Program-made: the position numbers and the translations under genes
From: Roseateles toxinivorans
GTDB lineage: Bacteria > Pseudomonadota > Gammaproteobacteria > Burkholderiales > Burkholderiaceae_C
Reading direction: 5' to 3'
Assembly (NCBI GenBank): GCA_945898095.1
Contig: CAMDHE010000026.1
Span: 1 to 44,316, forward strand
DNA length: 44,316 nt
Shown here: positions 1-44,316 of the stretch, piece by piece
How the letters are laid out: each line of letters opens with the position of its first letter
Numbering within the stretch: the stretch's first letter is position 1
The notes under the pieces: generated by a model
Seen by the model: only the letters and a program-made list of their open reading frames with translations
Told to the model about the DNA's origin: nothing
Databases searched by the model: none

Positions 1-39
1 TTGCATTGTGACCTAAATTACCGCTACACTTGCCGGCTT

Positions 40-116
<77 letters not shown>

Positions 117-135
117 GTAATAACGCAATGGAATC

Positions 136-171
136 AAGCACTTAGCGCCAATCGGTACTAGGTGCTTTTTT
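136..171 (+). terminator. Rho-independent terminator after tRNA-Met
   Basis: The arms AGCACTTAG (137-145) and CTAGGTGCT (158-166) form a 9-bp stem with one G-T pair, followed directly by a run of six T. It lies 20 bp behind the tRNA CCA and fits as its terminator. From here to the antitoxin end at 490 (about 320 bp) I see no convincing gene, only short inverted repeats near 189-226. Confidence 0.75.
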
Positions 172-489
172 CTTGGCTGGCTCTCATGTAGCCACCGGTA
201 CATGGTTCCGTACCGTGTAGCCGCTTAATTTAGGCTGGCGAACCGATCCTCATGCGCGAGTATTGGATTGGTAAGTTAGGGTGCGCCAACTTATACGATC
301 CTAAATCAAGCATCCGACGCTGGTTTTTTGCTTAGCCCCTTTTGATTTGTTGTATCGCCGAGATGCGATCTCTTCATATGGCGGTGCAGACCAAGCCTAC
401 ACGACTCGACTCGAGATGCAGTCAATCTATCCCACAATCGGTTGGTTGCAGCACCGGCAGGCGGCCTTGAACTGCGCTGAGATACCAAG

Positions 490-789
490 TCAGGTGTGCA
501 GCGAAGCCACGCTCAAGCGCAGGCCCACAGCATGCAACACCTTGGTCACGGTATCGAGGGTCGGATTCCCGTTTTCGCTCAGGGCGCGGAATAAGGTCTT
601 GTCGCCCACATCGGCGCGGCGGGCTACCTCGGCCATGCCATGCGCTTTGGCGACTTGTCGCAGCGCCACCAGCAGTGCGCCAGCATCTTCCAGTTCCATG
701 ACGGCATCGATATACGCAGCGGCCTCGTCAGGATCGGTCAACGCGGCCGTCAGCGAGTCGTCGTAGCTTTTGTCACGTGCTGCTGTCAT
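490..789 (-). CDS. Addiction module antidote protein (HigA/RelB-like, TIGR02684 type)
   Basis: A 99-aa protein matching the small antidote family paired with the RelE/HigB-like killer proteins. Residues about 20-45 carry the family stretch around DPDEAAAYIDAV and MELEDAGALL, followed by a helix-turn-helix (MAEVARRADVGDKTLFRALS) that should bind the module's own promoter. It neutralises the toxin by direct binding (family knowledge). Its ATG overlaps the toxin stop by 4 bp (ATGA at 786-789), and AGAGG sits 5-6 nt before the ATG, so translation is coupled to the toxin. The toxin-first order is the usual HigBA arrangement. Confidence 0.9.
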   Translation of the reverse strand: MTAARDKSYDDSLTAALTDPDEAAAYIDAVMELEDAGALLVALRQVAKAHGMAEVARRADVGDKTLFRALSENGNPTLDTVTKVLHAVGLRLSVASLHT

Positions 790-1109
790 GGTGAACCTCT
801 TTGTTTCCAGTCATTCAAATACGCAACCGCTTGATTGATGGCGCGGCCCTGGTCGCTCTTGTCACTTCCGCACAGCAAGAGCACCACCACGGGCCCTTGC
901 CGACTCAAAAAAACCCGATAGCCCGGCCCATAGTCGATGCGCAACTCCTGCACGCCTTCGCGTAGAGGCTTGCAGTCGCCGAAGTTTCCCGTCCTGACTC
1001 GCTCCAGTCTTCCGCGGATTTTTGCCCTTGCAACGCTGTCTTTCAGGTCGCGCAGCCATTTCTCAAACGGGGCGGCACCTTGCGCGTCGGTGTAGATTCG
1101 AAGTTCCAT
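786..1109 (-). CDS. Type II toxin, RelE/HigB-like addiction module killer protein (TIGR02683 type)
   Basis: A 107-aa protein with the hallmarks of the phage-derived Gp49-like/HigB toxin family: an N-terminal strand (MELRIYTDAQG), the FEKWLRDL helix, and the core around VQELRIDYGPGYRVFLSRQG followed by VVLLLCGSDKSDQ. Members are ribosome-dependent or free mRNA interferases (family knowledge). All core basic and aromatic residues appear present, so the toxin looks intact. It is the first gene of the module; the ATG has no clear Shine-Dalgarno site. A near-palindrome at 1114-1129 overlaps the likely promoter and may be the autoregulatory operator. Confidence 0.9.
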   Translation of the reverse strand: MELRIYTDAQGAAPFEKWLRDLKDSVARAKIRGRLERVRTGNFGDCKPLREGVQELRIDYGPGYRVFLSRQGPVVVLLLCGSDKSDQGRAINQAVAYLNDWKQRGSP

Positions 1110-1113
1110 GATG

Positions 1114-1129
1114 GTATCTTAAAAAATAC
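1114..1129. promoter_or_regulatory. Putative operator of the first toxin-antitoxin module
   Basis: The 16-bp sequence GTATCTTAAAAAATAC is an imperfect palindrome (outer GTAT/ATAC arms, 6 of 8 positions symmetric). It lies 5-20 bp upstream of the toxin ATG and contains TAAGAT on the minus strand as a possible -10. Type II antitoxins normally repress from such sites; the assignment here is inference from position and symmetry. Confidence 0.4.
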
Positions 1130-1222
1130 TTTCAAGCGACGATGCATCGGGCAGTCGGCGCAGATTGGGCTTCGAACGCCAACCCGGCGTGGTCCAGAAC
1201 CCTGGTCCGCAATTAAAACTGT

Positions 1223-1537
1223 TTATGTGGCCATTGCTGGCGCTGGTTTCACGCGCAAAGGAGTTGTCTTGAATCGCTGCTCTGCCTGCCACAGGTCATA
1301 GGCGCTTTGCTCTGCCAGCCATAGGCGGGCATCGCCTCCACGCTCCACGCCTAACCATGCTTCGATGCGCAAGGCCATTTCTGGCGAGATTGCAGCCCGG
1401 CCATTCAACACACGGGACAGGGCCACACGTGACACATCCAATTGCCTTGCAGTCTCGGTGACATTCAAGCCCAGCGCGGGCAAGACATCGTCACGCAGCG
1501 TAAGGCCAGGGTGCGGTGGGTTATGCATACGGGTCAT
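1223..1537 (-). CDS. higA: HigA family antitoxin
   Basis: A 104-aa XRE-type antitoxin beginning MTRMHNPPHPGLTLRDDV, the typical HigA N-terminus. The helix-turn-helix follows (LNVTETARQLDVSRVALSRV, then LNGRAAISPEMALRIEAWLG), and the C-terminal half carries WLAEQSAYDLWQAEQ, all standard for the HigA family. The start is set by AGGAG about 8 nt upstream of the ATG at 1535-1537; a longer reading frame extends upstream but lacks this support. It follows the toxin gene by 10 bp, the normal higB-higA order. The encoded protein looks intact although its partner toxin lacks a standard start codon. Confidence 0.93.
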   Translation of the reverse strand: MTRMHNPPHPGLTLRDDVLPALGLNVTETARQLDVSRVALSRVLNGRAAISPEMALRIEAWLGVERGGDARLWLAEQSAYDLWQAEQRFKTTPLRVKPAPAMAT

Positions 1538-1547
1538 GGCGGAACTC

Positions 1548-1826
1548 CTAGTGGTAATCCAAGTAATCGACCAGCACAGCGTCTGTGCCTTCAAAAGTGA
1601 ATGTCACTCGCCAATTCCCATTGACCGAAACGGCCCAATGCCCCTTCAAGTCATCTGACAGTGGGTGCAGGCCCCATCCAGGCAGGCTCATATCCCGATC
1701 ACAGGTAGCCACGTTCAGGCGGGCCAGCAACCGCGCCAACTTGGGTGCATGGTCTGGACGGATGCCGGCTATGGTGCCCCGCTCAAAGAATGCCTGCAGC
1801 CCCTTGTGGCCGAATGACTTAATCAG
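1548..1826 (-). CDS. higB: HigB family toxin with non-canonical start (CTG)
   Basis: The frame encodes the full HigB fold: LIKSFGHKGLQAFFERGT at the N-terminus, DHAPKLARLLARLNVA in the middle, and GWGLHPLSDDLKGHWAVSVN plus NWRVTFTFEG at the catalytic core, ending DAVLVDYLDYH. From CTG at 1824-1826 it is 92 aa, the usual family length. No ATG, GTG or TTG occurs between the upstream stop at 1848-1850 and codon 30, where the first TTG would delete a third of the toxin. In homologues the equivalent codon is normally ATG. It is either expressed from CTG, or a toxin silenced by start-codon mutation. Confidence 0.8.
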   Translation of the reverse strand: MIKSFGHKGLQAFFERGTIAGIRPDHAPKLARLLARLNVATCDRDMSLPGWGLHPLSDDLKGHWAVSVNGNWRVTFTFEGTDAVLVDYLDYH

Positions 1827-1831
1827 GGCTG

Positions 1832-1860
1832 ATTGTATCTTGTAGCGTTACGCTTTGCAA
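1832..1860 (-). promoter_or_regulatory. Promoter and operator of the higBA module
   Basis: Read on the minus strand, TTGCAA (1855-1860) and TACAAT (1832-1837) are separated by exactly 17 bp. The spacer contains the perfect 11-bp palindrome AGCGTAACGCT (1844-1854), a probable HigA operator. The predicted transcript start falls at about 1825, on the CTG codon of higB, so the mRNA would be nearly leaderless. Confidence 0.6.
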
Positions 1861-1911
1861 TTCAATTGCCAACCACCCGCAATGCTCCGGGCGCGGCCTT
1901 GGCGAAGGCGC

Positions 1912-2079
1912 TAAGGATGGTCTGCATAACTCAACGCGGATGTGTGCAGTGCGGACCGGGATGGGATGCAAGACGCAGTTTGCGGCCAATAGCGCGTGCT
2001 ATTGGCAATAAATGCAACGCCGCAGACCGCCCGGGGCCGCGCTAGCACAAGCCGTGAGGGGTTATGCAGAGCATCCCTA
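1912..2079. repeat. 168-bp palindromic dispersed repeat (REP/MITE-like)
   Basis: The terminal arms 1912-1930 and 2061-2079 are inverted repeats (17 of 19 bases match). The centre, 1986-2005, is a perfect 8-bp stem (CCAATAGC/GCTATTGG) with a GCGT loop. Both structures share the same midpoint (1995.5), so the whole unit is one long imperfect palindrome with no coding capacity. The half from 2004 to 2079 recurs at about 91 percent identity at 44241-44316, showing it is a repeat family. The right end supplies the stop codon of the adjacent frameshifted gene. Confidence 0.8.
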
Positions 2080-2467
2080 ATGGCGGCTCGATCTCCCTCT
2101 GGACTCGGAGGCTGTTTGCAGGCCGTAGAGAAAAGCTTGATGGTCATAACAGCCACTCCACAATTGCGTTTGCATCGCTTCTACCAAGGCCTCGGCATGG
2201 ACGGCGCCGCGCAGAATGTCGCGGCGGTCCGGCGCATGGACCAGATCCATCCCATTGCGCGCATCCTGACCTGCCGCGACCAGGCTGAGGAATACGCCGG
2301 TCAGCCCGAGACCTGTTTCGACCAGGTAATGCAGCAGATCGTGGGGGGAGGATGCCCTGACGCGGCATGTCGATGGCCGCGCTGCTGCCGTCGCCGCGGA
2401 CGAAGTTCAAGCGATCGTATTTTTCAGCGGCCGGGCGTTTGGTGGCGATCAGTTGCATCATTTGCAT
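2077..2467 (-). pseudogene. Conserved hypothetical protein, frameshifted at a G6 run
   Basis: From ATG at 2467 the frame reads MQMMQLIATKRPAAEKYDRL and continues to DMPRQGILP. At the G6 tract (2343-2348, C6 on the coding strand) removing one base restores a sensible continuation, HDLLHYLVETGLGLTGVFLS, then DLVHAPDRRDILRGAVHAEA and on to a TAG at 2077-2079. The repaired protein would be about 130 aa. I do not know its function; the DMPRQGILPHDLLHYLVE segment resembles a small uncharacterised proteobacterial family. The uncorrected frame gives a low-complexity Arg-rich tail, so the break is real in this sequence. Its last codons abut the palindromic repeat, which may have replaced the original C-terminus. 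Confidence 0.65.
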
Positions 2468-2529
2468 TCAGTTGATACGACGCTGGTTGGCCGCTGGCCG
2501 AGGCATCAACGCTGCACCGCGCCCCGCTG

Positions 2530-4071
2530 CTAGACCATCAACTCAATCAGGAATGGCCGCGCCAGGCCAAAGCTCTGCTGCATCAGGTCAGCGCATTGTT
2601 CCATCGTCGTGGCCCGGGCCGCTTCCACCCCCATGCCGCGCGCCAGATCCACCCAGCGCAGGTCCGGGTCGCCCAGATCCAGCATGCGCATAGCGGTCGG
2701 CCCAGGTTCGGCACCGACGGCGCGGTATTCGTTCTGCAGGATCGCGTATTTGCGGTTGTTCAGCAGGACGGTCGTCACGGGCAGGCGCTCGCGCGCCTGG
2801 GTCCACAAGGCCTGCAGCGAATACATGGCCGAGCCGTCGGCCTGCAGGCTCAGCACCCGCCGCTGGCTTCCGCTGCCCATGGCTGCGCCCGCCGCTACCG
2901 GCATCCCGTCGCCGATGGCACCACCCGCCAGATGCAGCCAGTCATGCGGGGCGGCATTGTGGGTGAAGCGATAAAAGCCGCGGCCATAGGAAACGCTTTC
3001 ATCGGAGACGATTGCGTCCTGCGGAATCAGGGCAGCCAGCGTCTGCGCCAACTTCTCAGGGCTCGGCTCACCTTCGGCCGCTACCGGCCGCAGCCCAGCT
3101 TCAGGCAGCGCCGCTGCTGGCGCGCCCAAGGCCTCGACCAGGGCTTGCAACGCCGCTAACGGGTCCTGTTCCGGAGACGACAGCACATGAATTTGGGCAT
3201 GCGCCGCCGACTGCAAGGAAGGCTTGCCCGGGTAGGCAAAGAAACTCACCGGGGCCTTCGCGTTCACCAGGATGATGTGCTCGTATTTCGCCAGTGCAGC
3301 CTGAGCCAGATCGGTGTTGTAGGGCACACGTTCCAGCGCGAGGCGGCCACGCCCCCGCGCCACAAGCCCGTTGACGTAGTCGGCCATCAGGCCGCAGCCG
3401 GTGGCAGAAGCGATGCGCCAGGCCAGATGCTGAGCCGGCTCCAGCACGGCGCCACCGGCCAACAACAGCAAGGTGTTCGCGCCTGAACGCAACACGCGGG
3501 CGGCTTGGTCCACCGCGGCAGCGTCGATCGGCGGCGCTGCGAGCAAAGCCAAAACTTGCCCGACGCGGCCACCTTCGTCCCAGGAAGCGTCCGAAGGCAA
3601 TATCAATGTCGCAATCTGGCCCTGGCAGGAAAGCGCCGCCTGCACGGCAGCGGCGGCATCGCGCCCCACCTCACGCGCATCGGTGCAAGTGCGAACCCAG
3701 GCCGAGACAGTGCGCGCCAGGGCTTCGGTGTCGGTGGCCAAGGGCGGATCGTAGGGCCGGTGCCAGGTGGCATGGTCGCCGACGATGTTGACAATACCGC
3801 TGTGGGCCCGACGCGCGTTGTGCAGGTTCGCCAGGCCATTGGCCAAACCCGGGCCGCAATGCAGCAGGGTGCAGGCCGGCTTGCCGGCCATGCGCCAGTA
3901 GCCATCAGCCATGCCGGTGACCACGTTCTCCTGCAGGCCAAGCACGCAACGCATGCCAACGGCCTGGTCCAAGGCCGCCACGAAATGCATCTCGCTGGTG
4001 CCGGGATTGGCAAAGCAGGTATCAACACCCGCCGCGAGCAGCGTCTCGACCAAGCTTCTGGCGCCGTTCAT
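2530..4071 (-). CDS. Thiamine-diphosphate-dependent enzyme, acetolactate synthase large subunit-like
   Basis: A 513-aa protein with three ThDP-enzyme domains. The N-terminal pyrimidine-binding domain has FANPGTSEMHFVAALD and the activating Glu48 in LGLQENVVTGMADGYWR. A central domain follows at about 180-320. The C-terminal pyrophosphate domain has GDGMPVAAGAAMG and the metal-binding segment ADGSAMYSLQALWTQAR...LLNN, where the usual GDGS is ADGS. Homologues are annotated as acetolactate synthase large subunit, but at 513 aa without a neighbouring ilvH it is more likely a decarboxylase or carboligase related to benzoylformate decarboxylase. The substrate is unknown. It is the last gene of a minus-strand series of hydrolases and GSTs. 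Confidence 0.85.
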   Translation of the reverse strand: MNGARSLVETLLAAGVDTCFANPGTSEMHFVAALDQAVGMRCVLGLQENVVTGMADGYWRMAGKPACTLLHCGPGLANGLANLHNARRAHSGIVNIVGDHATWHRPYDPPLATDTEALARTVSAWVRTCTDAREVGRDAAAAVQAALSCQGQIATLILPSDASWDEGGRVGQVLALLAAPPIDAAAVDQAARVLRSGANTLLLLAGGAVLEPAQHLAWRIASATGCGLMADYVNGLVARGRGRLALERVPYNTDLAQAALAKYEHIILVNAKAPVSFFAYPGKPSLQSAAHAQIHVLSSPEQDPLAALQALVEALGAPAAALPEAGLRPVAAEGEPSPEKLAQTLAALIPQDAIVSDESVSYGRGFYRFTHNAAPHDWLHLAGGAIGDGMPVAAGAAMGSGSQRRVLSLQADGSAMYSLQALWTQARERLPVTTVLLNNRKYAILQNEYRAVGAEPGPTAMRMLDLGDPDLRWVDLARGMGVEAARATTMEQCADLMQQSFGLARPFLIELMV

Positions 4072-4146
4072 GCAAAGCTCCTTGAATGTGCAGGCCCCGA
4101 TTGTGCGTTGTGCAGCGCCCGGCGATTTGTCCCCAGGGATTGACCG

Positions 4147-5049
4147 CTACTGAGCCGGTAAAGCGACCAGCTCAAGTACGGCCTGAGCGAACAAGTCCGG
4201 TGATTCCTGCGGCATGTTGTGCCCCACGCCGGGTACCACGCGGTGCGAACGTGAACTGGTAAATCGATGGCCCTGGGCGCTGGCGGCCGACGGGGGTCGG
4301 ACACCATCATCTGCGCCATCGAAGGTGATCGTCGGCACCGTGATGGCGGGTTGAGCCGCCAGTTTTCTTTCAAATTCCGCATAAGCCGGGTCGCCAGCTA
4401 GCAGGCCAAAGCGGTGACGGTAGGATTGAATCACCACCTCGACAAAGTCAGGGTTGTCGAAAGAGGGCGCGGTATTGGCGAAGGTCGCCTCGTCAAAATC
4501 CCAGGTCGGAGACCAGAGTTTCCAGAGCAATCGAGTGATCGCTTGCCGGTCTTTCTGCAGGCCCGCACGGCCGCGTTCGCTGTGGAAGTAATACTGGTAC
4601 CAAAGGCGATGCTCATTTTCGGGCGTGTCGGGCAGCATGCCTTGAGCGATGTTCTGGATGTTGTAGCTGTTGAAAGAGACCAGACCCTTGCAGCGTTCGG
4701 GCCACAAGGCAGCAACCACGCAAGCAGCTCGCCCGCCCCAGTCGTAACCGGCCAGGATGGCTTTGGGGATGGCCAAAGCATCCATCAGCGCCAGCAAGTC
4801 TGCCCCGAGCGCTGCTTGTTCGCCCGAGCGCGGTGTAGATGGTTCCAGGAATCTTGTTTGCCCATAGCCGCGCAGGTAGGGAACGATCACCCGGCAGCCC
4901 GCAGCCGCCAACATCGGCGCAACTTCAGCGTAGGCCTGGATGTCATAGGGGAAGCCATGCATCAAGAACACAGGCTGACCCTCTGAAGGGCCTGATTCCG
5001 CGTAGCTGATGCTTAAAACACCCGCGTTGATTTGCTTGTTCGCATTCAT
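4147..5049 (-). CDS. Alpha/beta hydrolase with Asp nucleophile (epoxide hydrolase/dehalogenase type)
   Basis: A 300-aa cytoplasmic alpha/beta hydrolase. The oxyanion-hole HGFP is at 31-34; the nucleophile elbow AGYDWGG places Asp103 where most esterases have Ser; the C-terminal catalytic His is in GVGHNMPQE. An Asp elbow is characteristic of epoxide hydrolases, haloalkane and fluoroacetate dehalogenases (family knowledge). LRGYGQT at 60-66 is also typical of that group. I chose the ATG at 5047-5049 because the protein begins MNANKQINAGVLSISY, directly leading into the first strand; a longer frame to 5103 has no homology-like features. It lies 75 bp upstream of the ThDP enzyme. The substrate is unknown. 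Confidence 0.85.
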   Translation of the reverse strand: MNANKQINAGVLSISYAESGPSEGQPVFLMHGFPYDIQAYAEVAPMLAAAGCRVIVPYLRGYGQTRFLEPSTPRSGEQAALGADLLALMDALAIPKAILAGYDWGGRAACVVAALWPERCKGLVSFNSYNIQNIAQGMLPDTPENEHRLWYQYYFHSERGRAGLQKDRQAITRLLWKLWSPTWDFDEATFANTAPSFDNPDFVEVVIQSYRHRFGLLAGDPAYAEFERKLAAQPAITVPTITFDGADDGVRPPSAASAQGHRFTSSRSHRVVPGVGHNMPQESPDLFAQAVLELVALPAQ

Positions 5050-5159
5050 CTTTTTCCAGGAACCTCTACTCAAGATACGCGCCGCTAGTATTTTCGGACT
5101 CAATCAGCCCGAGCTGAATCCGGCAATTGTCGTCCGGGCCTTGGAAGGAAATACCTCGT

Positions 5160-6008
5160 TCATTTGGCCAGAACCTGGATGCCCCGCTGCGGCGCCGGGG
5201 GTTTGCAATCCCCCTGGTGAACCGCAAGCAGAAACTGCTCGATTGTCTGGGTCGTCAGCGCCTGGCTGCGCCGCGACATGCCATGTCCGGCCAGGTTCAT
5301 ATGCGTTGCGCCTTCGATGACGGCAAACCACTTGCAGCCCGGGGCCATGTTCTCGAACGGCTCGCGCCTGGTTTCCCAACTACCACCGCCGAGTTCATCG
5401 TCCTTGGTACCGGTGATCGACAGCAAGGGCTTCGAAATCCCCTGCCAAGCGCCCACCGGGAAAATCGATCCCGATCCTTGCGGTGACAGGGCGATATAGA
5501 CATCAAATGCATCCGCAGCGTTCAGCCCGAGCTTGTTTCTTGCGCCAGCCTCGATCATCGTCGTCGCCGCACCCATCGAATGCCCGAGCAGGATCGCCTC
5601 GCCAGCATTGCAGCGCTGCTCAGCCCAATGCCTGGCTGCGGCAATGTCCATGAAGCGCCCTTCGTAGGCCTGCAGTTCGGTGATCAATCGGGCCAAGCCA
5701 TCGCGCAGGCCCTGGCCTTGAATCTGCCGCTTGAGCGCTTGCAGGCCGCTTTCCTGATGACCAACAACGACGGTGAAATAACGCAGCGAAGACAGCGCCT
5801 GGCCGAGATAGGCATAGCCGGTTTCACTCCCGCCAGCACCAGGCGAAATGATCGCAATGCCCAGGCAAATGTCGCTTACCGGCGGTGCGTAGACCTTAAC
5901 CTGGACTGACCTGCCGTCCTGACGCGTCACCATATCCGGCTGCTGTGCCGCGACGTTGCCGGCAAACAGTGCCAAGATGACGCCAAGAAGGATCTGGAGC
6001 CGAATCAT
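5160..6008 (-). CDS. Exported alpha/beta hydrolase (dienelactone hydrolase/PHB-depolymerase-like)
   Basis: A 282-aa protein with a Sec signal peptide (hydrophobic residues 4-18, probable cleavage after NVAA at 22). The mature part has an alpha/beta hydrolase core: IISPGAGGSETGYAYLG for the oxyanion region, the nucleophile elbow LLGHSMGAAT (Ser), an acid position in ITGTKDDE, and the His in EGATHMNLAG. It resembles chlorophyllase/dienelactone hydrolase-like periplasmic esterases; the true substrate is not evident. It sits 110 bp upstream of the cytoplasmic hydrolase and 15 bp downstream of a GST on the same strand, so the group may be one transcript. Confidence 0.85.
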   Translation of the reverse strand: MIRLQILLGVILALFAGNVAAQQPDMVTRQDGRSVQVKVYAPPVSDICLGIAIISPGAGGSETGYAYLGQALSSLRYFTVVVGHQESGLQALKRQIQGQGLRDGLARLITELQAYEGRFMDIAAARHWAEQRCNAGEAILLGHSMGAATTMIEAGARNKLGLNAADAFDVYIALSPQGSGSIFPVGAWQGISKPLLSITGTKDDELGGGSWETRREPFENMAPGCKWFAVIEGATHMNLAGHGMSRRSQALTTQTIEQFLLAVHQGDCKPPAPQRGIQVLAK

Positions 6009-6023
6009 CTGGAAGCTGCGGCT

Positions 6024-6734
6024 TCAACGCACCGTTGCCGCATCCTGCCCGAACAGAATTCGTTTGGCCGCTTCATCGACGACTGGCGCATTACTGATTG
6101 CCGCGGCCCTGGCATAGGCGCGCACTGTCGCAGGACGCGACCGGATGCGCTCGAACCAGTTCGCTACATGCGGGAAATCCTCCAGCTTCTGGCGCTGGCG
6201 CTGATGAGAAAAGATCCAGGGATAGCAGGCCATGTCGGCGATTGAATAAGCGCCGGCGATGTAGTCAAGGCCCTGCTCTTGCATTTCTCCCAGCTGTTTG
6301 TTCAACACGGCATACAGGCGCGCCGTCTCCTTGACGTAGCGCTCGATCGCATAGGGCACAGGTTCTGGGGCGTATTGGGTGAAATGGTGGGTCTGGCCCG
6401 CCATCGGGCCGAGCCCGCCCATCTGCCAGTAGAGCCATTGCAGCGCCAGGTTACGGCCGCGCAGGTCTTGCGGAATGAATTGCCCGGTCTTGTCGGCCAG
6501 ATATTGCAGGATCGCGCCTGACTCGAAGATCGACAAGGGTTCACCACCATCTGCCGGCGCATGATCGACGATCGCCGGAATGCGGTTGTTCGGGGCAATG
6601 CGCAGGAAATCTGGCGCGAACTGCTCGCCGCGGCCGATATTGACAGCCAAGATTCGACAAGGCAGGCCTGCCTCCTCGAGGAACATGGTGATCTTGTGGC
6701 CGTTCGGTGTGGTCCAGTAATAGAGGTCGATCAT
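6024..6734 (-). CDS. Glutathione S-transferase (YfcG/Nu-class-like)
   Basis: A 236-aa GST. The N-terminal thioredoxin-fold domain starts MIDLYYWTTPNGHKITMFLE, with the NNRIPAIVDH cis-Pro loop and SIFESGAILQYLAD for glutathione gamma-Glu binding. The helical C-terminal domain includes WQMGGLGPMAGQTHHF and YSIADMACYPW, which are typical of the YfcG/YghU disulfide-bond oxidoreductase subgroup. Such proteins reduce disulfides or organic peroxides with glutathione (family knowledge). A TTG at 6749 would add five residues and overlap the upstream GST stop; the ATG at 6734 begins at the conserved strand and is preferred. Confidence 0.9.
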   Translation of the reverse strand: MIDLYYWTTPNGHKITMFLEEAGLPCRILAVNIGRGEQFAPDFLRIAPNNRIPAIVDHAPADGGEPLSIFESGAILQYLADKTGQFIPQDLRGRNLALQWLYWQMGGLGPMAGQTHHFTQYAPEPVPYAIERYVKETARLYAVLNKQLGEMQEQGLDYIAGAYSIADMACYPWIFSHQRQRQKLEDFPHVANWFERIRSRPATVRAYARAAAISNAPVVDEAAKRILFGQDAATVR

Positions 6735-6745
6735 GGCTGTTCCGG

Positions 6746-7432
6746 TCAATTTTCCAGCCGGGCGTTCTGCGGGAAGATGATTTTTCGAGCGGCCTCATCC
6801 ATCTCGGTTTTGAAAGCATGGCTGGTCTTCAGTGCATCAGCGCGCTGTGCGGCCGGGCGCAGGTTGATTTCGTCGAACAAGCGTTTTACGTTGGGCAGCT
6901 TGTTCCAAGCCTCGGCGCCAAGGATGAAAGGCACGGCACGGGCCCAGCCCCAGACAGCGATGTCGACCAGCGTGTAGCTATCGCCGAGCATATAGCGGTG
7001 CTTGGCGAGTTGTGCGTCGATCAGGTCCCAATGCCGCCAGGCTTCGAAGTCATAGCGGTTCAATGCGTAGACCTTGGGCTCGGGCGCGAAATGCTTGAAG
7101 TGCACTGCCTGGCCTGAATAGGGGCCGATGCCGGTGGCGACCAGCAACATCCAGGACAGCATCTGGGCCCGCGCCTCGGGCGTATTGGCCGGCAGGAAAC
7201 GGCCGGTCTTCTCGGCCAGATAAAGCAGGATGGCGGTGCTGTCGAATATCACCGCATCGCCATCGACAAGGGCCGGCGTCTTGGCATTCGGATTGATGGC
7301 CAGAAACTCCGGAAGATGCTGATCGCCCTTGCGCGTATCCACCGGCACCAACTCATAAGGCAAGCCGCATTCTTCGAGAAACAGCGCCACCTTGGCGGGA
7401 TTGGGGGATGGGTGGTAATAAAACTTGATCAC
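6746..7432 (-). CDS. Glutathione S-transferase
   Basis: A 228-aa GST beginning with a GTG codon (7430-7432) preceded by AGGA at 6-nt spacing. The N-terminal domain reads VIKFYYHPSPNPAKVALFLE, with NAKTPALVDGDAVIFDSTAI as the glutathione-binding loop; the C-terminal domain has QAVHFKHFAPEP and YTLVDIAVWGWARAVPF. It is closely similar in plan to the downstream GST, suggesting an old tandem duplication, and ends 11 bp before that gene's preferred ATG. The 199-bp gap to the divergent mgtA gene would hold both promoters; I found no clear operator there. Confidence 0.9.
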   Translation of the reverse strand: MIKFYYHPSPNPAKVALFLEECGLPYELVPVDTRKGDQHLPEFLAINPNAKTPALVDGDAVIFDSTAILLYLAEKTGRFLPANTPEARAQMLSWMLLVATGIGPYSGQAVHFKHFAPEPKVYALNRYDFEAWRHWDLIDAQLAKHRYMLGDSYTLVDIAVWGWARAVPFILGAEAWNKLPNVKRLFDEINLRPAAQRADALKTSHAFKTEMDEAARKIIFPQNARLEN

Positions 7433-7631
7433 GGCGCTTCCTGTTGAGGGTCGGAGGCGCCGATTTTGCACGCATTGGCTTGCAGGCGTTGCCGGCAATG
7501 ACTTTGGCTGGCCGCTGCTTCAGGGCCGACTGGCGGATCCACTTTCGTTTCGGTGCGGCAAGCTCGACCCTTGCTGATGCTGGTTGATACCGCGCAAAGC
7601 GACTTGTGAGCCGTCCACGGAAAGTGCCGTG

Positions 7632-10376
7632 ATGCTGACAATCCTGCGCCAATGGTTCAGCCGCTTCCTGCGTCGGCGGCAGCGACTCAGACATTTCGGG
7701 CGCCATCTGTTCGCTGATGCGCTGGCCAGGCAAGGGCCGGCGCAGCCAGCAGCGCCGCATTTGGCGCGTGAATTGCAGCGTGCGTCCGAGGAAACCCCGG
7801 ATGCGGCGATCGCCCGCAGTCGCTCACATGCCGAAGGTTTGACCCAGGCCGAAGCCCGCAAGCGACTGGCCCGCATCGGACCCAACGAGGTCGAGCATGA
7901 AAAGCCGCTGCCGGCCTGGCTGCATCTCTGGCTTTGCTACAAGAACCCGTTCAACCTGCTGCTCAGCGCATTGGCATTGCTGTCCTTCCTGAGCGAAGAC
8001 GCCAAGGCAACGGTCGTCATCGGCTGCATGGTCGGGCTGAGTACCGTGATCCGCTTCGTCCAGGAAGGCCGCTCGCACCGGGCGGCAGAAAGCCTGAAGG
8101 CGATGGTCGGTAACCGGGCCACGGTGATCCGGCGTACAGCCGGCGCCGACCAAGGCCCGTCAGCGCCAATCGACATCCCGCTGCGCGAGTTGGTACCGGG
8201 CGACCTGGTGGCGCTGTCGGCGGGCGACATGATTCCGGCTGACTGCCGACTGCTGAGTGCGCGGGGCTTGCATATCGCCCAGTCCGCATTGACCGGTGAA
8301 TCGCTGCCGGTGGAGAAGTTCGCGCTGACTATCCGGCATCAGGACAAGGCGGCTGCAGCCGGTCCGCTGGAGAGGAGCAATCTGGTTTTCATGGGCACCA
8401 ACGTGGTCTCGGGAACGGCCACGGCACTGGTGCTGGCCACCGGCAGCCGCAGCTATTTCGGTTCACTGGCATCGAGCGCCATGGCCAGCGACCCGGAGCC
8501 GAATGCGTTTCAGACTGGGGTCAACAGCGTCAGCTGGCTGCTGATCCGCTTCGCGCTGGTGATGGTGCCGATCGTGCTGCTGGTGAACGGGTTCACCAAG
8601 GGCGACTGGATCGAGGCTTCGCTGTTTGCGCTGTCAGTCGCGGTCGGGCTGACGCCGGAAATGCTGCCGATGGTGGTGACGACGACGCTGGCCAAGGGGG
8701 CGGTGCTGTTGTCGCGCAAGAAGGTCGTCGTCAAACGACTCGACGCGATCCAGAACTTCGGCGCGATGGACATGCTTTGCACTGACAAGACCGGCACGCT
8801 GACGCAGGACAAGATTGCGCTGGCCTTGCATGCCGACATCTTCGGCATGCCCTCGGACGAGGTATTGAATTTCGCCTACCTGAACAGCCATCACCAGACC
8901 GGCTTGAAGAACCTGCTCGACCATGCGGTTCTCGAGCATGTCGAGCTTGCCACCTTGCTCAAGCTCGAGCAGGACTACGCCAAGGTCGATGAGATTCCGT
9001 TCGACTTCGAGCGCCGGCGCATGTCGGTCGTGGTGTCCGCGCCCGATCAGCAGCATCAATTGATCTGCAAGGGCGCGGTGGAAGAGGTGTTGGCGGCATG
9101 CATGCATGCGCGCATCGCCGGCCAGAACGGCGCTGAAGACCTGCCGCTCGATGCCCAACTGCTGGCTCGCGTCCAGCAGGTCACGCGGGATTTGAACCAG
9201 CAAGGTTTGCGCGTGGTTGCCGTCGCGATGAAATCGCTGCCGGCGGAGCAGAGCCGCTACTCGGTGGCCGACGAGACCGGCCTGACCTTGATCGGCTATA
9301 TCGCCTTCCTCGACCCACCGAAGGACTCGGCCGCGCCTGCGCTGCAGGCGCTGGCTGCACATGGCATCCGGGTCAAGGTGCTGACCGGTGACAACGAGTT
9401 GGTCACCGCGCGGGTCTGCCGCGATGTCGGCCTGGCGGTACAGGGGGCTTTGCTGGGCGCACAGGTCGAGCAGATGGACGCTGCAGCGTTGGCGCTGGCA
9501 GTCGAAAACAACGACGTTTTTGCCAAGCTCGCGCCGCTGCACAAGGAACGCGTCGTGCGCGCCTTGCGGGCCAATGGCCATGTGGTCGGTTTCATGGGCG
9601 ACGGCATCAACGATGCGCCGGCGCTGCGCGCCGCCGACATCGGCATCTCGGTCGATACGGCGGTCGACATCGCAAAGGAAGCCGCCGACATCATCCTGCT
9701 CGAGAAAAGCCTGCTGGTGCTCGACGAAGGCGTGGTCGAAGGCCGCCGCACCTTCTGCAATATGTTGAAGTACATCCGTATGACGGCGAGCAGCAACTTC
9801 GGCAATGTGCTGTCGGTGCTGGTGGCGAGCGCATTTTTGCCCTTTTTGCCGATGCTGCCGCTGCAGTTGCTGCTGCAGAACCTGCTCTACGACATCTCTC
9901 AGACCGGCATCCCTTTCGACCATGTTGACAAGGAACTGGTCAGCAAGCCGCTCCAATGGAACCCCGCCGACATCGGCCGTTTCATGCTGTTTTTCGGCCC
10001 GATCAGCTCACTCTTTGACCTCGCCACTTTTGCCCTGATGTGGTCGGTTTTTGGCGCCAACAATCTGGCCAACCAAGCGCTGTTCCAGAGCGGCTGGTTC
10101 GTCGTCGGCCTGCTGACGCAGACCCTGGTCGTGCAGATGTTGCGAACACCGAAGCTGCCCTTGATTGAAAGCCGGGCGGCACCGCAGCTGCTGTTGATGA
10201 GCCTGGCCATCATGGCCTTTGGCATCTGGCTGCCGATGGGGCCGCTGGCCGGCTATTTCAAACTGCAAGCGCTGCCGCTGGCATTTTTCCCCTGGCTGCT
10301 GATTCTGCTGGCGGGTTACAGCTTGCTCACTACCCTGATGAAGCGCAGCTACATCAGGCGTTTCGGCTGGCAGTGA
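7632..10376 (+). CDS. mgtA: Magnesium-translocating P-type ATPase
   Basis: A 914-aa P-type ATPase of the P3B Mg2+ importer group. Visible landmarks: cation ATPase N-terminal domain (about 50-90), the first membrane hairpin (about 100-145), actuator motif ALTGESLPVEK, the phosphorylation loop DKTGTLT with Asp385, KGAVEEVL in the nucleotide domain, GDGINDAPAL from residue 656, and a C-terminal block of six membrane helices with LLLQNLLYDISQ, a segment typical of MgtA/MgtB. It imports Mg2+ into the cytoplasm. GGAAAG precedes the chosen ATG by about 7 nt. The N-terminus is rich in Arg, as in E. coli MgtA. No Mg2+-sensing leader could be recognised upstream. Confidence 0.95.
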   Translation: MLTILRQWFSRFLRRRQRLRHFGRHLFADALARQGPAQPAAPHLARELQRASEETPDAAIARSRSHAEGLTQAEARKRLARIGPNEVEHEKPLPAWLHLWLCYKNPFNLLLSALALLSFLSEDAKATVVIGCMVGLSTVIRFVQEGRSHRAAESLKAMVGNRATVIRRTAGADQGPSAPIDIPLRELVPGDLVALSAGDMIPADCRLLSARGLHIAQSALTGESLPVEKFALTIRHQDKAAAAGPLERSNLVFMGTNVVSGTATALVLATGSRSYFGSLASSAMASDPEPNAFQTGVNSVSWLLIRFALVMVPIVLLVNGFTKGDWIEASLFALSVAVGLTPEMLPMVVTTTLAKGAVLLSRKKVVVKRLDAIQNFGAMDMLCTDKTGTLTQDKIALALHADIFGMPSDEVLNFAYLNSHHQTGLKNLLDHAVLEHVELATLLKLEQDYAKVDEIPFDFERRRMSVVVSAPDQQHQLICKGAVEEVLAACMHARIAGQNGAEDLPLDAQLLARVQQVTRDLNQQGLRVVAVAMKSLPAEQSRYSVADETGLTLIGYIAFLDPPKDSAAPALQALAAHGIRVKVLTGDNELVTARVCRDVGLAVQGALLGAQVEQMDAAALALAVENNDVFAKLAPLHKERVVRALRANGHVVGFMGDGINDAPALRAADIGISVDTAVDIAKEAADIILLEKSLLVLDEGVVEGRRTFCNMLKYIRMTASSNFGNVLSVLVASAFLPFLPMLPLQLLLQNLLYDISQTGIPFDHVDKELVSKPLQWNPADIGRFMLFFGPISSLFDLATFALMWSVFGANNLANQALFQSGWFVVGLLTQTLVVQMLRTPKLPLIESRAAPQLLLMSLAIMAFGIWLPMGPLAGYFKLQALPLAFFPWLLILLAGYSLLTTLMKRSYIRRFGWQ

Positions 10377-10413
10377 CTTACAATTACTGCGTCACAGAAT
10401 CAAAGCGCTGACG

Positions 10414-10440
10414 CGGCCCGAGGCAACTCAGGCCGTTTTC
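10414..10440 (+). terminator. Rho-independent terminator after mgtA
   Basis: CGGCC and GGCCG arms enclose an inner GAG/CTC pairing with a GCAA tetraloop, followed by TTTTC. It stands 38 bp after the mgtA stop and separates mgtA from the next gene. Confidence 0.65.
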
Positions 10441-10485
10441 ATTTCAGCCACTTTGAGTCGATCAACGCAGCCCCTGGAAAACACC

Positions 10486-10857
10486 ATGAACCGCTGTGCA
10501 GTTTTTATCGCGGCCCTGGCGTTGAGCTTGGCCGCACAGGCCCAGCGCCTGTTTCCGGCCCAGGCCTTGCGTGGCGAGATGGTCGTCGTTCAGGCGCCCG
10601 AGGTGAGCCTGAACGGCCTGCCCGCGCGCCTATCACCCGGCAGCCGCATCCACGACCAGAGCAACTTGCTGCAGCTGTCAGCCAGCCTGACCGGCCAGCA
10701 ACTGAGCGTCAATTACACCGTCGACCGCGAAGGTCTGATCAAGGAAGTCTGGCTGCTTAGCCCGACGGAGCGGGCCAACAGGCCTTGGCCGCGCAACCCG
10801 CAAGAAGCCGCCGCCTGGACTTTTGACCCGGCCACCCAGACCTGGACAAGACGCTGA
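10486..10857 (+). CDS. Small exported hypothetical protein
   Basis: A 123-aa protein with a clear Sec signal peptide ([20 protein letters not shown], cleavage after AQA). The mature part contains [20 protein letters not shown] and [19 protein letters not shown] and ends with a Trp-rich tail ([14 protein letters not shown]). Similar small proteins occur directly upstream of miaB in Burkholderiales, but I know of no assigned function. The start is chosen at the ATG that begins the signal peptide; an in-frame upstream extension is unlikely. It ends 19 bp before miaB and is probably cotranscribed with it. Confidence 0.75.
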
Positions 10858-10876
10858 AAACACGCAGGAACCCAAT

Positions 10877-12223
10877 ATGAGCAAAAAAGTATTCATCAAG
10901 ACCTTTGGCTGCCAGATGAACGAGTACGACTCGGGCAAGATGGCCGATGTCCTCGGCGCAGCGCAGGGCTATGAGAAGACCGACGATGTGGAACAAGCCG
11001 ACCTGATTCTGTTCAACACCTGTTCGGTGCGCGAAAAAGCGCAGGAAAAGGTCTTCTCCGACCTGGGCCGGGTCAAGCACCTGAAGGCCAAGGGCGTGCT
11101 GATCGGTGTCGGCGGCTGCGTCGCCAGCCAGGAAGGGGCGGCGATCATCGACCGCGCGCCTTACGTCGATCTGGTGTTTGGTCCGCAGACCTTGCACCGC
11201 TTGCCGCAGATGCTCAAAGCGCGCCTGGCCGAGCGTCGTCCGCAAGTCGACATCAGCTTCCCCGAGATCGAGAAATTCGACAATCTGCCCCCGGCCAAGG
11301 TCGACGGCGCATCGGCCTTCGTCTCGGTCATGGAGGGCTGTTCAAAATATTGCTCCTACTGCGTCGTACCCTATACGCGCGGCGAAGAAGTTTCGCGTCC
11401 GTTCGACGATGTGCTGACCGAGATCGCCGGACTGGCCGACCAGGGCGTGCTGGAAATCAACCTGCTCGGCCAGAACGTCAATGCCTACCGCGGCAAGATG
11501 GGTGACAGCGGCGAATATGCCGACCTGGCATTGCTGCTCGAATATGCGGCTGAAATCCCCGGCATCCAGCGCCTGCGTTTCACCACCAGCCACCCGAACG
11601 AGTTCAGCCAGCGCCTGATCGAGGCCTACGGCAAGATCCCGCAATTGGTGAACCATCTGCATCTGCCAGTCCAGCATGGCAGCGATCGCATCCTGATGGC
11701 GATGAAGCGCGGTTACACCGCGCTCGAGTTCAAGAGCACGATCCGCAAGCTGCGTCTGATCCGGCCCGACATCCGCATCGCCAGCGACTTCATCGTCGGC
11801 TTTCCCGGCGAGACCGCCGAAGACCATGGCAAGCTGATGAAGTTGGTCGACGATGTCGGTTTCGATGCGTCCTACAGCTTCATCTTCAGCCCGCGTCCGG
11901 GAACGCCTGCGGCGGCGCTGGAAGACCTGACCCCTTACGAAGCCAAGGTCGCGCGCCTGCAGGAATTGCAGGCCGCGATCGAAGCCAACAGCCTGGCGAT
12001 CAGCCAGACCATGGTCGGATCGACCCAGAAAATCCTGGTGACGGGCAATGCACGCAAGGATGCGAGCGAATTGATGGGGCGCACCGAATGCAACCGCATC
12101 GTCAATTTCAAGGGCCAAGCGCGTTTGATGAATCAGCTGGTCGACGTCACCATCACCCAGGCTTTGGCCCATTCGCTGCGCGCCGAAGTGCTGACCCTCG
12201 ACGAGGTCAGCGTCCCGGCTTGA
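10877..12223 (+). CDS. miaB: tRNA-2-methylthio-N6-dimethylallyladenosine synthase MiaB
   Basis: A 448-aa radical-SAM methylthiotransferase that adds the 2-methylthio group to i6A37 of tRNAs reading UNN codons. The N-terminal domain carries the auxiliary-cluster cysteines ([23 protein letters not shown]). The radical-SAM motif CSKYCSYC gives Cys155, Cys159 and Cys162. [11 protein letters not shown] and the C-terminal TRAM domain complete the family plan. Full length and apparently intact. The ATG at 10877 begins [16 protein letters not shown], the normal N-terminus. The last 17 bp overlap the convergent membrane-protein gene. Confidence 0.97.
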
Positions 12224-12485
12224 GCGTCATCCACCATTGCGGCAGACTCACGCCGAGCAACAGCAAGCCATAGCCGGCGATGGTTCCGTCATGTCCGAGC
12301 AGCCAAAGCGCGGCAATCAGACCGGCGCTGCCGCCCAGCGCACCCGCCAGAGTCAAGCGGGCCCAGGCGGTGCTGGTCAGTTGGCGCCGCCAGAGCAGCT
12401 TGACGACCATAGCAAGCATGGCGGCCACCGCCCAGGCGGGGGCAAAAAAATTGGCGATATGCCAGAAGGCGTCGAGCGGGCTCAA
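12207..12485 (-). CDS. Conserved hypothetical membrane protein
   Basis: A 92-aa hydrophobic protein with three likely membrane helices (about 8-30, 44-62 and 66-84), starting [20 protein letters not shown] and ending with a short basic tail. Similar small membrane proteins lie beside miaB in related bacteria; the function is unknown. It is convergent with miaB and overlaps its 3' end by 17 bp. The composition (long hydrophobic stretches broken by RR and Trp) argues that it is a real inner-membrane protein and not an antisense artefact. Confidence 0.7.
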
Positions 12486-12634
12486 GAAATTTCTTTGGGG
12501 TTGAACTTGCGTCAGGCTTGATGAATGTCAATTGCAGCGAATCGTTCGCAAATTTCTGCGCCGGCTGATCCAGGATAATTTGCCACACGGGGCTCGGAAA
12601 TCCGCTGTCGTTCCTACCCGGCAACAACAAATTT

Positions 12635-12640
12635 TATAAT
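12635..12640 (+). promoter_or_regulatory. TATAAT -10 element placing the hemA transcript start at its ATG
   Basis: A consensus TATAAT ends 6 nt before the hemA ATG at 12647, so transcription should begin at or within a base or two of the start codon. There is no Shine-Dalgarno sequence between it and the ATG. The -35 region near 12611-12616 (TTCCTA) is weak. Confidence 0.5.
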
Positions 12641-12646
12641 GTTCAG

Positions 12647-13948
12647 ATGACGGTGTTCACCCTTGGCCTGAATCACAACTCCGCCCCGCTTGATTTGCGC
12701 GGGCGATTTGCATTCACGCTTGAACAATTGGCGCCGACGCTGTTGAACTTTCGCGAGCTGATGCAACTGCGGGCGCCGCGTCAAACAGCTGGCTTGACCG
12801 AAGCGGCCATCTTGTCCACCTGCAACCGCACCGAGCTGTACATGGCCGGCAACGCCGCGATGGTGCAGCCGGCGTTTGACTGGCTGGCCACCATCGGCGG
12901 CATCGAAAGCAAGGCCTTGATGCATCACGCTTATGTGCGCGAAGGCAGCGCGGCCGCACGACATGCTTTCCGGGTCGCCAGCGGCCTTGATTCGATGGTG
13001 CTGGGCGAGCCGCAGATCCTCGGGCAGATGAAGCAGGCGGTGCGCGAGGCCGATCAGGCTGGCACCTTGGGATCGACGCTGCACCAGCTGTTCCAGCGCA
13101 GTTTTGCAGTCGCCAAGGAAGTACGCACCTCGACCGAAATCGGCGCCCATTCGATCAGCATGGCTGCCGCCTCGGTGCGCCTGGCCGGCCAGTTATTCGA
13201 GGATCTGACCAAGATCAAGGTCTTGTTCGTCGGCGCCGGCGAGATGATCGAGCTTGTGGCCACCCATTTTGCCGCCAAGGCGCCGATGGCGATGGCGGTG
13301 GCGAACCGGACGCTTGAGCGTGGTGAAAAACTCGCTGGCAGGCTGGGCGCCGAAGCCGTGCGACTGGCCGACTTGCCGCATCGGCTGCATGAATTCGACG
13401 CGGTGATTTCCTGCACTGCCAGCAGCCTGCCCTTGATCGGCCTGGGCGCGGTCGAGCGGGCCTTGAAATTGCGCCGGCGCCGGCCGATGTTCATGGTCGA
13501 TCTGGCCGTGCCGCGCGACATCGAGCCCGAAGTCGGCAGGCTCGACGATGTCTACCTGTACACCGTCGACGAGCTGGCTTCGCTGGTCCAGACGGCGGGT
13601 GAAAAGCGCCTCGCAGCGGTCGAGCAGGCCGAAGCGATCATCGAAACCGGTGTGCAAAGCTTTGCCCATTGGCTCGGCCAGCGCCATACGGTGCCGCTGA
13701 TCCAGGCGCTGAATGCACAGACCGACAGTTGGCGCGAACATGAGCTGGCCCGTGCCCGCAAGCAACTGGCGCGCGGCGCCGATCTGAATGAAGTGCTGGA
13801 AGCGCTATCGCGTGGCCTGACGCACAAGATCCTGCACGGCACCTTGGCCGAACTGCATGCCAGCGACGGCGAGCAGCGCTTGCAACTGGCGCAAACGGTG
13901 TCGCGGCTATTCCTGCGCAACAGTCCGCGCGACCCGGCCGAGCATTAG
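12647..13948 (+). CDS. hemA: Glutamyl-tRNA reductase
   Basis: A 433-aa NADPH-dependent enzyme that reduces glutamyl-tRNA(Glu) to glutamate-1-semialdehyde, the first committed step of C5 haem synthesis. The catalytic Cys59 is in [28 protein letters not shown] is the family signature; a Rossmann segment reads [20 protein letters not shown]; the C-terminal dimerisation helices run from about 320 to the end. [20 protein letters not shown] is the normal N-terminus, so the start is secure even though no ribosome binding site precedes it. The gene heads a run with prfA and prmC. Confidence 0.97.
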
Positions 13949-14019
13949 CGCCGACAAGGGCTTTCCTGCCTCCGCAGCGCCAGTTTGGCGCCGGCCCTCT
14001 TTTCAACCATTTGCCTTCC

Positions 14020-15102
14020 ATGAATGAATCGCTGCGTCAGCAATTCGAGCGCCTCGCCTATCGCCTGAGCGAGCTCGACAACATCCTGGCCGAAGGCTCG
14101 ATCGCCGCCGACATGAAGCGTTATCGCGCCTTGTCGAAGGAACAAGCTGAAGCCTCGGCCTTGGTCTCGAAATACCGCCTATACCTGCAGCGCGAAGCCG
14201 ATCTGGCCGAGGCGCGCGAACTGCTGGACGACCCCGACATGGCCGGGATGGCGCGCGAAGAAATCAGCGCTGCCGAAAGCGACATCACCAGGCTGCATCA
14301 GGAATTGCAACTGGCGCTGCTGCCGGTCGATCCGGATGACGAGCGGCCGGCATTTCTGGAAATTCGCGCCGGCACCGGCGGCGATGAATCGGCCTTGTTC
14401 GCCGCCGATCTCGCGCGCATGTATCTGCGTTATGCCGAGCGCCAGGGCTGGAAAACCGAAATCCTCTCGTCCAGTGACTCAGATCTCGGTGGCTACAAGG
14501 AACTGGTGCTGCGCATCGAGGGCGACCATGTCTATGGCCGGCTGAAGTTCGAATCGGGCGGCCACCGGGTGCAGCGGGTACCGGCGACCGAAAGCCAGGG
14601 TCGCATCCATACCAGCGCCTGCACGGTGGCGGTGATTGCCGAGCCCGATGCGGCTGAGGAGATCCAGCTGAATCCGGCTGATTTGCGCATCGACACCTTC
14701 CGGGCCAGCGGCGCAGGCGGCCAACATATCAACAAGACCGACAGCGCCGTGCGCATCACCCATGTGCCGACCGGGTTGGTGGCCGAATGCCAGGACGACC
14801 GCAGCCAGCACCGCAACAAAGCCAAAGCGATGCTGGTGCTGGCCGCCAGGCTGCGCGACAAGGACCGCCATGAGCGCGAGGCCCGCGACGCCGCCAACCG
14901 CAAGGGTCTGATCGGCAGCGGCGACCGCAGCGACCGCATCCGAACCTACAACTTTCCCCAAGGCCGGTTGACCGACCACCGCATCAATCTGACGCTTTAC
15001 AAGCTCGGCGCGATCATGGACGGCGATCTCGACGATGTCGCTGCGGGTCTGCAGGCAGCGCAAGCGGCTGAACAACTGGCGCTGCTGGAGGGCCGCGCAT
15101 GA
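14020..15102 (+). CDS. prfA: Peptide chain release factor 1
   Basis: A 360-aa class I release factor that reads UAA and UAG. Domain I is the N-terminal helical bundle (to about 100). The GGQ peptidyl-hydrolysis motif is at 233-235 within [20 protein letters not shown], and [18 protein letters not shown] is the usual RF1 C-terminal block. The start ATG ([12 protein letters not shown]) is preferred over an upstream TTG. The stop overlaps the prmC start by 4 bp (ATGA), so the factor and the enzyme that methylates its Gln are translationally coupled. Confidence 0.97.
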
Positions 15103-15929
15103 ACCTGCCTGCCGATGTCGGCGCGGCGCTGGCATTGGCACGCGCTTCAGGCCTTGAGCGCCTCGATGCACAACTGCTGCTCGCCGCGGCAATGCAGCAG
15201 AGCCGGGCCTGGCTGCTCGGCCATGACGATGAAGCGCTGAGCAAGTACCTCGCCGCGCGCATCACAGCCCAGATTGCGCAGCGCGCTGCAGGCATGCCGC
15301 TGGCCTATATCGTCGGCGAAAAGGAATTCCATGGCCTGCTGCTCAAGGTCACGCCCGACACCTTGGTGCCGCGGCCCGACACCGAGACCCTGGTCGACTG
15401 GGCGCTGGAAATCCTGCAACTGCTGCCCGGCGAGCCTGCGGTGGTTGACTTGGGCACCGGTAGCGGCGCGATCGCCCTGGCGATCAAGCATCGGCATCCG
15501 TCCGCGGCGGTCCAGGCGGTTGAACTCAGCACAGCGGCGCTGGCGGTCGCACAGGACAACGCCCGACGCCTCGGCCTGGCGCTGCGCTTTCACCAGGGGG
15601 ACTGGTGGCAACCGCTGGCCGGCCAGCGATTCGACCTGATCGTCAGCAATCCGCCTTATATCGCCGGATCCGATCCGCATTTACCGGCTCTTAGGTTCGA
15701 GCCGCTTGAGGCCTTGACGCCGGGTGGCGACGGGATGGCGGCATTGCTTGCCTTGATCGATGGCGCACCCGATCACCTGCGGCCGGGAGGCTGGTTGCTG
15801 CTCGAACATGGCTATGACCAGGCCGAAGCTGTGGCCGCAGCGCTACGTTTACGTGGCTTTACAGAGCCGGCATTACGCCTGGACTTGGGTGGCCAGCCCA
15901 GGGTCAGCGGCGCGCGATGGCTTGATTGA
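15099..15929 (+). CDS. prmC: Release factor glutamine methyltransferase
   Basis: A 276-aa SAM-dependent enzyme that methylates the Gln of the GGQ motif in RF1 and RF2. The N-terminal helical domain recognises the factor; the Rossmann domain has [16 protein letters not shown] for SAM binding and the NPPY motif starting at Asn184 ([13 protein letters not shown]) that positions the substrate amide. [13 protein letters not shown] and the C-terminal strand region are normal. Translationally coupled to prfA. Confidence 0.96.
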
Positions 15930-16039
15930 TGGTTGCGCTGCCAAAAAAATTTGATTCCGCATCACTATCACGCCGCGATGTGAACTTCAGGCGTAGCATC
16001 GACTGACGGGCGCCGACTGTGCGCCATCAGGAGACTGCC

Positions 16040-16657
16040 ATGACGCTTGCACACAAGGCCTTTCGTGCCGCTCTGTTCAGTACTTGCTTGTTGTTCCAAT
16101 TTGCAGCAACACCCGCAATGGCCGATGGTTTGCAGATCAGCGAGACGCCGCGCTGGCAGGCGCGCTTGCAGCTCGGCAGTATCGACAGCAGCATGCTCGG
16201 CTGGACTGAGGGCAGGCGCTACAGCAGCTCAAGGCTGTTGAGCGCCAATCTGCTCGGCGACTATTACCTGACCGGCTCGGGACTGGAGAATGTACGCGGC
16301 GGTCTGCGCGCCACTGGCGGTATGTTGATGGGTCCGCTCTCGTTGAGCGGCTCAGGCTTGGCGCTCGGGACGAGCAGCTTCCAGCTCGGCCAGACTCTGG
16401 CGATCGGTCGGCGCAGTCTGCTGGCAACTGGCCTTGACGCGAGTGACTCGGGCGCGTCGCTGTCCTATGTTGGCATAGGCTATAGCGGGCAATCGCTGCA
16501 TGGCGGCTGGGGCTTCAGCGCCGACCTGGGGCTGCTCAACAAGGCTTCCGTCGGAGGTCTGCGTCTGGGCAACAGCAATATGTCCGGAATGGAAGATGTG
16601 TTGCGCGACATGCGCTATAAACCCGTGCTGCAACTCGGCTTGTCTTATTCCTATTAG
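16040..16657 (+). CDS. Exported beta-barrel-like hypothetical protein
   Basis: A 205-aa protein with a signal peptide (about 31 residues, cleavage probably after AMA before DGLQ) and an AGGAG site 6 nt before the ATG. The mature part consists of alternating polar and hydrophobic strands separated by Gly/Ser turns and ends in SYSY with a terminal aromatic residue, as in outer-membrane beta-barrels. I infer a small outer-membrane barrel of six to eight strands; no specific family could be named. It stands between prmC and grxD and appears to have its own promoter. Confidence 0.65.
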   Translation: MTLAHKAFRAALFSTCLLFQFAATPAMADGLQISETPRWQARLQLGSIDSSMLGWTEGRRYSSSRLLSANLLGDYYLTGSGLENVRGGLRATGGMLMGPLSLSGSGLALGTSSFQLGQTLAIGRRSLLATGLDASDSGASLSYVGIGYSGQSLHGGWGFSADLGLLNKASVGGLRLGNSNMSGMEDVLRDMRYKPVLQLGLSYSY

Positions 16658-16717
16658 ACGGGATCCTGCCGGCTCGCTGATAATCATGCCCGGAAATCCA
16701 CTTTGGGCGAAACAAGA

Positions 16718-17032
16718 ATGAACGAAGTTCAACAACGTATTGACGAGCTGGTCAAGGGCAACCGCGTAGTGCTATTCATGAAGGGGACAGCGCAATTTCC
16801 GATGTGCGGCTTCTCAGGCCGGGCGATTCAGATTCTGAAGGCCTGCGGCGCAGCCGATCTGAAGACCTTCAATGTGCTCGAAGACGATGGCGTTCGCCAG
16901 GGCATCAAGGATTACGCCAGTTGGCCGACGATCCCCCAGCTCTATGTCAACGGGGAATTCGTCGGTGGTTCGGACATCATGATGGAGATGTACGAATCGG
17001 GCGAATTGCAGCAGGTCCTGGCTTCCCACTGA
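16718..17032 (+). CDS. grxD: Monothiol glutaredoxin (Grx4 type)
   Basis: A 104-aa monothiol glutaredoxin with the CGFS active site beginning at Cys30, preceded by VVLFMKGTAQFPM. WPTIPQLYVNGEFVGGSDIM contains the cis-Pro glutathione-binding loop and GG turn. Members ligate a [2Fe-2S] cluster between two subunits with glutathione and pass it to carrier and target proteins (family knowledge). The ATG that begins MNEVQQRIDELVKG is the standard start. The neighbouring order prmC...grxD-ubiX recurs in Burkholderiales. Confidence 0.96.
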   Translation: MNEVQQRIDELVKGNRVVLFMKGTAQFPMCGFSGRAIQILKACGAADLKTFNVLEDDGVRQGIKDYASWPTIPQLYVNGEFVGGSDIMMEMYESGELQQVLASH

Positions 17033-17043
17033 CCGGCAGCAGC

Positions 17044-17613
17044 GTGGCACAAAGACTGGTCGTCGGCATCACCGGCGCAACAGGCGCAGCCTATAGCTTG
17101 CGCCTTCTGCGCCGGGGCCGCGAGCTGGGGCTGGAAACGCATCTGATCATCACCCCGGCCGGGGTGATGAACGCGCACCATGAACTCGGACTCGATCGGC
17201 ATCAACTCGAGCGTGAAGCCAGCTACGCTTATGCGCCCGGCGATGTCGGCGCCTGCGTGGCGAGCGGCAGTTTCGCCACTGCAGCGATGATCGTGGCGCC
17301 CTGCTCGATGAAGACTCTGGCATCGGTGGCCCATGGATTCGGCGACAACTTGCTGACCCGCGCGGCCGATGTGACGCTGAAAGAGCGGCGCAGGCTGATC
17401 CTGATGGTGCGTGAAACACCGTTCAATCTGGCCCATCTGCGCAATATGGTGGCGGCCACCGAAATGGGCGCGATCATCTTCCCGCCCTTGCCGGCTTTTT
17501 ATCACCGCCCGAAAAGCATTGACGAGTTGATCAACGAGAGCGCCGAACGAGTGCTGGAGTTGGCTGGAGTCGTCGGCGCCGAACCGAAAGTCTGGGCCGG
17601 GCTTCGTCCTTGA
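17044..17613 (+). CDS. ubiX: Flavin prenyltransferase UbiX
   Basis: A 189-aa enzyme that joins dimethylallyl phosphate to FMN, making the prenylated flavin used by the UbiD decarboxylase in ubiquinone synthesis. VVGITGATGAAYSLRLL is the N-terminal FMN-binding segment, APCSMKTLASVAHGFGDNLL and RLILMVRETPFNLAHLRNM are the family signatures, and IIFPPLPAFYH precedes the C-terminus. The start is taken as GTG at 17044 (VAQRLVVGITG); no ATG fits and the ribosome binding site is weak. The gene begins 11 bp after grxD, so the two are likely cotranscribed. Confidence 0.94.
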   Translation: MAQRLVVGITGATGAAYSLRLLRRGRELGLETHLIITPAGVMNAHHELGLDRHQLEREASYAYAPGDVGACVASGSFATAAMIVAPCSMKTLASVAHGFGDNLLTRAADVTLKERRRLILMVRETPFNLAHLRNMVAATEMGAIIFPPLPAFYHRPKSIDELINESAERVLELAGVVGAEPKVWAGLRP

Positions 17614-17626
17614 GTTCGACTCGCGC

Positions 17627-18250
17627 CTAGTTTTCATCCGGCAGCAGCCATTGTCGCCTTGCTGCGAGCACTGCCTGAGGATATTCCTGACGTCCGCGGC
17701 TGCCGTTGTAACGACCCAGCGCCATGGACAGGTCGCCCTTTTCAAGGTCGAGGTAATGGCGCAGGATCAGGCAACCGAAGCGCAGATTCGTCTGCATATG
17801 GAACAGCGCTGAAGCCCGGCCATCGCCGATCAAGCGGGTCCAGAACGGCATCACCTGCATATAGCCGCGTGCGCCAGCGCTGCTGATCGCATATTTCCGG
17901 AAGCCGCTTTCGACCTGCACCAGGCCCAACACCAAGGCGGGCTCGAGCCCGGCACGTTTGCTCTCGTACCAGCAGGTTTCCAGGAATTCGATGCGGGTCT
18001 GGGTTTCGCTCTTGCGACTTTTCAGCTTCTCGCTCAGCGCGCCGAGCCAGCGCAGATAAGCCAGGCGAGAATCAATATTGTCGAACTGGGGTCTGGGCGG
18101 GGCGCTGTGGCGCAGCGCAGCTGCAAGGGCAGAGCGCACCGCATCGACCAGCGGCTCTTCCAGCTGCGCCCCGGCACAAGCCCAGCGCGGCATGGCCAGA
18201 GCGGCGACAGCCGCCAGCGCCATGCGTCGGCTCGGGCTTGCTTTGTTCAC
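17627..18250 (-). CDS. Lytic transglycosylase (SLT domain)
   Basis: A 207-aa exported protein. After a short basic N-terminus (SRRMALAAVAALAMPRWACA, cleavable) comes a helical segment and then the SLT domain: LVLGLVQVESGFRKYAISS contains the catalytic Glu, ARGYMQVMPFW is the second motif, and ALGRYNGS the third. Such enzymes cleave the MurNAc-GlcNAc bond of peptidoglycan with 1,6-anhydro product formation. The start is taken as GTG at 18250, 1 bp after the stop of the small upstream gene, implying translational coupling; ATG at 18223 is the alternative. Convergent with ubiX with 13 bp between stops. Confidence 0.9.
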   Translation of the reverse strand: MNKASPSRRMALAAVAALAMPRWACAGAQLEEPLVDAVRSALAAALRHSAPPRPQFDNIDSRLAYLRWLGALSEKLKSRKSETQTRIEFLETCWYESKRAGLEPALVLGLVQVESGFRKYAISSAGARGYMQVMPFWTRLIGDGRASALFHMQTNLRFGCLILRHYLDLEKGDLSMALGRYNGSRGRQEYPQAVLAARRQWLLPDEN

Positions 18251-18251
18251 C

Positions 18252-18440
18252 CTAGATTCGGTAGTTGGACGCGGCCGAGTGGGCTGCGATGTGGTGCGCT
18301 GGCAAGGCGCGCCGACGCAGTGGGCTGATGCCCGCCAGGAGAAGCAACACAGCCAGCGTGCGGTAGCGCGGCTCAATCGGCTGCGTAGCGTTCTCACCCA
18401 CTGGGAGGTGGCAGGCGGGCAGGAAAATCTCAACAGGCAT
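18252..18440 (-). CDS. Small hypothetical protein between proS and the transglycosylase
   Basis: A 62-aa frame starting MPVEIFLPACHLPVGENATQ, with one hydrophobic stretch (TLAVLLLLAGISPL) followed by a basic His-rich tail ending SAASNYRI. GGAAG stands 5 nt before the ATG, and its TAG is followed one base later by the GTG of the transglycosylase gene, the pattern of a coupled operon. I recognise no family. The alternative is that this is simply the spacer between proS and the transglycosylase. Confidence 0.4.
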   Translation of the reverse strand: MPVEIFLPACHLPVGENATQPIEPRYRTLAVLLLLAGISPLRRRALPAHHIAAHSAASNYRI

Positions 18441-18485
18441 GCAGCTTCCGAGGCGGTTGGGAGCGGTCAACTGCTGAATCTAGGG

Positions 18486-20231
18486 TCAAGGTTTCAGCTT
18501 GGCTTTCAGATAAGCCAGCAGTTCGGTCAATGGAAGCTTGGTGGCTTCGGCGTCGCGGCGGCCCTGGTATTCAACCTGGCCTTCCTTCAGGCCACGGTCA
18601 GACAGCACGACCCGGTGGGGCAAGCCAACCAGTTCCCAGTCAGCAAACATCGCTCCTGGGCGCTCGCCTCGGTCGTCGAGCAGCACGTCGACACCCAGCG
18701 ACAACAATTCGTCGTGCAGCTTGTGGGCTGCTACCTTGACCTCTTCGCTGCGGTCCATGCCGATCGGGCAAATCACCACGCTGAACGGGGCGATCGACTC
18801 AGGCCAGATGATGCCGCGGGCGTCGTGATTCTGTTCGATGGCGGCACCGAGGATTCGGGTCACGCCGATGCCGTAGCAACCCATCACCAGGAACTGCGGC
18901 TTGCCGTTCTCGTCGAGGAAGGTCGCGTTCATGTCCTTCGAGTATTTGGTTCCTAGCAAGAACACATGGCCGACTTCGATGCCGCGCTGGATGGCCAGCA
19001 AACCCTTGCCATCCGGCGAGGCATCGCCAGCGACGACATTGCGAATGTCGGCGACCAGATCGGGCTCGGGCAGGTCCCGGCCCCAATTGGCGCCGGTAAA
19101 ATGGTGGTCGGCTGTGTTGGCGCCGCAGACGAAGTCACTCATCGAGGCAACGCTCCGGTCGGCGATGACCTTGACCGGTTTCAGGGTCTTGATCGGGCCG
19201 AGATAGCCGGGTTTGCAACCGAAATATTCGTCGATCTCGGCATGGGTGGCAAAGCGGAATCCAGACTTGAGGCCATCGATCTTGCCAGCCTTGACCTCGT
19301 TCAGTTCATGGTCGCCGCGCAGCAGCAGCAACCAGACCGTCGACTTGACGATCGCGCCATGCGGGTCCAGCTGATCGCTGGCCAGCACCAATGACTTGAC
19401 CGTCTGGGTCAGCGGCAAACCGAGCATGGCGGCTACGGCTTCGCAAGTGGCCTGACCGGGTGTCGGCGTCAAGGCCAGCGGCTGCAAGGCTTCGGCCCGC
19501 GCGCCGGTCGTTGCCAGCGCTTCGGCCAGCTCGATATTGGCAGCGTAATCGCTGTCCGGGCAGTAGACGATTGCGTCTTCGCCGGTGTCGGCGATGACCT
19601 GGAACTCATGCGACAGCTCACCCCCGATCGCGCCGGTGTCGGCCGCAACGGCGCGGTACTGCAGGCCGAAACGGTCGAAGATGCGCTGGTAAGCGGCGAA
19701 CATGCCTTGGTAGCTGAGCGTCGCCGCAGCCACATCCCGGTCAAAGGAATAGGCATCCTTCATGGTGAATTCGCGCCCGCGCATGATGCCAAAGCGCGGC
19801 CTGCGCTCGTCACGGAACTTGGTCTGGATCTGGTAGAAATTCTTTGGCAATTGCTTGTAGCTGCGCAATTCCTGGCGGGCGATGTCGGTGATCACCTCTT
19901 CCGAAGTCGGCTGGATGATGAAGTCGCGGCCATGGCGATCTTTTACTCGCAGCAGTTCGGGGCCCATCTTTTCGAAGCGGCCGGTCTCCTGCCACAACTC
20001 GGCCGGTTGCACCGCCGGCATCAAGAGCTCGACGGCGCCGGCACGGTTCATCTCCTCGCGGACGATGGCCTCGACCTTGCGGATCACCCGCAATCCCATT
20101 GGCATGTAGTTGTAGATGCCGGCGCCAAGGCGCTTGATCATGCCGGCGCGCATCATCAATTGATGACTGACGACCTCGGCATCGGCGGGCGCTTCTTTGA
20201 GCGTGGAAATAAAGAACTGGCTGGCTTTCAT
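18486..20231 (-). CDS. proS: Prolyl-tRNA synthetase
   Basis: A 581-aa class II synthetase of the bacterial type with an editing insertion. [20 protein letters not shown] is the standard N-terminus; [19 protein letters not shown] (motif 1 region), [20 protein letters not shown] (motif 2) and [13 protein letters not shown] (motif 3) are all present. Between motifs 2 and 3 lies the YbaK-like editing domain (about 225-405) that hydrolyses Ala-tRNA(Pro). The C-terminal anticodon-binding domain includes [20 protein letters not shown]. It is divergent from rppH across 230 bp. Confidence 0.97.
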
Positions 20232-20461
20232 GGCGTGGCTAAGACTGGCAGCAAAGCCAGGCGGGGTCAGAAGTAATGAGGGTAAGCGAGGACAAGGCCG
20301 AGGGTGCTTCCGGATGCAATAATTGCTTCAACCATGGCATTACGCGGGACCGACCGAACGAAGTGATCAGCATTGCCCGGATCAAGCCAGACCTTGCGGG
20401 CCTTGCTGATCAAACAGCGTGAGTGACTCTGTCCCCAACTAACTAAGATTCGAGGTTGATT

Positions 20462-21064
20462 ATGCTCGACCGTGAAGGCTTCAGGCCCAACGTCGGCATC
20501 ATCCTGCTCAACCACAGGAATGAAGTGTTCTGGGGCAAGCGCATCCGGACGCATTCCTGGCAGTTCCCGCAAGGGGGCATCAAGTACGGCGAAACGCCAG
20601 AGCAGGCGATGTTTCGAGAGCTGCATGAAGAAGTCGGCTTGATTCCAGAATATGTCCGCATCATCGGGCGTACAAGGGATTGGCTGCGCTATGAGGTGCC
20701 CGACCATTTCATCCGGCGCGACGCGCGAGGCCATTACCGTGGGCAAAAGCAGATCTGGTTTCTCTTGCAGTTGACAGCACGCGACTGCGACATGAATCTG
20801 CGTGCCACCGATCACCCCGAGTTCGACGCCTGGCGCTGGAACGATTATTGGGTCCCGCTTGAGTCAGTGATCGAGTTCAAGCGCGGCGTCTACGAGATGG
20901 CATTGACCGAACTGGCGCGTTATCTGCCAAGGCTGAACCATCACAACCGCTTCCTTCGCTCCGGCATGAGACCGGCAACGCGGCATGAAGGAGCTCATCC
21001 GCCGCTCGATGCGCAACCCGCTATCGAGCCGCCTGCGGACCCGACCGATAGCAGCGGGATTTGA
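20462..21064 (+). CDS. rppH: RNA pyrophosphohydrolase
   Basis: A 200-aa Nudix hydrolase that removes pyrophosphate from 5'-triphosphorylated mRNA and so starts decay. [20 protein letters not shown] is the canonical N-terminus; the Nudix box occupies about 38-60 ([20 protein letters not shown] and VGL). [20 protein letters not shown] and the FDAWRW segment are typical of RppH. The catalytic domain ends near residue 160 and is followed by a low-complexity Pro/Ala tail, variable in the family. GAGG stands before the ATG at about 6-nt spacing. Confidence 0.95.
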
Positions 21065-21091
21065 CGCAGTTGCAGGCGGCTTGGTCCGCCT

Positions 21092-23343
<2,252 letters not shown>

Positions 23344-23364
23344 TCACCATCGCAGCCTCAAAAT

Positions 23365-23391
23365 GCAAAAGCCCCGGCGAGCCGGGGCTTT
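23365..23391 (-). terminator. Terminator of the rplU-rpmA operon
   Basis: A perfect 10-bp stem (AAAGCCCCGG/CCGGGGCTTT) with a CGAG loop occupies 23368-23391. On the minus strand the stem is followed by TTTTGCATTTT. It lies 63 bp after rpmA and before obgE, so obgE either reads through or has its own promoter in the remaining 80 bp. Confidence 0.85.
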
Positions 23392-23453
23392 GTGTCACCA
23401 GCGGTCGGCTGCTGCCCTCCGCCGGAGATTCAAATCAAGCTTGTTCGTGGCGC

Positions 23454-23711
23454 TCAGGCCGGAGTAACAAAAACCGTTTGACGGCTCTTTTCACCCTTGA
23501 TGGCGAACGACACCTGACCGTCAACCAATGCGAACAGCGTGTGATCCTTGCCGATGCCGACATTGATTCCAGGGTGGAAACGAGTTCCCCGCTGGCGAAC
23601 AATGATGGAACCTGCAGAGATGATCTCGCCGCCGAAGGCCTTCACACCGAGCATTTTCGGTTTGGAGTCGCGGCCATTCCTGGTGGAACCGCCGCCTTTT
23701 TTCTGTGCCAT
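23454..23711 (-). CDS. rpmA: 50S ribosomal protein L27
   Basis: An 85-aa ribosomal protein beginning [20 protein letters not shown], the conserved flexible N-terminus that reaches the peptidyl-transferase centre. [20 protein letters not shown] is the core of the family. Full length and intact. It follows rplU by 32 bp, the universal L21-L27 pair, and is closed by the strong hairpin at 23368-23391. Confidence 0.98.
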
Positions 23712-23743
23712 GGATTAGCTCCTTGAACTGTTGGCGAAGGCAA

Positions 23744-24067
23744 TCAGGCTTGCGCTGGACTGTTCACCAGGCTGATCAACAGCTCGGTGTAAGTCTGGCG
23801 GTGACCTTGACTCTTCTTGTAATGCTTACGACGACGCATCTTGAAGATGCGCACTTTGTCGTGCTTACCGTGAGCCACAACTGTGGCGGTAATGCTGGCG
23901 CCAGCAACCAAGGGAGTGCCTACCTGCAGATCCGCACCGCTTCCGACAGCGAGAATCTGGTCGATCACAATCTCTTGGCCAACAGCCGCAGCTATCTGTT
24001 CTATCTTGATCTTTTCGCCAGCAGCAACTTTGTATTGCTTGCCACCGGTTTTTATGACCGCGTACAT
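23744..24067 (-). CDS. rplU: 50S ribosomal protein L21
   Basis: A 107-aa ribosomal protein. [20 protein letters not shown] is the standard N-terminus and [20 protein letters not shown] the conserved C-terminal rRNA-binding segment. The start is set by this N-terminus at ATG 24067; the same frame is open further upstream. It is the first gene of the rplU-rpmA operon and is divergent from ispB across about 210 bp, which should contain both promoters. Confidence 0.98.
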
Positions 24068-24247
24068 ATCAGCCCTTTCAATGAACCCACCCACAAGCCT
24101 TGTGTAAATCACGACATGCAGGCATCAATTCCGCATCCAAAAAGACACAGAGCCTTGCAGTCTAGCACGAGATACCAAAATGAGCCTAGCACAATCAAAC
24201 CAGCAGAGTCCAAGCAGCCACAAAAGTAAGGCTGCCCGGACCCTTCC

Positions 24248-24253
24248 TATAAT
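24248..24253 (+). promoter_or_regulatory. -10 element of ispB
   Basis: A consensus TATAAT lies 28 bp before the GTG start of ispB, in the divergent region with rplU. The -35 position is poor, so an activator or a weak promoter is possible. Confidence 0.4.
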
Positions 24254-24280
24254 CCTAATTCGCCAACATGAGAGTTGAGA

Positions 24281-25279
24281 GTGCACGCAGCAACCGTCTC
24301 GCCCCATCCGGATAGTTTCACCGAGGTTCTCGCCAAGCTGGCCGCCGAGATGCTTGAGGTTGATGCCGTCATCGCGCGACGCCTGACGTCCGATGTCGCT
24401 ATGGTCAACCAGATCGCGGCTTACATCGTCCATGCCGGCGGCAAACGCATGCGTCCGAAGCTGGTGCTGCTGTTTGCCAACGCCCTCGGTTTCAGAGGCA
24501 ACGATCGCTTCGAGCTCGCAGCGGTGGTCGAATTCATCCATACGGCGACCTTGTTGCATGACGATGTCGTCGATGAATCCTCGCTGCGCCGCGGCAAGCC
24601 GACCGCCAATACGATGTTCGGCAATGCGGCCAGCGTGCTGGTCGGCGACTTCCTCTATTCGCGCGCTTTCCAGATGATGGTGTCGTGCAAGCGCCTGAGG
24701 GTGCTCGAGGTGCTTGCCGATGCGACCAATGTGATCGCTGAAGGTGAGGTCCTGCAGCTGATGAATATGCATGATCCGGACATCACGATTGCAGACTATC
24801 TGCGCGTGATCCGCTACAAAACCGCCAAGCTGTTCGAAGCCAGCGCCAGACTCGGCGCCGTTCTCGCCGAGGCCAGTCCGGACGTTGAAGAAGCCTGCGC
24901 AGGCTATGGCCGCGCCCTGGGTACGGCCTTCCAGCTGATCGACGATGCGCTCGATTACGAAGGCGACTCAATCACTCTGGGCAAGAATGTTGGCGACGAC
25001 CTGCGAGAAGGCAAGACCACCCTGCCATTGCTGATTGCGATGGAACGAGGCTCAACCGACCAAGCGTTGCTAATCCGCCATGCGATCGAGCATGGCGAGC
25101 ATGAGCGGCTCACCGAGATCATCGACATCGTGCGCGCCACCGGTGCCCTCGAAGCAACCCATGAAGCCGCCCGGGCCGAAGCGCTGCTGGCGCGCCAATG
25201 TCTTGCCGCCCTGCCTGCCAATCGATGGCGCGACTCCCTGCTGGAATTTGTGGCGTTGTCTGTAGATCGGAACTACTGA
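24281..25279 (+). CDS. ispB: Octaprenyl diphosphate synthase
   Basis: A 332-aa trans-prenyltransferase making the ubiquinone side chain. The first Asp-rich motif is DDVVD at 94-98 (ATLLHDDVVDESSLRRGKP), the second is LIDDALDYEGD; GGKRMRPKLVLL and GNVGDDLREGKTTLPLL-like segments (GKNVGDDLREGKTTLPLLIA) agree with the family. The start is uncertain: GTG at 24281 has GAGAG 6 nt upstream and is preferred; a TTG at 24275 would add two residues. The rplU/ispB divergence is common in Betaproteobacteria. Confidence 0.94.
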   Translation: MHAATVSPHPDSFTEVLAKLAAEMLEVDAVIARRLTSDVAMVNQIAAYIVHAGGKRMRPKLVLLFANALGFRGNDRFELAAVVEFIHTATLLHDDVVDESSLRRGKPTANTMFGNAASVLVGDFLYSRAFQMMVSCKRLRVLEVLADATNVIAEGEVLQLMNMHDPDITIADYLRVIRYKTAKLFEASARLGAVLAEASPDVEEACAGYGRALGTAFQLIDDALDYEGDSITLGKNVGDDLREGKTTLPLLIAMERGSTDQALLIRHAIEHGEHERLTEIIDIVRATGALEATHEAARAEALLARQCLAALPANRWRDSLLEFVALSVDRNY

Positions 25280-25334
25280 AGCTTCTCGGTAGTTGAACGA
25301 ACTCGCTGCAGACTGATCAACCGGGCTGGTGCAA

Positions 25335-25833
25335 TCACTGTTGCGCGGTTCTGGCTTGGCGCATCACCTCAGCCCAATGCCTGATCTCCCTGGCCAGCAA
25401 CTCCACCGCCTGCGCCTCGGTACTCGACTGAGCATCGACATTGAGCTCGGCCAGCTTCTTCTTCACCTCAGCAGAATTGATTGTGACCACCAAGGCCAGG
25501 TTCAAGCGCTCCACCACAGGCTTCGGGGTTTTAGCCTGCGCAGCCAATGCGTGCCAGCTACGCAGCACATAGCGGATTGGCTTTCGCATCGGCGAGCAGA
25601 TCCGGCCGGCTATTGATGCTTGAGGCTCCAGAGGTCAGGATAGCCAGGTCAAAGAAGCCCAGCGTCGAAATCGGCGTGAAGTCACGCAGGACATCAAAGG
25701 GAAGTTTCTTGAACAGATTCGCCGTCACCGCCGTGCCATTCGAGATCAAGAGCAAGGTGCTGCCATCGGCCATGGCGGCGGCAGCGATACATCCGACAAG
25801 TCGACTCCAGCGCTTCAATGCATATTTTTGCAT
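25335..25833 (-). pseudogene. Remnant of a Bug-family tripartite tricarboxylate transporter binding protein
   Basis: Two fragments of one Bug protein remain. The first starts at ATG 25833 (MQKYALKRWSRLVGCIAAAA), then jumps to the segment DGSTLLLISNGTAVTANLFK and on to DLLADAKANP, so about 70-80 residues between signal peptide and this point are missing. After a frame change near 25560-25590 the second fragment reads SWHALAAQAKTPKPVVERLN and ends LLAREIRHWAEVMRQARTAQ, the usual C-terminus; the central part (about 130 residues) is gone. Intact Bug proteins have about 320-330 aa. GGAAG before the ATG survives. Confidence 0.8.
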
Positions 25834-25946
25834 GATGCCGATCTTCCATCTGTGGCATGAACTGAGGCGCGGATTGAGCTGACTGCCACCAGCGCCGTTG
25901 AATGCACCGGCGCGCACAGATCCGGATTCCCTGTGCCAAACAAGGC

Positions 25947-26714
25947 TCAGAAAATGACCTTGAGCCCTGCGGCGACGAGTGAAGTGCAGAGGAGTCCGCG
26001 CACCCATTGCTCCGGCATCGATTTGGTCAACTGCGCGCCCAGCCAGATGCCCGGCAGCGAGCCCGCCAGCAAGTCGCCCAGCAGCGCCCATTCCACATGA
26101 CCGAGCGTGGCATGGCCGATTCCCGCGACCAAGGTCAGCGGTACCGCATGCGCGATGTCGGTACCGACCAGACGGTAGGCAGGTATCCGCGGATAGAGCA
26201 GCAGGATCAGGGTGGCGCCAACCGCGCCAGCGCCGATCGACGACAGCGAAACCAACACCCCCAGCAACAAGCCCGATGCCACAGTCAGCGCCGCCTTGCG
26301 CCGCTCGGGCAGCCAGCGTTCGAGCTTGAGGCCCAGAGCATGCCAGGACTTGCGGCAGGCCAAGGTCACCGCGGTCAGCAATAACGCGATGCCCAGCGCG
26401 ATGGTCAAGGCATTGGACCAGGCCTTGGTGACACCGGTCCAATGCATCATCCCGATGGTGGCTATCGCGGCCGGAATGCTGCCCGCCAGCAACAGGCCGG
26501 CGATGCGGTAATCAACATGACCATGGCGGTGATGGGCCAGCGCGCCACCCGACTTGGTGACGGCGGCAAACCAGAGGTCGGTGCCGATGGCTATGGCTGG
26601 ATTGAGCTTGAACACGCTGATCAGCAGCGGTGTCATCAATGAGCCACCGCCCACGCCGGTCATGCCAACGATGGCGCCAATGCCAAAACCACTGATTACT
26701 GCAATCCCATCCAT
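25947..26714 (-). CDS. TauE/SafE family sulfite/anion exporter-like membrane protein
   Basis: A 255-aa integral membrane protein with about eight hydrophobic segments in two similar halves. The first half has GFGIGAIVGMTGVGGGSLMTPLLI, the second GVLVSLSSIGAGAVGATLIL; this G-x-G-G-G repeat is the signature of the TauE/SafE (DUF81) family, which exports sulfite, sulfoacetate or other organosulfur anions. The substrate cannot be deduced here. The start is placed at MDGIAVISGFGIGAIVG (26714), with two alternative ATG codons upstream to 26744. It lies 113 bp from the Bug pseudogene and may once have been functionally linked to it. Confidence 0.88.
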   Translation of the reverse strand: MDGIAVISGFGIGAIVGMTGVGGGSLMTPLLISVFKLNPAIAIGTDLWFAAVTKSGGALAHHRHGHVDYRIAGLLLAGSIPAAIATIGMMHWTGVTKAWSNALTIALGIALLLTAVTLACRKSWHALGLKLERWLPERRKAALTVASGLLLGVLVSLSSIGAGAVGATLILLLYPRIPAYRLVGTDIAHAVPLTLVAGIGHATLGHVEWALLGDLLAGSLPGIWLGAQLTKSMPEQWVRGLLCTSLVAAGLKVIF

Positions 26715-26970
26715 GAAGCCCCGATCCATGCTGCAGAGCAGCATGCCCTGACCGAGGGCGGACTTTAAAGGCGTTGCTTACAATTTCAAAATATAGATAA
26801 GTTTCCGCTTAATTCTTTTTTCATATAAGGGTGATGCTACTTAACCCCTCGATCTGGCACCAACGTGATGCCACCCATGGACAGGTGAACGATCAGCAGC
26901 AGCAATCCCTGGTAATATTGAAGGCTGCTTTACAGGAACAAGGCCTTTTACGGGCCTGTTTCAACCGAGG

Positions 26971-27047
26971 CGGGGTGTAGCGTAGCCTGGTAGCGCGCCA
27001 CGTTCGGGACGTGGAGGCCGGAGGTTCGAATCCTCTCACCCCGACCA
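26971..27047 (+). tRNA. tRNA-Pro (CGG anticodon)
   Basis: A complete 77-nt tRNA. The acceptor stem CGGGGTG pairs with CACCCCG, the anticodon stem CCACG/CGTGG encloses TTCGGGA giving CGG, the T loop is TTCGAAT, and the CCA is encoded. A short hairpin with GGCC arms precedes it at about 26937-26962. The 226 bp upstream, back to the TauE/SafE gene, contain an AT-rich stretch (26785-26830) but no gene I can support. Confidence 0.96.
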
Positions 27048-27088
27048 AATCAAACAGCGAATTGGCAATTGCAATGGCTGGCTCAGGC

Positions 27089-27784
27089 TCACCAGGGCAA
27101 GCGTTCGCCGCTGTAGGAAAAAAACTGACCGCTATCAGCTGGCAGCAGGCGGTCAAGTACTGTCAGTATTTCAGCCGCAGCGACTGACGGTTCGCGGCCG
27201 ATTTCCAAGCCGCGGAACGGCTTCGACAGCTTCGACTTGACAGTGCCGGGATGAACCGCGACCACGACCGATTGGGGCTGGCTGCGTTTGATCTCGATCG
27301 CGGCGGTCTTGACCAGCATATTCAGCGCGGCTTTCGAGGCCCGGTAGCTGTACCAGCCACCCAACCGGTTGTCTTCAATGCTGCCGACCTTGGCCGAGAG
27401 CAGCGCCAGCAAGCCCCGTTCTCTGGCCAAAAGACCGGCGAAATGCCGCAGCAGCAGCGCTGGCCCGAAACTATTCACCTGGAAAGTGGCCTGCATCTGT
27501 GCATAGTTCAGCTCGGCAAGCTTCTTTTCCGGCATGAAACCATCAGCGTGCAAAAGCCCGGCGGCGTTGACGATCAAATGAAATGGCGCCTGGCTCGCCA
27601 GCGCAGTGGCGGCTGAAGCGATGCTGTCTTCGCGCTCGAAGTCGATCGGCGGTACCGATTGACGATGCAGGCCGACCACGGCTGAACAGCCCGGCATCGC
27701 TTCGAGTTGCGCGAGCAGCGCGGCCCCGATAGCGCCGGTCGAACCGATCACCAAGGCGCGGAAGCCTGCGGGAAAGTTGTTCAT
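27089..27784 (-). CDS. Short-chain dehydrogenase/reductase (C-factor-like)
   Basis: A 231-aa Rossmann-fold oxidoreductase. The cofactor loop is GSTGAIG at 14-20, NAAGLLH corresponds to the NNAG motif, and the catalytic Tyr/Lys lie in WYSYRASKAALNMLV after LLSAKVGSIEDNRLGG. HPGTVKSKLSKPFR is typical of the CsgA/C-factor SDR subgroup. The substrate is unknown. Its ATG follows the Trp-rich gene stop by 2 bp, so the two form an operon. The stop is 41 bp from the convergent tRNA-Pro. Confidence 0.88.
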   Translation of the reverse strand: MNNFPAGFRALVIGSTGAIGAALLAQLEAMPGCSAVVGLHRQSVPPIDFEREDSIASAATALASQAPFHLIVNAAGLLHADGFMPEKKLAELNYAQMQATFQVNSFGPALLLRHFAGLLARERGLLALLSAKVGSIEDNRLGGWYSYRASKAALNMLVKTAAIEIKRSQPQSVVVAVHPGTVKSKLSKPFRGLEIGREPSVAAAEILTVLDRLLPADSGQFFSYSGERLPW

Positions 27785-27786
27785 CT

Positions 27787-28008
27787 TCAGACCCAGCCCT
27801 GCCGCCATTGCGATGGATCGCGTAGTTCGCGCCAGCCGATTCGACGGCTTTTACGCGACATCACGGCCTCGATCTCGACCGCTTCGACCATGGCCTCGGG
27901 AGTTTCAGGCAGGATCAGCCGGGTGACGAGAAAATGCTTGTCTTTGGCGACCGGCTCGACTGCTGTCCACTTCGTCAGCAGGAGCTTTTTCGGGTGCAGT
28001 GGATTCAT
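27787..28008 (-). CDS. Small Trp-rich conserved protein (TIGR02450 family)
   Basis: A 73-aa protein beginning MNPLHPKKLLLTKWTAVEPV, followed by KDKHFLVTRLILPETPE, IEAVMSRKSRRIGWRELRDP and a WRQGWV end. This arrangement matches the tryptophan-rich TIGR02450 family of unknown function. In other aquatic bacteria it sits beside photolyase, SDR and FAD-oxidoreductase genes (general knowledge). Here it precedes an SDR by 2 bp and is divergent from an FAD oxidoreductase 63 bp away, the same companions without the photolyase. Confidence 0.88.
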   Translation of the reverse strand: MNPLHPKKLLLTKWTAVEPVAKDKHFLVTRLILPETPEAMVEAVEIEAVMSRKSRRIGWRELRDPSQWRQGWV

Positions 28009-28071
28009 TGCGTCGAGCTTAGCCGAATGAGATCGCCAACGCTTTTCAAGGTTTTTTCAAACAGGATTTCA

Positions 28072-29064
28072 ATGAATTTTTCTTCGCATATTGCCATCAT
28101 CGGTGCCGGCATGGCCGGACTGTCCTGCGCCGGCGCGCTGCAGGAGGCTGGCTACCAGGTCACCTTGTTCGAGAAAAGTCGCGGGCCTTCGGGCCGCATG
28201 AGCACGCGCACAGGCGCGGGCTGGCAATGCGACCATGGCGCCCAATATTTCACGGCGCGCAGTCCGGAATTCCGGGCAGAAGTCAGCCGCTGGGAGGCCG
28301 CCGGTGTGGCCGCCATCTGGTCGCCGCGGCTGCAGGTTCTGGCAGGCGAGCAGGCGCATCAAAGGGATGCGGAACTCTTGCGCTTCGTCGGCCTGCCCAG
28401 GATGACTGCGCCGGGCCGCTGGCTCGCAGCTTCATTGAGCGTCGAGGCGGGGCACAGCGTCAAGCAAATTCGGCGCTCGGCCGAAGGCTGGCAGCTCGAA
28501 ACAGTCGAAGCCGGTTGGCTCGCCAAGCCGTTCGACAGCGTGCTGCTGGCCGTCCCCTCGCCACAGGCTGGGCCGCTGCTGGCGCCGCTGGCGCCGGAAA
28601 TGGCCGCACTGGCCTTGGGCGCAAGGATGCGAGGCTGCTGGGCGCTGATGCTGCAATTCGCCGCGCCGCTGGGCTTGCCATTCGACGCAGCTTTCGTCAA
28701 CCAGGGCCGGTTGCGCTGGATTGCCCGCGACAACAGCAAACCGGGCCGCCAAGGGCCGGAGACCTGGCTGCTGCATGCCACCGCCGAGTGGAGCGAAGCC
28801 AGGCTTGAGGACAATGCCAAGGATGTCGAGGCCGAGCTGCTCGAGGCATTCAGGCAGGCTTGCACGCCAATCGACATCCCGCCGCCGCAGGACAGCAGCA
28901 CCCATCGTTGGCGTTATGCCGACAGCTTCCCGGCCTTGACGCAGGGCTGCGTCTGGGACAAGGCCATGGGACTGGGCCTATGCGGCGACTGGTTGAACGG
29001 CGGCAAAGTCGAAGGTGCCTGGCTCAGCGGCAGGCAGCTTGCGGCTCGCTTGATGCACTCGTAA
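28072..29064 (+). CDS. FAD-dependent NAD(P)-binding oxidoreductase (renalase-like amine oxidase family)
   Basis: A 330-aa flavoprotein. The N-terminal dinucleotide-binding motif is IAIIGAGMAGLSCAGALQEA, then VTLFEKSRGPSGRMSTR and DHGAQYFTAR, typical of the renalase-like subfamily. The C-terminus GLGLCGDWLNGGKVEGAWLS is the second FAD-contact motif. The bacterial members oxidise misformed dihydronicotinamides or are uncharacterised (family knowledge). The ATG at 28072 begins MNFSSHIAIIGAG; a longer open frame upstream overlaps the divergent Trp-rich gene and is not used. Confidence 0.9.
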   Translation: MNFSSHIAIIGAGMAGLSCAGALQEAGYQVTLFEKSRGPSGRMSTRTGAGWQCDHGAQYFTARSPEFRAEVSRWEAAGVAAIWSPRLQVLAGEQAHQRDAELLRFVGLPRMTAPGRWLAASLSVEAGHSVKQIRRSAEGWQLETVEAGWLAKPFDSVLLAVPSPQAGPLLAPLAPEMAALALGARMRGCWALMLQFAAPLGLPFDAAFVNQGRLRWIARDNSKPGRQGPETWLLHATAEWSEARLEDNAKDVEAELLEAFRQACTPIDIPPPQDSSTHRWRYADSFPALTQGCVWDKAMGLGLCGDWLNGGKVEGAWLSGRQLAARLMHS

Positions 29065-29126
29065 GCGCGGATTGAACGATTCTCGCGAGCGCTTAAACTC
29101 GGCGCGAATATCAATGGGTTCCGGAC

Positions 29127-30164
29127 ATGAAGATCAAGACAAGCATTCGCGCTGGAGCACGCATTCCGCAAAAAGCAACCTTGGGCATGGTCGCTGCCGC
29201 CGCCGGCGTTTCGCCGAGCACGGTGTCGCGTATTCTGAACGGCACCGCCGTCGTCAGCCCGGAAAAGCGCGCTGAGGTCGACAAGGCGATCGCCGAACTC
29301 GGCTTCATCCCGAATCCGGTGGCACGCGGACTGGCCGGTGGGCGCACGCTCAGCGTGGGCGTCATTACCCAGTCGATCGACAGCCCCTTTTATGGGGGTG
29401 CCTTGAGCGGTATCGAAGATGTACTCGGGATGGCGGGCTACAGCCCGCTGTTCGTCAGCGGACATTGGGATGCCGCCGAGGAAGCCCGCTGCATCAATGT
29501 GCTGCGCTCGCGCTGCGTCGACGGCATCATCGTTCTGACCGGGCGGCTCAGCGATCAGGCCTTGCGGGCCTGCGCCAAGACCTTGCCCGTCGTCGTCACC
29601 GGCCGCAATCTCAAGGCGCCCGGGCTTTTCTCGTTGAATTTTGACAATTTTGAAGGCGCAAGGCTGGCAACCCAACATCTGCTGGACCTGGGCCACCAGC
29701 GCATCGCCTTCATCACCGGCGAGCCAGGTCATCCTGATGCGGATGAGCGACTGCGTGGCTACCGCACGGCGATCGAGTCCGCTGCGATTGCATTCGATCC
29801 GGCGCTGGTCGTGCCAGGCCAGTACCACGAGGCCAGTGGCATGAAAGCAGTCGAAAGTCTGCTACAGAGTGGTGCAAGCTTTACCGCGATTTTCGCCGCC
29901 AACGACCAGATGGCCTTCGGCGCAGCGCTGGCGCTCGACCGCCATGGCCTGCATGTTCCCGTCGACGTCTCGCTGGTCGGTTTCGATGACCTGGCTGCAG
30001 CCGCTTATTCGATCCCGCCACTGAGCACCATTCACCAGCCATCGGTCGAGCTTGGCAGGCTCGCCGCATCAGCCATGCTGCAATTACTCGTTGGCAAGAA
30101 GCCGACCATCGCCATGCCGGTACCGAGTCTGGTGGCAAGGTCCTCCAGCCGCGCGCTGGCCTGA
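29127..30164 (+). CDS. LacI-family transcriptional regulator of the beta-glucan locus
   Basis: A 345-aa repressor. The DNA-binding helix-turn-helix and hinge helix occupy about 18-70 (TLGMVAAAAGVSPSTVSRIL, then NPVARGLAGGRT). The periplasmic-binding-protein-like sensor domain runs from about 75 to the end (VGVITQSIDSPFYGGALSGI, GHQRIAFITGEPGHPDADER, FAANDQMAFGAALALDRHG, LVGFDDLAAA). It probably binds TGAAAGCGCTTTCA, present at both divergent arms of the locus, and releases it with a glucoside inducer. TTGAAC (29072-29077) and TAAACT (29094-29099) at 16-bp spacing may be its promoter; no copy of the palindrome lies there, so strong autorepression is not expected. Confidence 0.92.
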   Translation: MKIKTSIRAGARIPQKATLGMVAAAAGVSPSTVSRILNGTAVVSPEKRAEVDKAIAELGFIPNPVARGLAGGRTLSVGVITQSIDSPFYGGALSGIEDVLGMAGYSPLFVSGHWDAAEEARCINVLRSRCVDGIIVLTGRLSDQALRACAKTLPVVVTGRNLKAPGLFSLNFDNFEGARLATQHLLDLGHQRIAFITGEPGHPDADERLRGYRTAIESAAIAFDPALVVPGQYHEASGMKAVESLLQSGASFTAIFAANDQMAFGAALALDRHGLHVPVDVSLVGFDDLAAAAYSIPPLSTIHQPSVELGRLAASAMLQLLVGKKPTIAMPVPSLVARSSSRALA

Positions 30165-30211
30165 GTTGATTCGGTCCGGCTTTTCTGCCGGATCTCAGCG
30201 ATTACCCTTGA

Positions 30212-30240
30212 TTGACATTCAGGCCTGCCGCCAATACATT
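30212..30240 (+). promoter_or_regulatory. Promoter of the glucan ABC-transporter operon
   Basis: TTGACA (30212-30217) and TACATT (30235-30240) are separated by exactly 17 bp. The repressor palindrome starts one base later, covering the transcription start, which explains how repression would work. Confidence 0.7.
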
Positions 30241-30241
30241 A

Positions 30242-30278
30242 TGAAAGCGCTTTCATAAAATAGATGACAGCGCTTTCA
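30242..30278. promoter_or_regulatory. Double LacI-type operator
   Basis: The perfect palindrome TGAAAGCGCTTTCA (30242-30255) is followed by a second copy with one change, TGACAGCGCTTTCA (30265-30278). The centres are 23 bp apart, about two helical turns. The central CG and symmetric arms are typical of LacI-family operators. The pair lies between the promoter and the binding-protein gene. Confidence 0.8.
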
Positions 30279-30333
30279 ATCAAGAACTGACTGGCAGCCA
30301 TCCCGGGCCGCCGGAGTTCGCAGCGGGGGCGGG

Positions 30334-31605
30334 ATGCGGGATCTGGGAATATCGACTGTGCATCGATCGGCTTGGCGCTTGGGCCTGGCGGCTTTGTTGT
30401 GCCTGCCTTGCGCCCACGCGCAGCAGACCTTGACTGTCGCTGCATTCCCGGCTGTGGACGAGATCATCAAGGCCGCCATTCCCGCCTGGAAGAAGTTGCA
30501 CCCGACGGTTGACATCAAGGTCATCAGCCGCCAATTCAATGACCACCACACGGCGATGACAACCGCGCTATCGACATCGGTCTATCTGCCCGATGTGATG
30601 GCGCTGGAGGTCGGCTATGTCGGCCGTTTCGCTCAAGGTGGTGGCCTTGAAGATCTGTCGCGCGAACCCTATGGCATCGGTAAATTCGCCTCGCGCTATG
30701 TGCCCTATGCCTACCAGCAGGGCAGCAATCGCGCCGGTGCGGTGCTCGCTGCCCCGACCGACATCGGACCCGGCACCCTGCTCTACCGCACCGACATCCT
30801 GGCAAGGGCCGGCGTCACCGAGACCGAGTTGACCGCCTCATGGGAAAGCTATGTCGCGTCAGGCATCAAGATCAAGGCCAGCACCGGTGCCTATTTGATG
30901 GCCCATGCCCGCGACATCAAGGACATCGCGATCCGCACCGGCATCCAACCGGGCGAAGGGCTTTATTTCGACAAACAATCTCGAGTGCTGGTGAATTCGC
31001 CACGCTTTTTGCGCGCCTTCGAACTGGCAAGGCAGGTGCGGCAGAACCGGCTCGACGCCAAGGTCTCGCCCTGGTCAACCGAATGGACTGAAGGCTTCAA
31101 GCGCGGCACGCTGGCCACGCAGATGTCGGGGTCATGGCTGGCCGGCCACTTGAACAATTGGCTGGCGCCGGCGACCAAAGGGCTGTGGCGGGCCGCGCAA
31201 TTGCCTGAAGGCTCCTGGGCTGCCTATGGCGGCACCTTCTTGTCGATCCCGCGCAACTCGGCGCCAGGCCGGAAATTGCTCGCCTGGGAGTTGATCCAGA
31301 TGTTGACGCTGGACCGCAAGATGCAACTGGCAGCATTCAAGTCGCAGGATGCCTTCCCGGCCCTGCTGGCGGCACAGGATGATGAATTTTTCGAGCAGCC
31401 GATCGCCTTCCTGGGCGACAAGCCAGCGCGATTGCTATGGCGCGAAGCCAGCCAGCACATCACCGCGGTCGATGTGCACAAGCAGGACTCGTTCGCTGCC
31501 GAGGTCATCGACACCGAACTCGACAAGGTGCTCGACCTGGGCAAGGACATCAAGACCGCGCTCGCCGATGCGCAGCGCCTGCTCGAAAAGCGCGCCAAGC
31601 GCTGA
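30334..31605 (+). CDS. ABC transporter sugar-binding protein
   Basis: A 423-aa periplasmic solute-binding protein of the carbohydrate family (SBP_bac_1). A signal peptide ends at Ala29 (LPCAHA before QQ). The mature protein starts LTVAAFPAVDEIIKAAIPAW, with AMTTALSTSVYLPDVMALEV, GTLLYRTDILARAG and WTEGFKRGTLATQMSGSWLA as family landmarks. It delivers an oligosaccharide, inferred to be a beta-glucoside, to the two permeases that follow. GGGGGCGGG precedes the ATG. It is the first gene of a six-gene operon repressed from the double operator. Confidence 0.9.
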   Translation: MRDLGISTVHRSAWRLGLAALLCLPCAHAQQTLTVAAFPAVDEIIKAAIPAWKKLHPTVDIKVISRQFNDHHTAMTTALSTSVYLPDVMALEVGYVGRFAQGGGLEDLSREPYGIGKFASRYVPYAYQQGSNRAGAVLAAPTDIGPGTLLYRTDILARAGVTETELTASWESYVASGIKIKASTGAYLMAHARDIKDIAIRTGIQPGEGLYFDKQSRVLVNSPRFLRAFELARQVRQNRLDAKVSPWSTEWTEGFKRGTLATQMSGSWLAGHLNNWLAPATKGLWRAAQLPEGSWAAYGGTFLSIPRNSAPGRKLLAWELIQMLTLDRKMQLAAFKSQDAFPALLAAQDDEFFEQPIAFLGDKPARLLWREASQHITAVDVHKQDSFAAEVIDTELDKVLDLGKDIKTALADAQRLLEKRAKR

Positions 31606-31622
31606 ACCAAACCAGCCACAAG

Positions 31623-32552
31623 ATGAAGTTACCCGACGCATTGCGCCTCTCACCCCGCTGGGCACCTTATGCCTTGCTGAGCCCGTTCATCGGGCTGTTT
31701 CTGGTATTCGGTCTTTTCCCGCTGCTGTTTTCGCTCTTCCTTGCCTTCCAGACCTGGGAGCCGACGAGCGGATTGGAGACGATGAAATTCGTCGGCCTGG
31801 GCAATTTCAGCTTTGCGCTGGAGGACGAATGGTTCTGGAAATCATTGGGTAATACCGCCTGGTTGGCCATCGCTTCGGGCCTGCCTCAGCATCTGATCGG
31901 CATTCCGCTGGCCGTCTTTATCCACAACAAGTTCCAGCGTCTACGCAATGGCGTGATCGGCGCCTATTTCCTGCCTTACATCACTTCGACAGTGGCGATC
32001 GCGATCATGTTCAGCGCGCTGTTTTCCACCGATTTCGGCATCATCAACCTGGGCCTGGGCGCAATCGCCAAGTTGCCCATGCTGGGCTCCTTGCTGCCTG
32101 CCGAGCCGATCGACTGGCTCGGACGTCCCGAGAATATCAAGCCAGCGCTGGCGATGATCGTGTTCTGGCGCTATGTCGGTTTCAACGTCGTGCTCTACCT
32201 GGCCGCGCTGCAGACGATCCCGGCCGATCTTTACGAAGCCGCGCGAATGGACGGCGCCGGTCGCTGGCAGCAATTCTGGTTCATCACCTTGCCGAGCCTG
32301 AAGCCGATGATCTATTTCGGCGTCACGCTGAGCGTGATCGGAGGTCTGCAGTTGTTCGAGGAGCCCTTCATCCTCACTGGCGGGCGTGGCGGCTCGGACC
32401 AGTCGGGCATGACGACGGCGATCTACCTCTATCGCATGGCCTTCGACTTCAATGATTTCGGTGCCGCCAGCGCAATGTCCTGGCTGCTGTTTTTGCTGGT
32501 CGCGCTGCTGACCTGGCTGACCAACCGCGCTTTCCGCCAGCGTTCAGCCTGA
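31623..32552 (+). CDS. Sugar ABC transporter permease 1 (MalF type)
   Basis: A 309-aa inner-membrane permease with six predicted helices and a first helix YALLSPFIGLFLVFGLFPLL. The cytoplasmic EAA loop reads EAARMDGAGRWQQFWFITLP, which contacts the ATPase. LTGGRGGSDQSGMTTAIYLY is typical of oligosaccharide permeases of this family. The ATG at 31623 follows the binding-protein stop by 17 bp; a longer open frame upstream overlaps that gene and is rejected. Confidence 0.92.
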   Translation: MKLPDALRLSPRWAPYALLSPFIGLFLVFGLFPLLFSLFLAFQTWEPTSGLETMKFVGLGNFSFALEDEWFWKSLGNTAWLAIASGLPQHLIGIPLAVFIHNKFQRLRNGVIGAYFLPYITSTVAIAIMFSALFSTDFGIINLGLGAIAKLPMLGSLLPAEPIDWLGRPENIKPALAMIVFWRYVGFNVVLYLAALQTIPADLYEAARMDGAGRWQQFWFITLPSLKPMIYFGVTLSVIGGLQLFEEPFILTGGRGGSDQSGMTTAIYLYRMAFDFNDFGAASAMSWLLFLLVALLTWLTNRAFRQRSA

Positions 32553-32559
32553 GGCCGCG

Positions 32560-33390
32560 ATGAAAAAAAGTACCGGACAGCTGAGTCATTGGGCCGCCTA
32601 CTGCATGGTTGGCATCGGCGCGCTGGTGATGCTGGCGCCGTTCTATTTCATGTTCGTTTTCGCGACCCATTCGCGCACCGAAATCTTCAGTCTGCCGCCG
32701 CCGCTGTTCTTCGGCGATGACTTTCTGGCCAACTTGCAGATCCTGACCTCGCGCCTGCCCTTCTGGCGCAACCTCGGCTGGAGTTTCTACGTTGCCCTGG
32801 CATCGACCGCGCTGACGCTGCTGTTCTGCTCGATGGGCGGCTATGCCTTCGCGCTGTTCGACTTCCGCTTCAAGAACATGCTGTTCGGCTTGGTCATGGG
32901 AACGATGTTGCTGCCTTCCTTCATGAACATGATCCCGACCTTCATGATCATGGACATTCTGGGCTGGATCGACCAACCCCGCGCGCTCTATATCCCCGGC
33001 GCCGCCAGTGCCTTCGGCATTTTCCTGATGCGGCAATTCGTCCTGGCATCGGTTCCCAAGGAACTGGTCGAGGCGGCGCGCATGGACGGTTGCAATGAGC
33101 TGGCCATTTACTGGCGCATCGTGCTGCCGCTGCTCAAGCCTGCACTTGGCACGCTCGGATTGATCACCTTCATCGCCTCATGGAACAACTTTATCGGGCC
33201 GCTGATCGTGATGCGTTCGCCCGATATGTACACCTTGCCGTTGGCTCTGCGCAGTCTGCAAAGTCCGGTCGACACCGAATGGGGCGCCTTGATGGCAGGC
33301 TCGGCCATCGCCACCATACCGCTGCTGATTCTGTTCGCCCTGTCATCGCGACAGCTGATTTCCGGCCTGACGGCAGGCGCCGTCAAGTAA
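32560..33390 (+). CDS. Sugar ABC transporter permease 2 (MalG type)
   Basis: A 276-aa permease with six predicted helices starting MKKSTGQLSHWAAYCMVGIG. The EAA loop is EAARMDGCNELAIYWRIVLP, and the C-terminal part FIASWNNFIGPLIVMRSPDM and TLPLALRSLQ matches MalG-type partners. It begins 7 bp after permease 1 and forms the transmembrane dimer with it. Confidence 0.93.
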   Translation: MKKSTGQLSHWAAYCMVGIGALVMLAPFYFMFVFATHSRTEIFSLPPPLFFGDDFLANLQILTSRLPFWRNLGWSFYVALASTALTLLFCSMGGYAFALFDFRFKNMLFGLVMGTMLLPSFMNMIPTFMIMDILGWIDQPRALYIPGAASAFGIFLMRQFVLASVPKELVEAARMDGCNELAIYWRIVLPLLKPALGTLGLITFIASWNNFIGPLIVMRSPDMYTLPLALRSLQSPVDTEWGALMAGSAIATIPLLILFALSSRQLISGLTAGAVK

Positions 33391-33423
33391 GCGCCTGCCC
33401 AACTGATCATTCATTTTCACCTC

Positions 33424-34797
33424 ATGACCAAAACATCGCCTGAATTTCCAGCTCACCAGTTCCCGCCGGACTTCGTCTGGGGCGTGGCGACCAGTTCCTT
33501 CCAGATTGAAGGCGCCACCAACAAAGACGGGCGCGGCGATTCGATCTGGGACAGCTTTTGCCGTCTGCCTGGCGTCATCGCTGATGGCAGCGATGGCAGC
33601 ATCGCCTGCGATCATTACCACCGGCTGGATGAGGACCTGGACCTGATCGCCAGCCTGGGTGTCAATGCCTACCGTTTTTCGGTCTCCTGGCCACGCGTCC
33701 AACCGAGCGGCAGCGGCGCCTGGAATGAGGCCGGACTGGCCTTCTACGAGCGACTGGTCGACGGACTGCTGGCGCGCGGCATCAAACCCTACCTGACGCT
33801 GAACCACTGGGACTTGCCAGCCGCATTGCAGGCCAGCGGCGGCTGGGCCAATCGCGACACGGTGTACCGCTTTGTCGACTACGCGCTTGGGCTGAACGCA
33901 AGGATCGGCGACCGGGTCGCCTCGATCGCCACCCACAACGAACCCTGGGTGGTGGCCTTTCTCGGCCATGAAAGCGGCATCTTCGCGCCCGGCATAAAAG
34001 ACCGCGCGGTGGCGGCGCAGGTCTCGCACCATCTGCTGCTCAGCCATGGCCTGGCGCTGCAAGCGCTGCGCGCGCAGGGCTGCAAAGCAAGCCTGGGCAT
34101 CGTGCTGAACCTGGCGCCAGTGCAGGCAGCAACGACTTCGGCCGAGGACATTGAACAAGCCCATCTCGAGGACGGGCGCCTGCTGCGCTGGTATATGGAC
34201 CCGTTGTTCAAGGGCTGCTACCCGCAGGATGTACTCGACTTCCTGGGCGAAGATGCGCCGCGGGTCGAGGCCGGCGACATGCAGGAGATCGCGCTGCCGA
34301 TGGACTTTCTTGGCATCAACTATTACTCGCGTTCGGTGGTCAGTGCGGCCGGTCCCTGGGACAACAAGACCAGCGGCCTCGAGCTGACCGACATGGGCTG
34401 GGAGATCTACCCCGAAGGCCTGACCCATTTGCTGCTGCGACTGCACCAGGACTATGCCGTGCCGCCGCTTTACATCACCGAAAACGGCGGAGCTTTCAAG
34501 GATCCTTTGGTCGGTGGACGAGTCAAGGACCAAGACCGCACCGCCTATATCGCCGCGCATATCGGGGCTGTCGGCGCTGCCATGCGGCAAGGAGTGCCGA
34601 TGCGTGGCTATATGGTCTGGAGCCTGCTCGACAACTTCGAATGGGCCTCGGGCTATGAGAAGCGCTTTGGCATCATCCATGTCGATTACGCCACCCAGAT
34701 CCGTACGCCCAAACAGAGCGCGGTCTGGTACCGAGACTTTTTGCGGGCGCAGCAACTGGCCCATGCGCCACTCAACGTCGCGTTGACGGAGGTCTGA
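33424..34797 (+). CDS. GH1 beta-glucosidase
   Basis: A 457-aa family 1 glycoside hydrolase without a signal peptide, so cytoplasmic. FPPDFVWGVATSSFQIEGAT is the N-terminal signature. The acid/base Glu173 lies in ATHNEPWV and the nucleophile Glu353 in YITENGGAF; GYMVWSLLDNFEWASGYEKR forms the glucose subsite. It should release glucose from imported beta-linked gluco-oligosaccharides with retention. It sits inside the ABC operon between permease 2 and the ATPase (2 bp before the latter), implying that transport product and enzyme substrate are the same. Confidence 0.95.
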   Translation: MTKTSPEFPAHQFPPDFVWGVATSSFQIEGATNKDGRGDSIWDSFCRLPGVIADGSDGSIACDHYHRLDEDLDLIASLGVNAYRFSVSWPRVQPSGSGAWNEAGLAFYERLVDGLLARGIKPYLTLNHWDLPAALQASGGWANRDTVYRFVDYALGLNARIGDRVASIATHNEPWVVAFLGHESGIFAPGIKDRAVAAQVSHHLLLSHGLALQALRAQGCKASLGIVLNLAPVQAATTSAEDIEQAHLEDGRLLRWYMDPLFKGCYPQDVLDFLGEDAPRVEAGDMQEIALPMDFLGINYYSRSVVSAAGPWDNKTSGLELTDMGWEIYPEGLTHLLLRLHQDYAVPPLYITENGGAFKDPLVGGRVKDQDRTAYIAAHIGAVGAAMRQGVPMRGYMVWSLLDNFEWASGYEKRFGIIHVDYATQIRTPKQSAVWYRDFLRAQQLAHAPLNVALTEV

Positions 34798-34798
34798 G

Positions 34799-35848
34799 AT
34801 GGGTCAGGTATCACTGCGCGGAATCCGCAAGAGCTTTGGCAAGACCGATGTCATCAACGGCATCGATCTCGAGGTGCGCGACGGCGAATTCCTGGTCTTC
34901 GTCGGCCCTTCGGGCTGCGGCAAGTCAACGATGCTGCGCATGATTGCCGGGCTCGAGACGATCAGCAGTGGCGAATTGCAGATCGACGGCCGACGCGCCA
35001 ACGAGCTCAGACCTTCAGATCGCGGCGCAGCGATGGTGTTCCAGACTTACGCGCTCTATCCGCATATGACGGTGGCCGAAAACATGGGTTTTTCTCTGCA
35101 GATGTCGGGCGTCAGCAAGGCCAGTCGGCAATTGCAGGTCGGGCGCATCGCCGAGGTCCTGCATATCACCGAACTGCTTGACCGCTTCCCGAAGGATTTG
35201 TCAGGGGGCCAGCGCCAGCGCGTGGCGATTGGCCGCGCCATCGTCCGAAAACCCAAGGTGTTCCTTTTCGACGAGCCGCTTTCCAACCTCGATGCGGCCT
35301 TGCGCGTGACGATGCGAATCGAGTTGTCGAGGTTGCACAAGGAACTCGGCACGACGATGATTTACGTCACTCATGACCAGGTCGAGGCGATGACCTTGGG
35401 TGACCGCATCGCCGTCTTTCATAAAGGCCAGATTGCCCAGCTCGGTGCACCGATGGACTTGTACAACCGCCCGGCCAACGAGTTCGTCGCCGGTTTTCTG
35501 GGCGCACCCCGAATCAATTTGATCGATTGCCCGAAGCCTGGCGCAGCCGCGCCGCATCAGGCCTTGTGGGAAGCGCTGAAGGCGCCATCCGGCGCTTGCC
35601 GGACAGGCCTGCGACCTGAACATTTGCAACTGGTCCCGGAAGGTACCGGCATTCCAGCCAAGGTCGAACTGGCCGAACATCTGGGCGATGCATCGATCAT
35701 CCACTTGCGAGTCGAAGGTGTCAGCGAGCTTTTGTGTGCCAAGGTCGGTGTTGGCCACAGCCGGATTGCCACCGGTCAGGCAGTCGGCCTGGCGCCAGAT
35801 GCTTCATGGTCGCTGGCCTTTGATGCCGTCACAAGGCTGCTGGCCTGA
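34799..35848 (+). CDS. Sugar ABC transporter ATP-binding protein (MalK/UgpC/MsmX type)
   Basis: A 349-aa ATPase. Walker A is GPSGCGKS at 36-43, the signature LSGGQ at 134-138, Walker B VFLFDEP with Asp158 and Glu159, and the switch His in IYVTHDQVEAM. The last 110 residues form the TOBE-type regulatory domain (GLRPEHLQLVPEG). It energises the two permeases. Its start is one base past the GH1 stop, so translation is coupled. Confidence 0.95.
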   Translation: MGQVSLRGIRKSFGKTDVINGIDLEVRDGEFLVFVGPSGCGKSTMLRMIAGLETISSGELQIDGRRANELRPSDRGAAMVFQTYALYPHMTVAENMGFSLQMSGVSKASRQLQVGRIAEVLHITELLDRFPKDLSGGQRQRVAIGRAIVRKPKVFLFDEPLSNLDAALRVTMRIELSRLHKELGTTMIYVTHDQVEAMTLGDRIAVFHKGQIAQLGAPMDLYNRPANEFVAGFLGAPRINLIDCPKPGAAAPHQALWEALKAPSGACRTGLRPEHLQLVPEGTGIPAKVELAEHLGDASIIHLRVEGVSELLCAKVGVGHSRIATGQAVGLAPDASWSLAFDAVTRLLA

Positions 35849-35851
35849 ACG

Positions 35852-39661
<3,810 letters not shown>

Positions 39662-39666
39662 GCCGG

Positions 39667-40935
39667 TCAAGCGGCCAGCGCAGCGAGCATTGAAGCAGTG
39701 ACCAGCGTGATACCGCTTTCAGTGCGGAAGAAACGCTTCGCATCGGCAACGGGGTCGAAACCGATCACCATGCCGTCAGGGATATAGCAGCGCCGGTCGA
39801 TCACCACCCGGTTCAACTTCACATGGCGACCGACTTGAACTTCGGGCAGCAGCACCGACCATTCAACGCTTGAATAGGAATGGACGCGAACGCCCGAAAA
39901 CAGCACCGAGCGGAACACGCTGCCCGAAATGATGCTGCCACCAGAGATCAGTGATTCGACCGCCATGCCGCGGCGGTCGGCCTCGTTATGGACGAATTTG
40001 GCCGGTGCGAGCTGGGGCTGGTGGGTCCAGATCGGCCAGTCGGTGTCGTACAGATTCAGCTGCGGATCGGTGGCAGTGAGGTCGATATTGGCATCCCAGT
40101 AGGAATCAATCGTGCCCACATCGCGCCAATAGGTTTCCTCGCCAGGCTTGCCGCCAACGCAGCTGAGCTCGAAGGGATGGGCTGCCGCTTGCCCCAGACG
40201 AACTGCGCGCGGAATGATGTCCTTGCCGAAATCATGGGTCGAATCGGGGTCGGCCATGTCACGCGCCAACTCCGCGTAGAGGAATTTGGCGTTGAAGATA
40301 TAGATGCCCATGCTGACCAGCGAGCGGTCGGTGCTGCCTGGCATGCAGGGCGGGTCTGCAGGTTTCTCGACGAAATCGGTGATCTTCCAATGCTCATCGA
40401 CTGCCATCACGCCAAAGCCCTTGGCCTCCTCGCGAGGCACGTCGATGCAGGCCACCGTGCATTCGCGCCCTTTGGCCACATGGTCGGCCAGCATCAGCGC
40501 ATAGTTCATCTTGTAGATATGGTCACCGCCAAGCACTACGACAAACTCGGCGTTGTAGCCGTCGAGAATGTCCTGATTCTGCGACACGGCATCGGCGGTG
40601 CCGCGGTACCAGAACTCCTCGTTCATCCGCTGCTGCGCCGGCAGCAGGTCGACGAACTCGTTCATCTCGTTTTTCAGGAAGGACCAGGCCCGCTGCATAT
40701 GGCGCAGCAGGCTGTGGCTCTTGTACTGGGTGATCACGCCGATGCGCCGAATGCCTGAATTGAGGCAATTCGACATCGCGAAATCGACGATCCGGAACTT
40801 GCCGCCGAAGTAGACGGCGGGTTTGGCCCGGCGGTCGGTCAGATGATGCAAGCGGCTGCCACGCCCTCCGGCCAACACCAGAGCGATGGCTCTTTTCGGC
40901 AGTTCAAGACTCTGGATCAAATGATTGGATTGCAT
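39667..40935 (-). CDS. glgC: Glucose-1-phosphate adenylyltransferase (ADP-glucose pyrophosphorylase)
   Basis: A 422-aa enzyme making ADP-glucose, the controlled step of glycogen synthesis. [20 protein letters not shown] is the nucleotide-binding N-terminus, [39 protein letters not shown] and [18 protein letters not shown] are family signatures, and a left-handed beta-helix domain ends the protein. The ATG at 40935 begins [20 protein letters not shown]; a longer open frame runs into the GH17 terminator. Only 22 bp separate the ATG from that terminator, leaving little space for an independent promoter. Confidence 0.96.
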
Positions 40936-40957
40936 CTTGCCGACCGGGCTGCGGAGT

Positions 40958-40990
40958 AAAAAACGCCCGCCGGCAGCAAACCGCACGGGC
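40958..40990 (-). terminator. Hairpin terminator between GH17 and glgC
   Basis: On the minus strand GCCCG-TG-CGG pairs with CCG-GCGGGC (one small bulge) around a TTTGCTG loop and is followed by G and six T. It lies 8 bp after the GH17 stop and 22 bp before glgC. The imperfect stem may allow read-through into the glycogen genes. Confidence 0.65.
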
Positions 40991-40998
40991 ATCAGAAG

Positions 40999-42777
40999 CT
41001 ATTTTGACCAATATACCGCGTCGACATAGATCTTGGTCTTGTCGCCCTTGGCACTGTTGCCGGTCACGCCGTAAATATCGGTCATAACGAACGGATTGGT
41101 CACTTTTGTCAGGTCGAACTTGGCAACAGCCGGCGAATTGCCATAGGAGGGAGCCCCTGCCGCCTTGATCGCGCTGATCGGTACCGAGACGTTGTGCCAT
41201 TGGCCGTCGTTGATATAGCCATAGCCATCGGCATTGCTGGCGCTGATCGGCAAGTAGACGTCATAAGCGGTGCTGCCGCTGCCAGTCAGAAAACCAATCT
41301 GTAGCTTGCCCGGATAGGTCGTCTTGATGCGCAGATTCAGTTTCCCGGAAGCTTCGAACTGACTCAGGTCGGTCGACGCGCTATAGGTCGTGAACATGCC
41401 CCAACCGTAAAGATTGGCCGCATTCGGCGAGGGCCCGATTTCCATGAAGTGGAACAGCTCGCCATCGGCCGCTGCTCCGACCGATTCACCGGCGAAGGCG
41501 TTCGGTGGGCTGTCCCAGCCGAACCATTGCAGGGCGCTGACCCTGACCTCGCCCGCCGTCACGGTGTCGGCATAGAGCGTGTAGCGATTGGCCGTGACGG
41601 TCGAAGCGACGATCGTCGGAGCGAACAGCGCATCGCTGAGCTTCCAACTGCCCGGCTCCCATTGGCTGGAGGGATAAAGGCTTTGGATCGCGTAACGCGC
41701 CTGTCTGGCAACGTTGAACAAGCCCCATTTGTCATCGCTGGATTTCCAGGGCTCGTCAAAGGCCTCGAAATAGAAGATCGCGGTCGGGCCGGCGGGATTC
41801 TTGGTCTTGTCGACCCATTCGTTCAGTCGGTCCAGATACATCTTCTGGTTGACCGGATGAGCGCGGTTGAATTCGCCCTTTGACGGGTCGGCCTTCCAGC
41901 CGGTTTCACCGATCACGATCGGCATGCGGGTCAGGCCCTTGCTGTCGAGGAGGCTACGCACCTCGGCGTAATGGGCTTTGGCCGAGGCGATCGCCGCGTC
42001 CATCATCGCCGTGGCGCGTGTCGCCTCGGGCACCGCCTGCTGCTGCCAGTCCCAGCTGGCCACGGCCGGCGGAGTTGTTTCAGCCAAGGGGTAGATATGG
42101 ACCGCGACAAAGTCGATCGCGTCGGTGATCGTCGTCGGCGCGTTCGCATAGAAGCCGCGGTCGTCGTCGGTCGTCACCGGCTGACTGATCTTGCTGCGCA
42201 CCGACTTCAGATAGGCCGCAATGATCGTCGGGTCGGTCGGAACGAAAGACCAACTGACCATCGTTTCATTGCCGACACTGACCGCCAGGACGATGTCCGG
42301 ATACGCCAGAGCCAGCGCTACCGCGCGGCTGGTTTCTGCCAGATTGAAGGTCTGGTTCGCAGACTTCTGGGCGGCAGTCAGGCCGGTAGCGCTTTCGCTG
42401 AGGATATAGGCACCGAGCATCACCTTGATGTCGAGGCCCTTGTCCTTGATCACCTGCAAGGTCAGCTTGGCCACATTGTCCGAACTGTCAAACAACCGGA
42501 TCAAGCGGAAGCCACCGGTCAGCAGCAGGCGCAGGTCCTGCTCGACGTTGGCGGCGGTGATGGTTTCGGTATCGCGATTGGCGGTCCGGAACGGCGAATA
42601 GGACACCGCCTTGCGCAGGCCGAACTCGGGACTCAGGCTGCGCATCTGCACGCCGGTGGCTGGCACCACGCCGCCGCCGCCGCAAGCAAACAGCAGCAAG
42701 GCAGTGAACAGGGCAGCGCAGACTTGGATCAATTTGCGGGGATTGGATGACATGACTTGAGGTGCTGATGATTTCAT
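40999..42777 (-). CDS. GH17 family surface lipoprotein, endo-beta-1,3-glucanase type
   Basis: A 592-aa exported protein. A lipobox (LLFAC, Cys32) follows a hydrophobic segment and is trailed by GGGG, so it should be a lipoprotein. Residues about 50-365 form the GH17 (beta/alpha)8 barrel: the acid/base Glu171 is in VSVGNETMVSW and the nucleophile Glu291 in VIGETGW; IFYFEAFDEPWK is also typical of the family. A C-terminal beta-rich domain (about 385-592), ending KIYVDAVYWSK, looks like a carbohydrate-binding jelly roll. GAGG precedes the ATG. Ten bp separate it from the porin. A 1,3-glucanosyltransferase role is the alternative. Confidence 0.85.
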   Translation of the reverse strand: MKSSAPQVMSSNPRKLIQVCAALFTALLLFACGGGGVVPATGVQMRSLSPEFGLRKAVSYSPFRTANRDTETITAANVEQDLRLLLTGGFRLIRLFDSSDNVAKLTLQVIKDKGLDIKVMLGAYILSESATGLTAAQKSANQTFNLAETSRAVALALAYPDIVLAVSVGNETMVSWSFVPTDPTIIAAYLKSVRSKISQPVTTDDDRGFYANAPTTITDAIDFVAVHIYPLAETTPPAVASWDWQQQAVPEATRATAMMDAAIASAKAHYAEVRSLLDSKGLTRMPIVIGETGWKADPSKGEFNRAHPVNQKMYLDRLNEWVDKTKNPAGPTAIFYFEAFDEPWKSSDDKWGLFNVARQARYAIQSLYPSSQWEPGSWKLSDALFAPTIVASTVTANRYTLYADTVTAGEVRVSALQWFGWDSPPNAFAGESVGAAADGELFHFMEIGPSPNAANLYGWGMFTTYSASTDLSQFEASGKLNLRIKTTYPGKLQIGFLTGSGSTAYDVYLPISASNADGYGYINDGQWHNVSVPISAIKAAGAPSYGNSPAVAKFDLTKVTNPFVMTDIYGVTGNSAKGDKTKIYVDAVYWSK

Positions 42778-42787
42778 TGAATTCGCC

Positions 42788-44104
42788 TCAGAACGCGTAG
42801 ACGGCGCCTAGGCCGAACCAGTTGCCGTTCTTGGCAACGCGTGGATCGACATTGGTGAATGCGATATTGCTCGGCATCGACATCGGCGCCAGCCCGATGC
42901 GGGCGTAATTGACCAGACCGGCCATGCTGTAGAGCTGGAAACCGCTAGGGAAGGCGTAGTTCAGGCCCACCGTGTTGATGGCGACTGCATTGCTCTGGCC
43001 GCGCTCACTCGGGTTAGGGGTGTCTCCCTTGCTGAGATAGACCATGCCGGTCGACGCGGTCCAAGCGCCCATGCGGTAGCGCAGGCCCAGCATCAGGTCG
43101 GTCGTTGTGACAGGGTAGCCTGGATTGGCCACGCCATTGAGCTTGCCGTTCCAGTCGACATTGAACATGCTGTTCCACTGCGCCGAGACACCCGGCACGG
43201 TGATGATGGCGTAGGCGCCGCTCCAGCGGTTGCGGCGCAAGCCGCCCGAGACTTCGATCTTGGCATTGACCTGGTAGCGCGCCATCACCATCGCCATGCT
43301 CTGCCCGGAGCCACCGAGCTTGCTGTCGTCGGCAGGAAACGGTGTCAACCCGGCAAAAGGCGCGTGGCCCCAGGCGACAGGCTGGCCATTGCGGCTGTCC
43401 TGATACATCGCGTCAACAACCAGGTCACCGCGAACATATTGGGCATAAAGCTCGACGAACTGCGGTTTATTTACCTTCCACCCAGACGGGCCTGAGTCAT
43501 AGGTCGCCTCGAGCACCAGATCACCGTCGAGGAAGTCAATCGGGCGGAAGGTATAGCGCGCCGCATGACCGAGCAAGCCATAGCCGGCACCGCTCGAGCC
43601 CCAGGGGTCGGCGACGCCGACATTGGTGCCATAAGGGTAGTCGGCCATGCTCCAGGCCCTGGTAGTCATGCTGCCGACGCGCAGGCTGCCGTACTCTTCA
43701 TGGCTGACGGCGATGTTCTTGTCGTACCACCAGCCGTCGATGTCGATCTTGCCATCGCGCCAGCGCTGACTGACCAGGCCCGCGATCTTGAAACCCCGCC
43801 CCAAGTCGAACTTGACGCCCAGATAGGGCTGGGCCAGAGTCACCGTCGTCGTCCGGGTGCCATAGGGCGTGCCGATCACCAACTCGTCGGCCCAGATACG
43901 TTGCCGTTCTTCGCCAGGGAAGCGCTGGCAATCGGCGCATTGATTGCTGCCCTGCTGGACCTCGGCCTTGGCAAAGCCGTTGAGAGTGAATGGGCCGAAA
44001 TCTATTGCGTGGCTGGTGGCGCTGGCGGCCAGGCCTGCAATCAGCAACGCACCGCGCACGGCCTTGCTCCCAGTCGGGAAAGATGAAGAGAAATGATGGT
44101 CCAT
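42788..44104 (-). CDS. Outer-membrane porin of the glucan locus
   Basis: A 438-aa protein with a signal peptide (cleavage after SHA at 33) and a beta-rich mature part that ends in GLGAVYAF, with a C-terminal Phe as in trimeric porins. Alternating strands such as VLEATYDSGPSGWKVN and LMLGLRYRMGAWTASTG support a beta-barrel. An unusual CADC pair (Cys56, Cys59) lies just after the first strand. The family cannot be named with certainty. It is inferred to pass glucan oligosaccharides across the outer membrane. The ATG at 44104 is 20 bp downstream of the operator; a longer open frame to 44206 would cross the promoter and is rejected. Confidence 0.8.
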   Translation of the reverse strand: MDHHFSSSFPTGSKAVRGALLIAGLAASATSHAIDFGPFTLNGFAKAEVQQGSNQCADCQRFPGEERQRIWADELVIGTPYGTRTTTVTLAQPYLGVKFDLGRGFKIAGLVSQRWRDGKIDIDGWWYDKNIAVSHEEYGSLRVGSMTTRAWSMADYPYGTNVGVADPWGSSGAGYGLLGHAARYTFRPIDFLDGDLVLEATYDSGPSGWKVNKPQFVELYAQYVRGDLVVDAMYQDSRNGQPVAWGHAPFAGLTPFPADDSKLGGSGQSMAMVMARYQVNAKIEVSGGLRRNRWSGAYAIITVPGVSAQWNSMFNVDWNGKLNGVANPGYPVTTTDLMLGLRYRMGAWTASTGMVYLSKGDTPNPSERGQSNAVAINTVGLNYAFPSGFQLYSMAGLVNYARIGLAPMSMPSNIAFTNVDPRVAKNGNWFGLGAVYAF

Positions 44105-44123
44105 ATGACTGTCCGATAGTTTC

Positions 44124-44139
44124 TTGAAAGCGCTTTCAA
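44124..44139. promoter_or_regulatory. LacI-type operator of the porin-GH17 operon
   Basis: A perfect 16-bp palindrome, TTGAAAGCGCTTTCAA, contains the same 14-bp core as the operator of the ABC operon. It lies between the -10 element and the porin ATG. Confidence 0.85.
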
Positions 44140-44169
44140 AGGATACTCTTCCTGCTTGCCAGCGGTCAA
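44140..44169 (-). promoter_or_regulatory. Promoter of the porin-GH17 operon
   Basis: On the minus strand TTGACC (44164-44169) and TATCCT (44140-44145) are separated by 18 bp. The 14-bp operator core begins one base after the -10 hexamer, exactly as at the ABC operon promoter. Confidence 0.6.
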
Positions 44170-44240
44170 TGAAGATGTTCTGCGGGTATTCCCTCGGCTG
44201 TTGCATTCACCCCAAAGACAACTCGACTGCAAGCTCTTGC

Positions 44241-44316
44241 CAAGGATGCTCTGCATCACCCCTCACGGTTTGTGATCGCGCGGCCTCGGGCGGTCTGCGG
44301 CGTTGCACTTATTGCC
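44241..44316. repeat. Half copy of the palindromic repeat, cut by the window end
   Basis: This 76-bp stretch matches the reverse complement of 2004-2079 with about seven differences (91 percent). It starts at the conserved GGATGCTCTGCAT arm and stops at TTATTGCC, the edge of the central palindrome, so the other half should lie beyond the window. Confidence 0.8.

Follow-up and report, generated by a model that had tools for sequence, protein, structure and literature searches.

A predicted LacI-controlled beta-1,3-glucan regulon in Roseateles toxinivorans with glycogen synthesis genes behind its GH17 glucanase

We analysed a 44,316-nucleotide stretch of Roseateles toxinivorans DNA, hereafter the window, which is the whole of contig C26 in a 4.71 Mb genome of 209 contigs. 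We consider it likely that the window holds the main cluster of a LacI-controlled beta-1,3-glucan regulon that feeds glycogen synthesis, with the individual steps assigned from family membership. Gene content, gene order, the operators, their conservation and the single glgC of the genome are read directly from the DNA. The predicted LacI-controlled beta-1,3-glucan regulon is well supported by these features; its coupling to carbon storage is the more interesting and the less certain claim.

Results

Two convergent operons make up the locus. On the plus strand lie a LacI-family regulator (29127-30164; Pfam LacI and Peripla_BP_3), a periplasmic sugar-binding protein (30334-31605; SBP_bac_8), two ABC permeases (31623-32552 and 32560-33390; both BPD_transp_1, the first with GlcT, UgpA and MalF as its top NCBIfam matches, all below cut-off), a GH1 beta-glucosidase (33424-34797; TIGR03356, 608 bits, cut-off 478.5), a UgpC-type ABC ATPase (34799-35848; NF008653, 433.3 bits, cut-off 432) and MtnB, methylthioribulose-1-phosphate dehydratase (35852-36580; TIGR03328, 161.8 bits, cut-off 137.05). 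MtnB is the final gene of the ABC operon and has no role in the scheme proposed here. The minus-strand operon runs from an outer-membrane porin (42788-44104) through a GH17 lipoprotein with a C-terminal carbohydrate-binding-like module (40999-42777; lipobox LFAC), the glucose-1-phosphate adenylyltransferase gene glgC (39667-40992; TIGR02091, 495 bits) and the ADP-glucose glycogen synthase gene glgA (38228-39661; NF001899 and TIGR02095 above cut-off) to the phosphoglucomutase gene pgm (36573-38201; NF005737, 920 bits; SASHNP motif), whose 3' end shares 8 bases with that of mtnB. The pgm start at 38201 is our choice, the glgA ATG was set at 39661 within an open reading frame listed from 39670, and the porin start at 44104 fits because a longer frame to 44206 would take in the operator described below. 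The open reading frames and family matches at these positions agree with a first-pass annotation that had described the LacI gene, an ABC operon with GH1, the porin plus GH17 lipoprotein and glgC-glgA-pgm as contiguous.

The encoded proteins point to uptake and cleavage of a beta-glucan. The Pfam match of GH17 is restricted to residues 244-364 (39.2 bits, cut-off 28.2), and residues 57-370 align with the solved GH17 structure 6fcg (E = 9.6e-27), with both catalytic motifs inside; the two catalytic glutamates, within a VGNE motif at residue 168 and a GETGW motif at residue 290, are present and aligned with those of 6fcg. The latter is the Formosa endo-beta-1,3-glucanase FbGH17A, a laminarin hydrolase according to the available part of PMC6246565. 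We predict that the window GH17 is likewise an endo-beta-1,3-glucanase, its sequence being compatible with hydrolysis and with transglycosylation. The porin has zero Pfam or NCBIfam matches, and its AlphaFold2 model (mean pLDDT 89.9) contains 16 strands of at least 8 residues, counted by eye. The best fold matches of the model are porins, which we take to have 16 strands as well, and the closest solved fold is the chitoporin VhChiP of Vibrio harveyi (5mdo, E = 2.1e-20), yet at 13-14% identity. The model thus predicts a general-porin-type, chitoporin-like barrel with putative sugar selectivity. The sugar-binding protein is closest among solved chains to 8bfy, labelled "putative secreted cellobiose-binding" (E = 1.7e-28), and together with the two permeases and the UgpC/MalK-like ATPase it completes a sugar ABC importer set within one operon. 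GH1 carries the NEP and TENG motifs, found by script; its family assignment as a predicted beta-glucosidase is clear, and it is predicted to be cytoplasmic, no signal peptide being seen by eye. The regulator has both a LacI-type helix-turn-helix and a periplasmic-binding-like domain, LacI proteins 61-76% identical to it adjoin the same operator in related loci, and we predict that it is the repressor of the regulon.

The same palindrome, TGAAAGCGCTTTCA, lies directly downstream of the predicted −10 box on both arms (operator coordinates are given without strand). On the ABC arm, an exact copy (O1, 30242-30255) is followed, 23 bp from it, by the one-mismatch near-copy TGACAGCGCTTTCA (O2, 30265-30278), and on the porin arm an exact copy occupies 44125-44138. 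We read TTGACA (30212-30217) and TACATT (30235-30240), 17 bp apart on the plus strand, as the putative −35 and −10 boxes of the ABC operon promoter (30212-30240), and TTGACC (44169-44164) and TATCCT (44145-44140), 18 bp apart on the minus strand, as those of the porin operon promoter (44140-44169), each with the palindrome as its candidate operator. A comparable layout precedes the binding-protein gene and the porin in many relatives. The operator is thus present at the predicted regulated promoters, and binding of the repressor to it is predicted from sequence.

Within the window alone, up to two mismatches gave 4 matches against a shuffle mean of 0.25, and 4 were reached in 1 of 100 shuffles. 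Genome-wide, 6 exact copies were found in 4.71 Mb against 0 for the reversed control, which rules out a meaningless loose match; with one mismatch allowed, the counts were 10 and 2. The one-mismatch sites at 30265 and C71:2663 sit beside exact copies. Two others, C69:7365 with an AMP-binding enzyme and SelO as its neighbours and C140:2199 within an open reading frame, were not counted as targets.

Of the four exact copies outside the window, two on C71 precede genes for a GH81 glucanase and a lipoprotein, one on C103 precedes a GH16 lipoprotein gene, and one on C2 a gene whose product has a di-haem oxidoreductase domain, so the window appears to be part of a dispersed regulon. The C71 lipoprotein has no Pfam family, and by eye its C-terminal half resembles two repeated domains. 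Three laminarinase-family enzymes, GH17 in the window, GH81 and GH16, therefore stand under apparent common control, each behind an exact operator. In the congener G016, seven exact copies occur at LacI, the binding-protein gene (two contig ends), the porin, GH81, the lipoprotein, GH16 and the di-haem gene. C71 starts with GH81, and in G016 and G017 GH81 stands divergent beside the porin; from this synteny, C71 probably adjoins the window's end and the true locus probably extends beyond it. A direct search revealed no exact overlap between the ends of C26 and C71.

Upstream of the −35 box of the porin promoter lies a second conserved element, GGGAATACCC (44184-44193, minus strand), a possible activator site. 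GGGWAAAC-like sequences occupy this position in 45 of 54 porin promoters (shuffle mean 1.2), 43 of 51 GH81 promoters (1.1) and 9 of 15 binding-protein promoters (0.4), the pattern having been picked by eye after inspecting the sequences and the control being a single-base shuffle. Among the genome's own promoters, 5 of 6 have a version of the element (that of the binding-protein gene being just ATTACCC) and the GH16 promoter is without one. This distribution suggests recognition by an activator.

To survey related loci, we used a six-row GH17 alignment as scan query and analysed the best 80 of a larger set. Among these 80, a porin directly precedes GH17 in 60 by one scoring and in 59 by another, a score threshold effect; the 20 dropped loci include some at contig ends and others without a porin or from other phyla. 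Still among the best 80, 56 of the 60 porin-GH17 loci have a divergent GH81, and 51 of 56 GH81-porin intervals contain an exact operator, usually (45 of 56) more than one, with no exact copy in the remaining 5. Altogether, the best 80 loci contain 166 exact operator copies in 1.33 Mb, compared with 0.005 expected under uniform base composition, and many also carry ABC, GH1 and LacI genes nearby. The porin-GH17 loci with divergent GH81 are mostly from Burkholderiales, and the related records include named strains of Limnohabitans, Rhodoferax (Rhodoferax lacus), Leptothrix and Paucibacter; Limnohabitans and Rhodoferax lacus we take to be lake bacteria.

These results uphold the earlier description of a coordinated, non-SusCD beta-1,3-glucan locus: the same operator lies on both arms and before GH81 and GH16, the arrangement is conserved in about 60 related loci among the best 80 listed, and no SusC/SusD pair was found among the window locus genes and operator targets scanned. 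The first-pass annotation had also called the linkage of GH17, porin, ABC and glycogen genes unusual. With the porin-GH17 pair recurring in about 60 of the best 80 loci listed, the GH17-porin-ABC linkage is not unusual, and the description holds for the glycogen genes, which are rare: in the neighbourhood survey that the annotation had proposed as a check, porin, GH17, GH81 and operators were kept, mostly in Burkholderiales, and glg genes were present in 5 of 48 loci.

The operator also reaches beyond this type of locus. It is present in 30 of 148 relatives, 22 of which have no strong match (E < 1e-100) to the window GH17, ruling out an operator exclusive to the porin-GH17 type. All 12 stretches hand-chosen from 10 of those 22 genomes match ABC, GH1, GH16, GH30, glucokinase or LacI references, a count that stands without a random-site control and in which one stretch (L213) has just a 38% GH16 match. 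The large open reading frames next to the operator in the chosen stretches encode TonB receptors in 7 of 7 scanned (an eighth, in L210, was left out). The same operator thus seems to serve two alternative outer-membrane gates, a porin or a TonB receptor.

With the machinery as described, the natural substrate could be another beta-glucan (fungal or plant beta-1,3-glucan, paramylon or mixed-linkage glucan) rather than algal laminarin, which we judge unlikely but a serious contender. A profile search pairs the C-terminal part of GH17 with 1wmx and 2c24, which are CBM30 structures, and CBM30 binds other beta-glucans; the binding protein, as noted, is nearest to a putative cellobiose-binding protein. 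In addition, the only GH30 match of the genome is on C1, a contig without the operator, so no debranching enzyme is seen in the regulon, GH30 being the family that debranches laminarin in Formosa (available part of PMC6246565). Laminarin is favoured by the presence of GH16, GH17 and GH81, laminarinase families according to the accessible part of PMC13188888, and by the inclusion of Limnohabitans and Rhodoferax lacus among the related records.

We turn to the glycogen genes. The placement of glgC-glgA-pgm behind GH17 is the unusual part of the locus, at a position often held by GH30. In 59 porin-GH17 loci among the best 80 listed, the next recognised gene behind GH17 is GH30 in 26 (5 of which end there), a convergent ATPase in 8, glgC in 4, and LacI, glucokinase, GH16, MFS and T2SSE in one each, while 11 have no reference gene within 900 bases and 5 reach a contig end. 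Among the best 80, 48 porin-GH17 loci have 3 kb or more of sequence after GH17, and glg genes follow in 5 of them; with an 8-kb minimum the figure is 3 of 41. Two carriers, L057 and L058, are congeners of the window. L079 has glgC, glgA and the start of pgm before its contig ends, and L094 is a decayed relic in which glgC residues 132-210 and 355-440 remain, glgA is gone and the pgm match is full-length. L114 is a one-direction array of porin, GH17, GH30, glucokinase, MFS, GH17, glgC, glgA and pgm, in which glgC begins 5.5 kb behind GH17. Among the best 80 listed, L079 therefore shares the direct arrangement with the window's clade, and L094 retains a relic of it.

On a locus tree built from GH81, porin and GH17 (53 loci, quick search, SH-aLRT support only), well-supported branches force the glg label, carried by six rows, to change at least 4 times by gain or loss; it clusters more tightly than in most shuffles, 8 of 500 scoring as low. 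A second tree took 36 glgC rows: the window's, those of four linked loci and of G004, and 30 of the remaining glgC matches. There the window clade pairs with L079 (88/72, which does not reach the star threshold), next joins the unlinked congener G004, and is apart from L114; the window-clade and L079 glgC may thus share a recent source.

The window genome has one glgC above cut-off, the locus copy. Its glgP, glgB, glgX and malQ lie together on C8, as do two glucokinases, and no operator was found on C8 even with one mismatch, leaving all of these genes without one. With glgC, glgA and a branching enzyme, the genome has the complement of the GlgC-GlgA pathway. Across the genus, glgC is present in 4 of 18 genomes and was not found in 14, glgB is present in 14 of 18, and the window-type GH17 occurs in 5 of 18, including all four with glgC, counts that ignore kinship; the fifth genome with this GH17, in which glgC was not found, is a 79% complete bin. 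Of the 148 relatives, 71 have glgC. Eight genomes have strong GH17 matches: glgC stands beside GH17 just in G000, G016 and G017, the two genes are on separate contigs in G004, G028 and G069, and glgC was not found in G014 and G035.

Because the only ADP-glucose pyrophosphorylase of the genome would lie under the beta-glucan repressor, we tentatively propose, with a confidence that falls a little short of even, that beta-1,3-glucan itself switches on glycogen synthesis and that this coupling arose separately in several Burkholderiales lineages, with the storage genes behind porin-GH17 directly or farther down an array. Operon position, the single glgC and recurrence favour the coupling; rarity and one decayed example limit it. 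The storage part of the earlier interpretation, in which imported carbon is banked, is plausible from the gene arrangement.

Alternatively, glgC-glgA-pgm may be housekeeping genes with their own internal promoter that simply landed downstream, in which case the glucan regulon would be real and the coupling unprogrammed. Of the 48 related loci among the best 80 listed whose downstream stretch measures 3 kb or more, 43 showed no glg genes, the retention of pgm and parts of glgC without glgA in L094 suggests a dispensable link, the branching and breakdown genes lie outside the regulon, and a promoter internal to GH17 is possible. However, just 6 nt separate GH17 from glgC, the order is identical in two congeners and L079, and the locus tree requires those four or more changes, gains or losses. 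We regard this alternative as rather improbable.

Discussion

Our preferred reading, a LacI-controlled beta-1,3-glucan regulon with glycogen synthesis attached, can be set out as a pathway in which substrate, inducer, repressor binding, co-transcription and storage are all inferred. The surface lipoproteins GH17 and GH16 (C103) and the exported GH81 would cut beta-1,3-glucan, the chitoporin-like porin would let the oligosaccharides through the outer membrane, the binding protein and two permeases would take them in, and cytoplasmic GH1 would free glucose from them. Sitting immediately behind the −10 boxes, LacI would block transcription until a glucan-derived inducer appears. The 6-nt gap between GH17 and glgC leaves no room for a promoter, and the gaps from glgC to glgA and from glgA to pgm are about 5 and about 26 nt. 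The signal that induces the glucan genes should therefore also boost synthesis of ADP-glucose and of glycogen, and a share of the glucose taken up would become stored alpha-glucan. That GH17 is instead a beta-1,3-glucan transglycosylase working on the cell's own envelope or exported glucan, in an operon that builds beta-glucan, is very hard to credit: such GH17 enzymes are known from Muricauda and from Proteobacteria, as far as the accessible parts of the sources go, but this lipoprotein carries a binding-like module and neighbours a porin, an ABC importer, GH81 and GH1, its nearest solved structure is a laminarin hydrolase, and no beta-glucan synthase was found among the locus genes scanned.

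The comparisons below draw on the available portions of the papers cited. Laminarin loci of marine Bacteroidota, described in Formosa (PMC6246565) and Muricauda (PMC13188888), share with this one GH16 and a GH17 homologous to FbGH17A, and the window's relatives further resemble Formosa in having GH30 and an MFS-GH17 fusion; in contrast to those loci, no SusC/SusD was found among the genes scanned here, import would use a porin and an ABC system, and LacI, GH81 and the glycogen genes are further differences. The gammaproteobacterial laminarin clusters (PMC8371827) have combinations of GH3, GH16, GH17, GH30 and occasionally GH81 in common with our loci; theirs use TonB-dependent transporters whereas the window has a porin, and in the sampled relatives the same operator precedes TonB receptors. 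BglR and GluR of Caulobacter (PMC4052901) are also LacI-type regulators with DNA sites on sugar-use operons; the regulon predicted here would extend further, to secreted glucanases, to the porin and to the committed reaction of glycogen formation. The available main text of that paper contains none of the words Comamonadaceae, Leptothrix and glycogen. As in the classical GlgC-GlgA pathway, glgC and glgA are present, with glgB, glgP and glgX elsewhere in the genome, but the synthesis genes follow a glucanase here, away from those for branching and breakdown. The literature searched, largely without subscription papers, yielded no description of the Burkholderiales regulon or of the glycogen link.

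The sources, as far as available, describe SusCD-based use of laminarin in marine Bacteroidota and TonB-based uptake in Gammaproteobacteria. The regulon predicted here would give Burkholderiales, including Limnohabitans, Rhodoferax, Leptothrix and Paucibacter strains, a defined beta-1,3-glucan system in which the outer-membrane gate, porin or TonB receptor, looks interchangeable behind one operator. With one predicted repressor over the glucan genes and the storage genes in the same operon, eating and saving polymers look genetically coupled. If true, the glycogen link would make carbon storage respond to a food polymer and not to the general nutrient state.

Promoters and genes of the predicted regulon

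Promoters of the predicted LacI-controlled beta-1,3-glucan regulon carry, across relatives, a second conserved element, GGGWAAAC-like, 5' of the −35 region. In the window, versions of it lie upstream of the −35 region at 44184-44193 on the minus strand and at 30201-30207 on the plus strand, and another is found in locus L041, upstream of the GH81 gene. This element is a possible activator site.

Near the same GH81 gene, as in relatives, L041 encodes a long CGGG-type lipoprotein (2806-4464). Lipoproteins of this type, variable in length, occurred close to GH81 in 33 of 61 loci by clustering; some contain Ig-like domains, and they are possibly glycan-binding proteins. An exact operator was also found, in the window genome (L040, operator at 8043; gene at 8111-11149) and in its congener G016 (L171), at a gene whose 1012-residue product contains a di-haem oxidoreductase (DHOR) domain.

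Variation of the locus among relatives

The ABC operon is closed in the window and in congeners G016 and G017 by MtnB, a methionine-salvage dehydratase (35852-36580), whose only matches among the best 80 loci listed were those of the two congeners (L057 and L058). Behind porin-GH17 in L094, pgm matched at full length, glgC was recovered only in parts (11745-12227) and glgA was missing; by its gene remnants, this is a decayed glycogen insertion. In Paucibacter sp. KBW04, a single 821-residue ORF combines MFS and GH17 domains (L048, 10776-13241), the pairing described for a Formosa fusion that its authors did not yet know from other bacteria (PMC6246565).

Two metagenome bins labelled Holophagaceae (Acidobacteriota; L061 and L071) carry GH81, porin, GH17 and GH30 genes close to Burkholderiales versions, reflecting either transfer or misbinning; the operator was absent from both loci.

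In sampled relatives without porin-GH17 (L208-L219), the same operator precedes TonB-dependent receptors, glucokinase or GH30, and the regulon's outer-membrane gate therefore looks interchangeable.
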